DNA of 64,000 nucleotides from Hylemonella gracilis ATCC 19624 (lineage in GTDB: Bacteria; Pseudomonadota; Gammaproteobacteria; Burkholderiales; Burkholderiaceae_C). Under the pieces are notes generated by a model. The model was given only the letters and a program-made list of their open reading frames with translations. It made no database searches and was not told the DNA's origin. The position numbers were made by a program, and so were the translations under genes. The first letter of the stretch is position 1. Every line of letters starts with the position of its first letter. The stretch spans positions 1-64,000 of the forward strand of contig NZ_AEGR01000042.1 of NCBI RefSeq assembly GCF_000211835.1, written 5' to 3'. Positions 1 through 64,000 of this stretch are shown in pieces.

Positions 1-824
1 CGGGCCTGGTGGACTTCGCCCTGGGCACGGACACCGGCGGCTCCACCCGCGTGCCCGCCAGTTACTGCGGCCTCTGGGGTCTGCGCAGCACGCACGGCCT
101 GGTTTCGACTGCGGGACTCGTACCCCTGCACCCCAGCTTCGACACCGCCACCTGGCTGGCAGCCAAGAGCGACGTCTTCGAGCGCGTGGGCCGTGTGCTG
201 CTGCCCGAAAGCGGCTACCGCCCACGCCGCCTGCTGCTGCCGCTGGACGCCTGGGAACTGGCCGACGACCTCTTCACCACGCCCCTGCACCGCGCGCGCG
301 AGGCCCTGGCGCAACTGCTCGCCTGCGTGCCCGAGAACCTGCGCATCGCGGGCGAAGCCGGTCTGCCGGCCTGGCGTCAGACCTATGTGACCGCGGGCGC
401 CTTTGAGGGCTGGCAGGTGCACGGCGCATGGATCACCGAAGCCAAGCCGACCTTCGCCCCCGCCATCGCAGGGCGCTGGCGCGCTGCGAGCCAGGTCAGC
501 GCCGAGGCCGCCGAAGCCGCGCGCGCCATGCAAGCGCAAGTGCGCGCGCAGGTACGCGCGCTGCTGGGTGACGACGGCTTGCTGCTGCTGCCCTCGGCCG
601 CCAGCCTGCCCCCGCTGCGCGACGCCGACCCGGCCGCCGTGGACACGGTGCGCCTGCGCACCATGGCCATCACCTGCATCGCGGGTCTGTGCGGCCTGCC
701 ACAGATCAGCCTGCCGGTGCGCACGGCCTCCGGTGATATGCTGGGCTTGTCCCTGCTCGGCCCCGCTGGCAGCGACCTCGCCTTGATCCGAATCGCACGC
801 AGCCTGCATGCCCAAATCCACTGA
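1..824 (+). CDS. Amidase-signature family hydrolase, C-terminal part
   Basis: The frame is open from the left edge with no start codon, so only about the last 273 residues of a longer protein are present. Amidase-signature enzymes cleave amide bonds with a Ser-cisSer-Lys triad. The segment [13 protein letters not shown], followed by CGLWGLRST, is the family signature and contains the nucleophilic Ser (GG-S-TR, codon at 42-44). The catalytic Lys and the GGSSGG cis-Ser motif would lie off the window. The stop overlaps the start of the GntR gene by 17 bp, which suggests co-expression. Substrate is unknown; relatives include GatA-like and allophanate-hydrolase-like proteins. Confidence 0.9.
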
Positions 825-1641
825 GTCTCGCGCCCCCGCCAGCAAGGCAGGCACCCGCCGCGCCACGCGCACCGCTGGCGCCCCCACTGTCACCGTCAAC
901 GGTAAGGGCCGCAGCCCCGCCGCAGCCCCTGCGCTGGACCCGGACACCAGCGCAGACCAACTTGGCGAGGACAGCGCCGACATCGAGGCCCGCATCTACC
1001 AGGCCGTCTTCGACAGCGTGATGAGCCAGCGCCTCAAGCCCGGCACCAAGCTGCCCGAGGCCCCGCTGTGTGAACTCTTCCAGGTCAGCCGCTCGGTGGT
1101 GCGCAAAGTGCTGCAAAAGCTGGCGCATGACCACATCGTGCAGTTGCGCCCCAACCGGGGCGCCATCGTCGCCGTGCCCACGCGCGAGGAAACCCGCCAG
1201 ATCTTCGAAGCCCGCCGTGCGCTGGAGGCTGCCGTGGTGCGCCTGGTGGCCGAACGCGCCAGCGCGCGCGACCTCAAAGGCCTGCGCGAACAGCTGCGCG
1301 CCGAACACGAGGCCATGCACCGCTTCGACCAGCCCGCCTGGGCCCGCCTGGCCAGCGCTTACCACCTGCGCCTGGCCGAACTGTCAGGCAACGACATCCT
1401 GCAGCGCTACCTGGCCGAAATCGTGTCGCGCTGTTCCCTCATCGTCGCCGTGCACCAACCGCCCGGCAACGCGGCCTGCGAACACGACGAACACGAACGC
1501 ATCGTGGACTGCATCGCCCAGGGCGACGCCGAAGGCGCGGTGAAGCTCATGGACCAGCACCTGCGCGACCTGGAACAGCACTTGATGCTGGTGTCGCCGG
1601 GGGATGAGAAGAGCTTGGCGAAGTTGTTGGGCTTGGGGTAA
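808..1641 (+). CDS. GntR-family transcriptional regulator (FadR/FCD subgroup)
   Basis: 277-residue DNA-binding regulator. Residues about 1-55 are an Ala/Lys/Arg/Pro-rich, probably disordered tail. Residues about 60-125 form the winged helix-turn-helix ([21 protein letters not shown], then the wing at [11 protein letters not shown]). Residues about 133-258 are an all-helical FCD ligand domain with the acidic/His positions typical of metal-dependent members (DEHERI, DQHLRD). The ATG at 808 lies inside the end of the amidase gene, so the two are probably translationally coupled. It is likely to control the amidase operon in response to a small carboxylate; the effector cannot be inferred. Confidence 0.92.
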
Positions 1642-1650
1642 GGCTGGCGC

Positions 1651-2058
1651 TCAAGAAGACGCCAACTCCGCTTTGACGCGCCAGGCATCAGGCGTTTCGT
1701 TGGTCGTTTCCTTCGCCATAGCTTTGGCCTGTTCAAGAGGGCGAACCTCCAGGGAAAGGCCGAAATCCAGGCAGGGGTTCTCGGCAGCCAGCGCTGCGGC
1801 TTCGTCCAGGCTGTCGGCAACGATGAACCAATAGCCGCCCACGAGTTCCTTGGCCTCCGCGAACGGACCATCGGTAACGCCTCGCGCTGTCACCAGCTTG
1901 CCGTCCATGTGCAACCTGCTGCCCTCCAGCATGCGGCCGGATACCAGATGGCCTTCGTACCACGCGTAGAACCGATCGATGGCTTGCTGGACGTCTTTTG
2001 GAGTCGCGGTTTCGTCCCACTTACCGCGTGAGATGACCAGGTACTGATGCTTCATCAT
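1651..2058 (-). CDS. YCII/DGPF-domain protein
   Basis: 135 residues from the ATG at 2058 (MMKHQYLVIS). A longer reading extends upstream but would run into the GNAT gene. The DGPFAEAKELVGGYW segment is the DGPF signature of YCII-related proteins, small alpha/beta ferredoxin-like fold proteins often found with ECF sigma factors. No sigma-factor gene is adjacent here. The gene ends 9 bp from the convergent GntR gene and starts 10 bp after the stop of the acetyltransferase gene, so those two probably form an operon. Biochemical activity is unknown. Confidence 0.85.
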   Translation of the reverse strand: MMKHQYLVISRGKWDETATPKDVQQAIDRFYAWYEGHLVSGRMLEGSRLHMDGKLVTARGVTDGPFAEAKELVGGYWFIVADSLDEAAALAAENPCLDFGLSLEVRPLEQAKAMAKETTNETPDAWRVKAELASS

Positions 2059-2068
2059 GATGGAAAGA

Positions 2069-2503
2069 TCAGGCGTTGGCGTTGCCGTTGCTGACCCATG
2101 AGTAGCGGTGAATATCAGTGCGACGCATCCAGCCCTGGCTTTCCCAGTAGGCTTGCGCGACTTCGTTCGTCCTGAAGACGTCGATGTGCGACTTGAAGAT
2201 GCCCAAGTCCTCCAGGCTCGCCACGCAACGGCTGACGAGTGCGTTCGCAATACCTTGCCTTCGGTGCTCAGCGTGGACCACCAGATGCTGAAGGTAACCA
2301 CGGCGGCCATCATGGCCGCACATGATGCACCCAATGACCCGCCCCCCATGCTCGGCCACGAAGCTTATACCGGGATTGCGCTCAAGGTATCGCGCAGTTG
2401 CTTCGCGCGAGTCGGCATCGCGCAAGGAAACACCCGGCGTGTCTTTCATCAGTTGAATGACCGACTCGTAGTCGCTGATTGTCATGGTGCGGAGGAATGC
2501 CAT
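2069..2503 (-). CDS. GNAT-family N-acetyltransferase
   Basis: 144 residues. The GNAT fold is recognised by beta4 and the acetyl-CoA pyrophosphate loop at YLQHLVVHAEHRRQGIANAL (R/Q-x-x-G-x-G/A type: RRQGIA), preceded by FVAEHGGRVIGCIMCG and followed by the C-terminal segment AQAYWESQGW. It is a single-domain cytoplasmic acetyltransferase transferring acetyl from acetyl-CoA to an amine; the acceptor is unknown. It lies directly upstream of the YCII gene. It marks the last gene of normal composition before the lower-GC block to its right. Confidence 0.9.
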   Translation of the reverse strand: MAFLRTMTISDYESVIQLMKDTPGVSLRDADSREATARYLERNPGISFVAEHGGRVIGCIMCGHDGRRGYLQHLVVHAEHRRQGIANALVSRCVASLEDLGIFKSHIDVFRTNEVAQAYWESQGWMRRTDIHRYSWVSNGNANA

Positions 2504-2549
2504 GCGAGCATCTTACGCAGGTGAATCGCACAAAATTTGATGGGTGCAT

Positions 2550-2567
2550 CCGACCCATTGCGGTCGG
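2550..2567. repeat. Small hairpin in the 2504-2660 gap
   Basis: CCGACC, a six-base loop and GGTCGG form a perfect six-pair stem. It lies in the 157-bp AT-richer gap between the GNAT gene and the first unknown gene. No coding potential or promoter is evident in the gap. It may be a residue of the element that brought in the 2.5-4.7 kb block. Confidence 0.4.
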
Positions 2568-2660
2568 TCGTGGTATTAGAAAAACAGTCGCGCAACATTC
2601 GATATAAGCAGCATCCAACAGAAAACTCTGCCAGCTTTTAGATGCCGGTTGATTGAAGGA

Positions 2661-3425
2661 CTAGACGCCATACGTTGGAGATGGTTCAGGCATCTCAATA
2701 TAGAAGGGCAGCGACAAGCTGAGATAACTTGGTGGGGTTGGCACATCTACGGTGTCCACAAGGGCCTGCAGTCGAGCATCCCCCAAGCTCCGCGCGAGGA
2801 TCTCAATGATGAGCCACTGACCGAAGTCGCTTGCATCCCCGACGACCTTAGACAACTCCTCAAACACGGCGTGCGCTGCCTTCTCTGGATTGGAGGGGGC
2901 GATCTTTTCGTAAAGCGAAAAATTCATCAGTAGTTCGGCAAATTGATATAGCGAGTTGCCTACACTCGGATGCATGTAGATGGATAGCTCCTCACCTGGC
3001 AATTCAGTGGGCATCTCAGCGCCCGCGTGCTCGAGAGAGAAGTGAAAGGCCATTGTGTTGCGAATCGTGTTCGTAAGACTCTTCTTCCCGAAGTGCTGCT
3101 TGAGCGAAGCCAACGACTTGCATGCCGATTCGGGCAGGATACCTTGATACCGAGCCGATAACGGCGACTTGAGATACCCCTTCTGAACGAGCGCCCAGAA
3201 TTCGCTCAACTTTCCGAAGAGTGTTCGAGCAAGGATCATTGCCTGTGCGAGTTCGGCTTGGACAACCCAAGTTGGGCCAGACGAGATGTGAGAGGAAATC
3301 GCTACGAGCTTGTTGAGAACGGTGATCTCGTTGATGGCGAATGCTAATGCAATTAGCAGTGGGCGCTCATCGTCTGGGATTGTTCGAAGATCACTAATAC
3401 TAAATCGAATGCGATGTAGCTTCAT
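2661..3425 (-). CDS. Hypothetical protein (lower-GC block, gene 3 of 3)
   Basis: 254 residues from the ATG at 3425; an in-frame TTG at 3440 would add five. I do not recognise the family. The protein looks soluble and largely helical (LLIALAFAINEITVLNKLVAIS, then WVVQAELAQAMILARTLFGKL), without signal peptide or clear membrane span. Two features may be diagnostic: NTMAFHFSLEHAG in the middle and DFGQWLIIEILARSLGDARLQ near the end. Composition is visibly less GC-rich than its neighbours, with more ATA, TTA and AGA-type codons, suggesting horizontal acquisition. A 227-bp gap separates it from the next gene upstream. Confidence 0.7.
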   Translation of the reverse strand: MKLHRIRFSISDLRTIPDDERPLLIALAFAINEITVLNKLVAISSHISSGPTWVVQAELAQAMILARTLFGKLSEFWALVQKGYLKSPLSARYQGILPESACKSLASLKQHFGKKSLTNTIRNTMAFHFSLEHAGAEMPTELPGEELSIYMHPSVGNSLYQFAELLMNFSLYEKIAPSNPEKAAHAVFEELSKVVGDASDFGQWLIIEILARSLGDARLQALVDTVDVPTPPSYLSLSLPFYIEMPEPSPTYGV

Positions 3426-3652
3426 GGCTTCTAACTTCAAATTTGACCGGTGCGATACCGTGGGGCATTTTTGGTCAACGACATGTTAGATATCGCTTCA
3501 ATCACGTCTTTGACGTTGAATCGCCGCAGTCTTGCTAGTCACCCTCTACCTATTGCAGCAGTTGGGCCACTGGAAAATCGGACGCTGGCTGTTCGACATG
3601 AGCAGCCTAATACGGAACGTAGCGCTTGCGTGACACGTTAGCTCACAGAGTG

Positions 3653-4171
3653 TCAGTCCTCATTCGCGGCGATTGAGAGTACGCGCCCAACGCTGCCGCG
3701 ACGCAAGGAAACATCGAAGGACTCGGCTAGGCATTCGAACGTGGTGTCATGAAACGAGAGTATGAAATGCTTGTACCGTGAAAAGCGCTCAGGTCGATGG
3801 TATGGATGAATTTGGTTCATTTTTTCAAGCGAGCGCAGCCAAGACGAATGAACTACCTCAAACGCGGCGTAGGGAGAAAGCCCACGTGAAGCTAAGGGAT
3901 GAGAGGAGAAGGCTTCGTCATTAGGTGGACCAAACATGTGAGCGTAGACCATCGAGAACTTGACCACTGCACACAGATCATCGGAATCACCTACAGAAGG
4001 AGAAAGAGCCGTCGCACAAGCCCATTCAGAGGTGAGGCGGTCTTCTTCTAAGTAGAACGCGATGCGCAGCGAGTGCTCATCGGCTATGAGCATTGGACAA
4101 GGTGCGCCAATCGAGGACTGAGGCAGAGATGAGAGCTCGCGTGGATGGTCCTCACCGGATACGACATACAT
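3653..4171 (-). CDS. Hypothetical protein (lower-GC block, gene 2 of 3)
   Basis: 172 residues starting MYVVSGEDHPRE. Not recognised. The sequence reads as a soluble mixed alpha/beta protein with no signal peptide; segments include SLRIAFYLEEDRLTSEWA and YKHFILSFHDTTFECLAESF. The start lies 11 bp after the stop of the 4183-4494 gene, so the two are probably one transcript. The stop codon is inside a six-pair hairpin (TGACAC/GTGTCA, about 3632-3656) that could help end transcription, although no T-run follows. Size and pairing with a small acidic partner resemble accessory-region gene pairs, but no function can be assigned. Confidence 0.65.
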   Translation of the reverse strand: MYVVSGEDHPRELSSLPQSSIGAPCPMLIADEHSLRIAFYLEEDRLTSEWACATALSPSVGDSDDLCAVVKFSMVYAHMFGPPNDEAFSSHPLASRGLSPYAAFEVVHSSWLRSLEKMNQIHPYHRPERFSRYKHFILSFHDTTFECLAESFDVSLRRGSVGRVLSIAANED

Positions 4172-4182
4172 GAGATTTGCCT

Positions 4183-4494
4183 TTACATTGAGTTCAATGT
4201 CTCAACGAACCCCCCATAAAGCCCTAAGAGTACCGGTTCGGAAATCCCATTCACGGCAAGGCCAAACATTTTGAGGTCTTCGTCGTAAACAACCTTGTAG
4301 CCTTCCCCGGATTTGGGGCCTTCTTCGAAGACAAGCCACAGCTCTTCCGGGGTATTGTTCTGGTGGCTGTTCAGGAATCGTTGCTTTTTCGGATCGAGTA
4401 GACATTCCACTAAAGGGCGACCAGACCAAACGAACATGGAGCCCGCGTTTTTTAGGTCTTCCTCAATGAGGCGAATGATTTCCTGAGAAGTCAT
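4183..4494 (-). CDS. Hypothetical small acidic protein (lower-GC block, gene 1 of 3)
   Basis: 103 residues from the ATG at 4494 (MTSQEIIRLIEED); a TTG at 4524 would add ten. Not recognised. It is acidic and compact: an N-terminal helix, then SGRPLVECLLDPKK, EELWLVFEEGPKSGEGYKVVYDED and LAVNGISEPVLLGLYGG. This pattern is like small single-domain immunity or SMI1/KNR4-type proteins, but similarity to these was not established. It is the first gene of a short minus-strand run with the 172-residue protein 11 bp downstream. Confidence 0.65.
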   Translation of the reverse strand: MTSQEIIRLIEEDLKNAGSMFVWSGRPLVECLLDPKKQRFLNSHQNNTPEELWLVFEEGPKSGEGYKVVYDEDLKMFGLAVNGISEPVLLGLYGGFVETLNSM

Positions 4495-4580
4495 TTGGTG
4501 ATGCGTAGGTGGTGTAGATTGCAAGAGTCGATTTTATGGACGCTTATCGCCTTGAACCATCCTCCGAACGAGGTATCAAA

Positions 4581-4600
4581 TGACCGCTGTTGTTCGGTCA
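4581..4600. repeat. Hairpin at the right border of the lower-GC block
   Basis: TGACCG, an eight-base loop and CGGTCA form a perfect six-pair stem, followed by GACGTCCGCTTCTGGCC. It lies in the roughly 195-bp non-coding gap between the unknown genes and the prpE stop. A similar stem occurs at the left border (2550-2567). No T-run follows, so it is not a clear terminator for either side. Confidence 0.4.
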
Positions 4601-4689
4601 GATAGACGTCCGCTTCTGGCCGAATCCTGCCATCCCAAGATTGAAGTCGCGCCTTAGTGGCACCCGCCCTTGCGCCTTGCCGCATAACT

Positions 4690-6630
<1,941 letters not shown>

Positions 6631-6723
6631 GGTTGGTATCTCCTCGAATATTTATGGTTGGCAATCCGGCTGATAATTATTGGTCCAGGACTTGCAGCAG
6701 ACTGACACTCCATTCCCCTACCC

Positions 6724-7290
6724 ATGCTGCGCAGCCCCATCAAACATTGCCGCCACTGCGGCACCCTCGTGGTCTACCGCATTCCCGACGACGGCGACAC
6801 GCGCGAACGCGCCGTCTGCCCCGCCTGCGGCACCATCCACTACGAAAACCCGCTCAACGTGGTGGGCACGATTCCCGTGATGGACGGCAAGGTGCTGCTG
6901 TGCAAGCGCAACATCGAGCCCCGTCGCAACAAGTGGACCCTGCCCGCCGGTTTCTTGGAACTGGGGGAAACAGCGGCTGAAGGCGCGGCCCGAGAGACGG
7001 ACGAGGAAGCCGGCGCCCAGATCGAGATGCAGGGGCTCTACACCATCATCAGCGTGCCCCGGGTCGGGCAGGTGCATCTGTTCTACCGTGCCCGGCTTTT
7101 GAGCACGCACCTTGCGCCGGGGCCGGAAACCGTGGAAGCGCGCCTGTTCGCGGAGCACGAGATTCCCTGGGAGGAGATTGCCTTCCGCACCGTCAGCGAG
7201 ACGCTGAAGCTTTACTTCGCCGACAGCCAGGCCCACGCAAACAGTCCGCGCGCTGAGCCTTACCCGGTGCGCGACTTCAGCCTGGGCTGA
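6724..7290 (+). CDS. Nudix hydrolase with N-terminal zinc ribbon
   Basis: 188 residues. Cys9/Cys12 and Cys32/Cys35 make a zinc ribbon at the N-terminus. A Nudix domain follows with the box G76-x5-E82-x7-R90-E91-x-x-E94-E95-x-G97, which binds Mg and catalyses hydrolysis of a nucleoside diphosphate linked to another moiety. Ribbon plus Nudix resembles NudC/YjaD-like NADH pyrophosphatases, but the protein is shorter (188 against about 260) and the NudC-specific SQPWPFPxS motif is absent, so ADP-ribose or another substrate is equally likely. A terminator is not evident downstream. Confidence 0.88.
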   Translation: MLRSPIKHCRHCGTLVVYRIPDDGDTRERAVCPACGTIHYENPLNVVGTIPVMDGKVLLCKRNIEPRRNKWTLPAGFLELGETAAEGAARETDEEAGAQIEMQGLYTIISVPRVGQVHLFYRARLLSTHLAPGPETVEARLFAEHEIPWEEIAFRTVSETLKLYFADSQAHANSPRAEPYPVRDFSLG

Positions 7291-7334
7291 ATTGATGTTT
7301 TCCCTTGCGGCCTGCAGTCCTTGTTTCTCCCGAC

Positions 7335-7362
7335 TTTACAAACCACGAAATCGGAGTAGATT
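7335..7362 (+). promoter_or_regulatory. Candidate sigma-70 promoter for the 60-residue membrane protein
   Basis: TTTACA and TAGATT separated by 16 bp match the sigma-70 -35 and -10 boxes. The pair lies 98 bp before the ATG of the small membrane protein and after the Nudix stop. This is sequence resemblance only. Confidence 0.4.
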
Positions 7363-7459
7363 GCTTCTCACGCCGCACGCATGGGCCATGCGCAGGCGAT
7401 GCATATGCGGCGCCAGTGGAGGCTTGTTGCCCCATTGACCGTTACCGACGGAGACCGCC

Positions 7460-7642
7460 ATGAACAAGAAATACGAAGAGCATTTTTGGGATGTAGACCT
7501 GGTCGTCCTGTTCAAGGACTGGTTTTCACAGATCGGCCTGTTTGTGCTGATGGCCGTCACATTCCTTGGTATCGGCCTGCCCCTCTTTATCTCGGTCTTG
7601 GTTCTGTGGTATCTTGCAGGCTTCCCGACTGTCAATTTCTGA
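7460..7642 (+). CDS. Small inner-membrane protein, 60 residues
   Basis: Short protein starting MNKKYEEHFWDVDLVVLF. Residues about 24-54 (IGLFVLMAVTFLGIGLPLF, then ISVLVLWYLAGF) are strongly hydrophobic and would make one long or two closely spaced membrane spans. A GGAG ribosome-binding site lies about 7 nt before the ATG. The reading is short but clean, and charge distribution suggests a cytoplasmic N-terminus. No family is recognised. It may be co-transcribed with the downstream 68-residue protein, 72 bp away. Confidence 0.6.
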   Translation: MNKKYEEHFWDVDLVVLFKDWFSQIGLFVLMAVTFLGIGLPLFISVLVLWYLAGFPTVNF

Positions 7643-7714
7643 GTCAAGCCGGGTGCGCGAGGGCAAAGGTCGGCCCAGCGCACAATCATCAACCTTGTTT
7701 TTGCGTGATCCAAC

Positions 7715-7921
7715 GTGTCCAACGCTGAACAACCCGCTGCCGTCCTGCCGCTTTTTCGCCCAGGCACCCAAGTGATGTACCACGGCAAACCCGAGGTGGT
7801 GGATCACATCATCATCCAGCGTTACGACCTGCTGGTCCACCTCAAAGAGGCCAACATCTCGGTGAATGCGGACAAGGTCGAGCTGGAGCCTACCCGTATT
7901 CCCCTCAGTCGCACGCACTGA
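7715..7921 (+). CDS. Small hypothetical protein, 68 residues
   Basis: Starts at GTG 7715 (MSNAEQPAAVLPLF). An internal ATG at about 7774 (MYHGKPEVVDHI) would give a shorter form. The core GTQVMYHGKPEVVDHIII, then LVHLKEANISVNADKVEL, looks like a small beta-barrel (SH3- or KOW-like) built on a G-x-x-V-x-Y/F pattern. I cannot name the family. No transmembrane segment or signal peptide. It sits between the small membrane protein and the convergent merR gene. Confidence 0.6.
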   Translation: MSNAEQPAAVLPLFRPGTQVMYHGKPEVVDHIIIQRYDLLVHLKEANISVNADKVELEPTRIPLSRTH

Positions 7922-7979
7922 CCGAGCTCTCGGGCCGAGGCTGATCGCCTCCGTCGCCCTGCTGCTTAGGCAGCCTTCC

Positions 7980-8570
7980 TCACCAATCTCCTGACAGCAA
8001 TTCGCGGATCGCGATGAGTTCGCGCCGCAGTTGCCGCATTTGCGCTGGCGCCGCTGTACCCATGGGGGCGAAAGGCTCCCTGGGGATGGCGCTGGAATTG
8101 ACCGGGCCAAGGCCGGCAGAGACCACCATGCCAGAGGCTGCCGGGCGGGCTGCCTCAGCAACCACGACAGCCGAGCGCTGCGCATCATCCGCCGAACCCC
8201 ACGCTGCAGCAGTGGCAGAGGCCTCGGCAAGCGACTCCGCCGTGTCTAGGGTGGCGTCGACTTCTGCGGGGTCAAAGGCGAGATCCGCTCCGCGCTTCTT
8301 CTCGCGCTCCACCGCCAGGAGCTCTTGCATCTTGTTGCGCGCGCCGCTGATGGTGAAGCCCTGGTCGTAGAGCAGATCCCGAATGCGGCGGATCATCAGC
8401 ACCTCGTGGTGCTGGTAATAACGGCGATTGCCGCGCCGTTTCATGGGGCGCAGCTGCGTGAACTCCTGCTCCCAATAGCGCAGCACATGCGGCTTGACCC
8501 CGCACAACTCACCGACCTCGCCGATGGTGAAGTAGCGCTTGGCGGGGATGGGCGGTAGCGGTGACTCCAT
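7980..8570 (-). CDS. MerR-family transcriptional regulator
   Basis: 196 residues from ATG 8570; a longer reading upstream is not supported. Residues about 12-80 are the MerR winged helix (RYFTIGEVGELCGVKPHVLR, then YWEQEFTQLRPMKRRGNRRYY). The rest is an Ala-rich helical region without effector Cys residues, so this is not a metal sensor of the MerR/CueR type. The position directly downstream of ihfA at the end of the pheST-ihfA operon is standard in Betaproteobacteria. The gap to ihfA is 106 bp. The regulated genes are unknown. Confidence 0.9.
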   Translation of the reverse strand: MESPLPPIPAKRYFTIGEVGELCGVKPHVLRYWEQEFTQLRPMKRRGNRRYYQHHEVLMIRRIRDLLYDQGFTISGARNKMQELLAVEREKKRGADLAFDPAEVDATLDTAESLAEASATAAAWGSADDAQRSAVVVAEAARPAASGMVVSAGLGPVNSSAIPREPFAPMGTAAPAQMRQLRRELIAIRELLSGDW

Positions 8571-8676
8571 GAAATCGCAGGTCTGTGGCTGAATGTGTGA
8601 AAAGGCGTGGACCGTGACGGTAACCCAAATCCCGCGGCTTTCCAAGCCAGGGACCGCGGGACTTCACGCCTTGGCT

Positions 8677-9000
8677 TCAGCTGTCGGTCCAGGCCTGGAT
8701 CTGTTCCTTGAGTTTGTGACTGGCGTGGAAGGTCACCACCTTGCGCGCCTCGATGGGAATCGCCTCGCCGGTGCGAGGATTGCGCCCAGGACGCGCCGCC
8801 TTGGTGCGGATTTGGAAGTTGCCGAAACCAGAAATCTTCACGTCCTGCCCCTCCGTGAGGCGCTCGGCGATCAGATCAAAAAAGGCATCGATCATGTCCT
8901 TGGACTCGCGCTTGTTCAGGCCGATCTGCTCGAAGAGCAATTCGGCCAGATGCGCCTTGGTCAAGGCAGGGGTTTCCAGGCTTTCGACGGCAATGTCCAT
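8677..9000 (-). CDS. ihfA: Integration host factor subunit alpha
   Basis: 107 residues from ATG 9000, with AAGGA about 7 nt upstream; upstream in-frame codons overlap pheT and are not used. IHF alpha pairs with IHF beta to bend DNA at specific sites in recombination, replication and transcription. The DNABII signature GFGNFQIRTKAARPGRNPRTG is present, including the intercalating Pro in the beta-arm (GRNPRTG). IhfA rather than HU is supported by the pheT-ihfA-merR context and the extended N- and C-termini (MDIAVESLETP, KEQIQAWTDS). Confidence 0.96.
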   Translation of the reverse strand: MDIAVESLETPALTKAHLAELLFEQIGLNKRESKDMIDAFFDLIAERLTEGQDVKISGFGNFQIRTKAARPGRNPRTGEAIPIEARKVVTFHASHKLKEQIQAWTDS

Positions 9001-9040
9001 GATGATCCTTCGCCCTTCTGCTTCCAATCGCTGAAACCGT

Positions 9041-11500
9041 TCAGGCCCGCAGACGCGCACTGAGCTGCTGCTGCAAGGAGGCCAGCACGGCCTGCACGGC
9101 GGTGTCCACCTGCTCATCGGTCAATGTGGCTTCCGTGTCGCTGAAGGTCAAGCGCACGGCCAAGCTCTTTTCATTGTCCGCCAATCCGGCCGACATTTGC
9201 CCCGGCTTGGCCCGGTAGATGTCGAACAATACCGCGTCGCGCAGCAAGCCCGCCGTGGGCGCGGCCTGAATGGCACGCATCAGCGCGGCATGCGTCACGT
9301 CCTGGGCGACGATGATGGCCAAATCGCGCTCCACCGCCTGGAATTTGCTCATGGGCCGCAGCGCGGGCACGTCGCGGGCCTGCACGGCGTCGAGCGCCAG
9401 TTCGAACAGCACGGGCGTCATGGACAGCTCGTAGGCCTGCTTCCAGCGCGGATGCAGTTCGCCCACAAAGCCGATCGGTTCCAGGCCTCGCGCGCTTTTG
9501 AGCAGCACGCGCGCGCTGCGCCCAGGGTGCAAGGCCGGATGCTCGGCAGGTTCGAACACCGCCTGACGCGGAGCCAACAAGGCTTCCACCTCGCCTTTCA
9601 CGTCATAGAAATCGACTGGACGCGTCGCACCACTCCATTGCAGGCCATCCACCGGACCGGCCGCCAGGCCCGCCAGGCGCATGGGCTGATCGAAGCCGGC
9701 CACGCTGACGTGGCTGTCCTGCACGCTGGCGTCGCGCATGAAGACGCGGCCCAGTTCGAACACGCGCACGCGCGGGGCCTTGCGGTCCAGGTTGAACTTG
9801 AGCACCTGCAGCAGCGAACCCAGCAGCGACGAGCGCATCACGCTCATCTGGCTGGCGATGGGATTGAGCAACTTGATGGGCTGGCTGTTGCCCGCGAGTT
9901 CACGCTCCCAGCGCTCCTCGACGAAACTGTAGTTGATGGTCTCCTGATAACCCAGCACGGCCAACAAGCGACGCACCGCGTGCGGGCTGCGCTGCGCCTC
10001 GGGCCGCTGCTGCGGCGTTACCGGGGCCTGCGGCGGTGTGTGCGGCAGGTGCTCGTAACCGATCAAGCGAGCCACCTCCTCGATCAGGTCCTCTTCGAGC
10101 TGCAAGTCAAAGCGGTACAGCGGGGGCGTCACCGTGATGACGCCCTCGCCTTCCACCAAGGACAGGCCTAGACGCTTGAGGGCATCCACGCACTGGGCCT
10201 GGGTCAGCGGCATGCCAATCACCTTGGCCGCGCGCGCCACGCGCAGGCGCACGGGCTGGGCCACCGGCATGCGGGGCTGCTGGTCGTCGATGGGGCCGCA
10301 GACGGTTTCGGGCGTGCCGCAGATCTCGACGATGAGCTGAGTGATGCGCTCGATGTGCGCGACGGTCAACTCCGGGTCCACGCCGCGCTCGAAGCGGTGG
10401 CCAGCATCGGTGGCGAAGTTGTAGCGCCGCGAGCGGCCAGCGATGGCCTTGGGCCACCAGAAGGCAGCCTCCACGTACACATTCTTGGTGTCGTCCGACA
10501 CGGCGGTCGCGTCACCACCCATGATGCCGGCCAGGGATTCCAGGGCCTGGTCGTCGGCGATCACGCCAACCTCGCCGTCCACGGTCACGGTGTTGCCGTT
10601 GAGCAGCTTGAGCTGTTCGCCAGGCCTGCCCCAGCGCACGTCCATGGCGCCATGGATCTTGTCCAGGTCGAAGATGTGGCTGGGCCGACCGTATTCGAAC
10701 ATCACGTAGTTCGAGATGTCCACCAGGGCCGTGACGCTGCGCTGACCGCAACGCGCGAGGCGGTCGACCATCCACTGCGGCGTGGCCGCCTTGGTGTTGA
10801 CGTTGCGCACGATGCGGCCCGAGAACCGTCCACAAAGGTCGGGCGCGCTGACCTTCACCGGCTGCACGTCTTGGATCTTCGGCACCACCGCGGCGATGAC
10901 CGGGGTCTTGAGCGGTGCGCCGGTCAACGCGGCGACTTCGCGCGCCACGCCGTAGACGCTGAGGCAATGTGCCAGGTTGGGCGTGAGCTTGAGCGTGAAC
11001 AGCATGTCGTCCAGCTTCAGGTACTCCCGGATGTCCTGGCCCAGGGGCGCGTCGGCGGGCAGCTCCAGCAAGCCGCCGTGATCCTGCGAAAGCTTGAGCT
11101 CGCGCGCCGAGCACAGCATGCCCTGGCTTTCCACGCCACGCAGCTTGCCCAGCTTGATCTGGAAAGGTTTGCCATCGCCATCATCGGCGGGCGGAAGTTC
11201 AGCGCCGACCAGGGCGCAGGGGATCTTGATGCCCGCGCGGGCGTTGGGCGCGCCGCAGACGATGTTCAGTAGCGTGCCCTGCCCAGCAGATCCGATGTCA
11301 ACTTGGCAGATACGCAGACGGTCGGCGTTGGGGTGCTGAACCGCTTCCTTGATTTCGGCCACCACCACCTTGGTGAAGGGCGGCGCGACAGGGGTCAGTT
11401 CCTCCACTTCCAGGCCGGCCATGGTCAGTGTATCGGCCAATTGCTGGGTGGAAAGCGGCGGGTTGCAGAACTCGCGCAACCAGGATTCGGGGAATTGCAT
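9041..11500 (-). CDS. pheT: Phenylalanine--tRNA ligase beta subunit
   Basis: 819 residues, the larger subunit of the alpha2-beta2 enzyme that charges tRNA-Phe. Domains in order: N-terminal B1 (MQFPESWLREF), EMAP/tRNA-binding OB fold about 39-150 (VVVAEIKEAVQHPNADRL, NIVCGAPNAR), B3/B4 with the editing site about 210-390, B5 about 410-485, a catalytic-like core, and the C-terminal FDX-ACB anticodon-binding domain about 725-819 (PMSKFQAVERDLAII, VRLTFSDTEATLTDEQV). Its start is 35 bp after the pheS stop; ihfA follows in the same operon. Confidence 0.97.
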   Translation of the reverse strand: MQFPESWLREFCNPPLSTQQLADTLTMAGLEVEELTPVAPPFTKVVVAEIKEAVQHPNADRLRICQVDIGSAGQGTLLNIVCGAPNARAGIKIPCALVGAELPPADDGDGKPFQIKLGKLRGVESQGMLCSARELKLSQDHGGLLELPADAPLGQDIREYLKLDDMLFTLKLTPNLAHCLSVYGVAREVAALTGAPLKTPVIAAVVPKIQDVQPVKVSAPDLCGRFSGRIVRNVNTKAATPQWMVDRLARCGQRSVTALVDISNYVMFEYGRPSHIFDLDKIHGAMDVRWGRPGEQLKLLNGNTVTVDGEVGVIADDQALESLAGIMGGDATAVSDDTKNVYVEAAFWWPKAIAGRSRRYNFATDAGHRFERGVDPELTVAHIERITQLIVEICGTPETVCGPIDDQQPRMPVAQPVRLRVARAAKVIGMPLTQAQCVDALKRLGLSLVEGEGVITVTPPLYRFDLQLEEDLIEEVARLIGYEHLPHTPPQAPVTPQQRPEAQRSPHAVRRLLAVLGYQETINYSFVEERWERELAGNSQPIKLLNPIASQMSVMRSSLLGSLLQVLKFNLDRKAPRVRVFELGRVFMRDASVQDSHVSVAGFDQPMRLAGLAAGPVDGLQWSGATRPVDFYDVKGEVEALLAPRQAVFEPAEHPALHPGRSARVLLKSARGLEPIGFVGELHPRWKQAYELSMTPVLFELALDAVQARDVPALRPMSKFQAVERDLAIIVAQDVTHAALMRAIQAAPTAGLLRDAVLFDIYRAKPGQMSAGLADNEKSLAVRLTFSDTEATLTDEQVDTAVQAVLASLQQQLSARLRA

Positions 11501-11535
11501 GGACTTATCTCAATCGTGGGCGGGAACGAGCAGCT

Positions 11536-12645
11536 TCATTGGAACTGGCGCAGGAAGCGCAGGTCACCGTCGAAGAACAGGCGCAGGTCATTCACGCCAT
11601 AGCGCAGCATGGTGAAGCGGTCCAGGCCCATGCCGAAGGCAAAGCCGATGTAGCGCTCGGGGTCCAGGCCCATGTTGCGCACCACGTTCGGATGCACCTG
11701 GCCAGAACCGGCCACCTCCAGCCAGCGACCGGCCAGGGGGCCGTGCTGGAACTGGATGTCGATCTCCGCGCTGGGTTCGGTGAAGGGGAAGAAGCTGGGG
11801 CGGAAACGCAGCACCAGGTCATCGCTTTCGAAGAAGGTGCGGCAGAACTCGGTGAACAGGTACTTGAGGTCTTTGAAGCTCACGTTCTCGCCGATCCACA
11901 GGCCCTCGCACTGGTGGAACATGGGCGAGTGGGTAGCGTCGCTGTCCACGCGATAGGTGCGGCCGGGGGCGATCACGCGGATTTCGGGCATGGGCTGATC
12001 GGCTGCACGCCGACCCGCCTGCTTCGCGGCCTCATGCGCGGCGACGTGCTGGAGGGCGTGGCGCACTTGAACAGGGCTGGTGTGGGTGCGCAGCAGATTC
12101 GGCGCCTTGGCATCCGTCACGCCGTTCGCACCTTCCACGTAGAAGGTGTCATGCATGGAGCGCGCGGGATGGTCCTCGGGCGTGTTGAGCGCGGTGAAGT
12201 TGTACCAGTCGGCCTCGATTTCCGGGCCCTGGGCCACGGCGAAGCCCATGGAAGCAAAGATGGACTCGATGCGTTCGGTCGTGAGCGACACAGGGTGCAG
12301 CCCGCCCCCCATGCCGGCAGCACCGCCGCCGCGCACGCGACCCGGCAAGGTCACGTCCAGCGCGTCGGCCTTCAGTTGCGCGGCTAGTTCAGCATCGGCC
12401 AGCGCCTGACGACGGGCATTGAGAGCGGTCTCGATGGCCTGCTTGGCTTGGTTGATGGCAGCGCCGCGCGTCTTCTTCTCGTCCACGGACAAGGCGGCCA
12501 TGCCCTTCATCAATTCGGTGATCTGACCAGCCTTGCCGAGAAAACGCGCCTTGGCGTTCTCAAGATCGGCGGGGGTGATGGCCTGCGCGAAGGCGTCTCG
12601 CGCGCTGCCAACGATGGCGCCAAGGTCGGCCGGAATGTCGCTCAT
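11536..12645 (-). CDS. pheS: Phenylalanine--tRNA ligase alpha subunit
   Basis: 369 residues, catalytic class II subunit of PheRS. The N-terminal coiled-coil arm (about 1-90) is followed by class II motif 1 ([19 protein letters not shown]), motif 2 ([20 protein letters not shown]) and motif 3 ([18 protein letters not shown]). The [12 protein letters not shown] segment forms part of the phenylalanine/ATP site. A terminator-like hairpin in the 122-bp gap upstream suggests that pheST expression is set partly by read-through from the rplT message. Confidence 0.97.
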
Positions 12646-12674
12646 GATGGGATGTAAAAGCTAGGGGGAAACGG

Positions 12675-12714
12675 AAAAGAAAAAGGGCCAAAGCTTATTC
12701 AAGCTCCAGCCCTT
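12675..12714 (-). terminator. Terminator/attenuator-like hairpin between rplT and pheS
   Basis: Reading on the minus strand, AAGGGC pairs with GCCCTT, an inner stem AGCTT/AAGCT surrounds the loop GAAT, and TTTTTCTTTT follows. This is a good intrinsic terminator about 30 nt before the pheS start. Because the gene block is normally one operon, it may act as an attenuator that lowers or regulates pheST transcription, as known for E. coli pheST (there through a leader peptide). No Phe-rich leader peptide precedes the hairpin here. Confidence 0.7.
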
Positions 12715-12767
12715 GTTTCCTGAACCGCGCAGCCCGGTCTGGAACCAGGCGGCACAGCGCATGCAGA

Positions 12768-13127
12768 TCAAGCAGCCAGCTTGGCCTTGACTTTCTCCAC
12801 GATGCCGGCAAAAGCCGCCATGTCGTTGACGGCGATGTCGGCCAGCACCTTGCGGTCGATCTCGATCTGGGCCTTCTTCAGGCCATTGGCGAACTGGCTG
12901 TAGGTCAGACCGCATTGACGCGCAGCGGCGTTGATACGGGCAATCCACAGCTGACGGAAGACGCGCTTCTTGGCACGGCGGTCACGGTAGGCGTACTGGC
13001 CCGCCTTCATCACCGCTTCCTTGGCAATGCGGAACACATTGCCGCGGCGACCGCGGAAACCCTTGGCGAGGTTCAGGACTTTCTTGTGACGGGCACGGGC
13101 CGTTACACCACGTTTGACGCGAGGCAT
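12768..13127 (-). CDS. rplT: 50S ribosomal protein L20
   Basis: 119 residues; basic, helical protein that binds 23S rRNA early in 50S assembly. The start [16 protein letters not shown] and the core [36 protein letters not shown] are diagnostic. In many bacteria L20 represses its own operon by binding the rpmI leader mRNA; hairpins before rpmI here may serve that role. The gene is 25 bp downstream of rpmI. Confidence 0.98.
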
Positions 13128-13152
13128 GTTCTAACTCCTTGTTCGTCGTTGA

Positions 13153-13356
13153 TTACAGGCCTTGGCCGGGCAGCATCTGCGCCATGTGACCCATGTTGGT
13201 CGCATGCACATTGACCGCACCGCGCAGGTGGCGCTTGTTCTTGGTGGTCTTCTTGGTCAGGATGTGACGCTTGAAGGCTTGACCGCGCTTGACGGTACCA
13301 CCGGGACGAACGCGGAAGCGTTTCTTCGCCGCGCTCTTGGTCTTCATCTTGGGCAT
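13153..13356 (-). CDS. rpmI: 50S ribosomal protein L35
   Basis: 67 residues from the ATG at 13356 ([14 protein letters not shown]). An ATG two codons upstream at 13362 is possible, but the L35 family begins MPKMKTKS. The very basic composition and [12 protein letters not shown] and [14 protein letters not shown] segments are characteristic. Part of infC-rpmI-rplT. Confidence 0.97.
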
Positions 13357-13362
13357 TTTCAT

Positions 13363-13576
13363 GCTCCTATTGCTTTGTGCTCGTGAGGCGCTGCAAAAAC
13401 CGATGCAGACTTGATGGCCCCGAGCCACTTGTGCGGAGGGATTAACCCCCCACTTTGACGCGACGGGCCTTACGGCCCGTCGCTATCAAGATGGGCGGTT
13501 GGAACCGGCCCATCACACCGGGAAGATTGAACCTCCCGGTATTTCCCGCCGGTTTTTCAACCTGCGGGGAAACTCC
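13363..13576 (-). promoter_or_regulatory. Structured rpmI leader between infC and rpmI
   Basis: This 214-bp non-coding gap holds a perfect ten-pair hairpin with a TTAC loop on the plus strand (13460-13483; arms GCGACGGGCC and GGCCCGTCGC) and a seven-pair hairpin at 13517-13540 (ACCGGGA/TCCCGGT). On the minus strand both lie in the rpmI-rplT leader. By analogy with L20 autoregulation they may form an operator or a processing/attenuation site. The first follows infC like a terminator but lacks a T-run. Confidence 0.5.
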
Positions 13577-14185
13577 TCAACCTTGCACTGCAGCTTCTGC
13601 CACAGGCTTCGCCGCAGCAGCCTTCTCGCCGCCACCGGCCTTTTTCTTGCCCGGTGCGATCATCATGATCATTTGCCGGCCTTCAAGCTTGGGCATCTGT
13701 TCGACCACGATGAGGTCTCCCAGATCGGCGCGCATGCGGTCCAGCATGGCCATGCCCAACTCTTGGTGCGTGATCTCGCGTCCACGGAAGCGCAAGGTGA
13801 TCTTGACCTTGTCACCCTCCTCGAGGAAACGCTTGATGTTGCGCAGCTTGATGTTGTAGTCACCATCGTCGGTGCCAGGCCGGAATTTGACTTCCTTGAC
13901 CTCGATCACCGTCTGCTTCGCTTTCGCTTCAGCGGCCTTCTTCTGCTCCTGGTACTTGAACTTGCCGTAGTCCACCAGACGACAGACGGGAGGAACGGCG
14001 GTGGGCACAATTTCCACCAAGTCAACGTCCATTTCACCAGCTAGGCGCAGGGCCTCCGCCAAGCTCACCACCCCCATCGGCTCATTGTCCGGCCCGGAGA
14101 TGCGAACCTCGGGGGCCATGATTTCACGGTTCAGGCGGTGCTTACGCTCTTCGCGCTGGCGGCGATCACGAAATTCAGTAGCGAT
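13577..14185 (-). CDS. infC: Translation initiation factor IF-3 (ATC start codon)
   Basis: 202 residues when started at ATC 14185, with AAAGGA about 8 nt upstream. The reading from this codon is (M)[19 protein letters not shown], which matches the IF-3 N-terminus; the first ATG would cut off 22 conserved residues. IF-3 binds 30S subunits and checks the initiator tRNA-start codon pair; use of a rare start codon lets it repress its own mRNA. Two domains are visible: the N-terminal [20 protein letters not shown] part and the C-terminal [20 protein letters not shown] part. The last 20 residues are Lys/Ala-rich. Confidence 0.96.
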
Positions 14186-14280
14186 GGCTCAAATCCTTTA
14201 CAAAAATCGTCGTCAAAAACGACTCAACCGTCTCGGCGCGCGCGCACAAATCAAACCAGCACACCTCGCGACACTAAACG

Positions 14281-16215
14281 TCACACGGCGTGGTCAGCAG
14301 TCTTGTGGGCAATGTCCTGAGCGATCAACTGAATGAACGCATCTAGGGACATCACGCCGAGGTCTTTATTACCCCGGGCGCGCACCGCGACGGCACCCGC
14401 TGCCTTTTCCTTGTCACCGGCGACCAGGATGAAAGGCAGCTTCTGCATCGAATGCTCCCGTATTTTATACGTAATTTTCTCGTTGCGCAGGTCGGTCTCG
14501 ACCCTAAGTTCTTGATTCGGCAGTGCTTTGCGCAGTTTTTGGGCGATTTCCTGGCAGTAATCGGCCTGGGCGTCGGTGATGTTGAGCACGGCCACCTGGG
14601 TCGGTGCTAGCCAAGCGGGCAAAGCGCCGCCATGCTGCTCGATCAGAATGCCGATGAAACGCTCCAAACTGCCCACAATCGCGCGGTGCAACATGACGGG
14701 GCGATGGCGACCGCCGTCCTCGCCAACAAACTCCGCATCCAAACGCTCTGGCAAGTTGGGATCCACCTGGATCGTGCCGCACTGCCATTGGCGCCCCAGC
14801 GCATCCTTGAGCGTGTACTCGATCTTCGGGCCGTAGAAGGCACCTTCGCCCGGCAGGTAATCAAATTCGCAACCGCTGGCGCGCAGCCCCTCGGCCAGCG
14901 CGTTCTCCGCCCTGTCCCAGCTCTCCTCGGAGCCAATGCGCTTCTCCGGCCGGGTCGAGAGTTTGTAGATGATCTCCGTGAAGCCAAAGTCCTTGTAAAC
15001 CTTTTGCAGCAGCGACGTGAACGCCTTCACTTCGGCTTGAATCTGGTCTTCCGTGCAAAAGATGTGCCCATCATCCTGGGTGAACGCGCGCACGCGCATG
15101 ATGCCGTGCAAACCGCCGGTCGGCTCGTTGCGGTGACACGCGCCAAACTCGCCGTAACGCAGCGGCAGATCCCGATAGCTCTTGACGCCCTGCTTGTAGA
15201 TCAGGATGTGGCCCGGGCAGTTCATGGGCTTGAGCGCGTAGTCGCGCTTCTCGCTTTCCGTCGTGAACATGTTCTCGCGGTACTTGTCCCAATGGCCGGT
15301 CTTCTCCCACAGACTCTTGTCCAGGATCTGCGGGCCTTTGACCTCCCGGTAACCGTTTTCGCGGTACACGCGGCGCATGTACTGCTCGACTTCCTGCCAG
15401 ACCGTCCAGCCCTTGGGGTGCCAGAACACGGTGCCAGGCGAATGCTCATCGAGATGGAACAGGTCCAACTCGCGGCCGAGCTTGCGGTGATCTCGCTTCT
15501 CGGCCTCCTCCATGCGAAGGATATAGGCGTCCAGGTCCTTCTTGTCCGCCCAAGCGGTGCCATAGATGCGCTGCAGCTGCTCGTTCTTCGAGTCACCGCG
15601 CCAGTAGGCGCCAGCCAGCTTGGTGAGCTTGAAGGCCTTGAGGAAACGCGTGTTCGGCACGTGGGGGCCACGGCACATGTCCACGTACTCTTGGTGGTAG
15701 TACAGGCCCATGGCGGTCTCATTGGGCATGTCCTCGATCAGGCGCAACTTGTAGTCTTCGCCACGCTGCTTGAACACCTCAATGACCTCCGCACGCGGCG
15801 TCATCTTCTTGACCACGTCGTAGTCCTGGGCGATCAGCGCCTTCATGCGCGCCTCGATGGCCGCCACATCGTCAGGCGTGAAGGGGCGCTCGTAGGAAAT
15901 GTCGTAATAAAAGCCTTCTTCGATCACCGGACCGATGACCATGCGGGCCGTCGGGTACAGCTGCTTCACCGCATGTCCCACGAGGTGGGCGCAGGAATGG
16001 CGAATGATCTCGACACCCTCTGGGTCCTTGGGCGTGATGATCTGGAGCTTTGCGTCATGGTCAATCAGATCGCTGGCATCCACCAGGCGGCCGTCAACCT
16101 TGCCCGCCACGGTGTTCTTGAGTAGGCCGGGGCCAATGGAGGCCGCTACCTCGGCCACCGTCACCGGGCCGGGAAACTGGCGTTGCGAAGCGTCTGGAAG
16201 CGTGATCTGGACCAT
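14281..16215 (-). CDS. thrS: Threonine--tRNA ligase
   Basis: 644 residues, class II synthetase. Domains in order: TGS (about 1-62), the HxxxH editing domain ([17 protein letters not shown], then CRGPHVPNT), the catalytic core with motif 2 ([18 protein letters not shown]), zinc-binding Cys/His ([20 protein letters not shown]), motif 3 ([15 protein letters not shown]), and the C-terminal anticodon-binding domain ([15 protein letters not shown] onward). First gene of the thrS-infC-rpmI-rplT-pheST-ihfA block. A 16-pair perfect hairpin lies just upstream of its start and may mediate regulation. Confidence 0.97.
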
Positions 16216-16233
16216 GTTGTCGTCGTGAAAATC

Positions 16234-16266
16234 AACAAGGCGCGGTGAAATTCACCGCGCCTTGTT
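16234..16266 (-). promoter_or_regulatory. Perfect 16-bp hairpin in the thrS leader
   Basis: Arms AACAAGGCGCGGTGAA and TTCACCGCGCCTTGTT flank a single T, so the practical structure is about a 14-pair stem with a short loop. It sits roughly 20-50 nt before the thrS ATG on the minus strand and is followed by GATTTTC, a weak T-run. It could be an attenuator or a structured operator; E. coli ThrRS represses its own mRNA by binding a leader that mimics tRNA-Thr. Confidence 0.6.
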
Positions 16267-16384
16267 CTTCGTGGGGATGAAACTGCGCTCGATTCTAGGG
16301 CCTTGCGACGGCACAGCAGGCCCTGACCCGCCGAAACCGCCTGTCGGCACGCTCATAACGCGTGGGCGGCGAAGCCCACAGCAC

Positions 16385-16792
16385 TCAAAGCCCAATGGCC
16401 GCAATGCCGGCGCGTGCGATCTGCGCGTCCTCCGTCGACTTCACGCCGCTGACGCCCACCGCCCCCAGGCAATGACCATCCTTGAGGATGGGCACGCCGC
16501 CCTCGAGCATGCCCTCCAGCGTCGGGGCACTCAGGAAGGAGTAGCGCCCGCCGTTGATCACCTCTTCGTAAACCCTGCTCTCACGCCGCCCCAAGGCAGC
16601 GGTCCGAGCCTTGGCGGGGGAAATGTGGGCCGACACAGGCGCCGCGCCATCCAGACGCTGCAGCCACAACAAATGCCCGCCCTCGTCCACGATGGAAATG
16701 GTCACGGCCCAGTTGTTTTTGCGTGCTTCGGCCTCGGCGGCGGCTGCGATTTTCTTGATGTCGTCCAGTTCGAGTGCGGATCGGGTTTGCAT
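16385..16792 (-). CDS. GlcG/HbpS-family heme-binding-type protein
   Basis: 135 residues from ATG 16792. Single GlcG/HbpS (DUF336, PF03928) domain: the VTISIVDEGGHLLWLQRLDGA strand-helix and the Gly-rich GGVPILKDGHCLGAVGVSG near the end are typical. Members form octamers; HbpS binds heme extracellularly, but most homologues are cytoplasmic and uncharacterised. There is no signal peptide. It stands alone, divergent from the Bax-inhibitor-like gene, with a 272-bp intergenic region in which no clear promoter was identified. Confidence 0.88.
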   Translation of the reverse strand: MQTRSALELDDIKKIAAAAEAEARKNNWAVTISIVDEGGHLLWLQRLDGAAPVSAHISPAKARTAALGRRESRVYEEVINGGRYSFLSAPTLEGMLEGGVPILKDGHCLGAVGVSGVKSTEDAQIARAGIAAIGL

Positions 16793-17064
16793 GGCTAGGC
16801 CTTGGAAAGTAAAAAAGAATGATGATGAAAAACAACAGTTCGCAGCATAACGCGCAAGCCGGTGTTTTGACGCGAGCTCCCTCCCTCTCAAGCTACGCCC
16901 CCGGCAAAACAGCCTTGAGAAAAAAGCAGGGAATCGTGCTTGAGCATCCACACTCCAATACCAACAGGCACCGTGATGGATTGGGATGAGTGCGGGGGTT
17001 TGACCCTAGAATTCCCGCTGCAGAGACCCATTTACATCTCACAGAACATTTGAAGGAGCTGACC

Positions 17065-17751
17065 ATGAACGAACGCGTCCCCAGCTATTACGGCGCGGCC
17101 CTGCCCGCCGTCGAGCGCAACAAGGTGTTGCGCAACACCTACTGGCTGCTCGCGCTCAGCCTGCTGCCCACGGTCGCCGGCGCCTGGATCGGCGTGGCCA
17201 CGGGCATCACGATGTACCTTAACGGCATCCTGGGATTGATCGTCTTTCTCGGTGGTGCCTTTGGCTTCATCTATGCGATCGAGAAGACCAAGAACTCCGG
17301 CGCGGGCGTACCCGTGCTGCTGGGCTTCACCTTCTTCATGGGCCTGATGCTGTCGCGCCTGATCGCGATGGTGCTGGGCTTCAAGAACGGCGCTGATCTG
17401 GTGATGACGGCGTTCGCGGGCACCGCGGGCGTGTTCTTCGTGATGGCCAGTCTGGCCACGGTGATCAAGCGCGACCTGTCGGGCATGGGCAAATGGCTCT
17501 TCATCGGCGCCATCGTGCTGATGGTGGGCTCCATCATCAACGTCTTCGTCGGATCGTCCGTGGGGATGATGGCCATCTCCGTGCTGGCCATTGGCATCTT
17601 CAGCGCTTTCATGCTGTATGACTTGAAGCGCATCATCGACGGCGGTGAAACCAACTACATCAGCGCCACCCTGGCTCTGTACTTGGACATCATCAATGTG
17701 TTCCAAAGCCTGCTGGCCTTGCTGGGCCTGATGGGCGGCGAACGCGAATAA
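17065..17751 (+). CDS. Bax inhibitor-1/YccA-family membrane protein
   Basis: 228 residues from ATG 17065, with AAGGAG about 6 nt upstream. Seven hydrophobic spans can be counted (for example YWLLALSLLPTVAGAWIGV, VPVLLGFTFFMGLMLSRLIA, WLFIGAIVLMVGSIINVFV, LALYLDIINVFQSLLALLG). The Asp in LYDLKRIIDGGE and LYLDIINVF are the conserved C-terminal acidic positions linked to the pH-gated Ca leak in BsYetJ. Related to E. coli YbhL/YccA, the latter a substrate and modulator of FtsH. The role here is unproven. A hairpin follows the stop. Confidence 0.92.
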   Translation: MNERVPSYYGAALPAVERNKVLRNTYWLLALSLLPTVAGAWIGVATGITMYLNGILGLIVFLGGAFGFIYAIEKTKNSGAGVPVLLGFTFFMGLMLSRLIAMVLGFKNGADLVMTAFAGTAGVFFVMASLATVIKRDLSGMGKWLFIGAIVLMVGSIINVFVGSSVGMMAISVLAIGIFSAFMLYDLKRIIDGGETNYISATLALYLDIINVFQSLLALLGLMGGERE

Positions 17752-17756
17752 GGAGA

Positions 17757-17794
17757 GGAAATCGCGGAGTGATTTTCCAGAGTCCGCGATTTCC
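17757..17794 (+). terminator. 12-bp hairpin after the Bax-inhibitor-like gene
   Basis: GGAAATCGCGGA and TCCGCGATTTCC are perfect inverted repeats around a 14-base loop, starting 5 bp after the stop. No T-run follows, so it is either a weak or Rho-assisted terminator or a 3-prime stabilising structure. Confidence 0.45.
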
Positions 17795-17832
17795 CGCTCA
17801 AGCCCGCGCAGCTTCTGCCGATACAAGAACCA

Positions 17833-18249
17833 ATGTCACGTATCGCCCCCGTCATGAAGCTGCGCTTTTCCCTCCGCGTCCTGGCCATTTCGTCCGCAGC
17901 GCTGCTGCTGGCCGCCTGCGACATCCCGGGCGTCGCTCCCGATCCGCGCATCGCCATGCGGGAAGCGGACAGCAAGGCCATCGGCAATGCCTGCCGCTAC
18001 GCGTTGCGAGGCCTGGAGGAGTGCTACACGAACAACCCCAAGGCCCTGAAAACCGCCATCTTGGAAGGTTGGCGCGAAATGGACCAGTACATGCGCGAAA
18101 ACGACATCAAGGGGCAAGCAGGCGCTCCCGTCGAAGCACAGGCCCAGGCGCCGCTGCATCCACAGGGTCAGACAGGCCCCGAGGTCAAGAACACCGAAGG
18201 CAGCAAGAGCAAGGCAGCAACGGACAAGAAGTCCGGCATCAGGCTCTGA
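17833..18249 (+). CDS. Putative lipoprotein
   Basis: 138 residues; a second ATG at 17854 (MKLRFSLRVLAI) may be the true start and gives a classical signal sequence. The lipobox LLAAC at the end of ALLLAAC predicts lipidation and, with Asp at +2 (CDIP), possible retention in the inner membrane. The mature part holds conserved-looking AIGNACRYALRGLEECYTNN with two Cys, then an Ala/Gln/Lys-rich low-complexity tail. Function unknown. It ends before a strong bidirectional terminator. Confidence 0.7.
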   Translation: MSRIAPVMKLRFSLRVLAISSAALLLAACDIPGVAPDPRIAMREADSKAIGNACRYALRGLEECYTNNPKALKTAILEGWREMDQYMRENDIKGQAGAPVEAQAQAPLHPQGQTGPEVKNTEGSKSKAATDKKSGIRL

Positions 18250-18285
18250 GCTCCCAAGCTGAAGCGCCGGTCGCTTCTACTCAGA

Positions 18286-18312
18286 AAAACGCACCCTCGG
18301 GTGCGTTTTTTC
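18286..18312. terminator. Bidirectional intrinsic terminator
   Basis: AACGCACC and GGTGCGTT form the stem with a short loop, followed by TTTTTT on the plus strand and preceded by AAAAA, which gives T5 on the minus strand. It ends the lipoprotein gene and can also serve the convergent rlmD operon. Confidence 0.85.
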
Positions 18313-18427
18313 ATGGGCGGATGAAACTGTGAGACTCAAAGCCATGAGACTAGCTCAGGCACGCCGCACCAGCGATATCTCGCCCGGCATGAACGGCGGA
18401 AGGCTTAAGAGCCACGCCACCCGGCGC

Positions 18428-19909
18428 TCACGCATCCAAGTCGAAAACAGCGATGCTTTCCACATGCGCGGTGTGCGGGAACATGTTCACCACCCCCGCA
18501 GCCGTGCAGCGATAGCCTGCCTGATGCACCAGCAGGCCCGCATCCCGCGCGAGGGTGGCGGGATTGCAGCTCACATAGACGATGCGCCGTGGCAAGACGT
18601 AGCCGGGCGCACTTTCCGGCGCTTGAACGAAGTCGGCCAAGGCCTTGGCCAGGGCGAACGCGCCTTCCCGCGGTGGATCGACCAGCCATTTCTGCGCAAC
18701 GCCGTAACTCAGCAAGTCCGCGGGGGCCAGTTCAAAAAGATTGCGCGCTTCGAACCGGGTTGGCGCCAGCGGGGTCCAGGGCGCGGCTCGCCGCTGTGCG
18801 TTGTAGCTGGCGTTTTCACGAGAACGCGCGACAAGTGCCTCGCTGCCCTCGATGCCCAGTACCTCACGCGCCTGCGTGGCCAGCGGCAGCGTGAAATTGC
18901 CCAGGCCGCAGAACCAGTCGATCACGCGTTCGCTCGATTGCACGTCCAGGAGGCGCAGGGCTCGCGTCACCAAGACGCGGTTGATATGCGGGTTGACCTG
19001 CGTGAAATCCGTGGGTTTGAAAGGCATCTCGATGCCGAATTCAGGCAAGCCATAGGCCAGGGGGACGGTGCCATCCTGTTCGTCCAGCCGATGCACCGTG
19101 TCCGGGCCCTTGGGCTGCAGCCACCACTGCACGCCATGGGCGCTGGCAAACGCCCGCAGCTTGGCCAAATCGCCCTGACTCAAGGGCTCCAGATGGCGCA
19201 ATACCAGCGCGGTCACCAGTTCACCGGCCAAGTTGAAACCGCAGGCCAATTCGATCTGCGGACAAGTTTCTATGGCCTCCATCGAGGCGATCAAGGCCCG
19301 CAGGGGCATCAACATGGCGCTGACATGCGGAGGCAGCACGGCACAGGTCTTGATGTCGGCGACGTAACGGCTCTTGCGCTCGTGGAAACCCACCAGCACC
19401 TCGCCCTTCTTGCGCACGTGCCGCACCGACAGGCGAGCACGGTAACGGTAGCCCCAGGCAGGCCCTTCGATCGGTCGCAGCAGCACCTCGGGGCGCACCT
19501 TGCCCAAGTGCCAGAGGTTGTCTTCCAGCACGCGTTGCTTCACCGCAACCTGCGCCGACGGCTCGAGGTGCTGCATCTTGCAGCCGCCACAGGCCTCGGC
19601 ATGAAGACCGAAATGCGGGCAAGCGGGCCGCACGCGTTGCGACGATTCTCGGTGGATGGCCGTGACGGTGCCCTGCTCCCAGTTGTTCTTGCGGCGGTGG
19701 ATGTTGGCGCTGACGACTTCGAACGGAAGTGCGCCCTCGACGAAAACCACCTTGCCTTTGGCATCGCCCCCATCGTCACCATCGCGGCGATGGGCGATGC
19801 CCTGGGCTTCGATGTCCAGCGATTCGATGTGCAAGGCGTCGGCGGGAAAGCCCGGCGACACGGCGCTGGCCGACGAGGACGCGGCCTCGAAAACAGACAC
19901 TGTGGACAT
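18428..19909 (-). CDS. rlmD: 23S rRNA (uracil-1939-C5)-methyltransferase RlmD
   Basis: 493 residues, SAM-dependent RNA methyltransferase. The N-terminal TRAM/OB domain ends near residue 85. The four-Cys Fe-S cluster uses [14 protein letters not shown] plus Cys in IKTCAVL. The SAM site includes [16 protein letters not shown], and the catalytic Cys and base are in [12 protein letters not shown] and [15 protein letters not shown]. Length is a little above the E. coli enzyme (433) because of an N-terminal extension and internal insertion. It lies 7 bp after the nlpD stop, so surE-pcm-nlpD-rlmD reads as one operon. Confidence 0.94.
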
Positions 19910-19916
19910 GACAGAC

Positions 19917-20897
19917 TCAGCGCTTGGGCAAGTACTGGGCCGGATTGACCGGCTTGCCCTGACGGCGCACCTCGAAGTGCAGCTTCACGCGGTCGGCATC
20001 GCTGTTGCCCATCTCGGCGATTTTCTGGCCGCGCTTGACGGCTTGGTCTTCCTTGACCAAGAGAGCGCGGTTGTGCGCGTAAGCCGTGAGGTAGGTGTTG
20101 TTGTGCTTGATGATGATGAGGTTGCCGTATCCGCGCAGCCCAGACCCTGCGTAAACGACGCGGCCGTCCGCCGCGGCGAGCACGGGTTCGCCCGCCGCGC
20201 CCCCGAGGTCCAAGCCCTTGTTTTTCAGCCCGTCGAAGCTGGCGATCACCGGGCCGGACACTGGCCATATCCACGTCAAGCCACCCGAGGAGGCCGCGTC
20301 GCCGCCCACCACCACGCTGGTGACCGGACGCGACGTCGGCGTGCCAGCAGTCGGTGGCGCGCTGGCGGCCTTGTCGCCCGCATCGTCATCCGGCTGGGGC
20401 GTCTCGCCGGGCGGGATCACGCGCAGCACCTGCCCGACGGCGATCTGATGACCATCGGGCAGGCCATTCCAACGCGCCAAATCTTTCCAGTGCTGCCCTG
20501 TCTCCAGGCCGATCCGGTAAAGGTTGTCGCCCTGCTTCACCGTGTAGTACCCAGGCTTGTCGGCGCCGCCCGCCGTCTCGACCGTGGCGGAGGGCACGGG
20601 TGTCACCACGGCCGCAGGGTTGGCACCGCTGCTGCCGCTGACAGGGCGAGTGCCGCCACTGGCGGAGGGCCGAGTCGGAGTGGACGCGCCAGAGGCCCGC
20701 TGCGGAAAACTGGGTGATTCGACGGTTGGACGGTTGACGGCCACCTCGCGGGCCTCAACGGGGGCGCGGCCGTTGCCCGCAGCGCACGCGGCCAATCCCG
20801 CAACCATCGCCACGACAACCATGAGCCCCGCGTAGCGCTTGAAGCACAAAAACAGCGTGGTATGGGGTCGCGTTGGCATGGCATCCGCAGAGGTCAT
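19917..20897 (-). CDS. nlpD: NlpD-type murein hydrolase activator lipoprotein
   Basis: 326 residues from ATG 20897, with AAGGAC upstream. Signal peptide with lipobox VAGLAAC, a Pro/Ser/Ala-rich linker, a LysM domain ([20 protein letters not shown]), a second linker, then a degenerate LytM/M23 domain ([57 protein letters not shown]). The zinc ligands of active M23 peptidases are not conserved (GLDL in place of GIDxHxxxG, LHFE in place of HLHFE), so like E. coli NlpD it should activate AmiC-type amidases at division rather than cut peptidoglycan itself. Confidence 0.93.
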
Positions 20898-20994
20898 CAG
20901 TTCAAAGTCCTTCGAGAAATGGATGGATTGCAACAAGCCAACCCGTTGTCCGAGAGTCACCCGAGGCGACAAGCGCCAGCGTTCGGGTGACGGC

Positions 20995-21903
20995 TCAAGC
21001 GATCCCCGATTTTAGGGGGACGAAATGCACAGCCTCCAACAGGGTATGACGCAAGCCCTCTGCGGTCTTGTCGAGCACCAGCAGTGCCTGCGTGGAAGCC
21101 CCGCTCGCACCGCCATGCGCGGTCATGGCCAGCACCGGCGCGACCAGGCGGCCTCCCTCGGCCAACTGATCCACCCAGGCTTGCGGTACCGCCTCCCCGC
21201 CCGCCGCGGCAATGATGCCCGCGTAGGGTGCGCCAGCCGCATACCCCGCCATGCCGTCACCAAACAGCAGGTGCACGTTGGGCAAGCGCAGGCCTCGCAT
21301 GTTCTCGCGGGCTTTTTCATGCAAGCCACGCAAGCGCTCGATGCTGTACACCTCGCGCGCCACACACGACAACACGGCGGCCTGATAGCCGCACCCGGTG
21401 CCGATCTCCAACACGCGCCCCGCCCCGCCCGCGAGCGCGGGGCCACCGCTGCGCTCGTTGTCCTGCGCGGACTTGGCCCTCGCATGCGCCAGCGCCGGAC
21501 AGTCCAGCAGCAATTCGATCATGCGTGCGACGACATTGGGTTTGGAAATCGTCTGCCCCAGGCCGATGGGCAGGCTGGTGTCTTCATAAGCCTGGGGCGC
21601 CAACGCCGTGTCCACGAAGCGGTGCCGCTCCACCCGGCCCATGGCCTCGAGCACCCGTGCGTCATGGATGCCCTGGGCGGCGAGTTTCTTCACCATGGCC
21701 TGACGCACGGCATGGGAATCCAAGCCGTGGCTAGCCGCCGGCCGCGTGGCACGGGTCAGATGGCCCACCGAGGAGTGGGCTTGTACTGGGGAAGGGGCAG
21801 GCTGCGTCCCCCGTGCCAGACCCGCGCCAGGCAGACCGCCGACCGCTGGCGTGCCTGCCGCACGGTCCAGGCGCACGGGAAATCCCGGACGTGCGCGGCT
21901 CAT
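20995..21903 (-). CDS. pcm: Protein-L-isoaspartate O-methyltransferase
   Basis: 302 residues from ATG 21903, which overlaps the surE stop by ATGA. It repairs isoaspartyl residues in aged proteins using SAM. The SAM-binding motif [17 protein letters not shown] and the substrate segment [16 protein letters not shown] are diagnostic. The first 90 residues are an unusual Pro/Arg/Ala-rich extension absent from E. coli Pcm (208 residues), and a Gly/Ser/Ala insertion ([19 protein letters not shown]) precedes the SAM motif. The conserved surE-pcm-nlpD context supports the call. Confidence 0.93.
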
Positions 21904-22700
21904 GCGCCCGCCTTGAGCACGGGCGATGCGGACGCCTCGGCGGCTGCGGAAAGATGCGCGATCGATTGCGCCCAATAGCTCAGTGCTTCATGGTCGGTCA
22001 GGTCCACCTTCAGCGGCGTGACCGTGACATGGCCTTGCGCGGCGGCGTGGAAGTCCGTGCCCTCACTGTCGTCGAGCGCGGGGCCAGCGCCACCGATCCA
22101 GTACATGGTTTCACCCCGAGGATTGGTCTGCGTGATGACGGATTCGGCCGCGTGCCGACGACCCAGCCGGCAAACCTTGGTGGATTTGAGCTCTTCCCGT
22201 GGCAGATTGGGCAGATTGACATTGAGCAACCACGGCTTGAGCTTGGGCGTGGGGTGTGCCAGCAGTTGTTGCACCAGTTCGCGTGCCCGATCTGCCGCCG
22301 CGTCCAGATGCTTCCACCCTTTTTGCACCTGTGAAAAAGCGATGGCAGGAATGCCGAACAGATACCCCTCCATGGCGGCGCCCACGGTGCCCGAGTAGAT
22401 GGTGTCGTCGCCCATGTTCGCGCCGTTGTTGATGCCCGAGACCACCAGATCGGGCCGGTACCCCAGCAGCCCGGTCAGCGCGATGTGCACGCAGTCGGCC
22501 GGGGTGCCATTGACATAACGAAAGCCATTGGACGCGTGATGGACATAGAGCGGCGCGTTGAGCGTGAGCGCGTTCGACTTGGCGCTGTTGTTGTGCTCCG
22601 GCGCGATCACCTCGACCTCGGCCACGTCCTTGAGTGCCTCGTACAGCGCCACGATACCGGGCGCCTGGTAGCCATCGTCGTTCGAGATCAGGATTTTCAT
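21900..22700 (-). CDS. surE: 5'/3'-nucleotidase SurE
   Basis: 266 residues from ATG 22700 ([16 protein letters not shown]). SurE removes phosphate from nucleoside monophosphates and exopolyphosphate using a divalent metal. The metal-binding D8-D9 pair in SNDDG, Ser in [11 protein letters not shown] and Asn in [21 protein letters not shown] are present. No strong ribosome-binding site is seen before the ATG. First gene of surE-pcm-nlpD-rlmD; 214 bp of divergent intergenic DNA separate it from the quinone oxidoreductase gene. Confidence 0.95.
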
Positions 22701-22914
22701 GTTGGCGAAATTGTAGGGGCGAGGGCCCGGTTGTCTTTCCTGGCCGCTGCGGCACCCACTACGCCGCTCCCGCGGGCAGCTTGCGCGGGCACTCCTACCG
22801 TGGGTCGCAACTGGGACAGCCAGCGCACCATGCCAAGCCGTAAGATCGTCGCGCGCCATCAACGCGAACGTTCACACCGTCGCGACACAACAACGTAAGC
22901 CCGAGGAGACACCC

Positions 22915-23892
22915 ATGCATGCCTGGCTCTGCAGCAACCCCATTGGCGTCGACGCACTGGAATGGAAAGAACAAGCCACGCCCGAACCAGGCCCTGGCGA
23001 GGTATTGCTGGAACTCAAGGCCGCCAGCCTGAATTTTCCCGATCTGCTGATCGTGCAGAACAAGTACCAAATGAAGCCGCCCCTGCCCTTTGTTCCGGGC
23101 TCGGAGTACGCCGGCGTGGTGCGGGCTCTCGGCGAAGGTGTAACGCATCTGCAGATGGGTCAGGCCGTTGCCTGCCTCACCGGCACGGGCGGCTTCGCGA
23201 CCCACGCCCTGGCACCGGCAGACCGCTGCATGCCTCTGCCCAGCGGGTTTCCCTTTGAGGACGCGGCCGCCTTCATCATGACCTACGCCACCTCCCACCA
23301 TGCTCTGATCGACCGGGGCCAACTCAAGGCGGGCGAGACGGTGCTGGTGCTGGGCGCGGCCGGTGGCGTGGGCACGGCGGCCATCCAGATAGCCAAGGCG
23401 CAGGGCGCGCGCGTGATCGCCGCGGCGTCCAGCGAGGACAAGCTGGCGCTGTGCAAGAAAATCGGCGCAGACGTCGGCATCAACTACGCCGCGCAGGACC
23501 TGCGCGAGGCGATCAAGGCCGCCACGGCGGGCAAGGGGCCGGACGTGATCTACGACCCCGTGGGGGGCGACCTCGCCGAACCGGCCTTCCGTTCCATCGC
23601 CTGGCGTGGCCGTTACTTGGTGGTGGGTTTCGCCGCCAGCCCGACCATCCCCACGCTGCCCATGAACCTGCCCCTGCTCAAGGGCGCGTCCCTGGTCGGG
23701 GTGTTCTGGGGCGACTTCGCCCGACGTGAGCCCAAGTCCAACGCAGCCATGATGCAGACGCTCGCGCAGTGGTACGCCCAGGGAAAAGTCAAACCGGTCA
23801 TCGACCGCGTGCTGGCCATGCGTGAACTGAAGCAGGCTTATGCCTTGATGGGCTCGCGTCAGGTCAAGGGCAAGCTGGTGCTGGTGAACTGA
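22915..23892 (+). CDS. NADPH:quinone oxidoreductase (zinc-free MDR family)
   Basis: 325 residues, medium-chain reductase without the zinc ligands of alcohol dehydrogenases. N-terminal GroES-like domain (EVLLELKAASLNFPDLLIVQNKY, FVPGSEYAGVVRALGEGV), then a Rossmann domain with the NADPH motif GAAGGVGTAAIQIAKAQGA. It probably reduces quinones or alpha,beta-unsaturated carbonyls; the exact substrate is not predictable. GAGGAG lies about 7 nt before the ATG. Monocistronic and followed by a large inverted repeat. Confidence 0.9.
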   Translation: MHAWLCSNPIGVDALEWKEQATPEPGPGEVLLELKAASLNFPDLLIVQNKYQMKPPLPFVPGSEYAGVVRALGEGVTHLQMGQAVACLTGTGGFATHALAPADRCMPLPSGFPFEDAAAFIMTYATSHHALIDRGQLKAGETVLVLGAAGGVGTAAIQIAKAQGARVIAAASSEDKLALCKKIGADVGINYAAQDLREAIKAATAGKGPDVIYDPVGGDLAEPAFRSIAWRGRYLVVGFAASPTIPTLPMNLPLLKGASLVGVFWGDFARREPKSNAAMMQTLAQWYAQGKVKPVIDRVLAMRELKQAYALMGSRQVKGKLVLVN

Positions 23893-23930
23893 GCACCCCG
23901 AAGTGGGTCGGCGTCAAGCTCCGACCGCAG

Positions 23931-24015
23931 CGATGCGTTCGGGGCGGGCTGAGCCGCCGATTTCGATTTGCGCAGCACATCATAGGAGGCGGTGCAGCCC
24001 GCCCCGGACGCATCG
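23931..24015. repeat. 21-bp inverted repeat downstream of the quinone reductase gene
   Basis: The left arm (23931-23951) and right arm (23995-24015) are complementary over 21 bp with one mismatch and surround 43 bases. The inner part continues with GCCGCC/GGCGGT, and outside the arms CCG/CGG pairing resumes, so the whole could fold as one long hairpin. There is no T-run. It fills most of the gap between the quinone reductase gene and uvrC and could be a terminator-like structure or a small repeated element. Confidence 0.7.
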
Positions 24016-24065
24016 CGGACTCAGCAGGAATCCAGGACTGCGTGTGACACAGCGACAATACGCTC

Positions 24066-26057
24066 ATGTCCGCCGACACCGATGACACTCCGCCAGTCCA
24101 CTCCGAGGAACTGCTGAACCAGGTCGCCGCCCTGCCCTCGCTGCCGGGCGTCTACCGCTACTTCGACGCTGCGGGCGGCCTGCTCTACGTGGGCAAGGCG
24201 CGCAACCTCAAGAAGCGCGTCTCCAGCTACTTCCAAAAGCGACACGATGGCACCCGCATCGGCCACATGGTGGGCAAGATCGTGCGCATGGAGACGACCG
24301 TCGTTCGCTCCGAGGCCGAGGCCCTGCTGCTGGAAAACAACCTCATCAAGACCCAGCAGCCGCGCTACAACATCCTGTTTCGCGACGACAAGAGCTACCC
24401 CTACCTCAAGATGACCGCGGCCTCGGCGACGGCCGCCACCAACGAAGCCAGCGCCTGGACGCGCATGGCGTACTACCGCGGCGCAGTCGAGAAAAAGCAC
24501 CATTACTACGGCCCCTACCCGAGCGCCTGGGCGGTGAAAGAAGCCATCGTCCTGCTGCAGAAGGTCTTTCGCCTGCGGACTTGCGAAGACACGGTGTTCA
24601 GCAATCGCACCCGGCCCTGCCTGCTCTACCAGATCAAGCGTTGCTCGGGCCCCTGCGTGGGCTTGATCCAGCCAGAGGCCTACGCGCAGGATGTCGCGCA
24701 TGCCCAGGCCTTCCTTGATGGTGAAACCCAGCAGGTGCTGCAGCAACTGGAGGCGCGCATGCTGGGCCATTCCGAAAAGCTGGAGTTTGAACAGGCGGCG
24801 GAATTGCGCGACCAGATTTCCGCGCTGTCGAGCGTGCTGCACCAGCAAGCGGTGGAAAGCGTGGACGACCACGACGTGGACATCCTCGCCGTCAAGATCC
24901 ATGGCGGTCGCGCTTGCGTGAACCTGGCCATGGTGCGCGGCGGCCGACACTTGGGCGACCGGGCCTACTTCCCCAGCCACGTCGAGGACGCGGCTGCCTT
25001 GCATTTCGCCGAGGCGGAGGGCGACGACGCGCACGAGAGCGGTCCCTCGGTTGAAACCCAAGTGCTCGAAGCCTTCATCGCCCAGCACTATGTGCAGGTG
25101 CCAGCGGTGCCCACGCTGATCACGGGCGCGCAGGTCAGCGCCGAGTTGATGGAGGCGCTGACCGAGCAAACAGGACTGCGCATGCGCGCCGTTCACCAGC
25201 CTCGGGGGCAGCGCCGCATTTGGCTGGACATGGCCCAGACCAACGCAGACCTGCAGCTGGCCCGTCTGTTGGCCGAGGAAGGCTCGCAACAGGCGCGCAC
25301 GCGAGCATTGGCCGAGGCGCTGGATCTGCCCCAGGTCAGCGACCCTGCTGGGCTGGATGAGCTGCGCATCGAGTGCTTCGACATCTCGCACACGGCGGGC
25401 GAAGCCACGCAGGCTTCGTGCGTGGTCTTCCATCACCACAAGATGCAAAGCAGCGAGTACCGACGCTACAAGATCGACAACATCACGCCGGGGGACGACT
25501 ACGCCGCGATGCGCCAAGTGCTTACGCGGCGCTACGAACGCATCGCCGCGCGACTCTCCGAAGCGCGGCGCGAGGGCAGCACGGACAGCGTCATCCCGGC
25601 CCAGGCCGTGATGCCCGACCTGGTGCTGGTCGACGGCGGCAAGGGGCAGGTGTCGATGGCACGCGAGGTCTTCGAGCAGCTCGGCCTGGACCTTTCGATC
25701 ATCGTGGGCGTTGAAAAAGGCGAGGGGCGCAAGGTCGGTCTGGAGGAGCTGGTGTTCGCCGATGGCCGCGACAAGGTGTACTTGGGCAAGGATTCCGCCG
25801 CGCTGATGTTGGTGGCGCAGATCCGAGACGAGGCCCACCGTTTCGCCATCACGGGCATGCGCGCGGCGCGCGCCAAGGTGCGCACGGGCGGCAGCCGTCT
25901 TGAGGACATCCCTGGCATTGGGCCCAAGCGGCGCGCACGCTTGCTCCAGCGCTTCGGCGGGGCCCGCGGCGTGGAGGCCGCCAGCGTCGAGGACCTGGCG
26001 GCGGTCGAGGGGGTGTCGCACGAACTGGCGGAAATCATCTACCGTGCGCTGCACTGA
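24066..26057 (+). CDS. uvrC: Excinuclease ABC subunit C
   Basis: 663 residues. Nucleotide-excision-repair endonuclease that cuts both sides of a lesion with UvrB. The N-terminal GIY-YIG nuclease ([20 protein letters not shown]), the central UVR/UvrB-binding motif ([20 protein letters not shown]), the RNase H-like second nuclease domain ([37 protein letters not shown]) and the C-terminal helix-hairpin-helix ([20 protein letters not shown]) are all present. pgsA lies 72 bp downstream, the usual partner. Confidence 0.97.
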
Positions 26058-26129
26058 CCGGCAAAGCGTCCTGGGCCCGTTCAAGAGCGGCGCGCAACGT
26101 GAACAAATTCACAACACGACCGTGCCACA

Positions 26130-26702
26130 ATGCCATCCATGTTCTTCACCATCCCCACCCTGATGACTTGGGCGCGCATTGTCGCGATCCCGCTCATCGT
26201 CGGCGTGTTCTACCTTCCCTTGGAACCGCAAATCCGCAACCTGATCGCGACCGCCATGTTCGTGCTGTTCGCGCTGACGGACTGGCTGGACGGCTACCTC
26301 GCGCGCAAGTTGAACCAAGTCTCGGCCTTTGGCGCCTTCCTGGACCCGGTGGCGGACAAGTTCCTGGTCTGTGCCAGCCTGCTGGTGCTGGTGCACCTGG
26401 ACCGTGCCGACGTGTTCGTCGCGCTCATCATCATTGGCCGAGAGATCGCCATCTCAGCCCTGCGCGAATGGATGGCTCAAATCGGTGCTTCGCGCAGCGT
26501 CGCGGTGCATATGCTGGGCAAGCTCAAGACCACGTCGCAGATGGTGGCGATCCCCTTTCTGCTCTACGACGGCCTGGTGTTGGGCCTGATCGACACGCAC
26601 GTCTGGGGCACGGTGCTGATCTGGATCGCCGCGGTGCTGACGGTCTGGTCCATGGTGTACTACCTTCGCAAGGCCTTGCCTGAGATCCGGGCCAAGGTGT
26701 GA
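26130..26702 (+). CDS. pgsA: CDP-diacylglycerol--glycerol-3-phosphate 3-phosphatidyltransferase
   Basis: 190 residues; integral membrane enzyme making phosphatidylglycerol phosphate. The CDP-alcohol phosphatidyltransferase motif D-G-x2-A-R-x8-G-x3-D-x3-D is seen in DGYLARKLNQVSAFGAFLDPVADK. About five or six membrane spans. The start may be ATG 26130 or the ATG three codons later (MFFTIPTLMTWARI). Follows uvrC as in many proteobacteria. Confidence 0.95.
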   Translation: MPSMFFTIPTLMTWARIVAIPLIVGVFYLPLEPQIRNLIATAMFVLFALTDWLDGYLARKLNQVSAFGAFLDPVADKFLVCASLLVLVHLDRADVFVALIIIGREIAISALREWMAQIGASRSVAVHMLGKLKTTSQMVAIPFLLYDGLVLGLIDTHVWGTVLIWIAAVLTVWSMVYYLRKALPEIRAKV

Positions 26703-26842
26703 TTCGCGGCCACACCCAGGTCTGCGAAGGGGAAACGATTCGTCACGCATGAAATATCCCGCATGCTTTCGTCGCATCGGCTGGCACGGGAAATGCGTCT
26801 AGAATTCGCGTCCCGCGCCGCCAAGGTGGCTGCAAGCCTTGA

Positions 26843-26871
26843 TTGACATGGCCCAAGTCCATCGCTCTAAT
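26843..26871 (+). promoter_or_regulatory. Consensus sigma-70 promoter for hup
   Basis: TTGACA and TCTAAT are separated by exactly 17 bp, a near-perfect sigma-70 promoter. The start point would be near 26878, leaving a leader of about 120 nt before the HU GTG start. It fits the strong expression expected of HU and possibly also drives the tRNA-Val gene just downstream. Confidence 0.75.
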
Positions 26872-26999
26872 TACTGCACCCAAACAAGCGGGTGCCCAAT
26901 TGCAGATTGCCCTGCATGCGTCACCGGTCACCGGTCCGGTGCGAACAGGATGCAATGAGGCAGACCGATTAACCTAGTTCCACGTACAAGGGGATTTTT

Positions 27000-27272
27000 G
27001 TGAACAAAACCGAACTGATCGAGCACATCGCCAAGAACGCAGACATTTCCAAGGCAGCGGCCACCCGGGCTCTGGAGTCCGTGATCGGTGCAGTCAAAAC
27101 CACGCTGAAAAAAGGCGGTTCGGTGTCTCTCGTCGGCTTCGGCACGTTCGCCGTGACCAAGCGCGCTGCTCGCACGGGCCGCAACCCGCGCACCGGCGAC
27201 ACGATTAAAATCAAGGCTGCCAAGCTCCCGAAGTTCCGTCCGGGCAAGGCGTTGAAGGACGCCTTGAACTGA
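27000..27272 (+). CDS. hupB: DNA-binding protein HU
   Basis: 90 residues, GTG start at 27000 with AAGGGG 6 nt upstream. The DNABII signature [21 protein letters not shown] is complete, including the beta-arm Pro of GRNPRTG. Nonspecific DNA bender of the nucleoid. [19 protein letters not shown] is the typical HU-beta N-terminus. The 297-bp gap upstream contains a consensus promoter; tRNA-Val follows after 46 bp and ppiD comes next, the standard Burkholderiales order. Confidence 0.97.
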
Positions 27273-27318
27273 CCATGGATCGAGTGTTGGGGCTCGCGTT
27301 TGCGGGTTTCAACCGGTG

Positions 27319-27394
27319 GGGTGCTTAGCTCAGTTGGTAGAGCGGCGCCCTTACAAGGCGTAGGTCGGCGGTTCGAGACCGTCAGCACCCACCA
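27319..27394 (+). tRNA. tRNA-Val (anticodon TAC)
   Basis: Acceptor GGGTGCT pairs with AGCACCC; the D arm (AGCTCAGTTGGTAGAGC), the anticodon stem-loop GCGCC-CTTACAA-GGCGT giving anticodon TAC, and the T loop GGTTCGAGACC are all present. The CCA end is encoded (27392-27394). A terminator follows 8 bp later. It may be co-transcribed with hupB. Confidence 0.97.
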
Positions 27395-27402
27395 CCGAAG
27401 CG

Positions 27403-27429
27403 AAGGCGAACATTGCGTTCGCCTTTTTT
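27403..27429 (+). terminator. Intrinsic terminator after tRNA-Val
   Basis: AAGGCGAAC and GTTCGCCTT form a perfect nine-pair stem around ATTGC, followed by a run of T to 27429. Ends the hupB-tRNA-Val unit. Confidence 0.9.
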
Positions 27430-27480
27430 CTTGTCAACGTTATCGGCTTTTATTTTTCCCTTGCCCGGAGACCCGTGCCC

Positions 27481-29424
27481 ATGTTTGAAAACCTGCGCAA
27501 GCACAACAAGATCCTGATGGCGGTGCTGGTGCTGCTCATCGTCCCGTCCTTCGTTCTGGTGGGCATTGATGGCTACACCCGCATGACGCAGAAGGACCGA
27601 GTCGTGGCCCACGTGGGCAAGATCGAGATCACGCAGGGTGAATGGGATGCCGCGCACCGTTCTGAGACCGACCGTCTGCGCCAGATGATGCCCAATCTCG
27701 ATGCGCGATTGCTCGACTCCGATGCGGCGCGGCGCGGTGTGCTCGAACGCATGATTCGCGAACGTGTGCTGCAGCAAGCTGCGCTGGATGCTCAATTGAA
27801 CGTGAGCGACGCCCGCCTCTTCCAGGAACTGCAAACGATTCCCGCGATTTCCCAACTCCGCAATGCCCAAGGGAAAATCGACATGGAAGCCTACCAGGCC
27901 CTTCTGGCCCGCCAAGGCATGAGCCCCGCGGGTTTTGAAGCCCAACTGCGCGCGGACCTCGCCGTCAATCAGATCCAATCGAGCGTGACGGGCACCGCCG
28001 TGCAGACCAATACGTCCGCTGACTTGGCCCTGGATGCCTGGCTGGAGCGCCGCGAGGTGCAAGTGGCGAGGTTCACGCCCGCCGACTACGCGACTCGCGT
28101 GCAGGTATCGGAAGCCGACCTTCAAGCCTACTGGCAAGCCAACCAAGGGCTTTTTCAAGCGCCGGAGCAGGCACGCATCGAGTACATCGTGCTGGACATC
28201 GACGCCCTGCGCAAAGAGGCGCGGGTGAACGAGGAAGATCTGCGCAACTACTATGAGCAAAACGTGGACCGTCTCAGCGGGCCCGAAGAGCGCCGCGCCA
28301 GTCACATCCTGATCACCGCGGCCAAGGATGCCCCGGCCGCTGAGCGCCAGAAGGCGCGCGAGCAGGCCCAGGCTCTGCTGGCCGAGCTGCGCAAGGCACC
28401 GGCCAACGCACAGGCCAAGCTGTTCGCCGAACTGGCTCGCAAACACTCGCAAGACCCTGGCTCGGCCTCTCGTGGTGGCGACTTGGGCTACTTCGGCCGC
28501 AAAGCCATGACCCTGCCCTTTGAAGAGGCGGCATTCGCCCTCAAGCAGGGAGAGCTCAGCGACGTCGTGGAAACCGACTTCGGCTACCACGTGATCACCG
28601 TGACTGGCATCAAAAAACCCAAGGCCAAGACTTACGCCGAGCTGCGCCCCAGCCTGGAAGCTGAAATCCGCAGCCAGCAGGCCCAAACACGTTATGCCGA
28701 GGCCGCCGAGGCCTTCACCAATGGCGTCTATGAGCAGCCCGACAGCCTCAAGCCAGTGGCCGATCAGTTGCGCTTGAGCATACAAACCGCCACTGTCAGC
28801 CGTGAGCCCGCGCAGGTCACCGCCGACGCGCAGGGCGTGCTGACCAATGCCCGCTTGCTGTCCGCGGTGTTCAGCGACGACGCCATTCAGGCCAAACGCA
28901 ACACCGAGGCAGTGGAAATCAGCCCCAGCCGTCTGGCCGCAGCACGCGTCGTGCAGCATCTTCCTGCCCGCACTCTGCCTCTGGCCGAGGTGCAGGCCGC
29001 CGTGCGCGAGCGCGTCGTCAGCGCGCGCGCGGCGCAACTGGCACGAGAGGACGGACAGGCCAAGCTGGCTGCGTGGAAAGCCACGCCGGCGCAGGCCAAA
29101 CTCGGCGCCGCCGAAGTTGTGTCACGGGACCAAGCCCGCAACCTCCCACGCGCCCTGCTCGACGCCGTGCTGCGCGCCGATCTGCAATCGGCGGCAACCA
29201 ACCCTGTCTGGGTAGGCACCGATCTTGGCGAACAAGGCTACATCCTGGCCCGAGTGAACCGACGCATTGAACGCGCGCCTGCCGTCGAACCCGGCCAGCA
29301 AAATCAGCAGCGCCTTCAGTATTTGCAATGGTGGACCCAGGCAGAGAACGAGGCCTACTACCAATTGCTGCGCCAACGCCTGAAGACGCGCATCGATCTG
29401 CCCGCGCCTGCGCCAAAAGGCTAA
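27481..29424 (+). CDS. ppiD: Periplasmic peptidyl-prolyl isomerase/chaperone PpiD
   Basis: 647 residues from ATG 27481 (a GTG two codons earlier sits too close to GGAG). One N-terminal membrane anchor ([20 protein letters not shown]) places the rest in the periplasm. A SurA/PpiD-like N-terminal chaperone region (about 40-240) precedes a parvulin domain ([49 protein letters not shown]) and a long C-terminal region. PpiD works at the Sec translocon to help folding of exported proteins. Follows tRNA-Val. Confidence 0.94.
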
Positions 29425-29434
29425 AGCTTGACGC

Positions 29435-29440
29435 TATAAT
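29435..29440 (+). promoter_or_regulatory. -10 box upstream of tRNA-His
   Basis: A perfect TATAAT lies 12 bp before the tRNA-His gene, just after the ppiD stop. No good -35 box is seen at 16-18 bp, so the promoter is judged on the -10 alone. Confidence 0.5.
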
Positions 29441-29452
29441 CTCGCCCTTACG

Positions 29453-29528
29453 GTGGCTGTAGCTCAGTTGGTAGAGTCCCAGATTGTGATTCTGGTCGTC
29501 GTGGGTTCGAGTCCCATCAGCCACCCCA
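29453..29528 (+). tRNA. tRNA-His (anticodon GTG)
   Basis: Acceptor GTGGCTG pairs with CAGCCAC. Anticodon stem-loop CCAGA-TTGTGAT-TCTGG gives anticodon GTG. The discriminator base is C (29525) and the preceding base 29452 is G, which is the extra G-1 that pairs with C73 in bacterial tRNA-His. CCA is encoded at 29526-29528. Confidence 0.97.
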
Positions 29529-29539
29529 AACTCTCGAAG

Positions 29540-29579
29540 ACGCCAGCATAGGCTCAGCCCATGCTGGCGTTTTCATTTT
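29540..29579 (+). terminator. Intrinsic terminator after tRNA-His
   Basis: ACGCCAGCAT and ATGCTGGCGT form a perfect ten-pair stem around an 11-base loop, followed by TTTCATTTT. Confidence 0.88.
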
Positions 29580-29618
29580 GGCGGTCTGCCCGCTGTAATC
29601 GCCGCACTCAGATCCCTC

Positions 29619-30161
29619 ATGATCGAGCACCGCCGCTCCGTGTTCAAGACGCTTGCAGCCGCCGGGCTCTCGGTGGGCTCTTGGAGCGGCCATGCGGTGA
29701 GGGCCATCACTGCGTTGGGTTGGTATGGCAGCGCCTCCATCGTCCGTGGGCAGACCCTCCCGCAGCTCGCAGTGCCTCCCCGCTCACCCGCATTCAAGGC
29801 ACAGGCCCCTGGTGATGCGCTGCGACTGATCGTGGGCAGCGCCTCGGTGACCGAGGTTGGCGAAGCGCACATCCAGTTGCAAGTCCCTGAACTGGCCGAG
29901 AACGGTGCCATGGTGCAGGTGACCGTGAACAGCCTGATCCCGGACACGCGGCAGATCATGCTGCTGATCGACAAGAACCCCTATCCCCTGGTCGCCAGCT
30001 TTTACTTTCCCGAGGGCACCGAGCCTGGTTTCCAAACGCGCGTCAAGATGGCTGAGAGCAGTCGTGTTCGTGTCCTGGTACTGGCCTCCCCCGGCAAGGA
30101 CAATCGCTACTTCACGACCGTGAAGGAAACACGCGTCACCTTGGGCGGCTGCGGAAGCTGA
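29619..30161 (+). CDS. soxY: Sulfur-carrier protein SoxY
   Basis: 180 residues. N-terminal twin-arginine signal (HRRSVFKTLAAAG). The mature domain is the Ig-like SoxY fold, ending GGCGS, in which Cys178 is the swinging-arm residue that carries thiosulfate or sulfane sulfur intermediates. The usual ending is GGCGG, so the final Ser is a small deviation. Forms a heterodimer with SoxZ, encoded 3 bp downstream. No SoxXA, SoxB or SoxCD genes are adjacent, so this is a stand-alone soxYZ pair. Confidence 0.9.
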   Translation: MIEHRRSVFKTLAAAGLSVGSWSGHAVRAITALGWYGSASIVRGQTLPQLAVPPRSPAFKAQAPGDALRLIVGSASVTEVGEAHIQLQVPELAENGAMVQVTVNSLIPDTRQIMLLIDKNPYPLVASFYFPEGTEPGFQTRVKMAESSRVRVLVLASPGKDNRYFTTVKETRVTLGGCGS

Positions 30162-30164
30162 AGC

Positions 30165-30509
30165 ATGAGCACCGAACTGCCCCCGTCCGAGCCCATGCGC
30201 CTGCGCGCCAGCCACGCCAACGGCGTGACCGAGGTGCGAGTGCTGGTCAAACACATCATGGAAACCGGCCAGCGCCATGACGGGAACGGCCAACTCATCC
30301 CAGCCCACTACATCACCGAGGTGCAAGCCCATCATGTCGGCGCCCAAGGCGCGCCGCGCCTGGTCTTGCAAGCGCAATGGAGCACGGCCATCGCGCAGAA
30401 CCCTGTGCTCTTCTTCCAATTCAAGGGAGGCGCGCCGGGTGACAAGGTGATCCTGCAATGGGTGGACAACCTCGGTGCCCGGCGCAGCGACGAGACGCCA
30501 ATCCGCTGA
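30165..30509 (+). CDS. soxZ: Sulfur-oxidation protein SoxZ
   Basis: 114 residues, no signal peptide; expected to be exported with SoxY through the Tat pathway. Core motifs VRVLVKHIMETGQRHDGNG, IPAHYITEVQAHHVG and FQFKGGAPGDKVILQWVDNLG match SoxZ. Its start is 3 bp after the soxY stop, so they are co-translated. The earP ATG is 26 bp further downstream, suggesting read-through into earP. Confidence 0.92.
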   Translation: MSTELPPSEPMRLRASHANGVTEVRVLVKHIMETGQRHDGNGQLIPAHYITEVQAHHVGAQGAPRLVLQAQWSTAIAQNPVLFFQFKGGAPGDKVILQWVDNLGARRSDETPIR

Positions 30510-30535
30510 CAGGTTCCTGCGCGACTGACACGGCC

Positions 30536-31675
30536 ATGCGGTGGGACATTTTCTGCAAAGTCATCGACAACTTCGGCGACATCGGTGTGTGCTGGCGACT
30601 GGCACGCCAGATCGCCGCCAGCGGACAACCAGCACGACTGTGGGTGGACGATGACTCAGCCTTGGCTTGGATGGCGCCTGACCGCGCAGAGGGCGTTGAG
30701 GTCCGACCGTGGCACGGCCTCGCGCCTGAGGGTCTGCCGCCGGGCGATGTACTGATTGAAGCCTTTGGCTGCGACGTCACGCCGGATTGGGTCCAAGCCG
30801 TCGCCACGGCGAACACGGCCTGGATCAACCTCGAGTACCTGAGCGCCGAGCCCTATGTGGAACGCATGCATGGCCTGCCCTCGCCCGTGCTCAGCGGGCC
30901 CCTCGCGGGCTGGCGCAAGCGTTTCTTTTATCCTGGCTTCACGGTGGGAACAGGGGGGCTGTTGCGCGAACCCGACCTGCGCCAACGCCAGCAACGGTTT
31001 GACCGTGCGTCCTGGCTTGCGGCTCAGGGCATCCAGCCTGAAGCTGGAGCGAGGCTGATTTCGCTTTTCTGTTACGAGCCGGCCGCCTTGTCCGCTCTGC
31101 TCGACCAACTGGCGCGACCACAAGAACTGTCGAACAAAGGCTCGGCCAGCGCGCCTGCGGTCACGCACCTGCTCGTGACGTCGGGTCGCGCCACGGCGGC
31201 AGTTCAGGCTCTGATGCCAGCGCATGAGCGAAGCGAGTCAGCAACATCCTCCCCGCTTCGCCTGCACTACCTGCCACGCCTGAGCCAGGACGACTTTGAC
31301 CATTTGCTCTGGGCTTGTGACCTGAACTTCGTGCGTGGCGAGGACTCGCTGGTGCGCGCTCTTTGGGCGGCCCGGCCCGACACGGGCACGACGCTGCGGG
31401 CCATCCCTTTCGTCTGGCAGCTGTACCCGCAGCACGACGATGCACACCACGCCAAGCTGAGGGCCTTCCTGAACTGGGTGCCGGCGTCACCGTCGTCCCA
31501 CGCCTTTCATGAGGTCTGGAATGGACTGAGCGCATCACCGCTGCCCGGTCTGGACATTCAGAATTGGGGCGCGCAGGCCCAGCAAGCTCAGGCAAGGGCA
31601 CTGCATCAGGCGGACCTGCTCACCCAGCTTCGAGCCATGGCGTTGTCGATGGCGCCTGCGGATTCCCGCTCTTAG
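30536..31675 (+). CDS. earP: EF-P arginine rhamnosyltransferase EarP
   Basis: 379 residues from ATG 30536. EarP transfers rhamnose from dTDP-L-rhamnose to Arg32 of EF-P, which rescues ribosomes at polyproline. The GT-B enzyme starts WDIFCKVIDNFGDIGVCWRL, containing Asp11 and Asp15 with the spacing of the catalytic Asp pair described for P. aeruginosa/P. putida EarP, and the nucleotide-sugar Glu is in FVRGEDSLVRALWA. The target EF-P is encoded about 5 kb downstream (Arg32 present) instead of directly adjacent, because an envelope-modification module lies between. Confidence 0.94.
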   Translation: MRWDIFCKVIDNFGDIGVCWRLARQIAASGQPARLWVDDDSALAWMAPDRAEGVEVRPWHGLAPEGLPPGDVLIEAFGCDVTPDWVQAVATANTAWINLEYLSAEPYVERMHGLPSPVLSGPLAGWRKRFFYPGFTVGTGGLLREPDLRQRQQRFDRASWLAAQGIQPEAGARLISLFCYEPAALSALLDQLARPQELSNKGSASAPAVTHLLVTSGRATAAVQALMPAHERSESATSSPLRLHYLPRLSQDDFDHLLWACDLNFVRGEDSLVRALWAARPDTGTTLRAIPFVWQLYPQHDDAHHAKLRAFLNWVPASPSSHAFHEVWNGLSASPLPGLDIQNWGAQAQQAQARALHQADLLTQLRAMALSMAPADSRS

Positions 31676-31693
31676 CCCCCTGGGTTTGCTCTC

Positions 31694-31710
31694 CTTAAGC
31701 TGGGCTTAAA
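31694..31710 (+). promoter_or_regulatory. PmrA/QseB-like direct-repeat box upstream of the PAP2-regulator-kinase operon
   Basis: CTTAAG-N5-CTTAAA, matching the PmrA-type consensus YTTAAK-N5-YTTAAK. GATACT, a reasonable -10, follows after 10 bp and an AAGG ribosome-binding site lies before the PAP2 ATG. The same box with a different N5 precedes eptA (36412-36428). Predicted binding site of the response regulator encoded at 32460-33125. Confidence 0.75.
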
Positions 31711-31751
31711 TCAAGCCCAAGATACTTGGAGGTTTTACGCGGGAAGGCTCC

Positions 31752-32450
31752 ATGGAATTCAATGGGACACGGCGTCTGAGTCGGGACCTTGGGCTGACTT
31801 TGGCCAGCTTGGTCTTGGTCTTGCTTTGGGACGCGTTGAGCTATCGCTACGGTTGGGATACCCGACTCGCCGAGCCTTGGGCGACCCGCGAAGGATTCGC
31901 GCTCAAGAATCACTGGCTGCTCAGCGCGGCGTTGCACGACGGCGCGCGCAAACTCGCGGCGCTGGGGGTGTTGGCCTTGCTGCTCGCGATATGGCGCCCT
32001 TTCGGCGTCCTCAAAGAAATCTCGCGCAGGGAACGTGTCTGGCTGCTGATCACCAGCGTCACGGCGATGCTGCTCGTCAGCACACTCAAAACCTTCAGTG
32101 CCAGCAGCTGTCCGTGGGACATGCATTCGTTCGGGGGGCCAGCGCACTACATCTCGCACTGGGCCTGGGGTTTGTCCGATGGCGGCCCAGGCCACTGCTT
32201 TCCCGCCGGGCACGCGAGCGCCGGGTTTGCCTGGATTGCAGGGTACTTCGTCTTGCGGCCTCATGCACCACTTGTGGCCAAACGCTGGCTGTGGGCCGCG
32301 CTGGCCGCGGGTTTCATCCTGGGTTTCGTGCAACAACTGCGGGGCGCGCACTACCTCAGCCACACGCTGTGGTCAGCTTGGCTGTGCTGGACCTGGGCTT
32401 GGCTGTGCAGCCTCTTGTTGCCCTGGCCGAGGCAAACTGAAACGGAGTGA
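31752..32450 (+). CDS. PAP2-family membrane phosphatase
   Basis: 232 residues with about five or six membrane spans. The lipid-phosphatase motifs are KTFSASSCPWD (motif 1, Lys kept), GHCFPAGHASAGFAW (motif 2) and RGAHYLSHTLWSAWLCW (motif 3, with catalytic-type His). It probably dephosphorylates undecaprenyl pyrophosphate or lipid A/phosphatidyl-phosphate substrates in the periplasm. First gene of an operon with the regulator (9 bp gap) and kinase, behind a PmrA-like box; a role in lipid A or phospholipid remodelling with the neighbouring EptA is likely but not shown. Confidence 0.88.
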   Translation: MEFNGTRRLSRDLGLTLASLVLVLLWDALSYRYGWDTRLAEPWATREGFALKNHWLLSAALHDGARKLAALGVLALLLAIWRPFGVLKEISRRERVWLLITSVTAMLLVSTLKTFSASSCPWDMHSFGGPAHYISHWAWGLSDGGPGHCFPAGHASAGFAWIAGYFVLRPHAPLVAKRWLWAALAAGFILGFVQQLRGAHYLSHTLWSAWLCWTWAWLCSLLLPWPRQTETE

Positions 32451-32459
32451 GACACCGGG

Positions 32460-33125
32460 ATGCGCTTGCTGTTGATCGAGGACGATCCGATGGTCGGCCG
32501 CGCCATGCGCCAAGGGCTGGGCGACGCTGGCTTCGCCGTGGACTGGGTGCAATCCGGCCGATCCGCTGAATTGGCCCTCGCGAATGGCGTCTACGCCCTC
32601 GCACTGCTCGACCTGGGTCTGCCGGACTGTGACGGCATGAGCCTGCTGCGAAACCTCCGTGCGCGATCGTCAGAGCTGGCGCATCTGCCCGTGCTGATCG
32701 CCACGGCCCGCGACGCGGTGGAGGACCGCATCCGGGGCTTGAACGCGGGGGCGGACGACTACGTCCTCAAACCGTTCGATCTGGATGAGTTGATCGCCCG
32801 TGTGCGCGCCCTGCTGCGCCGCCGTGGTGGTGGCAGCACCCCCTTGATTCAATGTGGCCAGCTCACGCTGGACACGGTGCGGCGCGAGGTGCAATTGGAT
32901 GGTCAAGACATCGCCCTGTCGGGGCGAGAGTACGCGTTGCTGGAGGCCTTGATGCAATCCCCGGGCGCGGTGCTCTCACGAGAGCAGCTGGAAGACAGCA
33001 TCTATGGCTGGAATCAGGAAATCGGCAGCAATGCCGTCGAAGTGCACCTGCACCACCTGCGGCGCAAGCTGGGAGCGGACCGGATTCGCAACGTGCGTGG
33101 CGTGGGCTACAAAGTCAGCCCTTGA
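32460..33125 (+). CDS. OmpR-family response regulator (PmrA/QseB-like)
   Basis: 221 residues. Receiver domain with Asp8/Asp9, phospho-acceptor Asp51 (LALLDLGLPDCDG) and Lys in YVLKPFDLDEL, then a winged helix (LSGREYALLEALMQSPGAVLS, AVEVHLHHLRRKLGADRIRNVRGVGYKV). Co-encoded with the kinase 60 bp downstream. Because identical CTTAAG-N5-CTTAAA boxes precede its own operon and eptA, it probably autoregulates and activates eptA, as PmrA does. Confidence 0.93.
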   Translation: MRLLLIEDDPMVGRAMRQGLGDAGFAVDWVQSGRSAELALANGVYALALLDLGLPDCDGMSLLRNLRARSSELAHLPVLIATARDAVEDRIRGLNAGADDYVLKPFDLDELIARVRALLRRRGGGSTPLIQCGQLTLDTVRREVQLDGQDIALSGREYALLEALMQSPGAVLSREQLEDSIYGWNQEIGSNAVEVHLHHLRRKLGADRIRNVRGVGYKVSP

Positions 33126-33185
33126 GCGCAGACAACAGGAAGCCTGTCCACCTTCCGTTGCGCACTCCATTCATTCAATCAATCC

Positions 33186-34610
33186 ATGCAAATCTCCATC
33201 CACCGCAGGGTGCTCACTTGGTCCCTCGGAGCCTTGGCGCTGGGCACTGCCTTGCTGCTGGTCGGCTTTTACGAAGTGCTCTCCGACGAAATGGGCGAGG
33301 TGTTCGCGGACAACCTCAAGCAAGTGGCGTTGGCGGTCGCCAGCCACCCAGAAGCGCTGGAGGAGCAGGCCACCGAAACTGCGCGACGGCTTTCGCTTCA
33401 GTTGCCACGCATCTACGAAGAGTACGGAGACTTCGAGTTCGTCACGGCCGTATGGACGCGCGATGGCAAGCTGCTGCACACCTCGGACCCACGAGCGCGC
33501 CTGCCTTTTCTGGTGCGCAATGGCTTGTCCACGGTGGAAACCTACAACAAGGAAGCCACCAACCGATGGCACATCTACACCGTCGTGCTCGATGACCGCA
33601 TTGTCCAAGCGGCCCAGCGCGCGGAGGAACGGGAGCTGCTCGCACGCGAGACCGCCAACAAACTGACCCTGCCCATCCTGGGTTTGTTGGTCGTGGTGGC
33701 GGGTTTGCTGACGTTCGGGCTGCGTCGCGGGCTCGCGCCACTGTCGAGCGCGGCGGCGGATGTGGCCGCGCGCAGCGCTGAAACCCTGCATCCCATTCCG
33801 CTGCAAACTTACCCACCGGAACTGCACCCCCTGGTGCGCGCCACGAACGACCTGATGGCACGCTTGGGACAGGCCCTGATCCTGCAGCGCAACTTCCTCG
33901 CCGACGCCGCGCATGAACTGCGCACCCCCATCACGGCGTTGCGCTTGCAGTTGCAGCTGTTGGAGCGAGCGACGGGTGAGGCACAGCGCCAGCAAGCACT
34001 GCTGGACTTGCGCGCGGGCGTGGAACGCGCGCAGCGCCTGGTGGAGCAACTGCTGCAACTGTCACGCCTCGCTCCCGACGCGCCCAAGCAGGTGCACCGT
34101 CCCGTCCATCTGATCGGCTTGGCGCGTTCCGTGGTCACGATGTTCAGTGCCAGGGCGGACGATCTGGGCGTGGATCTGGGCATCCTGGAAAGTCGCGCGC
34201 GCAACGATGAACCGGCCCCCGCATCCGCACCCACATCGACACCCCGCCCCGCAACCGAAACCGAAGTCGTGGTGCGGGGCGACGCCCAGCAGCTCACGAT
34301 CCTGCTGTCCAATCTGGTGGACAACGCACTGCGCCACACACCGGCCGGTGGACGCGTGGACATCGGGATCGAAGCCCGCGAAGGGCGAGCCTGCTTGACC
34401 GTGACGGACAACGGCCCAGGCATCCCAGACAGCGACCGGCAACGCGTGTTCGACCGCTTCTACCGGGGCAATTCAGACTCTTTCTCGGTCGGCAGCGGAC
34501 TGGGACTCGCGATTGTCAAAGCGGTGTGCGAGCAACACGGCGCCAGCATCGAGTTGACCGAGGCCCCGCCGCAGGGACTGCGCGTCACCGTGTGCTTCCC
34601 GCGGGCTTGA
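33186..34610 (+). CDS. Two-component sensor histidine kinase
   Basis: 474 residues. Membrane spans at about 9-29 and 162-180 enclose a ~130-residue periplasmic sensor domain (DNLKQVALAVASHPE to WHIYTVVLDDR). The phospho-acceptor His243 is in DAAHELRTPITALR; HATPase motifs are N in LLSNLVDNALRHT, DNGPGIP and GSGLGLAIV. PmrB/QseC-like in architecture, but no acidic ExxE iron-sensing motif was seen in the periplasmic part. An Ala/Pro/Thr-rich loop (ASAPTSTPRPATETE) is inserted before the ATPase domain. The 3-prime end overlaps eptA by 26 bp. Confidence 0.92.
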   Translation: MQISIHRRVLTWSLGALALGTALLLVGFYEVLSDEMGEVFADNLKQVALAVASHPEALEEQATETARRLSLQLPRIYEEYGDFEFVTAVWTRDGKLLHTSDPRARLPFLVRNGLSTVETYNKEATNRWHIYTVVLDDRIVQAAQRAEERELLARETANKLTLPILGLLVVVAGLLTFGLRRGLAPLSSAAADVAARSAETLHPIPLQTYPPELHPLVRATNDLMARLGQALILQRNFLADAAHELRTPITALRLQLQLLERATGEAQRQQALLDLRAGVERAQRLVEQLLQLSRLAPDAPKQVHRPVHLIGLARSVVTMFSARADDLGVDLGILESRARNDEPAPASAPTSTPRPATETEVVVRGDAQQLTILLSNLVDNALRHTPAGGRVDIGIEAREGRACLTVTDNGPGIPDSDRQRVFDRFYRGNSDSFSVGSGLGLAIVKAVCEQHGASIELTEAPPQGLRVTVCFPRA

Positions 34611-36387
34611 GCGGGGACACCATGGGCGACGCGGCGGGCGCGGTAGCCTGCCCTGAAGTCCGGCAGGGGCGAAACAGGTCCAGCGCCGGTTCGTAGACGC
34701 TGGTTTGCACATCAAGCAAGCCCAGCATCGAGTGAAACAGGTTGTCGTGACTCAGCGCCTCGTCCGAGCGCTCGCGCAGGCATGCCATGTCCACGCCAAA
34801 ATGCTGCGCGAAAGCCGGAGACAACCACGTCACCATGGGCACCTGAGTCTGTTCGCGGGGGGCGATGGCCCAGGGCATGCCGTGCAGGTACAAGCCGGAT
34901 TCCCCGAGCGATTCACCGTGGTCGGACAGGTAGAGCATGGCCGTGTCGTAGTGGCCTTTCGGTCCGCCGACTTGGTCCAGGAACTCAACAACCCGGCTCA
35001 GCACATGGTCGGTGTACAACAGCGAATTGTCATAAGCGTTGCGCACTTGGTCTGGCGTGCAATTGCGCAGACTCTCATCCTCGCAGGCGGGACCGAAGCG
35101 CTTATAGGCCGCCGGATACCTGCGGAAATAGGCGGGCCCGTGACTGCCCAATTGATGCAGCACGATGAACAGGTTGCCGCGCCCATCGGACGCGAGCGCG
35201 GCATCGGCGGCGATCTTGGACAAACCATGCACCAGCACTTCATCCAGGCACTGACCTTCCAGGCACAAGCCCTCCACCTTGGCGTGGTTCAACTGCTGGG
35301 TCGGCAAGCCGTCGCACACGCCTTTGCAGCCACCCTGGTTGTCGCGCCACAGCACCTGGAAACCCGCGCGCGCCAGCACGTGCAGCAAGGACTCGTGGGT
35401 GAGAATTTGCTCCTCGTCGTAGTGTCGGCGGCCGAAAGGTGAAAACATGCAAGGCAGCGACACCTCGGTCGAAGTCCCGCACGACGTGACGTGCGAGAAG
35501 TTCACCAACTGCCCCGACGCCCTCAGGCGAGTGAGTTCCGGGTTGGTCAGACGTTCATACCCGTTGAGCGAGAAATTGGGAGCCCGAGCGGTCTCTCCCA
35601 CCACCAGCACGAAAAGCGCCGGGCGACCTTGGCGCTGCGGCTGTTGCCAGACAGCTCCCAAGCGTGCGTCGGCCCCCACCACCTGCCGGGATTGCCTCGA
35701 TGCCAATACCCCAGGGCCCACCGCTTCGCGCATCGCCGCGACCACCAGATTGGCGGGCGTGAGCAGGTAGCGCACCTCCTTGTGGTTGCGGTTGAGCGCC
35801 GCGAAGTCCGCGGAGACGGACCACACGCTCGCCATCGCCAGCACCAGCGCGCCGAGGATGGACGAGCCGCGCCACACCAAGGTGCGAGTCCAGGAACGTT
35901 GGGGGATGCGGGGCCACCACAGCAAGGCGGCGGGCAAGGCGCCGAACAACAGCACGTTGCCGGCTAGCCCCCAGTTCAGCAGTTCCCGAGCCTCGTCCCA
36001 ATTGGTCGCCAAGACATTGCGCAGCATGTCCTTGTCGAAATGGACAGCGTAACGGTCCATGTACCAGGCCGCCGTGGCCGACGCGAGAAACAGCACGGCC
36101 AACACCGGCCTCACTCCTCGGCGTGGCACCGGCCAGGTCAGCAGCGCGAGAAAGGCAAAGTAGGCCGAGGCGCAGGCCACGAGCAAGGCGGCCGCGAACC
36201 CCCAGCTTGAGAGTGCACCCCAGTCCCGTCCGACCATGGCCGCACGCCAAAACGGCGTGTTGCAGGCCAGCAGCACATAGAGCGTGCCCCATGCCAGCAA
36301 GGCCTCGGAGGAAAGCTGCGGACGGGCTATCAACCCATCTTTGTTCGTCTTGGGCCCATCCTGCCGTGCTTTTTTCCAGAATTTCAT
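34585..36387 (-). CDS. eptA: Lipid A phosphoethanolamine transferase (EptA/PmrC/MCR family)
   Basis: 600 residues. Five N-terminal membrane spans (about 28-190) precede a periplasmic sulfatase-like domain. Zinc-site and nucleophile motifs: Glu265 in [18 protein letters not shown], nucleophilic Thr307 in [15 protein letters not shown] with flanking Cys303/Cys313, and [16 protein letters not shown]. It moves phosphoethanolamine from phosphatidylethanolamine to lipid A phosphates, which in characterised relatives lowers cationic peptide binding. The ATG is only about 24 bp from a PmrA-like box, implying a very short leader. Convergent with and overlapping the kinase gene. Confidence 0.95.
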
Positions 36388-36411
36388 GGGCGCAAGGATG
36401 CGCCGCGGACA

Positions 36412-36428
36412 CTTAAGAGCGCCTTAAA
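36412..36428 (-). promoter_or_regulatory. PmrA/QseB-like box upstream of eptA
   Basis: On the plus strand CTTAAG-N5-CTTAAA, the same two half sites and spacing as the box at 31694-31710 but with a different spacer (AGCGC against CTGGG). It lies directly before eptA. The short distance to the ATG requires a nearly leaderless transcript or a start slightly inside the gene. Confidence 0.75.
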
Positions 36429-36642
36429 ACGGTGCGCCGCACACCCCGGCGATTTGCCCCCCAGGCAGCACCGCTGCGGCACGAACGCACCTGGCCCCCA
36501 CCCTGCTCGGTGTCACCTCTCAGGGCGGCCAGCCGCCTGGCCGGGCCATAGCCAAAAACCGCTAAAATCGGGGGCTTTGCAGAACGCCGCCGGAAAACTT
36601 CGGGAGCGGCCAGTCTATTTCTCCATCACTGGACAACACATC

Positions 36643-37197
36643 ATGAAAATCGCTCAAGAAATCCGCGCCGGCAACGTGATCATGCACGGCAAGGATCCGA
36701 TGGTCGTGCTCAAGACCGAATACGCCCGCGGTGGCCGCAACGCCGCCACCGTGCGCATGAAGCTCAAAAGCCTGATCGCGAACTTCGGCACCGAAGTCGT
36801 GTTCAAGGCCGACGACAAGATGGACCAGATCATTCTGGAAAAGAAGGAATGCACCTATTCCTACTTCGCCGACCCGATGTATGTCTGCATGGACACCGAG
36901 TACAACCAGTACGAGGTGGAAGCCGAGAACATGGGCGACGCCCTGCACTACCTGGAAGACGGCATGGCCGTGGAAGTGGTGTTCTACGACGGCAAGGCCA
37001 TCTCGGTCGAGCTGCCCACCAGCGTCGTGCGTGAAATCACCTGGACCGAACCTGCCGTCAAGGGCGACACCTCGGGCAAGGTGCTCAAGCCCGCCAAGAT
37101 CGCCACGGGCTTCGAAGTCGCCGTGCCGCTGTTCGTGGACCAGGGCGACAAGATCGAAATCGACACCCGCACCGGCGAATACCGCAAGCGAGTCTGA
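36643..37197 (+). CDS. efp: Elongation factor P
   Basis: 184 residues from ATG 36643. EF-P promotes peptide bond formation at consecutive prolines. The modification loop reads [11 protein letters not shown] with Arg32 at the tip, the type rhamnosylated by EarP (present at 30536) instead of the Lys used by EpmA/B. KOW-like N-domain and two OB domains ([16 protein letters not shown] region, [21 protein letters not shown] ending) are complete. A TAAAAT-like -10 lies at 36563-36568 in the 255-bp divergent gap with eptA; its -35 is weak. Confidence 0.97.
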
Positions 37198-37278
37198 CCG
37201 GGTCATACCCCCTCAGGCGCCTGACCTCCGGGCGCTTGCCGCCGGTGGACCGCGGCGTCATCGGCGACAATGCACCGC

Positions 37279-37306
37279 AAGGCTCCTCCTGGCAGGAGCC
37301 TTTTTT
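37279..37306 (+). terminator. Intrinsic terminator after efp
   Basis: AAGGCTCCT and AGGAGCCTT form a perfect nine-pair stem around CCTGGC, followed by six T. Ends the efp unit before the LOG gene. Confidence 0.92.
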
Positions 37307-37320
37307 CTTGGGATGCTGAC

Positions 37321-38205
37321 ATGCTGAAACACCACACCCGTGACCTCAACCCCAGCACCCTGGCCGAGGCCTGGGATGCACTCAAGGCCCATGCCGACGC
37401 GGGCTTGCCGCTGGGCGCGGACGCCTTCCGTCTGGCGTTCGCCGACCCGGAATTCCTGCTGCGCCGCGAGACCCGCGGCATCCGCTTTCAGCTCGAGCTG
37501 ATGAAGCCGGACCTGGAACAACAGGAGCAAGGCATCCATCACACGGTGGTGGTCTACGGCAGCGCGCGCACGCCCTCCCCGGAGCAGGCACAAGCCAATA
37601 TGGATGCCGCCCGCGCCAGCGGTGACGCCCAGGCGCTGAAGCGCGCTGAACGCGACCTGCGCAATTCACGCAACTACGACGCCGCGCGTCGTTTCGGCAA
37701 GTTGGTGGCCGAGCACGGCGCGCGCATGCCGCAGAACGAGCGGCTGTACATCTGCACCGGCGGTGGCCCCGGCATCATGGAAGCAGCCAACCGCGGCGCG
37801 CACGAGGCGGGCGCGCTCAACGTCGGTCTGAATATCACGCTGCCGCACGAACAGAACGGCAACCGCTACATCTCACCTTCGCTCAGCTTCAAGTTCCACT
37901 ACTTCGCGTTGCGCAAGATGCACTTCATGATGCGCGCCAAGGCACTGGTGGTTTTCCCGGGCGGCTTTGGCACGCTGGACGAACTGTTCGAGGTGATGAC
38001 GCTGGTGCAAACCGGCAAGTCCGAGCGCGTGCCCATCGTGCTGCACGGCCGTGAGTTCTGGCAACGCCTGATCGATTTCGACTTGCTGATCGAGGAAGGC
38101 TTGATTTCGCCAAAGGACGTGGAGTTGTTCCGCATCGTCGACACGCCCGAAGCGGCCTGGGAAGCGATCCAGGGCTACTACAAACTCGACACCGAGCGCG
38201 GCTGA
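37321..38205 (+). CDS. LOG-family protein (nucleoside 5'-monophosphate phosphoribohydrolase-like)
   Basis: 294 residues from ATG 37321. Contains the LOG signature CTGGGPGIMEAANRGAHEAG and PGGFGTLDELFEVMTLVQTG, the motif pair of Lonely-Guy cytokinin-activating and bacterial PpnN-like enzymes that split NMPs into base and ribose-5-phosphate. It is longer than minimal LOGs, with about 80 extra N-terminal residues. Starts 15 bp after the efp terminator. Its end overlaps the convergent MFS gene by 28 bp. Confidence 0.9.
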   Translation: MLKHHTRDLNPSTLAEAWDALKAHADAGLPLGADAFRLAFADPEFLLRRETRGIRFQLELMKPDLEQQEQGIHHTVVVYGSARTPSPEQAQANMDAARASGDAQALKRAERDLRNSRNYDAARRFGKLVAEHGARMPQNERLYICTGGGPGIMEAANRGAHEAGALNVGLNITLPHEQNGNRYISPSLSFKFHYFALRKMHFMMRAKALVVFPGGFGTLDELFEVMTLVQTGKSERVPIVLHGREFWQRLIDFDLLIEEGLISPKDVELFRIVDTPEAAWEAIQGYYKLDTERG

Positions 38206-39377
38206 GCGACGGACTTCAGCCCCCAGGCGGCGCGGCTACCCCAGCCCACCGCCACACCCACGGTCCAGAACACCAGGGACACCCCCACCACGGCGCCCAC
38301 GCTGCCGAACATCAGGGGCATGGCCACGCTGGACGCATTGAGCGTGAGCAGGCGCAGGCCCAAGGCTTCGCCGTGGCGGTCGTGCGGGGTGATCTGGTGC
38401 AGCGTGCTCATGATCAGCGGCTGCACCGAGCCCAGCACCAGCCCCAGCAGCACCGAACACAGGCCCATGCTCCAGGCGCCCGGCATGAAGGGATAGGCCA
38501 GGAACAGCACCGCTGTCGCCAGCATGGCCCCCGCCATCACCATCCACTCCCGCAGCCGCGCAGCCAACCACGGCATGAGCAAGCGGACCGCCGCCGCCGA
38601 GATCGCGAAGGCTCCCAGCAGCGTGCCGATGGTCGAGGCGCTGAATCCGCGCTCGTGCCCCAGCACCGGCATCACGAAGGTGTGCACATCCCAGCACGCT
38701 GACAGCAGCCAGTTGACCAGCATGAGACGGCGCATCTGAGGTTCGCGCAAGAGGTCCCACGCGCGGCGCGATCCTGTCGTCGGGGCCGCGGCCGAGCGCC
38801 GCTGCGGGGCCCGGCGCACGCACAGCCAAGTCACCAGGGGCAGCAGGGCCGCGAACAGGAAGGCGGCGCGGTAACCCTGCAGATCCCCCGGGCGTCCCCC
38901 CAGCCAGACGCCCACATGGTCGATCAGCAGGCCAGCGAGCAAAGGGCCAAGGAAGTTGGAAAACGCCGGGCCGATGGACAACCAGCTGAACATGCGCTTG
39001 AGTTCCGCCGCGTCGCGCGCGCTGCGGCCCACCTGCCGCTGCAGCGCGATGGACGCCGCGCCCGTGGCCCCGCCCGCGCACAGGGCGGCCAGGCACAGCA
39101 CGGGGAAGATGGGGAACACAGCGGCCAGCAAGGTCCCACTGACGGCAGCCGTCACGGCAAGGCCCACGGGCCGGCGCAAGCCATGGCGATCGGCATAGCG
39201 CCCCGCCGGCAGGGCCAGGAAGACCTGAGTCAAGGCAAACAAGGCCATCAACACGCCCACGGCCAGCGGGCTGTATCCCTGGGTCAGGGCCAGCAGGGGC
39301 GCGGCCATGCGCATCCCCGCCATGCAGGCGTGCAAACAGATGTGGCCGAAGATCAGGCGAGGAAGCCAGCGGTTCAT
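38178..39377 (-). CDS. Major facilitator superfamily transporter
   Basis: 399 residues with about 12 hydrophobic spans. The cytoplasmic loop 2-3 motif GRYADRHGLRRPVGL is the MFS A-like motif, and a central charged loop (CVRRAPQRRSAAAPTTGSRRA) splits two six-helix halves. An efflux-type permease is likely; substrate unknown. Gap of 61 bp to rmuC upstream. Convergent overlap with the LOG gene. Confidence 0.9.
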   Translation of the reverse strand: MNRWLPRLIFGHICLHACMAGMRMAAPLLALTQGYSPLAVGVLMALFALTQVFLALPAGRYADRHGLRRPVGLAVTAAVSGTLLAAVFPIFPVLCLAALCAGGATGAASIALQRQVGRSARDAAELKRMFSWLSIGPAFSNFLGPLLAGLLIDHVGVWLGGRPGDLQGYRAAFLFAALLPLVTWLCVRRAPQRRSAAAPTTGSRRAWDLLREPQMRRLMLVNWLLSACWDVHTFVMPVLGHERGFSASTIGTLLGAFAISAAAVRLLMPWLAARLREWMVMAGAMLATAVLFLAYPFMPGAWSMGLCSVLLGLVLGSVQPLIMSTLHQITPHDRHGEALGLRLLTLNASSVAMPLMFGSVGAVVGVSLVFWTVGVAVGWGSRAAWGLKSVAQPRSVSSL

Positions 39378-39438
39378 TCAACGCCCGCCCAACACCCCAT
39401 GCCGTCGGACACGCCCATGCCCTGCCCGCGCACGCCTG

Positions 39439-40764
39439 TCATTCCTCGTCCACGCCCTTGTCCAGCGGCAGCAGGTTTTGCGCCTGGGTTTCGGGCAAGG
39501 CCTCCACGGCCTTGAGCGCGCGGCTCATGGCGCGGCTGCGCACCTCGGCGCTGTCCAGGGTGTTGAGCACGGTCTGGGTCTGCGTCTTGACCCGGGCCAG
39601 CACCTCGCCGAACTTGTTGAACTCGGTCTTGACCGCGCCCAGCACCTGCCAGACCTCGCTGCTGCGCTTTTCCAGCGCCAGCGTGCGAAAGCCCATCTGC
39701 AAGGAACTCAGCATGGCCAGCAGGGTCGTGGGGCCGGCCAAGGTGACACGGTGGTCGCGCTGCAGCGCCTGCATCAGACCCGGGCGGCGCAGCACCTCGG
39801 CGTAGAGCCCTTCGGTGGGCAGGAAGAGGATGCCGAAATCCGTGGTGTGCGGGGGGGCGAGGTACTTCTCCGCGATGCTCTTGGCCTCGAGCCGAATGCG
39901 CGCTTCCAAGGCCTTCGCGGCAGCTTCCGCGCCCACCGCATCGGCGCGCTGCTGCGCATCGAGCAAGCGTTCATAGTCTTCGTTAGGGAACTTGGCGTCG
40001 ATGGGCAGCCAGCAAGGCTCGCTGTCCTCGCCCGCAGCGCCCTTGCCCGGCAGTCGGATCGCGAAGTCCACCACATTGCGGCTACCGGGCACGGTGGCCA
40101 CCTGCGCCGCGTACTGCTCGGCGGTGAACACCTGCTCCAGCAGTGCCGCGAGCTGCGCCTCGCCAAACATGCCGCGTGTCTTGACATTGGTCAGCAGATG
40201 CTTGAGGTCGCCCACGCCCGCGGCCAGGCTCTGCATCTCGCCCAGGCCCTTGTGCACCAGTTCCAGACGCTCCGCCACCTGCTTGAAGCTCTCGCCCAAG
40301 CGCTGCTCCAGCGTGGCGTGCAGTTTCTCATCCACGGTCGCGCGCATTTCGTCGAGCTTGACCGCGTTGCTCTGCTGCAATTGCGCGAGCTTGGCTTCCA
40401 TCGTCGCGTTCATCTCGCCGATGCGCCGGGCGTTCATCTCGCTGAGGTTGGACAGTTGGGTGGTCAGGGTATCGCGCACCTCTTTCTGGAACAGCGCGAT
40501 CTTCTGGCTGAAATCGTCCAGCCGCGCGTCCTGCGTGCGGGTTGCGGTCGCCGACTGCTGTACCAGGCTCTGCTGAAAAGTGGCCAACGTCTGCTGCAAC
40601 TCCTGCCGCGTGCCCCGCGCCGAGTCGCCGATGTCCTGCCGCAGCTCGCGCGCCAGGTGCTGACTTGCGGCGCTGTCGCCACGGCGCACCAGCACCATGA
40701 GCAACAGAACCAGGTTCACGACCACGAGCGCGAGGACGAGCAGTACCAGCAGGGTGATGTTCAT
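39439..40764 (-). CDS. rmuC: DNA recombination protein RmuC
   Basis: 441 residues from ATG 40764 (MNITLLVLLVLALVVVNLVLL). An N-terminal membrane anchor is followed by a long coiled coil (about 30-180) and a PD-(D/E)XK-like nuclease domain (LPIDAKFPNEDYERLLDAQQ, TDFGILFLPTEGLYAEVL, GPTTLLAMLSSLQMGF). RmuC limits inversions at short inverted repeats and has been linked to phage/foreign DNA restriction. Alone in its unit; an array of tandem dyad repeats lies upstream at 40845-40928. Confidence 0.93.
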   Translation of the reverse strand: MNITLLVLLVLALVVVNLVLLLMVLVRRGDSAASQHLARELRQDIGDSARGTRQELQQTLATFQQSLVQQSATATRTQDARLDDFSQKIALFQKEVRDTLTTQLSNLSEMNARRIGEMNATMEAKLAQLQQSNAVKLDEMRATVDEKLHATLEQRLGESFKQVAERLELVHKGLGEMQSLAAGVGDLKHLLTNVKTRGMFGEAQLAALLEQVFTAEQYAAQVATVPGSRNVVDFAIRLPGKGAAGEDSEPCWLPIDAKFPNEDYERLLDAQQRADAVGAEAAAKALEARIRLEAKSIAEKYLAPPHTTDFGILFLPTEGLYAEVLRRPGLMQALQRDHRVTLAGPTTLLAMLSSLQMGFRTLALEKRSSEVWQVLGAVKTEFNKFGEVLARVKTQTQTVLNTLDSAEVRSRAMSRALKAVEALPETQAQNLLPLDKGVDEE

Positions 40765-40844
40765 AGGCAAGGCATCGGGCACCGGCTCACGGTCCGGCGG
40801 CCACAGAGGCAAATCATGGAGGACAGGTCGAGCACGACGACCTC

Positions 40845-40928
40845 ATCGCACAAGGCCGGCGGGGCCTGCCATCGCACGAGGCCGGCAAAGCGGCCTGCCA
40901 ACGCATAAGGCCGGCACATCGGCCTGTT
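40845..40928. repeat. Three imperfect tandem repeats with internal dyads
   Basis: Three consecutive units of 26, 29 and 29 bp (starts 40845, 40871, 40900), each following the pattern [A]TCGCAnnAGGCCGG...GGCCTGYY. Every unit is itself an inverted repeat (AGGCCG...CGGCCT), so the array would form three hairpins. It sits 80 bp upstream of rmuC in a 228-bp non-coding gap. No protein reading explains it. Confidence 0.75.
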
Positions 40929-40992
40929 CAATGAAAGGCAAGCCGAGCGAAACGCCGGGCTGACCTGCGAATTCTACGCCCGGCCCAGGGCC

Positions 40993-42231
40993 TCACCAGA
41001 GGATCAACACCGTCGCCAACCCAAGGAACAGACCCATGCTCGCGACATCGGTGGCCGTGGTCAGGAAGATGCTGGACGCGGTGGCCGGGTCGGCGCCCAG
41101 GCGCTTCAAGGTCAACGGAATCATCGCCCCCGAAATGCCGCTGACGACGCAGCTGCCGACCATCGCCAACAAGATGGCCAAGGCCAACCAGGGCGCGGCC
41201 GGATTGTGCTGCGACGCTGCGGTGACGTACATGCCCACCGCGCTGACCAAGCCCACCAAGAGACCGTTGAGCAAACCCAACCAGGCCTCCTTGGCGACCA
41301 AGGCACGCTCGCGCCCTGGTCGCACCTCGCCCAAGGTCAGGCCGCGCAAGGTCACGGCCAGGGCCTGGCAGCCCGTGTTGCCGCTCTGCCCGGCCAGCAC
41401 GGGCAGGAACAGGGCCAGGATGACCAGCTGGTTCAAGGTCTCCTGGAAGACCCCGACCACGGCGGCGGCCAGGAAAGCCGTCAGCAGATTGAATTGCAGC
41501 CAGGGGTGGCGCAGCTTGAGGCAGCGCTGCCAGGGCGTGGTGAGGCGCTCTTCCTCGACGCCGACCATGCTGGCGGGCTGGGCGCTGATCTCGAAGTTCT
41601 GCTCTTCGAACAGCACCTGGCCGCGCACCAGACCGACGAGCCGTCCGTCACCGTCGCACACCGGGTACACCGGGTAATGCCGGCTGAGCACGGCCTTCAT
41701 GGCCTCGGCTAGGGGCATGCGCGCGTCCAGGCTGAAGGGGGACGCGATCATCACCGCCTCCAGGGTACGTTCGTGCTCGGCGAACAGCAGGTCGCGCATG
41801 GTGATCACGCCCCGCAAGCGCCCTGCCTCGTCGACGATGAAACCGTAGGTGATGAAAGCCTGCTTGATCAGCTCACGCAAACGCTCGATGGTCTCGCCCA
41901 CCGTGAGCCGTGGTGGGAACACCGCATACACCGGATCCATGAAGCGGCCGACACTGCCCTGCGGATAAGCTTGGTTGCGCACCCACTGGCTGACCTGGAT
42001 CGGCGGGGTGGCGGCACACACCCGCTCGGCATAGTCCGCGGGAAAGAGGTCCAAGATGGCCGTGGCACGCCCCGGATGCAGCTCCAGCAAGAGTGCGCTG
42101 CTCAGCTCGGGCGCCTCGTCGCGCAACAACTTGGCGGCCTCGCGGTCGTCGCGCTGCGCGATGGCCGTGCTGAGCCCCGCCCGCCGCGGCCTCGCGTCGG
42201 CGCTTGCCTCGTTCGTGTGATGGTGATCCAT
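40993..42231 (-). CDS. MgtE-type magnesium/divalent-cation transporter
   Basis: 412 residues. A shortened N-domain (about 20-90) precedes two CBS domains (FMDPVYAVFPPRLTVGET to the loop at VCDGDGRLVGLVRG) and a five-span transmembrane domain. The pore region holds FLPVLAGQSGNTGCQALAV, the MgtE selectivity motif, and GADPATASSIFLTTATDVASMG. MgtE admits Mg2+ when the CBS/N-domain gate opens at low internal Mg. This protein is shorter than the ~450-residue norm, mainly in the N-domain. Monocistronic. Confidence 0.92.
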   Translation of the reverse strand: MDHHHTNEASADARPRRAGLSTAIAQRDDREAAKLLRDEAPELSSALLLELHPGRATAILDLFPADYAERVCAATPPIQVSQWVRNQAYPQGSVGRFMDPVYAVFPPRLTVGETIERLRELIKQAFITYGFIVDEAGRLRGVITMRDLLFAEHERTLEAVMIASPFSLDARMPLAEAMKAVLSRHYPVYPVCDGDGRLVGLVRGQVLFEEQNFEISAQPASMVGVEEERLTTPWQRCLKLRHPWLQFNLLTAFLAAAVVGVFQETLNQLVILALFLPVLAGQSGNTGCQALAVTLRGLTLGEVRPGRERALVAKEAWLGLLNGLLVGLVSAVGMYVTAASQHNPAAPWLALAILLAMVGSCVVSGISGAMIPLTLKRLGADPATASSIFLTTATDVASMGLFLGLATVLILW

Positions 42232-42431
42232 GAAACTGTGTCCTGCCCTTGCATGCCCCAGTCCGGCCAGCGCCTACCTGATCGTGCTCCAGCGCGGCCC
42301 CCTCTTGACCGTGGAGATCCCGCAGCGCTCTTGAGCGCTCGCATGGGTACAGGCCTGGGGCACGCGCAGCAGCGCGAGCAGTCTAGACGATCTGGGCCGC
42401 TCAACCGTTCAGCACGGCCTGGGCGATGAGG

Positions 42432-43295
42432 TCAGCCGTCGGTGGACAGTGCCTGTGCGCTGTGGTGAGGCACGACAAGCCGACCGTTGCCGTCGGCGAT
42501 GGCTTCGATGGCGATGCGCGGCGCGGCGGAGGTGACCGAGCCAAAGATCGTGGCGAACGAGACGTCGGCGGCGTCGCGGCCCGTGCCCAGGCGCACGAAA
42601 CCCATGGGAATCGCGGTGCCCGAAGGGTCGAACAGGTACCAGCGTTCGCCCAGCCAGACCTCCACGTAGGCGTGGAAGTCGGTCGGCCCCAGGGCGGGGT
42701 CAGCGCCATAGTCGATGCCCGTCGCGAAACGCGCGGGGATGTTGATCGCGCGGCACAGGGCGATCATCAAATGGGCAAAGTCACGGCACACGCCCACGGT
42801 GCCCAGCAGGGTGTCGATCGCCGAGGTGTCGGAGGTGGACGAGTTGGAAGTGAAGGTCGTGCGGCTGAGCACCCAGTCGCGGATGGTCTGCACCCTGGCG
42901 TAACCTTGCGGCAGGCGGCCGAACTCACGCATGGCAAAACGGTGCAGCCGGTCCGAGGGGCAGTAGCGGCTGGGGTAGATGTAACTCAGCACCGACAGGG
43001 GCAGGCGCGCGACCGGAACCTCGGCGATCCAGCCGGGCTCGGCCACATGGTGGTCCAAGTCGATGGTGGCGTCGTAACGCACCGTCAACGGGCCTGGCAG
43101 GGCCTGCAAGCGCAGGTAGCGGTTGCCCGTGGCGGGGTCGGTCTGAACCACGGAAGGCAAAGCCTGGCTGAGGCTGAGCGCCTCGCGGACCACACGCTGG
43201 CGCTGCGTGTGCGCGGCATGGATGTTGAAAACGAAGTCGCCGCCGTGCTCACCGATGTCGTAGGCCAGTTCCAGCGCAATGTGCAAGCGGATCAT
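42432..43295 (-). CDS. Transglutaminase-like cysteine peptidase-fold protein
   Basis: 287 residues from ATG 43295. An N-terminal beta domain (about 1-140) is followed by a transglutaminase-core domain with the Cys-His-Asp triad in GTVGVCRDFAHL, PTDFHAYVEVWL and WYLFDPSGTAIP. Proteins of this type often accompany alpha-E/circularly permuted ATP-grasp genes, which are not seen here. Cytoplasmic (no signal peptide). The activity, amide hydrolysis or crosslinking, is not known. A 200-bp gap without recognisable features separates it from the MgtE-type gene. Confidence 0.9.
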   Translation of the reverse strand: MIRLHIALELAYDIGEHGGDFVFNIHAAHTQRQRVVREALSLSQALPSVVQTDPATGNRYLRLQALPGPLTVRYDATIDLDHHVAEPGWIAEVPVARLPLSVLSYIYPSRYCPSDRLHRFAMREFGRLPQGYARVQTIRDWVLSRTTFTSNSSTSDTSAIDTLLGTVGVCRDFAHLMIALCRAINIPARFATGIDYGADPALGPTDFHAYVEVWLGERWYLFDPSGTAIPMGFVRLGTGRDAADVSFATIFGSVTSAAPRIAIEAIADGNGRLVVPHHSAQALSTDG

Positions 43296-43508
43296 CGCGG
43301 CGACGGCAGTCCGCGGAGGTCGAAAGAATGAGAGCGATGTGGCATGGTGGTGTTGGCCCATTGTAGGCCCGCGTCGACGCCCATCGGCCGAGCGCACCCG
43401 GGAAGGCTCAACACAAGCGCAAACATGCTCCAGTTCCAGCGTGGCGGAGGTGACGTTGACAACCGCGACATGCGGTGCTTCGAGCATATGGATATGACAA
43501 AGCATTGG

Positions 43509-43537
43509 TTCACACCGCGCGGCTTCCTGCCTATGAT
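43509..43537 (+). promoter_or_regulatory. Sigma-70 promoter for the amino-acid ABC operon
   Basis: TTCACA and TATGAT separated by 17 bp, about 70 bp before the binding-protein ATG, inside the 312-bp divergent intergenic region. The rest of that region shows no operator I recognise. Confidence 0.6.
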
Positions 43538-43607
43538 TTTTCCCACGGCGTCATGCTGCCCCGCGGCGAAGAACGCCGACCCAACCACCTTCTGGAGTCA
43601 GACTCTC

Positions 43608-44450
43608 ATGCGCAAGCGCACTTTCAACACCCTGATCGCCTCGGCCTTCGCGGCGATCCTGAGCCTGGGCGCCGTCACCGCCCACGCCGACCAGCTCGCC
43701 GACATCAAGAAAAAGGGCGTGCTCGTCTTCGGCATCCTGGGCATCGATGAGCCCAACAGCTTCGTTGACCCCAAGACGCGTCAATACATCGGCTATGAAA
43801 TCGACCTGGCCAACGCCATCGCCCAGAAGATCGGCGTCAAGGCCGAATTCAAGCAGGTGGCCGTGGCCGCTCGCATTCCCGAACTTCAGCAAGGTCACGT
43901 GGACCTGCTGGCCGCTTCGCTGACCCACAACAAGGAACGCGAGGCCCTGATCGACTTTGGCCTGACCCACTTCGTCACCGGCTCCAAGGTGCTCGTGACC
44001 AAGAAGAGCGGCATCACCAGCGTGCAACAGCTCGGCGGAAAGAAGGTCGTGACTGTCAAGGGCGGCACGCAGGAGCCCAACCTCAAGCGCGCCGTGCCCA
44101 CCGCCGAAGTGGTGACCTTTGAATCGACGCAACAGGCTTTCCTCGCCCTGCAGCAGGGCAAGGGCGTTGCCTACGTGAACGACGAATCCTCGCTCTACAG
44201 CGACGTGCTCAAGCTCGGCCCCAAGGCCAAGGACTACGTCGTGCTTCCCGAGAACCTGAACGTCGAACCCCTGGCCATCGGCATCAAGAAGGGCGAGACG
44301 GCACTCAAGGCCGTGGTGGACCAAACCCTGCGCGAACTCGAAAGCTCGGGCGCGGCCGACAAGCTCTACGAAAAGTGGTACGGCCAGGGCAGCAAGCTCA
44401 AGTTCGGCAAGCGCACTTGGAAGATCGAGTCCGACAAGGTGGACGGCTGA
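43608..44450 (+). CDS. Polar amino-acid ABC transporter, periplasmic binding protein
   Basis: 280 residues from ATG 43608, with GGAG upstream. Type I signal peptide (ILSLGAVTAHA|DQ), then a SBP_bac_3 domain: GVLVFGILGIDEPNSFVD, YIGYEIDLANAIAQKIGV, HVDLLAASLTHNKEREALIDF and the C-terminal EKWYGQGSKLKF. The Asp-containing binding loop and Arg-free pocket fit a polar or acidic amino acid (Glu/Asp/Gln-type), but the ligand is unproven. A strong terminator follows, so the binding protein should be made in excess over the permeases. Confidence 0.93.
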   Translation: MRKRTFNTLIASAFAAILSLGAVTAHADQLADIKKKGVLVFGILGIDEPNSFVDPKTRQYIGYEIDLANAIAQKIGVKAEFKQVAVAARIPELQQGHVDLLAASLTHNKEREALIDFGLTHFVTGSKVLVTKKSGITSVQQLGGKKVVTVKGGTQEPNLKRAVPTAEVVTFESTQQAFLALQQGKGVAYVNDESSLYSDVLKLGPKAKDYVVLPENLNVEPLAIGIKKGETALKAVVDQTLRELESSGAADKLYEKWYGQGSKLKFGKRTWKIESDKVDG

Positions 44451-44485
44451 TTTCCGGTCCGGCCGCTCTTGCGCCGGCCGACACG

Positions 44486-44513
44486 ACGGCCCGCCCCCAG
44501 GCGGGCCGTTTTC
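44486..44513 (+). terminator. Intra-operon terminator after the binding-protein gene
   Basis: ACGGCCCGCC and GGCGGGCCGT make a perfect ten-pair stem around CCCA, followed by TTTT. It lies between the binding-protein gene and the first permease and would give partial read-through, a common way to set subunit ratios. Confidence 0.85.
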
Positions 44514-44534
44514 ATGTTCCCGGACAATCCCCCC

Positions 44535-45230
44535 ATGCCCTCCTTCGATTTCTCCCTGCTGATCGCGGGCCCTTACCATGAGACGCTGCTGGCCGGCCTG
44601 GCCATGTCGCTGCGGCTGCTGGTCATCTCGCTGATGCTGGCCCTGCCGCTCGCGGCCGCACTGGCCCTCTTGCGCCTATCCCCGTGGGCACCCCTGCGCG
44701 CGTTTGCTTGGCTGTGCGTCGAGGTGCAACGCAACATTCCGCCCCTGGCCCATCTGCTGTTCTGGTACTTCGCGGCGCCGGAGCTGCTGCCCGAGGCGTT
44801 GCGCGATTGGCTCTACGGCCACAACTTCGAAGCCATCGCCGCCGTGGTCGCGCTCACGCTCTACGCCGCGGCCTTCATGGGCGAGGACCTGCGCAGCGGC
44901 ATCCGCTCCGTCCCCGCCGTGCAATTCGAGGCTGGCCGGGCCCTGGGCCTGGGCTTTCTGCCGACCATGCGTTTCATCATCCTGCCGCAGGCGCTGCGCA
45001 TCGCCACGCCGCCCCTGTTGTCGCAAACGCTCAACCTCTGGAAGAACAGCAGCCTGGCCACCGTGATCGGCACGGCCGAGCTGATGTACGCCGCCGCCAA
45101 GGTCGAGACCGAAACCTTCCGCAGCTTCGAGGCTTTCGCCTTCGCGACCGTCTGCTACCTGACGGTCTCTCTGGCCATCGGCGCCCTGGCCGCCTGGTTC
45201 GCCCGCCGCTATCCGCCGCGCTCGGCCTGA
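44535..45230 (+). CDS. Amino-acid ABC transporter permease (HisM/GltJ-like)
   Basis: 231 residues from ATG 44535; an ATG at 44514 would add seven. About five membrane spans, with the ABC-coupling EAA loop [19 protein letters not shown] and the downstream [15 protein letters not shown]. Ends [14 protein letters not shown]. Starts 22 bp after the terminator and ends 8 bp before the second permease. Works as a heterodimer with that protein. Confidence 0.93.
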
Positions 45231-45238
45231 GGACCCCC

Positions 45239-45957
45239 ATGACCTTTCTGGAAGTCATCGACAACTACTGGCTCTATTTCCTGGTCGGCCAGTACCCCGA
45301 AGGCCCGCTGGGCGGGCTGGCCCTCACCCTGCTGCTGTCCGCTGCCGGCCTGCTCGCCGCCCTGCCCGCCGGTCTGGTGCTGGGTCTCGCGCGGGTCAGC
45401 CCCTGGCGCGCCCTGCGCTGGCCCGTGACCGCCCTGGTCTACGTGGTGCGCGGCACGCCGCTGCTGATGGTGGTGTTCTGGGCCTACTTCTTCCTGCCCA
45501 GCGTGACGGGCGCCAAGACGGACCAATTCACCACCATGCTGATCGCGCTCGCGCTGTTCAACGGCGCCTACCTCGCGGAGGTGGTGCGCGCGGGCATCCA
45601 AGGCCTGCCGCGCGGCCAGATGGAAAGCGCGCGGTCGCTCGGCCTGTCCTGGCTGCAGGCCATGCGCGGGGTCATCCTGCCGCAGGCCCTGCGCAACATG
45701 CTGCCGTCGCTGGTCAGCCAGTTCGTGATGACCATCAAGGAAACCTCGCTGGGCTACATCATCGGACTGAACGAGGTGTCCTTCATCACCTCGCAAATCA
45801 ACACCCAGGTCTTCGTCTACCCGGTACAGCTCTACCTGATCCTGGGTCTGAGCTATTTCGTGCTGTGCTTCAGCCTCTCTCGTTTCGCCTACTGGATGGA
45901 ACGCCGACTGGAACGCAAGGCACGGCCCATCCCTCAACATTCCGTCCCCGCCACCGC

Positions 45958-45961
<4 letters not shown>
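45239..45961 (+). CDS. Amino-acid ABC transporter permease (GltK-like)
   Basis: 240 residues from ATG 45239. Five or so membrane spans with EAA loop [20 protein letters not shown] and [18 protein letters not shown]. Second permease of the binding protein-permease-permease-ATPase operon. Its stop overlaps the ATPase start by ATGA, implying translational coupling. Confidence 0.94.
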
Positions 45962-46695
<734 letters not shown>

Positions 46696-46792
46696 CCTGC
46701 ATCTCGCCTGGTCTCGTCTCGGGTCAAGCGTACCCGACCCATGGGCCGCCTGAGTTGTCTTGGGTGGCCTGGGAAGTACGACGGTGGCCCTC

Positions 46793-46930
46793 TCAACTCA
46801 GGCGCGGCAGCGCATGCGTCACCAGCAGCAAGGCGGCCAAAGCCATGCCCAGCACCGCACGCTGCCACCGCGAGACGGGCCAATCCGCACCCGTGCCGTC
46901 GTCTTGAGTTTCAAGCAGTCGCTGAGTCAT
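46793..46930 (-). CDS. Candidate small membrane peptide, 45 residues
   Basis: Reads MTQRLLETQDDGTGADW, then VSRWQRAVLGMALAALLLVTH and ALPRLS. One membrane span of about 20 residues follows a short acidic/basic N-tail. AGGAAG lies 5 nt before the ATG, and the upstream DNA holds the same ~43-bp element as two sulfur-related promoters in this region (46980-47022), which is the main reason to believe it is expressed. No family is recognised. The alternative is that the element and hairpin belong to a non-coding RNA. Confidence 0.45.
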   Translation of the reverse strand: MTQRLLETQDDGTGADWPVSRWQRAVLGMALAALLLVTHALPRLS

Positions 46931-46979
46931 GTGCTTCCTGGATGGGGTGTGAGCATTCTGAAAACAATCGGCCGCGAAT

Positions 46980-47022
46980 GGAACGAAAAGATCGTCAGAT
47001 CGATATGACCAAATCGGCATAA
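46980..47022 (-). promoter_or_regulatory. Conserved ~43-bp element, copy C
   Basis: Minus strand: TTATGC, 8 bp, TCATATC, then ACGATCTTTTCGTTCC at the 3-prime end. It aligns without gaps over 43 bp with the element before the cytochrome c/flavocytochrome operon (50078-50120), about 27 identical positions. The start codon of the 45-residue peptide is 50 bp downstream. Length and lack of a simple consensus fit a LysR-type CysB/Cbl site, an inference. Confidence 0.55.
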
Positions 47023-47083
47023 GACCACCGGCACCCGGCACCCGGCACGGCCGATACTTGCTCGGCACTTGGCCAGCACGCGT

Positions 47084-48247
47084 TCAGGTGTAGGCGGAGG
47101 GCGGGGGCAAGACATCGTTCAGCGCCCAGTTGCCCAGATCGCGCAGCTTGTACTCGATGGGGTCGTGCAGAGTGTGGGTGCGGGCGTTGCGCCAAAAGCG
47201 GTCGTGACCCAAGGGTGCGTGCAAGGAGGAAGTACCCGCCACCTCGAACAAGCGGCTGCCGATGTCCAAGGCCGCGCGCGCCGCCACCACCTTGGCGGTG
47301 GCCACCGCGACGGAGGCCGCGCCACGCTCCTCGGCCGTCAGCGCCTCACCGCGCTGCCAGGCCGCCTCGATCTGCTGCGCCGCCTGCTCGGCCAGGGCCT
47401 CGGCGGCCTTGAGCTGCACCCAGAACTCGCCAAACTTCTCCAGCAGGTACGGGTCCTGCGTGGCTTGCTCCACGTTGGAAAGCACCCAGGGCCGGCGCCA
47501 CTGCCGCGTGTGGTCTCGCGCGGCCTGGTGCGCGCCCTCGGCGATGCCGAGGTATATGTTGACCAGCATGGACTGCGAGAGCGTGGAGCGCAGCGAGGCC
47601 CAGGCACTGCTGCCCGGACCGGGGTTCAGCACTTCCTCCGGTTTCACGAGCACGTCCTCGAAGACGACGTTGCCGCTGTCGGTCTGGCGCTGGCCGATGG
47701 CGTTCCAGTCGCCTTGGATCTGCAAACCCTCGCGGTCCGTGGGCACGGTCGCCGCGATCAGCCGGCCGCATTCCAGGTGGGCCGACACCAGCAGCACGTC
47801 GGCCCCCACCGCGCCCGAGCAGAAGCTTTTGACGCCATTGAGCACCAGGCCTTCGTCGAATTCCACCGCCGTGACGCGCTTGTCGGCCGGGTTGTTCGCA
47901 TTGCCCCAGAACCAGCGCTCGCGCACGGTGCGCGTCAGCCATTCCTGTTGCTGCGCCTCGCTGCCAAAGAAGGACAGGCTGGCCACTTGCAGGTGCTGAA
48001 AGGCAAAGAGGTGCGCCATCGAACTGTCCACCGCCGCGATGCGGCGGATGGCGCGCAGGATGACGGGCCAGCGCTCACCCTGCCCGCCGAACTTCGCGGG
48101 CACGGCCAGGGTCAGCAAGCCGCTGTCGCGCAACAGGGCGCGCTCGGCGGCGGCGTGGCCGCCCCGGCGATCACGTTCGACGGCCGTCGCCGCCAGGCTG
48201 GCGCACAGCAGCGCGAGTTGTTCTTCCAGGGTTTGCTTGATGTCCAT
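47084..48247 (-). CDS. SfnB/DszC-like acyl-CoA dehydrogenase-fold flavoprotein
   Basis: 387 residues. Acyl-CoA dehydrogenase fold (N-terminal helical, middle beta, C-terminal helical domains) of the DszC/SfnB branch, which uses reduced flavin and O2 on organosulfur substrates instead of dehydrogenating acyl-CoA. The hallmark C-terminal DRFWRNARTHTLHDP and start-domain LTLAVPAKFGGQGE and SSMAHLFAFQHL are seen. It is the shortest and most divergent of three such enzymes in the window and is transcribed alone behind a copy of the 43-bp element. Substrate unknown (sulfone, sulfoxide or sulfonate are candidates). Confidence 0.85.
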   Translation of the reverse strand: MDIKQTLEEQLALLCASLAATAVERDRRGGHAAAERALLRDSGLLTLAVPAKFGGQGERWPVILRAIRRIAAVDSSMAHLFAFQHLQVASLSFFGSEAQQQEWLTRTVRERWFWGNANNPADKRVTAVEFDEGLVLNGVKSFCSGAVGADVLLVSAHLECGRLIAATVPTDREGLQIQGDWNAIGQRQTDSGNVVFEDVLVKPEEVLNPGPGSSAWASLRSTLSQSMLVNIYLGIAEGAHQAARDHTRQWRRPWVLSNVEQATQDPYLLEKFGEFWVQLKAAEALAEQAAQQIEAAWQRGEALTAEERGAASVAVATAKVVAARAALDIGSRLFEVAGTSSLHAPLGHDRFWRNARTHTLHDPIEYKLRDLGNWALNDVLPPPSAYT

Positions 48248-48281
48248 GGCGCCAGGACTCTAGCGAAGAAGGCTCGCGCTG

Positions 48282-48323
48282 GGAACGAATGAATCGTTGC
48301 TTGCTTATGGCGACAACATCTAA
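48282..48323 (-). promoter_or_regulatory. Conserved ~43-bp element, copy B
   Basis: Minus strand: TTAGAT ... CATAAGC ... AACGATTCATTCGTTCC. The 17-bp core AAC-K-ATTCATT-Y-GTT-Y-C matches copy A (AACTATTCATTTGTTTC) at 14 of 17 positions. Located 34 bp before the SfnB-like gene start, in the 112-bp gap after the flavocytochrome gene. Confidence 0.6.
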
Positions 48324-48359
48324 GCGCCGCCGAACTCAGGCAGCGGCGCAGCGCGCGAC

Positions 48360-49646
48360 TCAGAGCAGCGCGTCGGCCCAGATGTTGCGCGCCCAGGACT
48401 TGGCGTACTGCCCTTCCAGCGCATTGGCGGCCGGCGACAGCCCGCCAGCGCCTTGCACCGCCACCACGGTCTTCTGTTCGGCGTTCCATTTGTGCACCGA
48501 AGCCACATGCACCACCTCGGTGGCGGACACGAAGCTGTAGCAGGTATTGGCGAGGATGGGCTCGGGGTTGACCTCGCGCCCCTGCAGCAGCGCGATCACC
48601 GCGTCCGCCGCGACCTTGCCGTGGTTGTTGGCCATGAAGCCGGATTTGGGCATGCCCGGCGCCGAGGCCGTGGCGTCGCCCAGCACATGCACACCCGGCG
48701 CGACGGCGGACTCGAAGCTGCGGAAGTCCACGCCCGCCCAGCGCCCGCCCACGTTGAGCAGCTGGGCCTGCTGGGCGATGCGGCCCGCCTGCTGCGGCGG
48801 CACCACGTTGAGCACGCCCGCGCGCACGGTGTCGAAGCTGGTCTCGATGGACAGGTTGCTGACGTCGACGCGCACCAGTTCACTGCTCGCCCGGTACTCG
48901 ACCAGGCCCGGGTACAGCTCGTTCCAGGCCTTGAGGAAGAGGCCCTTCTTGGAGACGATGTCGGGGTTGGCGTCCAACACGATGACCTTGGAGCGCGGTT
49001 TGTGCGCCTTGAAGTAGGACGCGACCTGGGAGACGCGCTCATAAGGTCCGGGCGGGCAGCGGTACGGCGCCTTGGGAATGTGCAGCACATAGGTGCCGCC
49101 GTTGTCCAAGGCTTCGAGCTGCTTGCGCAGCGCGACCGTCTGAGCGCCCGCCTTCCAGGCATGCAGCACCTTGGCTTGCGCCTCGGCGCTTTCCAACCCG
49201 GGTGTCTGGTTGTAGAGGAAATCGATGCCTGGCGACACGATGAGGCGGTCGTATTTCAGGGTGTCGCCACGCGCCAGCCGCACTTCCTTCTTGGCCACGT
49301 CGATGGCCGTGGCTTCGTCACGCACCACGCGCACGCCGTGCTTGCGCTGCAGCGTGTCGTAGCTCGTGGTCAGATTCTCGAGGGTCTCGTAGCCGCCCAG
49401 CACGAGGTTGGACAGCGGGCAGGAGATGAAGGCGGCCTCCCGTTCAACCAGCACCACCTCAAGCTCGGGCGCCCACAGTCGCAGGTACTTGGCCGCCGTC
49501 GCGCCGCCGTAGCCGCCGCCGATGACGACCACGCGCTGGCGCGCCGTGGCGGCCGGGGTTGCGCAGCCGGTCATGGCGGCCAGCGCTCCCGCGCCAGCGC
49601 CCACTGCAAGGGTGCGCAAAAGGGTTCTGCGTGCGATCTTGTTCAT
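48360..49646 (-). CDS. fccB: Flavocytochrome c sulfide dehydrogenase, flavoprotein subunit (FccB/SoxF type)
   Basis: 428 residues. Twin-arginine signal (ARRTLLRTLAVGAG) ending near AAMTGC. FAD-binding VVVIGGGYGGATAAKYL; Cys76 in FISCPLSN corresponds to the covalent flavin site, and Cys197 (YRCPPGP) with Cys369 (ANTCYSFV) form the redox-active disulfide of sulfide dehydrogenases. It oxidises sulfide to sulfane sulfur and passes electrons to the cytochrome subunit encoded 37 bp upstream. Its presence among sulfonate-use genes suggests removal of sulfide released by organosulfur breakdown. Confidence 0.9.
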   Translation of the reverse strand: MNKIARRTLLRTLAVGAGAGALAAMTGCATPAATARQRVVVIGGGYGGATAAKYLRLWAPELEVVLVEREAAFISCPLSNLVLGGYETLENLTTSYDTLQRKHGVRVVRDEATAIDVAKKEVRLARGDTLKYDRLIVSPGIDFLYNQTPGLESAEAQAKVLHAWKAGAQTVALRKQLEALDNGGTYVLHIPKAPYRCPPGPYERVSQVASYFKAHKPRSKVIVLDANPDIVSKKGLFLKAWNELYPGLVEYRASSELVRVDVSNLSIETSFDTVRAGVLNVVPPQQAGRIAQQAQLLNVGGRWAGVDFRSFESAVAPGVHVLGDATASAPGMPKSGFMANNHGKVAADAVIALLQGREVNPEPILANTCYSFVSATEVVHVASVHKWNAEQKTVVAVQGAGGLSPAANALEGQYAKSWARNIWADALL

Positions 49647-49683
49647 TTGCGAGTCTCCAGGGCTATCGAGGGTTGGGGCCGAT

Positions 49684-50007
49684 TCAAGGTTTCTGGGCGG
49701 CGAAATAGGCCGCCAGGCGTTCGAGCTCGGCGTCGCTGTAACCCTTGGCGTGCTGGTGCATCACCGTGGCCTGCAGCTCGCCCTTCTTGTAGGCCAGCAG
49801 CTTTTGCAGCAGCACGGCCTGGTCCTGCCCGGCGATCACCGGAATCGCGCCCCGCGCGGGGCCGCCCGCCCCGTTCGTGCCATGGCAGGCCGCGCAGCTG
49901 GCGGCCCAGACGCGGGCCTGGGTGTCCACGCCCTGCGCGGCGGCCTGGGTGTACAGGCCTACCGCCAGCATCAGCGCCAGGCCGGGAGCAATGAATGTTT
50001 TTTTCAT
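49684..50007 (-). CDS. Monoheme c-type cytochrome (FccA/SoxE-like partner)
   Basis: 107 residues from ATG 50007, with AAGGAAG upstream. Signal peptide ending TQAAA|QG, heme motif C38-A-A-C41-H42 and a probable axial Met in ATVMHQHAKG. Class I cytochrome c, periplasmic. Encoded just before fccB, so it is the likely electron acceptor of the sulfide dehydrogenase. FccA proteins often carry two hemes; this has one, as in SoxE or Chlorobium-type FccA. A conserved 43-bp element precedes it by 70 bp. Confidence 0.9.
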   Translation of the reverse strand: MKKTFIAPGLALMLAVGLYTQAAAQGVDTQARVWAASCAACHGTNGAGGPARGAIPVIAGQDQAVLLQKLLAYKKGELQATVMHQHAKGYSDAELERLAAYFAAQKP

Positions 50008-50077
50008 GACAGCTTCCTTGAAGTCCAAGACGGGAGATGCGTGACGGCGGCCAGTATCGGTGCCTCTCGGGCGGGGC

Positions 50078-50120
50078 GAAACAAATGAATAGTTCTTTGG
50101 ATATGACCCGCCTTGCATAA
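50078..50120 (-). promoter_or_regulatory. Conserved ~43-bp element, copy A
   Basis: Minus strand: TTATGC, 8 bp, TCATATC, then AACTATTCATTTGTTTC. It separates the amidohydrolase stop from the cytochrome gene and resembles copies B (48282) and C (46980). It marks the cytochrome-flavocytochrome pair as a separate, probably sulfur-controlled unit. Confidence 0.6.
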
Positions 50121-50126
50121 AAAGAC

Positions 50127-51005
50127 TCACACCCGCAGCAGCCGCGCCGCATTGCCGTAGAGTACCTTGTCGATCACGTCGGCATGGAATCCCAGCGCCA
50201 GCGCATCGTCGATGCTCTGGGTGATGGGACGAAACGGGTAGGAGGAGCCAAACAGCAGCTGGTCCGCCAGAAAACTGTTGGCGGCGTCCACGTAGACGCC
50301 GCTACCCGGTTGGAACAGGTACATGTCGGGCACCAGGAAAACGTTGTCGTAGCGAAAGGCCACGCCAATGGCCTGTTGCACATTCGGCCAATACCCGTGG
50401 TAGGCCACGAGCGGCACGCTCGGGAAGGCCTGGGCCACCCGCGCCAGAGGTGCGGGGTCGTTGTAGCTCAGGTCGGGCGTGGTCGGCCCGGTCATCAGGA
50501 ACACCGGCACGTTCAAGCTGCGCGCCAGCTCGTAGACCGGCCAATAGGCCCGGTCGTCGGGGTGGCGCGGCGGCTCGCCAAAACCGGGTTCGATCCCGAT
50601 GCCCCTCAAGCCCAGATGCTTGACGGCGTGCTCGGCCTCGGCCAGTGCCACCAGCTCGCCCTGCACCACCGGGTCCACGCCGGCAATGCCCAGCAGCTCG
50701 GGGTGGCCGCTGACGATTTGATGGATCGTCTCGTTGGGCAGATGCTGGCTGGGGGTGTGGCGTCCCACGACCACCGCCTGCGCGAGGCCATGGCTGCGCC
50801 CGGCCTCGCGCAGCTCGGCCAGAAAGCCCTCGCGGGTGCGCGAGCGGATGAAGTGCCCGTCATCGCCACGCGTGCCCACGCGCCGGTTGAGCCAGCGCGC
50901 CGTCGCCTCGCCGGGAGAATCCGGGGTCTTGCCGAAAAAATCATGCAGGTACGCCGGGCGGCAACGCATGTCGATCACGCGTTGGGGGGTGCTGGTGGTG
51001 CTCAT
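50127..51005 (-). CDS. Amidohydrolase-family (amidohydrolase 2) protein
   Basis: 292 residues from ATG 51005. TIM-barrel fold of PF04909: VIDMRCRPAYLHDFFGK at the start (the metal-site HxH is replaced by RCRP), GLRGIGIEPGFGEPP, PVFLMTGPTTPDL, VPLVAYHGYWPNV and the terminal LLFGSSYPFRPI, YGNAARLLRV. The first HxH metal ligands are missing, so it may be a metal-independent or altered member. It starts 25 bp after the ssuD stop, in an operon with ssuD and metNI. Its substrate is unknown; similar genes occur in sulfonate clusters. Confidence 0.85.
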   Translation of the reverse strand: MSTTSTPQRVIDMRCRPAYLHDFFGKTPDSPGEATARWLNRRVGTRGDDGHFIRSRTREGFLAELREAGRSHGLAQAVVVGRHTPSQHLPNETIHQIVSGHPELLGIAGVDPVVQGELVALAEAEHAVKHLGLRGIGIEPGFGEPPRHPDDRAYWPVYELARSLNVPVFLMTGPTTPDLSYNDPAPLARVAQAFPSVPLVAYHGYWPNVQQAIGVAFRYDNVFLVPDMYLFQPGSGVYVDAANSFLADQLLFGSSYPFRPITQSIDDALALGFHADVIDKVLYGNAARLLRV

Positions 51006-51030
51006 GGCGGCAAGGGGGCGGGAAAGGTAT

Positions 51031-52176
51031 TCAGGAAGCGGAGGCCTGTTGGGAGGCACGGACATCGAAGGCGCCGCCCGTGAGCACCTGGTCGCGCAGG
51101 GTCACGGCCTGCTTGCCAGGCAGGAGCGGGAACACCAGCTCGGCGAAACGCACGGCCTCCTCGAGGTGCGGATATCCAGACAGCACGAAGCTGCTCACGC
51201 CCACGTCCGCGTACTCCTGCAGCCGTGCCGCGACTTCCCGCGGATTGCCGACCAACGCCGTGCCCGCGCCACCGCGCACCAGGCCCACGCCGGCCCAGAG
51301 GTTGGGGCCAACCACGAGCTGCTCACGCCGCCCACCATGCAAGGCGGCCATGCGCTGCTGACCCACGGAATCCATCTTCGCGTAGTTGGCCTGCGCGGCG
51401 GCGATGTCCTCGTCGGTCAAGTGGCTGATCAGGCGGTCGGCGTCGGCCCAGGCCTCCTCGCTGGTTTCGCGCACGATGACATGCAGGCGCACGCCGAAGC
51501 GCAGGGCCGCGGGATCACGTCCATGCTTGGCCGCCCTCGCCTTCACGTCGGTGATCTTCTGCGCGACGGCGGCAGGCGGCTCGCCCCAGCTCAGGTAGGC
51601 GTCGACGTGCTTGGCCGCGAGTTCGTGGGCGGCTGGCGAGGAGCCTCCAAAGTACAGCGGCGGATAGGGCCGCGACACCGGCGCATGGAAGTTCTGCGCG
51701 CCCTTGACGCGCAGATGACGGCCGTCGAAATCGACTTTCTCGCCCTGCAACAAACGCCGCCAGATGGTCAGGAACTCGTCGCTGGCCTCGTAGCGTTCGT
51801 CATGGCTGTAGAACACCCCGTCGGCGGCCAGCTCGGTCGCGTCACCCCCAGGCACCACGTTCAACAGCAGCCGACCGCCCAGGGCCTGATCCAACGTGGC
51901 GGCCTGGCGGGCGGACGCGGTGGGGTTGCCCAGGGACGTACGCAAGGCCACCAGCAGCTTGATGCGCTGCGTGACCGGAATCAAGCTGGCCGCGGTGACC
52001 CAGGGGTCCTGGCAGGAGCTGCCCGTCGGAATCAGCAGACCGTCATACCCCAGCCGGTCGGCGGTGACGGCGATCTCACGCAGGTAGGCATTGGTCGGCG
52101 CGCGGCCGAAATCGCTCTTGCCCAGGTAACGGGTGTCGCCCGAGGTGGGCAGGAACCAGAAGATGTCGAGGCTCAC
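51031..52176 (-). CDS. ssuD: FMNH2-dependent alkanesulfonate monooxygenase
   Basis: 381 residues from GTG 52176, with AAGGA upstream; this gives exactly the length of E. coli SsuD. A longer upstream reading would overlap metI and is rejected. Bacterial luciferase-like TIM barrel: [72 protein letters not shown]. It releases sulfite and an aldehyde from C2-C10 alkanesulfonates using reduced FMN and O2. The flavin reductase SsuE is not in the window. Confidence 0.94.
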
Positions 52177-52205
52177 GGAAAATCCTTGTTGCGTCTTGGA
52201 GGGTT

Positions 52206-52868
52206 TCAGCGCTCGCGCAGCCAGCGCGCGAGCCGGTCGCCAGCGAACTGCACCAGGGTGACCAGGGCGATCAGCACGGCGATCACGAGCACCATCACCT
52301 GGGTATCGAAGCGCTGGTAGCCGTAGCGGATGGCCAGGTCGCCCAGACCTCCCGCGCCCACCGCGCCGGCCATGGCGGAGGCGCCGATCAGCGACACGAC
52401 GGTGATGGTGAAGCCACCGACGATGCCAGGCAGTGCCTCGGGCAGCAGCACGTGGCGCACGATGTGCCAGCGCTTGCAGCCCATGGCCTGCGCGGCCTCG
52501 ATCAGGCCCGCCTCGACTTCGCGCAGGCTGACCTCGGCAATGCGCGCGAAGAAAGGCGTGGCACTGATGGCCAAGGGCACGATCGCGGCCCACACGCCAA
52601 TGGTGGTGCCCGCCACCACGCGGGTGAAGGGAATCAGTGCCACCAGCAGCACGATGAAGGGCGTGGCGCGAAAGCCGTTGATGACGCTGCCGACGACGCG
52701 GTTGACGCGCGGCGAAGGCAGGAAACCGCTCGGCGCGGTGACGATCAGCAGCACGGCCAGCGGAACACCCGCCACGAAGGCGATGGAGGCCGAGACCCCC
52801 ACCATCATCAGCGTGTCAAGGAAGGCCTGCAGATAGCGTTCAAAGGGAATGCTCAAGGTCCAGGACAT
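52206..52868 (-). CDS. metI: Methionine-type ABC transporter permease MetI
   Basis: 220 residues, five spans. EAA loop [20 protein letters not shown] and [20 protein letters not shown] are MetI-type, and the last span ends [16 protein letters not shown]. Overlaps metN by 29 bp. With MetN it forms the MetN2I2 core; it must serve several binding proteins encoded upstream. ssuD begins 29 bp downstream, tying uptake and desulfonation together. Confidence 0.94.
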
Positions 52869-53967
52869 GACCGATCACCTCGATGGAGTGCGCGAGGGCC
52901 TGCGGCCCCTGCGTCAAAAGGGAAAAATCCGGCAGCGGCGCGGTGCCCGCGACGGACAGCAGGAGGCGGCCATGCACATGGCCCTGGATGCGGTCGACCC
53001 CGCCGTGCACCAGGCGCGTGCCCGCGGGCAGGGCCTGGGCAATGCGCGCGATATCCGGCTCCAGCGCATTGGCACCGGTGTAGCCCAGCCGCAGGATTTT
53101 GCGATGGGCCAGCCCTTCGGCGGGCGGGTGCGGCAGCAAGCGGCCTTGCAGGTCGTCGGGCAGTCCATGCTGCAGCGGCGCCAGCAAGGCGCGCGTGGCG
53201 ACGTGCGCGGGCGCGCCAAACACCTGCCAGACCTCGCCGAATTCGGCGATGCGGCCCTGCTCAAGCACCAAGACCTGGTCCGCGATCTCGCGGATCACGC
53301 TCATCTCGTGCGTGATCAGGATGATGGTGATGCCCAGCCGACGGTTGATGCCGCGCAGCAGTTGCAGGATGGACTGCGTGGTCTCGGGGTCCAGCGCCGA
53401 CGTGGCCTCGTCGCACAGCAGGATCTGCGGGTCGGTGGCCAGCGCGCGGGCGATCCCCACGCGTTGCTTCTGTCCGCCGGACAGCCGCGCGGGCCGGACG
53501 TTCGCCTTGTCCTGCAAGCCCACCAGGGCCAGCAAGTCCCGCACGCGCCGGTCGATCTCGACGCGCGAGGCGCCCGCGACACGCAGAGGCAGCGCCACGT
53601 TCTCGTACACCGTCTTGGCCGACAGCAGGTTGAAGTGCTGGAAGATCATGCCGACGCGGCGGCGCAGGCGGACCAATTCATCCTCGTTCAGGCTGGCAAT
53701 GTCGACGCCATCGACCAACACCCGGCCGGACGAGGGCCGCTCCAGCCGATTGATCGTGCGCAGCAGGCTGGACTTGCCCGCGCCGCTGCGCCCAATGATG
53801 CCGAAGATGCTGCCCGCGGGAATGCTCAGGCTGATGTCCTGCAACGCGTGCACTGGCCCCGAGGACGCTTGATAGGTCTTGCCCAGGTGCTCAAAGGCGA
53901 CCGTTCCCGCGCGGACATGCGCACAGGACGCTGGCTGCAGGTGGATCGGCGAATGTGGCGCGTTCAT
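52840..53967 (-). CDS. metN: Methionine-type ABC transporter ATPase MetN
   Basis: 375 residues from ATG 53967, which overlaps the preceding binding-protein stop by ATGA. Walker A GRSGAGKS, signature LSGGQKQR, Walker B LLCDEATSALDP. A C-terminal NIL/ACT-like domain (about 290-375, RKILRLGYTGANALEPDIA, IQGHVHGRLLLSVAG) is the site where methionine trans-inhibits E. coli MetNI. A Ser-rich linker precedes GPVHALQDIS. Neighbours suggest transport of organosulfur compounds as well as or instead of methionine. Confidence 0.94.
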   Translation of the reverse strand: MNAPHSPIHLQPASCAHVRAGTVAFEHLGKTYQASSGPVHALQDISLSIPAGSIFGIIGRSGAGKSSLLRTINRLERPSSGRVLVDGVDIASLNEDELVRLRRRVGMIFQHFNLLSAKTVYENVALPLRVAGASRVEIDRRVRDLLALVGLQDKANVRPARLSGGQKQRVGIARALATDPQILLCDEATSALDPETTQSILQLLRGINRRLGITIILITHEMSVIREIADQVLVLEQGRIAEFGEVWQVFGAPAHVATRALLAPLQHGLPDDLQGRLLPHPPAEGLAHRKILRLGYTGANALEPDIARIAQALPAGTRLVHGGVDRIQGHVHGRLLLSVAGTAPLPDFSLLTQGPQALAHSIEVIGHVLDLEHSL

Positions 53968-54791
53968 GGTTGCGGCTTTTGCTTCATCCACGCGAGGCGG
54001 TAGAAGTGGGTGTTGCTGCCGTAGGACGCGTGCAGCTGCGTGCGCACCGCTTCGGACGCCTGGTAGATGGCGATGTACTTGGCCAGGCGCGGGTCGGCGG
54101 CATTGTCCTCGCGGGCGACGAACTGGATGGCCCAGTAGCTGTCGTCGTCGAGCGAATAGCGCAGCGCGGCATGGGCCACGTCCTTGCGACCGGCGGTCAC
54201 GAAGCTGCTGGGAGGGGAGACTTCCACGTCCACGTCTTCGAACGAGCGAACCAGCTGCGGCCCGGGAATCTCGACGAGCTTGAGCTTCTTCGGGTTGGTG
54301 GCGATGTCGTCGGGGGTGATCGCGCGCGGGGTGCGCACGTTGAGCGTGATCAGGCCGATGTCGCGCAAGAAGCCCAGCGCTCGCGTCTGATTGGCGGGGT
54401 CGTTGGCGATGGCCAGGCGCGCGCCCGTGGGAATATCTTCGATCCTCTTGTAGCGCGCCGAGTACAGTCCCAGGCTGCCCTGCAGGCCCACCCCAATGCT
54501 GCGGAACTTGTAGCCGCGCTCGCGGACGGCATTGTCGAGGAAGGCGTGGTGCTGGAAGTAGTTGGCATCCAGGTCCTTGGCCGCGAGCGCGGTATTGGGA
54601 GTGATCCAGTCGCTGAACTCGACGATCTGGACTTCCAGGCCTTGCTTGCGGGCCTCGCGTGCGGCGACTTCCGCTGAGTCGGCCAGCGGACCGGGTGTCA
54701 CCCCGATCTTGAGCGGGGCCTGGGCCCAGGCGGTGGCGGCCAGCAGAGCGAAGAACGCGAGAGTGGTGCGGAGGAGAATAGAAAAGCGCAT
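53964..54791 (-). CDS. MetQ/NlpA-family binding protein 1
   Basis: 275 residues. Signal peptide ending TAWA|QA with no lipobox Cys, so a soluble periplasmic protein instead of the usual lipoprotein. NlpA/MetQ core: KIGVTPGPLADS, EFSDWITPNTALAAKDLDANYFQH, AIANDPANQTRALGFLRDIGL, PGPQLVRSFEDVDVEV. At the position where classical MetQ has an Ile-Asn-x-Asn-Tyr-Ala segment, this protein reads PPSSFVTAG, indicating a different ligand pocket. Translationally coupled to metN. Last of four such genes in transcription order. Confidence 0.92.
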   Translation of the reverse strand: MRFSILLRTTLAFFALLAATAWAQAPLKIGVTPGPLADSAEVAAREARKQGLEVQIVEFSDWITPNTALAAKDLDANYFQHHAFLDNAVRERGYKFRSIGVGLQGSLGLYSARYKRIEDIPTGARLAIANDPANQTRALGFLRDIGLITLNVRTPRAITPDDIATNPKKLKLVEIPGPQLVRSFEDVDVEVSPPSSFVTAGRKDVAHAALRYSLDDDSYWAIQFVAREDNAADPRLAKYIAIYQASEAVRTQLHASYGSNTHFYRLAWMKQKPQP

Positions 54792-54858
54792 GGGTTTCGG
54801 AAAGGTCAGACGGTGACGAAGCCCCCTGCGCGCCGCGCGGCGGCAGGGATTTGCAAGC

Positions 54859-55668
54859 CTACTTTTGCAGCCACGGCAGGGTGTACAGCTTGGCGTCGTT
54901 GTTAAAGCGCGAGGCGATCACCTCGCGCACCCGGGCCGAGTTCTGGAACAAGGACACGAACTTGGCGATCTTCGCGTCCTTGGCCTTGTCGGAACGGGCC
55001 ACGAAGCCCATGGCGTAGAAGGTGTCGGCGATGCCGGAATACAGCAGCGCCTGGCTGGCTTGCTCCTTCTTGCCCGCGTTGAAGAAGTAGCTCGGCCAGA
55101 CCACCACCAGATCCAGATCGTCCAGAGACCGGATGAGCTGCGGACCCTCGATCTCGAAGAACTGCAGCTGCTTGGGGTTCTCGATGACGTCGTGCACCGT
55201 GGCGCCCACGGCCTCGCCCCGCCTCAGCTTGATGAGACCGGCTTTCTGCAACAGCAGCAAGCCGCGCCCCTGGTTCACCGGGTCATTGGCCACCGCGACC
55301 TTGGCCTTGTTGGGAACGTCGGCCAGGCGCTTGTGGCGGCTGGAATAAATGCCGATGTTCTGCAGCAGCCCCAGGCCCACGAACTCCAGCTTGTAGCCGC
55401 GCTCCTTGATGGCGTTGTTCAAGAACGCCTGGTGCTGGAAGAAATTGAGATCAATGTCGCCGTTGTTGACGGCCTCGTTCGGCAAGGTCCAATCGGTGAA
55501 CTCGACCAATCGCAGGTCGAGTCCCTGCGCCTTGGCCTCCGGAATCAGCGCCGCGACGGCGTCCGCCGTGGCGCCGGGCGTCGCGCCGATCTTGATGACG
55601 TCGCCCGCGTGGGCGATGGCGGCCAGCAGCAAGGCGGCCAGCCCGGTCAGAAGGTGTGAAACTCGCAT
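54859..55668 (-). CDS. MetQ/NlpA-family binding protein 2
   Basis: 269 residues. Signal peptide ending AIAHA|GD, no lipobox. Core segments KIGATPGATADAV, EFTDWTLPNEAVNNGDIDLNFFQH, VANDPVNQGRGLLLLQKAGLI and EGPQLIRSLDDLDLVV. The pocket segment is WPSYFFNAG. Ends NNDAKLYTLPWLQK. It shares VNQGRGLLLLQKAGLIKL with protein 3 and so belongs to a recent tandem duplication. Gap of 67 bp to protein 1. Confidence 0.92.
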   Translation of the reverse strand: MRVSHLLTGLAALLLAAIAHAGDVIKIGATPGATADAVAALIPEAKAQGLDLRLVEFTDWTLPNEAVNNGDIDLNFFQHQAFLNNAIKERGYKLEFVGLGLLQNIGIYSSRHKRLADVPNKAKVAVANDPVNQGRGLLLLQKAGLIKLRRGEAVGATVHDVIENPKQLQFFEIEGPQLIRSLDDLDLVVVWPSYFFNAGKKEQASQALLYSGIADTFYAMGFVARSDKAKDAKIAKFVSLFQNSARVREVIASRFNNDAKLYTLPWLQK

Positions 55669-55696
55669 GATGTTGGACTCCGCGATGGGTGAAGCG

Positions 55697-56506
55697 TCAC
55701 TTGACGTTGAGCCAGGTCAGCGTGTAGAGCTTGTTGTCGTTGGCGAAGGCCTTGTGAATGGCGGCCTTGACGGCGTCCGAGCCTTGGAACACCTTGATGA
55801 ACTTCTGGATCACCGGGTCCTTGGTGCGTTCCGACTTCGTGACGAACTGGATCGCGAAGCGCGCGTCCTCGATGCCGGAATAGACCAGGCCACTGGAGGG
55901 GTTGAAGGCCTTGGACGCGACGATGAAATGCGGGTAGCCCTGGGCGATGTCCACGTCACCGGTGATGCGCACAAGCTGCGGACCCTCGACTTCCACGAAG
56001 CTCAGCTTCTTGGGGTTCTCAACGATGTCGTCCAGGGTGCCCAGAAATCCGACGCCAGGCTTGAGCTTGATGAGGCCCGCCTTCTGCAGCAGCAACAGGC
56101 CGCGCCCCTGATTCACCGGGTCGTTGGCGATGCCCACCTTGCCGCCCTGGGGAATGTCGTTCAAGGATTTGTGCTTGAGCGAATACAGGCCGACGTTGGC
56201 CAGGAAGCTCACACCAGCGCTGGCCAGCTTGAAACCGTTCTTCTTGATGGCGTTGTCCAGGAAGGGCTGGTGTTGGAAGAAGTTGATGTCCAGGTCGCCC
56301 GCGTCCACGGCCACGTTGGGCGTGGTCCAGTCGGTGAATTCGACAACGGTGACCTCGATGCCCTGGGCCTTGGCCTCCTTGACGACCGCGCCAATGGCGT
56401 CGGCGTAGACACCGGGCAGCACGCCGATCTTGAGTTTGTCGGCGGCCTGCGCGCTCAGGACGGACAGCGCGATCAGCGGGGCGATGAGCAGTTGCTGGAT
56501 CTTCAT
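55697..56506 (-). CDS. MetQ/NlpA-family binding protein 3
   Basis: 269 residues. Signal peptide ending LSAQA|AD, no lipobox. Core EFTDWTTPNVAVDAGDLDINFFQH, IANDPVNQGRGLLLLQKAGLI, EGPQLVRITGDVDIAQ, with pocket segment YPHFIVASK, which lacks the Asn-rich signature of Met-binding relatives. Ends NDNKLYTLTWLNVK. 28 bp upstream of protein 2. Confidence 0.92.
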   Translation of the reverse strand: MKIQQLLIAPLIALSVLSAQAADKLKIGVLPGVYADAIGAVVKEAKAQGIEVTVVEFTDWTTPNVAVDAGDLDINFFQHQPFLDNAIKKNGFKLASAGVSFLANVGLYSLKHKSLNDIPQGGKVGIANDPVNQGRGLLLLQKAGLIKLKPGVGFLGTLDDIVENPKKLSFVEVEGPQLVRITGDVDIAQGYPHFIVASKAFNPSSGLVYSGIEDARFAIQFVTKSERTKDPVIQKFIKVFQGSDAVKAAIHKAFANDNKLYTLTWLNVK

Positions 56507-56599
56507 GGTGATGGGATGGGTTGATGGATGAAGGATGAAGAAAAAAGGGAGAAAAAGCGGGCGCAGGTGCCGAGGGAGGAAGCCGGTTCGGACTTCAGG

Positions 56600-57418
56600 T
56601 CACAGCGGTCTGGCCAGCCAGGGCAGGCTGTAAAACTTCTCGTTGTGGGCGTAGGACGCGCGGATGCGTTCGCGCACGGCGGTCGAGGTCTGATAGATCT
56701 GGATGAACTGCAACAGGCGCGGGTCGCTGGCCTTGTCCTGGCGCGCGACGAAGTGGATGGCATACCGCACATCCTCCGGCCCGGTGTAGAGCAGACCGTG
56801 TTTGTCGGCGATGTCGGCCTTGCCAGCGGCGACATAGTGCGAGGTCACGCCTTGGGCCAAGTCCACGTCTTCCAGGGCGCGCACGAGCTGCGGCCCCTCG
56901 ACTTCGACGAAATTGAGCTTGCGGGGATTGACGACGATGTCGTTGAGGGTCGCGCGGGCCCCCGAGCCCTCACGCAACTGGATCAGGCCGGCACGTTCGA
57001 GCAGCAGCAGGCCGCGCCCCTGGTTGGCCGGGTCATTGGCCACGGCCACGCGCGCGCCCTCCTTCAAGTCCTGGAAGCGCCGCACCTTCAGCGAGAACAG
57101 GCCCTGGTTGGGCAGCAAGCCCGGGGCGACGGCCACGAACTTGTAGGCGCGGTCCTTGACGGCGTTTTCGAGGAAAGGCAGATGCTGGAAGTAATTGGCG
57201 TCGAGGTCGCCCGCGGCCAGCGCCGTGTTGGGACCGGTCCACTCGGTGAATTCGATGACCTTGACGTCCAGGCCGCGCTTGCGCGCCTCCTGGGCCGCCG
57301 TCTCGATGGAATCGGCGATGGCGCCCGGTGTGACGCCGATGCGCAGTGGCTGGGCATGCAGACCGGTGCACAGCAGGAGCGCGGTCAGCGCGGCCAGGAG
57401 CGTGGTTAAGCGTTTCAT
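56600..57418 (-). CDS. MetQ/NlpA-family binding protein 4
   Basis: 272 residues. Signal peptide ends near CTGLHA|QP; the Cys in LLLCTG is not followed by a lipobox pattern, so lipidation is unlikely. Core EFTEWTGPNTALAAGDLDANYFQH, VANDPANQGRGLLLLERAGLI, EGPQLVRALEDVDLAQ, pocket segment VTSHYVAAGK. First of the four in transcription order, 32 bp after the NtaA-type monooxygenase. The 93-bp gap after it (56507-56599) has no recognisable terminator; it contains a GGGAGAAAAA stretch. Confidence 0.92.
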   Translation of the reverse strand: MKRLTTLLAALTALLLCTGLHAQPLRIGVTPGAIADSIETAAQEARKRGLDVKVIEFTEWTGPNTALAAGDLDANYFQHLPFLENAVKDRAYKFVAVAPGLLPNQGLFSLKVRRFQDLKEGARVAVANDPANQGRGLLLLERAGLIQLREGSGARATLNDIVVNPRKLNFVEVEGPQLVRALEDVDLAQGVTSHYVAAGKADIADKHGLLYTGPEDVRYAIHFVARQDKASDPRLLQFIQIYQTSTAVRERIRASYAHNEKFYSLPWLARPL

Positions 57419-57450
57419 GACGGGACTCCTTGTCTGAGGGGGATGTCGGA

Positions 57451-58809
57451 TCAGGTGAAGCGGAAGGCGTGGGCGGCGTGGCGCTCGGGCAAGCGATCGC
57501 CCTCGCCGAACAGCCGATGGCGCAGACTGCCTTCGGCGTAGCCCGTCTTGTAGAGGCCCCGGTTCTGCAGCTCGGGCACGACCAGGTCGATGAAGTCCTC
57601 ATAGCTTTCGGGCACCACGGTGCGGCTGAGGTTGAACCCGTCAACCCCAGCCTCCTCCACCCAGGACTGCAATTCGTCGGCAACCTCGGCCGCATTGCCC
57701 ACGATGGCCGGGTAACGCCCCCCCAGCTCGAACAGCTCCAGCAGCTTGCGACGCGTCCAGCCCTGCTGCCGAGCGGTCTGGCTGGCGGACTCGATGGCAT
57801 TGCCGGGCGAGTAGTCCACCGGCGCGTCCAGGTCATAGGCCGAGAAGTCGACGCCGGTGCTGGCCGCGAAGTGGGCCAGGCCCGCTTCCCGGCTGACGTA
57901 GTTGCGGTAATCGGCGTATTTCTCCTGTGCCAGTGCGGTCGTGGGACCCGACACCACGGCCGCGCCCACAAACACTTTCACGTCATCGGGCCGGCGGCCA
58001 GCGAGTACCAGTTGCTCGCGCAGGTCCTGCACCGTCTTGCGGGCGGCCGCCTTGTTGGGCGACGAGATGAACACGCACTCCGCGTGACGCGCGGCGAAGC
58101 GTTGACCGCGGCCGGAACTACCGGCCTGGTACAGCACCGGTGTGCGCTGCGGCGAGGGTTCGCTCAAGTGGTACCCCTCGACATCGAAATAGGTACCGTG
58201 GTGCTTGACCGGGCGCACGCGCGAGGGATCGGCGAAACGGCGCGCTGCCTTGTCGCGGTGCACCGCATCGTCAGCCCAGCTACCCTCCCAGAGCTGGTAG
58301 AGCACGTCCAGGTATTCGTCGGCGCGGTCGTAGCGCTCATCGTGCGGCAACTGCTGCGCCAGGCCCATGGCGCGGGCGGCACTGTCGAGGTAACCGGTGA
58401 CGATGTTCCAGCCGATGCGCCCCTGCGTCAGATGGTCCAGCGTGGAGAAGCGCCGCGCCAGCAGGTAGGGCTGCTCGTAGGTCAGGTTCACCGTGACGCC
58501 GAACCCGAGCTTCTGGGTCACGGCGGCCATGGCGGACACCAGCAGCAAGGGATCGTTGACCGGCAACTGGATGGACTCGCGCAGCGTGGTGTCCACATTG
58601 CCTTGGTAGACGTCGTAAACGCCCACGATGTCGGCCAGGAACAGGCCGTCGAAGAGACCGCGCTCCAGCGTTTTCGCGAGCTGTGTCCAGTAAGACAGCG
58701 TGTTGTAGCGGGTGGACTCATCGCGCGGGTGCGTCCACAGCCCGTGGTTGATGTGTCCCACGCAATTCATATTGAATGCGTTGAGCAGAATCTGCTTGCT
58801 TTGCGACAT
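57451..58809 (-). CDS. NtaA/SnaA/DmoA-type FMN-dependent monooxygenase
   Basis: 452 residues from ATG 58809. Bacterial-luciferase superfamily, NtaA/DszA/DmoA branch: start QILLNAFNMNCVGHINHGLWTHP, DGLFLADIVGVYDVY, FGVTVNLTYEQPYLLARRFSTLDHLTQGR in two segments, YQAGSSGRGQRFAARHAECVF, and the C-terminal FIDLVVPELQNRG. It uses reduced FMN from a separate reductase to oxygenate, and often cleave, C-S or C-N bonds (dimethylsulfide, sulfones, nitrilotriacetate). Genomic context points to an organosulfur substrate. Starts 11 bp after the ssuA stop. Confidence 0.9.
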   Translation of the reverse strand: MSQSKQILLNAFNMNCVGHINHGLWTHPRDESTRYNTLSYWTQLAKTLERGLFDGLFLADIVGVYDVYQGNVDTTLRESIQLPVNDPLLLVSAMAAVTQKLGFGVTVNLTYEQPYLLARRFSTLDHLTQGRIGWNIVTGYLDSAARAMGLAQQLPHDERYDRADEYLDVLYQLWEGSWADDAVHRDKAARRFADPSRVRPVKHHGTYFDVEGYHLSEPSPQRTPVLYQAGSSGRGQRFAARHAECVFISSPNKAAARKTVQDLREQLVLAGRRPDDVKVFVGAAVVSGPTTALAQEKYADYRNYVSREAGLAHFAASTGVDFSAYDLDAPVDYSPGNAIESASQTARQQGWTRRKLLELFELGGRYPAIVGNAAEVADELQSWVEEAGVDGFNLSRTVVPESYEDFIDLVVPELQNRGLYKTGYAEGSLRHRLFGEGDRLPERHAAHAFRFT

Positions 58810-58820
58810 GGCCTGAGCTC

Positions 58821-59783
58821 TCAACGCGGTGCTTGCAGCGCGGCGGCGAAGGAGGTGTCGACAATCTTGCGAACATCAAACGCCGAGGTCAGGATGCCTT
58901 CCTTTTGCAGGAAGTCAGCCGTGGTCTGGAACTGGCTCTGCGTTGCGTTGTCCAGCGGTCCCACGGTCAGCTTGGCCTGACGAATCCAGTGGCGCGAAAC
59001 GTCTTGATCGATGGAGGTGCGCTTGGCCCAGGCGTCGGCATAGGTGTCGACATTGGCCTCCACCCAGGCGCGGGCCTTGGCGATGCGCACGAAGAAATCG
59101 GCGATGGCCGCGCGCTTGGCATCGACCGAGGGAGCATAGGCCGCAATCGCGCTCAGCGCTGGAATCAGACCCTCGGCGGTGAGGAGCACGCGCGCATCGG
59201 AGCGCACGATCTGCTGCGAGATGTAGGGTTCCCAAACCGGGAAGGCATCGATGTTGCCGCCTTGGAACGCGGTGCCCGCGTCAATCGGCAAGAGCTTCAC
59301 CCATTGCACATGGTCCGATGGGAGGCCGGCCTTCGCGAGCGCGGCCGAGGTGAGCTGCTGCCCCCAGTTGCCGGGCCAGTAAGCGACCTTCTTGCCCTTG
59401 AGGTCGGCGATGGATTGGGCGGTGGAGTTCTTGGGCACGAGCAAGGCCACGGTCTTGGGGCTCTGGCGCGAGACGCCAATCAGCTTGATCGTGCTGCTCT
59501 TGGACGCGGCGAACAAAAAGGCTGAGTCACCGAGGAAGCCGATATCCACGGCGCCCGCGTTCAGCGCTTCAATCAGCGGCGCGCCGGCCTGGAATTGCGA
59601 CCACTCCACTTTGTAGGGCGCACCCTCGAAGGCTTTGGACAGCTCGGCCGAGGCACGCAAGTTGTAGTAGCTGATGTCGCCGACCTTGAGCACCACAGGA
59701 TCTGCGGCCTGGGACAGACCCGAGGCGACAACAAGACCCAGCAACAGCAGGGCACGGTGGCGAAGGCAATTCAGAAGATTCAT
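58821..59783 (-). CDS. ssuA: Sulfonate ABC transporter periplasmic binding protein (SsuA-like)
   Basis: 320 residues from ATG 59783. Signal peptide ending GLSQA|AD. SsuA/TauA fold: VVLKVGDISYYNLRASAELSK, VEWSQFQAGAPLIEALNAGAVDIGFLGD, KGKKVAYWPGNWGQQL, GGNIDAFPVWEPYISQQIV. Works with ssuB/ssuC encoded upstream. The distance from ssuB (two SfnB-like genes in between) is unusual but the direction and unit are shared. Ligand: alkane- or arylsulfonate by context. Confidence 0.9.
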   Translation of the reverse strand: MNLLNCLRHRALLLLGLVVASGLSQAADPVVLKVGDISYYNLRASAELSKAFEGAPYKVEWSQFQAGAPLIEALNAGAVDIGFLGDSAFLFAASKSSTIKLIGVSRQSPKTVALLVPKNSTAQSIADLKGKKVAYWPGNWGQQLTSAALAKAGLPSDHVQWVKLLPIDAGTAFQGGNIDAFPVWEPYISQQIVRSDARVLLTAEGLIPALSAIAAYAPSVDAKRAAIADFFVRIAKARAWVEANVDTYADAWAKRTSIDQDVSRHWIRQAKLTVGPLDNATQSQFQTTADFLQKEGILTSAFDVRKIVDTSFAAALQAPR

Positions 59784-59838
59784 GAAAGCGTGCTTTCGAG
59801 CAGTGGGTAGAAGTGGAGGAGGCTTGGATGGGATGAGC

Positions 59839-61110
59839 TCAAAGCGCACCATGTCTTGGGGGCAGCCGGTCGTTGAGGTAGTAGTTGCCGATGGCGTGGT
59901 ACTTCCAGCGCACCGGGTCATGCAAGGTGTGCACGCGCGCGTTGCGCCAGAAGCGGTCCAGTCCACGACCGCCCAGGGTGGCCGCGGTGCCCCCCAGCTC
60001 GAACAGGCGCGTGCCCGCGTCCAGCGAGGCGGTCGTCGTGGCGGCGCGCGCCTCGGCCACGGCGACCGAGGCCTCGGCCACGCTGCGCTCGGTGGGATCG
60101 GCCTGGGCCGCGTCCACGAAGCGCGCGGCGCGCCGCACCAGGGCCTCCGCGGCGCGGATGCGCACCGCGATCTCGCCCACCTGCTGGATCAGCAGCGGGT
60201 CCTGCGCCGCCAGCTCCACCTTGGCGTCGGGCCAGGGACGGGCATGCGCGCGGATGAAAGGCAACATGGCGGCGAAGGCGCCGCGCGCCAAGCCCAGGTC
60301 GATGGCCGCGTGCATGATCTGCGCGAAGGGGCCGATGGTCGTCGGCCGCTCGAAGGACGCCAGGAAAGGCACCACCCATTCCGGCTCCACGCGCACGTTC
60401 TCGAACGTGACGGAGCCGCTGCCGGTGACGCGCTGACCAAAGCCGTCCCAATCGTCGGTGATGGACACGCCCTCGGCCGCGCGCGGAACGAAGGCCAGGT
60501 AGGTCACTTCCCTGCCCTGCTCCAGCGCCGTCACCAAGGTGGGTATCCAGTGCGCGAACAAGGCACCCGTGCAATAGAACTTCTGCCCCTGCACGCGAAA
60601 ACCTTGGCCATCGGGGATCAGCTGGGTGCGGCGCTTGTAATCCTTGTGGCCGATCTCGGCCAGCGCGTTGCCAAAGCGCTCACCCGCCAACACGCGTTCG
60701 TAGAAGAAGGCCTTTTGGGCATCCGTGCCCCCCACGCGCAACACTTCCAGAGCGTAGTAGTGGTTCTGAGGGATCTGGCCGATGCTGCTGTCGGCCGCGC
60801 AAATGAGGGCGATGACCTCGGCCAGGACAGCGCTGCCCACGCCGGGCCCGCCATGGTCGCGCGGCACGGTGATGCCCCACAGACCACTGTCGGTGAAGGC
60901 GTCCAGCTCGGTCCAGGGCAAGATGCGTTCGCGATCGCGCCGGGCGGCGTCCCGGGCAAAGTCGCTGGCCAGACCTTGGGCAACCAGCACGGCGAGCGTG
61001 CCATCGATGGGGTCCGGGCGGCGGCGAGGCGCCCTCGCTGGCGCGGGTCGGGCCTGCGCGTCGTTGTGAGTGGGTGGCGCGGCGTGCAGCAAGGGTTCGA
61101 CGAGCGACAT
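59839..61110 (-). CDS. SfnB/DszC-like acyl-CoA dehydrogenase-fold flavoprotein
   Basis: 423 residues. Contains GITVPRDHGGPGVGSAVLAEV, SSIGQIPQNHYYALEVLR, KFYCTGALFAHWIPTL, WDGFGQRVTGSGSV and the branch hallmark DRFWRNARVHTLHDPVRWK. An N-terminal Ala/Pro/Arg-rich tail of ~35 residues is not part of the fold. SfnB in Pseudomonas takes part in dimethylsulfone/dimethylsulfide use; DszC oxidises dibenzothiophene with FMNH2. Follows the second copy after 24 bp, with AAGGAAC upstream of the ATG. It and the next gene upstream are clear paralogues. Confidence 0.88.
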   Translation of the reverse strand: MSLVEPLLHAAPPTHNDAQARPAPARAPRRRPDPIDGTLAVLVAQGLASDFARDAARRDRERILPWTELDAFTDSGLWGITVPRDHGGPGVGSAVLAEVIALICAADSSIGQIPQNHYYALEVLRVGGTDAQKAFFYERVLAGERFGNALAEIGHKDYKRRTQLIPDGQGFRVQGQKFYCTGALFAHWIPTLVTALEQGREVTYLAFVPRAAEGVSITDDWDGFGQRVTGSGSVTFENVRVEPEWVVPFLASFERPTTIGPFAQIMHAAIDLGLARGAFAAMLPFIRAHARPWPDAKVELAAQDPLLIQQVGEIAVRIRAAEALVRRAARFVDAAQADPTERSVAEASVAVAEARAATTTASLDAGTRLFELGGTAATLGGRGLDRFWRNARVHTLHDPVRWKYHAIGNYYLNDRLPPRHGAL

Positions 61111-61134
61111 GGCGTGTTGTTCCTTGGCTCGGTG

Positions 61135-62361
61135 TCAGTTCCAGGAGTGGCGGGTTGGCAACGTGCCATTGAGCAGGTAGTTGCCGATGAGATGCGCCTT
61201 CCAGCGCACCGGGTCGTGCAAGGTGTGCACGCGCGCGTTGCGCCAGTGCCGGTCCAGGTTGTGGGTGGCGCGCGTGGCCGAACTGCCCGCGAGTTCGAAC
61301 AGCTTCTCGCTGGCCTCCAGGGCGATGCGCGTGGTCAGGACCTTGGCTTCGGCCACGGCGATGGAGGCCCGCGCGCTGTCCTCGGCACTGATGCGGGGCA
61401 AGGCGGCCACTTCATCGAGCACGCGCCCGGCTTCGAGCAGCACCTCGTGCGCGGCGTGCAGGTCGACCTGCAGACGCCCCACGTCCGCGATGAGGTAAGG
61501 ATCGTCATGGGCGTGCTGCAGCCCCGAATCCGGCCAGGGCCGGGTGCGCTCGCGCACGAAGCGCTGGGCGTCCGCCAGCGCCGCCTGGGCAATGCCTTGG
61601 TCGATGGAGGCCTGGATGATTTGGGAGCCGGGACCGTACAGGCCGGGCCGATCCGCCAGTTGCCAGACGGGCAGGACGTCCTGCGGCGAGACCGGCACGT
61701 CGTCGAAACGCACCTGGCCGCTGGCGGTGGTGCGCTGACCGAAGGAATCCCAGTCGTCGACGATGCTCAGCCCGGGCGCGTCGCGCGGCACCCAGACCTG
61801 CACGGCGCGGCCTTCGTCATCGGTGGCGCGCGTGGGAATGCGGTGCGCGAACAGCGCGCCGGTCGAGTAGAAACGGCGCCCATTGAGTCGTAGCCCGCCG
61901 GACGTGCTGCTGAGACGGGTCGCGCCCTGGAAGATGGTGCGGGCCTCGGCCGACTTGCGCTCGGGCCCGGCATTGCCGAAACGCCGCCCGGCCAGCACCT
62001 CGCCGTAGAAACGCGCTTTCTGTGCCGGGTCACCCAGTTCGCGCAGCACGCCCAGTACCCCGTACTGGTTCTGCGGAATCTGGCCCAGCGAGGCGTCGGC
62101 CTCGCACAGGATCACGAAGACCTGGGCCAGCGTGGCGTAGGAAACCTCGGCGCCGCCGAACTCGCGCGGCACGGTGATGCCGCCCAGACCGCTCGCGGAA
62201 AACCGATTCAACTCCTCCCAGGGCAGGATGCGCTCGCGGTCGCGCCGCGCGGCCAGGGGCGCGAACTCGGCCGCCAGCTCGTGGGCCACGGTCAGGGCCT
62301 CGGCGTCGTCGCGGATGCGGCGAACTTCGGACGGGTCGGGAAACGGAATGGGAGCAGACAT
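61135..62361 (-). CDS. SfnB/DszC-like acyl-CoA dehydrogenase-fold flavoprotein
   Basis: 408 residues from ATG 62361. Core motifs GGITVPREFGGAEVSYATLAQ, ASLGQIPQNQYGVLGVLREL, RRFYSTGALFAHRIPT, WDSFGQRTTASGQVRF and DRHWRNARVHTLHDPVRWKA parallel its downstream paralogue. No clear ribosome-binding site precedes the ATG: the run of T of a strong terminator ends only ~10 nt before it, so expression may depend on read-through or on another signal. Confidence 0.88.
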   Translation of the reverse strand: MSAPIPFPDPSEVRRIRDDAEALTVAHELAAEFAPLAARRDRERILPWEELNRFSASGLGGITVPREFGGAEVSYATLAQVFVILCEADASLGQIPQNQYGVLGVLRELGDPAQKARFYGEVLAGRRFGNAGPERKSAEARTIFQGATRLSSTSGGLRLNGRRFYSTGALFAHRIPTRATDDEGRAVQVWVPRDAPGLSIVDDWDSFGQRTTASGQVRFDDVPVSPQDVLPVWQLADRPGLYGPGSQIIQASIDQGIAQAALADAQRFVRERTRPWPDSGLQHAHDDPYLIADVGRLQVDLHAAHEVLLEAGRVLDEVAALPRISAEDSARASIAVAEAKVLTTRIALEASEKLFELAGSSATRATHNLDRHWRNARVHTLHDPVRWKAHLIGNYLLNGTLPTRHSWN

Positions 62362-62370
62362 GTTCGTGTG

Positions 62371-62407
62371 AAAAAAGGGGCGACCGCCTGCTGAAAGCAG
62401 CCGCCCC
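62371..62407 (-). terminator. Terminator/attenuator directly before the SfnB-like start codon
   Basis: On the minus strand GGGGCG pairs with CGCCCC and an inner CTGCT pairs with AGCAG around TTC, followed by TTTTTT. The T-run ends 9 nt before the ATG at 62361. Only 61 bp lie between the ssuB stop and the hairpin. Such a position leaves no room for a downstream promoter, so the element should act as an attenuator or as partial termination between ssuCB and the rest of the operon. Confidence 0.7.
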
Positions 62408-62468
62408 GGCAAACGGTCCACAGGGGACCGAGGAGACAACTTCGAAATTCAGTGCATCGCGTCGTGCC

Positions 62469-63227
62469 TCAAAAGGCATGGGCCTTGCGCAGGGCCTCCA
62501 AGGTGCGCAAGCGCAAGGGGATCAAGCGCTCGTCCTCGCGCTCACGCGGGCGTGGCAGGCCGATGTCGATCTCGCGCGGGGCGGCGCCAGCCTTGGCCTC
62601 GAGCACCAGCACGCGGTCGCTGAGCACCACCGCCTCGTCCACGTCGTGCGTGACCAGCAACACGGTGAGTCCATGGCGGCGGGCCAGGTCCACCAGCAAA
62701 TCCTGCAGCTTGATGCGGGTGAACGCGTCGACGGCCGAGAAGGGCTCATCCAGCAGCAGCAGGCGCGGCTGGGTGAACAGGCCGCGCGCGATCGCCACGC
62801 GCTGGGCCTGCCCACCCGACAGCTGCTTGGGCAGGCGTTCCTCCAAGCCAGCCAGGCCCACCTCGGCCAACAGTTCGCCCACCCGCGGGTGCTGGCGGCC
62901 TCCTTGACGGATCGACTGGCCGAGATCGAAGGCCACGTTCTGGGCGACGTTGAGCCAGGGAAAGAGCCTCGGCTCCTGGAAGATGAAGCCAATCTCACGC
63001 GTGATGTCGGTCTGGGGTTGCCCAGCGAGCACGACACGCCCTTCGTAGTCGGTGTCCAGCCCTGCAACGATGCGCAGCAAGGTGCTCTTGCCGCAGCCGC
63101 TGGCGCCGACCAGGCTGACGATCTCGCCCGGCGCCAAGCTCAGGCTCAGGTCCTGCAGCACGGCACGATCACCAAAGGCCTTGCGCCGGACCTGAACGTC
63201 CAGCAACGCGTCCGCGCCCGCCATCAT
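62469..63227 (-). CDS. ssuB: Sulfonate ABC transporter ATPase (SsuB-like)
   Basis: 252 residues. Walker A GASGCGKS, Q-loop FIFQEPRLFPWL, signature LSGGQAQR, Walker B LLLDEPFSAVDAFTR and switch THDVDEAV, the SsuB/TauB pattern (ERLPKQLSGG, ALADRVLVLE type). The start overlaps the ssuC stop by 4 bp. Couples ATP hydrolysis to sulfonate import with SsuC and SsuA. Confidence 0.93.
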   Translation of the reverse strand: MMAGADALLDVQVRRKAFGDRAVLQDLSLSLAPGEIVSLVGASGCGKSTLLRIVAGLDTDYEGRVVLAGQPQTDITREIGFIFQEPRLFPWLNVAQNVAFDLGQSIRQGGRQHPRVGELLAEVGLAGLEERLPKQLSGGQAQRVAIARGLFTQPRLLLLDEPFSAVDAFTRIKLQDLLVDLARRHGLTVLLVTHDVDEAVVLSDRVLVLEAKAGAAPREIDIGLPRPREREDERLIPLRLRTLEALRKAHAF

Positions 63228-64000
63228 GCAGCCCCCCGTGCGTTGTCATAGCTGTCACGCCAGTGCAGCAGACGTCGCTCCAGCCAAGCCAAGGCGGTGT
63301 CGGTGACCTTGCCCAGCAGGGCCAGCAGCACGATGGCCGCCAGCACGATGTCAGGGCGCCCCATTTCGCGGCCGTCGGTCAACAGATAGCCCAGGCCCTT
63401 GGTCGCCGCGATGAGTTCGGCCGCGACCATGAACATCCACGCCAGGCTCAAGCCGTTGCGCAAGCCGGTGAGCACCGCGGGTAGGGCCGCGGGCAGCAGG
63501 ACGCGCCGGGCCAGCTCGACCGGACCCAGCCGGTACATGCGCGCCACCTCGACCAGCTTGCGGTCGACGTCACGGAACCCGGAGGCCACGCCCATGTAGA
63601 CCGGGAAAAAGCCCCCGATGGCGATCAGCACGACCTTGGACGCCTCGTCGATGCCCAGCCACAGCAGCAGCAAGGGCACCCAAGCGAGCGAGGGAATGGC
63701 GCGCAGCGCCTGGAAGGTCGGGTCCAGCAAGGCTTCACCCCGGCGCGAGAGACCGACCACCGTTCCGATCACGATGGCGAGCACGGCGCCGATGGCGAAT
63801 CCCGCGAACACCCGCGCGCTGCTCGCGGCCACATGGGTTGTCAAGCCTTGCGCGCCAAAAGCGAGCAGCGTCCGCGCAATGTCGCTGGGAGCCGGCAGAA
63901 GATGGGCATTGACCCACCCCAGACGGGAAGCGACTTCCCACAGGATCACAACCAGCAGGGGCAGCACCAGGCCTAGAACCGAAGCGCGCCCCGAATCACG
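63224..64000 (-). CDS. ssuC: Sulfonate ABC transporter permease (SsuC-like), 5' end off the window
   Basis: The frame is open through the right edge (preceding residues read RDSGRASVLGL), so the start lies beyond base 64000; the GTG at 63967 is internal. About 258 residues are visible, close to full SsuC length, so few are missing. Six spans with EAA loop VARMYRLGPVELARRVLLPAALPAVLTGL and SLAWMFMVAAELIAATKGLGYLL in the SsuC/TauC pattern. First visible gene of the minus-strand organosulfur region. Confidence 0.92.
   Translation of the reverse strand, partial: RDSGRASVLGLVLPLLVVILWEVASRLGWVNAHLLPAPSDIARTLLAFGAQGLTTHVAASSARVFAGFAIGAVLAIVIGTVVGLSRRGEALLDPTFQALRAIPSLAWVPLLLLWLGIDEASKVVLIAIGGFFPVYMGVASGFRDVDRKLVEVARMYRLGPVELARRVLLPAALPAVLTGLRNGLSLAWMFMVAAELIAATKGLGYLLTDGREMGRPDIVLAAIVLLALLGKVTDTALAWLERRLLHWRDSYDNARGAA

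Follow-up and report, generated by a model that had tools for sequence, protein, structure and literature searches.

This locus of Hylemonella gracilis raises the question of what is taken up by four consecutive MetQ-like binding proteins that lie beside a single MetN-MetI pair within a run of organosulfur genes. The window, i.e., the whole stretch of DNA analyzed, comprises 64,000 nucleotides, and the array and the adjacent pair are the following:

52206..52868, minus strand: MetI-like permease (NCBIfam MetI model NF008049, 220.7; cut-off 212)
52840..53991, minus strand: MetN-like ATPase with a C-terminal NIL domain, overlapping Q1 by 28 nt and belonging to a clade of its own
53964..54791, minus strand: Q1 (P0001), MetQ-like binding protein, 275 aa, pocket WFHFRPI, on a divergent long branch
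54859..55668, minus strand: Q2 (P0002), MetQ-like binding protein, 269 aa, pocket WFHFRWM, W213 lineage
55697..56506, minus strand: Q3 (P0003), MetQ-like binding protein, 269 aa, pocket WFHFRYI
56600..57418, minus strand: Q4 (P0004), MetQ-like binding protein, 272 aa, pocket WFHFRVI, V213 lineage

Q1-Q4 are intact ORFs placed side by side on the minus strand (53964-57418), and all of them pass the Pfam gathering score of the MetQ/NlpA family PF03180 (210-228 bits; cut-off 27). The ORFs and these matches confirm the four adjacent, co-oriented genes followed by one metN-metI pair that had been described in the initial annotation. A predicted structure has the MetQ fold (pLDDT 93.5), and the four proteins are apparently secreted, non-lipidated periplasmic binding proteins. 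Family models place Q1-Q4 and MetNI nearest to methionine transporters. The cut-offs of two NCBIfam models, TIGR00363 for methionine-binding MetQ (142-172 versus 228.85) and NF008285 (151-183 versus 374), are not reached; since none of seven canonical MetQ controls, taken as domains only, passes NF008285 while five of them pass TIGR00363, only the failure at TIGR00363 is telling. The MetN-like ATPase stays below the MetN equivalog model TIGR02314 (346.7 versus 499.7), and its NIL domain passes (33.3 versus 24). A quick tree groups the cluster MetN as a separate clade of 54 rows (SH-aLRT 98) that contains none of the seven comparison MetN. Loss of N295, the transinhibition site of MetN, was considered as a marker for non-methionine transport and dropped, because four of five control MetN lack this residue too (it is present in 5 of 73 cluster MetN).

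The ligand pocket of Q1-Q4 departs from that of the characterized proteins. In Neisseria MetQ, as described in PMC6739813, R156, N213, and N238 hold the amino and carboxyl groups of methionine, the thioether is contacted by Y81, F98, H100, and Y103, and the N238A change lowers the affinity for L-Met more than 1e5-fold; the equivalent N229A change in E. coli MetQ is reported to shift the affinity from 6.6 nM to 300 uM (PMC12357092). These seven residues read WFHFR(P/W/Y/V)(I/M/I/I) in Q1-Q4 versus the canonical YFHYRNN. Five of the seven columns are invariant among the four proteins (W81, F98, H100, F103, and R156); within the R156/N213/N238 triad, the Arg is retained and both Asn are substituted in every one of them. 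The proposal that the Asn-containing methionine-binding segment had been replaced was correct, as this segment aligns with N213 of the Neisseria protein, which has become P, W, Y, and V in Q1, Q2, Q3, and Q4, respectively. The more telling substitution, that of N238 (N229 in E. coli) by I, M, I, and I in the same order, had been overlooked.

This pocket is not a peculiarity of the window. In the family alignment, from which, as from the canonical controls, domain matches spanning fewer than 180 model positions were dropped, Arg156 is present in all 184 rows and a Trp occupies position Y81 of Neisseria in 149 of them. No W81 row has N238 (0/149: 123 I, 9 V, 8 M, 7 L, 1 A, and 1 gap), versus 27 of the 35 non-W81 rows, which include four references. 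With the four references set aside, the Q3 signature WFHFRYI appears in 88 of 180 rows.

After removal of every row that was shorter than 215 residues or reached 80% identity with a retained one (184 to 99 rows), the tree gathers 75 W81 rows, Q1-Q4 among them, in one clade apart from the methionine MetQ (support 100/100), where N238 is found in 0/75 rows versus 18/24 of the others. Q1-Q4 thus fall outside canonical MetQ, and all of them have lost both pocket Asn, contrary to the outcome that the initial annotation had named as refuting its proposal. Two 55-row alignments were also built from the four window proteins and 51 of 63 references, all of them W81 by selection. A recent local tandem amplification was rejected, as was the clade uniting all four proteins on which it would depend (p-AU 1.3e-39), and a clade of P0001 and P0004 alone was rejected too (p-AU 0.00029). 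Judged from this test and from their pairwise identity of 43-52%, Q1-Q4 derive from different old lineages. Within the host genus, the W81 clade, judged by score, is found only in the H. gracilis genome (1 of 26 genomes, 15 of which were counted as at least 90% complete). The G+C content in 4-kb steps is 64.5-69.1% over positions 48001-64000 versus 60.6-66.5% over 1-48000; the base composition of the window is not markedly odd and, therefore, G+C does not support a recent transfer of the cluster.

The array is surrounded by genes for organosulfur metabolism:

51031..52176, minus strand: SsuD alkanesulfonate monooxygenase (575.6; cut-off 518.2), start estimated
57451..58824, minus strand: NtaA/DmoA-family FMNH2-dependent monooxygenase (TIGR03860, 563 versus 279.7; best solved relative DmoA, 6ak1)
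58821..59783, minus strand: SsuA-family sulfonate binding protein (open frame from 59966; the start at 59783 was chosen by inspecting the sequence)
59839..61110, minus strand: SfnB-type (DszC-like) oxygenase a
61135..62361, minus strand: SfnB-type oxygenase b (open frame from 62439; the start at 62361 was chosen by inspecting the sequence)
62469..63227, minus strand: SsuB-type ATPase, scoring 218.1 where the curated cut-off is 395
63224..64000, minus strand: SsuC-type permease, scoring 224.2 where the curated cut-off is 347, and continuing beyond the window edge

The two SfnB genes upstream of the array score 586.8 and 592 with the SfnB model TIGR04022 (cut-off 430.9), and a third SfnB-like gene at 47084-48247 stays under this cut-off (297.6). 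Neighboring genes from SsuC through the amidohydrolase are separated by roughly -35 to +107 nt; for SsuA, SfnB b, and SsuD, estimated starts were used. A search of the 64-kb window with Rfam at gathering thresholds yielded two tRNAs only. The SsuABC-type genes of the run presumably serve sulfonates, which would leave other organosulfur acids to the MetQ-like set.

Related loci were retrieved by patterns derived from the proteins of the window itself, and the best 80 of at least 543 were inspected for transporter and organosulfur genes within 8 kb; the sampling is biased both by this way of selection and by Acinetobacter, which contributes 21 of the 80. In these best 80 loci MetN is present in 75 and MetI in 76, an NtaA/DmoA-type oxygenase in 67, and an SfnB-type one in 66, both oxygenases occurring together in 62 and neither in 9. 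Counted by genus label in the same best 80 of at least 543, NtaA is found in 32/37 and SfnB in 33/37. None of 20 canonical MetQ control loci, all with R-N-N pockets, has NtaA (0/20) or SfnB (0/20) nearby, and one has SsuBCD; these controls are top PF03180 matches, hence canonical by choice, and they are imperfectly matched (MetN near 5/20 and MetI near 2/20).

The explanation that we favor, with a probability of roughly 0.6, is that the pocket of Q1-Q4 has ceased to recognize the alpha-amino-acid end of methionine and that the locus encodes a MetNIQ-like importer whose substrates are organic acids that contain sulfur but lack an alpha-amino group, and in which several binding proteins would share one MetNI. 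Arg156 could hold a carboxylate, sulfonate, or sulfinate, the aromatic box of W81, F98, H100, and F103 would suit an S-alkyl group, and both Asn gripping the amino and carboxyl groups of methionine have given way to hydrophobic residues. The most likely ligands would then be small organosulfur acids such as thioether, sulfoxide, or sulfone carboxylates. Q1-Q4 would all deliver to the single MetNI-like importer; once inside, the sulfur might be oxidized by the SfnB (DszC-like) oxygenases, the C-S bond cut by the NtaA/DmoA-type enzymes, and sulfite finally released by SsuD.

The four proteins might instead still bind methionine or a derivative of it (sulfoxide, sulfone, D-Met, or N-acyl-Met) in a remodeled pocket, the paralogs widening a methionine-like range. 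The retained Arg156 and aromatic box and the MetNIQ-like fold and transporter agree with this idea, and an N-acylated methionine could perhaps do without the Asn for the amino group. We consider it rather unlikely in view of the lack of N238 in all 148 W81 rows with a residue at that position and of the recurrent linkage to S-oxygenases in the best 80 of at least 543 loci, whose neighbor search covered transporter and organosulfur genes. Still less probable is that some of Q1-Q4 act as sensors or serve another permease, e.g., SsuBC, rather than feeding MetNI. SsuB and SsuC do lie in the same gene run, but the frequency of MetN and MetI within 8 kb in the best 80 of at least 543 loci (75/80 and 76/80) and the fact that MetQ-type proteins are established MetNI partners make this very improbable.

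Whether the paralogs differ in ligand bears on another alternative, namely that Q1-Q4 are redundant and kept for dosage, with one common organosulfur ligand. Sixteen alignment columns are fixed within each of three lineages yet different between them, six of them at the ligand loop 212-218, and position 213 is W, V, and Y, respectively. Compared with all columns, these paralog-specific columns are enriched near the pocket (p 0.0011, 0.0012, and 0.00013 within 2, 3, and 5 residues), but against clade-fixed columns, the fair background, the enrichment is not significant (p 0.11, 0.18, and 0.10), and there is none at the seven pocket residues themselves (1/16 paralog-specific columns; p 0.38 and 0.80). 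We have therefore dropped these positions as proof of different ligands. This absence of significant enrichment and the identity of five of the seven pocket columns are compatible with redundancy, which the different old lineages, the low identity, and the distinct residues fixed at 213 render improbable. The expanded organosulfur binding set on one MetNI that the initial annotation had suggested is partly supported: it gains from the recurrent oxygenase context, the separate clade, the pocket change, and the single MetNI next to the array, whose MetN has a clade of its own, and gains nothing from the paralog-specific positions.

Q1-Q4 had also been noted to lack a lipobox. No such motif was found, so the observation stands, but the argument built on it is weak, since a simple motif scan finds none in 27 of 30 non-W81 rows as well as in 143 of 145 W81 rows; the fifth MetQ of the H. 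gracilis genome also lacks it. As a subfamily marker it was dropped. The apparent lack of lipidation in Q1-Q4 counts against the importer that we favor, as Neisseria MetQ is reported to require lipidation for its interaction with MetNI (PMC8416018).

Q1-Q4 share with the MetQ proteins of E. coli and Neisseria (4yah, 3ir1, 6dzx, and 7mbz) the fold, PF03180, Arg156, the aromatic thioether box, and the pairing with MetNI-type genes, and differ from them in the loss of both Asn, Y81 to W, Y103 to F, the missing lipobox, the separate clade, and TIGR00363 scores under the cut-off. PG110 of S. aureus (1p99) is a MetQ-family protein described as binding a Gly-Met dipeptide; it would show that the fold accepts ligands beyond free methionine, in a Gram-positive host, unlike that of Q1-Q4, and PG110 has no known tie to organosulfur oxygenases. 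The SsuEADCB sulfonate system has Ssu-type genes and the SsuD end step in common with the window, whereas its binding protein is of the SsuA type and Q1-Q4 are of the MetQ type. Unlike the window cluster, the DMS/DMSO/DMSO2 sulfur-assimilation pathway of A. baylyi ADP1 includes no MetQ-type importer in the abstract, Results, and Discussion of PMC13352529, whose main text gives no match for "NlpA" or "binding protein".

None of the papers listed in our literature search describes the W81 MetQ-like subfamily. The chances seem about even that it represents a widespread, undescribed MetNIQ-like importer class for organosulfur compounds other than amino acids (thioether, sulfoxide, or sulfone acids), where paralogs that differ in their pockets dock onto one MetNI as a modular uptake front end for SfnB/NtaA/SsuD salvage in soil bacteria. 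If the pocket reading is true, many proteobacterial "MetQ" annotations would be wrong, and the cluster would provide a candidate import step for the salvage of thioether, sulfone, and sulfonate sulfur by bacteria. The MetNI family would then also include a type I importer that is shared by several binding proteins. Among the best 80 of at least 543 loci, MetQ-like genes are directly adjacent as pairs in 32 and as a run of three in one; the run of four in the window is the longest of the window and these 80 loci.

The minus strand at 53964-57418 encodes four intact MetQ/NlpA-like binding proteins lying side by side, each a clear PF03180 member by Pfam match, and followed by a single metN-metI pair:

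53964-54791, minus strand, Q1, 275 codons
54859-55668, minus strand, Q2, 269 codons
55697-56506, minus strand, Q3, 269 codons
56600-57418, minus strand, Q4, 272 codons
52840-53991, minus strand, MetN-like ATPase, after the Q1-Q4 array and overlapping its last gene by 28 nt
52206-52868, minus strand, MetI-like permease, after the MetN-like gene

This confirms the four-gene array with one MetNI described in the initial annotation, which the following comparisons extend. Upstream of the array are genes for an NtaA/DmoA-type monooxygenase, SsuA, two SfnB-type oxygenases (SfnBa, 59839-61110; SfnBb, 61135-62361), SsuB and SsuC, and an SsuD gene is found downstream of metNI. The nearest solved structure to the NtaA-type enzyme is the dimethyl-sulfide monooxygenase DmoA, and that to SfnBa is DszC, with methanesulfinate monooxygenase second. 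Since neighbouring genes from SsuC down to an amidohydrolase gene are separated by about -35 to +107 nt (with estimated starts for SsuA, SfnBb and SsuD), they are likely transcribed as one or a few transcripts. Between the amidohydrolase gene and a DszC/SfnB-like gene (47084-48247) sits a gene (48360-49646, minus strand) for a flavoprotein that, judging from its sequence, resembles sulfide dehydrogenase flavin subunits and has a twin-arginine-like start; it had no NCBIfam match at E ≤ 1e-30. Past the window end, the run seems to extend with genes that, by the look of their sequences, are sulfatase-like, SfnB-like and nitroreductase/flavin-reductase-like (L007:5877-9394, own genome), and with further SsuA/SsuB-type genes. 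The nitroreductase/flavin-reductase-like product might supply the oxygenases with flavin.

Neisseria MetQ holds methionine's amino and carboxyl groups with R156, N213 and N238 and surrounds the thioether with Y81, F98, H100 and Y103; the N238A change weakens L-Met binding more than 1e5-fold (available text of PMC6739813). With the equivalent N229A change, E. coli MetQ has a Kd of 300 uM instead of 6.6 nM (available text of PMC12357092). At these seven positions (81, 98, 100, 103, 156, 213 and 238), E. coli, Neisseria and two further solved MetQ proteins read YFHYRNN, and Q1 to Q4 read WFHFRPI, WFHFRWM, WFHFRYI and WFHFRVI, respectively. The segment that the initial annotation considered replaced does include N213, changed in all four, but a stronger change had been missed, namely that of N238 to Ile or Met.

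Trp at position 81 (W81) occurs in 149 of 184 aligned rows, four references included. In those 149 rows position 238 is Ile in 123, Val in 9, Met in 8, Leu in 7, Ala in 1 and a gap in 1, and never Asn, which is present in 27 of the 35 other rows; after thinning to <80% identity, Asn238 is found in 0/75 W81 rows versus 18/24 others. R156 is kept in all 184 rows. By this pattern, the W81 proteins would retain the acid-binding Arg and the hydrophobic box and would have lost amino-group recognition, as judged from the Neisseria and E. coli MetQ structures.

In the phylogeny that the initial annotation had proposed (99 rows), the 75 W81 rows, Q1-Q4 among them, form one clade (support 100/100), separate from the other 24 rows, to which the solved methionine binders belong. 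Each of the 55 scanned members of the clade matched MetQ models at E ≤ 1e-20, and Q1-Q4 score far below the TIGR00363 cut-off (142-172 versus 228.85), which was reached by five of seven canonical domain-only controls, the remaining two being 1-3 bits short. AlphaFold models of Q3 and Q1 have pLDDT values of 93.5 and 92.8 and are not to be read for open or closed states. The first 31 rows of a Foldseek search with the Q3 model list MetQ-family structures, with TM-scores of 0.75-0.89 by target, so the predicted fold of Q3 is that of MetQ. This distinct W81 subfamily is a more general result than the four-gene array.

A constrained tree holding Q1-Q4 as a single clade was rejected (p-AU 1.3e-39), and they belong to separate lineages: Q2 lies within a W213 clade of 5 rows (100/100), Q4 within a V213 clade of 6 rows (100/99), Q3 groups with Y213 relatives and Q1 is a long branch next to one other divergent row. 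Q1-Q4 are thus a set of old paralogs rather than products of a recent local amplification.

The genome encodes a fifth MetQ, P0005, outside the window (L001:1393-2217, contig C14), which adjoins its own metNI. Although it too lacks the intact methionine triad, carrying N213P and N238Q, P0005 clusters with Neisseria MetQ; at E ≤ 1e-60 it matched nothing in NCBIfam. The full R-N-N set is thus absent from all five H. gracilis family members above the Pfam cut-off.

We compared the best 80 of at least 543 confirmed relatives, counting neighbours up to 8 kb away from a W81-type gene, as far as flank lengths and contig ends allow; 21 of the 80 loci are from Acinetobacter. MetI was near in 76, MetN in 75, an NtaA-type gene in 67 and an SfnB-type gene in 66; both oxygenases were near in 62 loci and neither in 9. 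Counted per genus label (n=37), the figures are MetN 35, MetI 35, NtaA 32 and SfnB 33. As controls we used 20 canonical MetQ loci, top family-search matches from the same family of genomes, all retaining the R-N-N triad. Within flanks of up to 8 kb they had NtaA-type genes in 0/20 and SfnB-type genes in 0/20, with MetN near in 5, MetI in 2 and SsuBCD in 1. In a quick tree, MetN proteins from these clusters make up a 54-row clade (SH-aLRT 98) that includes none of seven comparison MetN, one of these being a fragment on a long branch.

Among the same 80 loci, the longest directly adjacent W81-type run was one gene in 47, two in 32 and three in 1; ten further stretches, some from the same contigs, gave runs of three in 2, two in 7 and one in 1. 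The window's run of four exceeds all of these and takes a common tandem pattern to an extreme; a split arrangement of four occurs in 2/80 loci and in one further genome (L119). By score, the W81 clade is present in 1/26 genomes of the genus, that of H. gracilis, and, at E ≤ 1e-80, in 10/399 genomes of the order, H. gracilis included; the system is thus patchy and accessory.

A column-by-column comparison of three lineages (5, 6 and 7 rows) gave 16 columns constant inside each lineage yet different between lineages, 6 of them at 212-218. Five differ three ways, including 213 (W/V/Y). These columns resemble what specificity divergence would look like, though, against a background of columns fixed in each lineage, they are not significantly closer to the pocket (p 0.10-0.18 at distance limits of 2 to 5 residues). 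Q1-Q4 may bind different ligands.

In the pathway that we propose, a small organosulfur acid would be captured by a binding protein through Arg156 and the aromatic box, and the loaded protein is predicted to dock on MetNI, which would import the acid. The thioether or sulfoxide would next be oxidised by SfnB-type enzymes, after which NtaA/DmoA-type enzymes would cleave the C-S bond and SsuD would liberate sulfite. The enzyme chemistry is assumed to parallel that of DszC, of DmoA and of the dimethyl sulfide (DMS) pathway of A. baylyi, in which, according to the available text of PMC13352529, group D oxygenases take DMS to DMSO2, no group C enzyme oxidises DMS and SsuD is the last enzyme. The earlier proposal of an expanded binding-protein set for organosulfur ligands feeding MetNI is supported in outline, with the ligand and the sharing of MetNI as putative elements. 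Among the MetQ, SfnB and DMS papers listed from a limited collection, titles and abstract openings revealed no paper on MetQ-like proteins in organosulfur clusters; there was no mention of NlpA in the available text of PMC13352529, of metN, metQ or sfnB in that of PMC12581299, or of NlpA, metQ, metN, sfnB or YaeC in that of PMC4501297.

Other pocket variants were observed in relatives. A paralog type WYNYRFI (H100 to Asn) adjoins an NtaA gene in several Comamonadaceae (stop-to-stop frames L016:6490-8454, L013:15930-16973 and L119:7528-8967), and H100 is often Gln in Acinetobacter second copies (WFQFRFI, 10 rows). Tandem MetQ-like copies at L138 (G016:C112:6000-13116) and L116:642-1601, with pockets QFHFRIN, SFHFRVN and AFHFRVN, retain N238 and have lost Y81 and N213, and might represent a second non-methionine subfamily.
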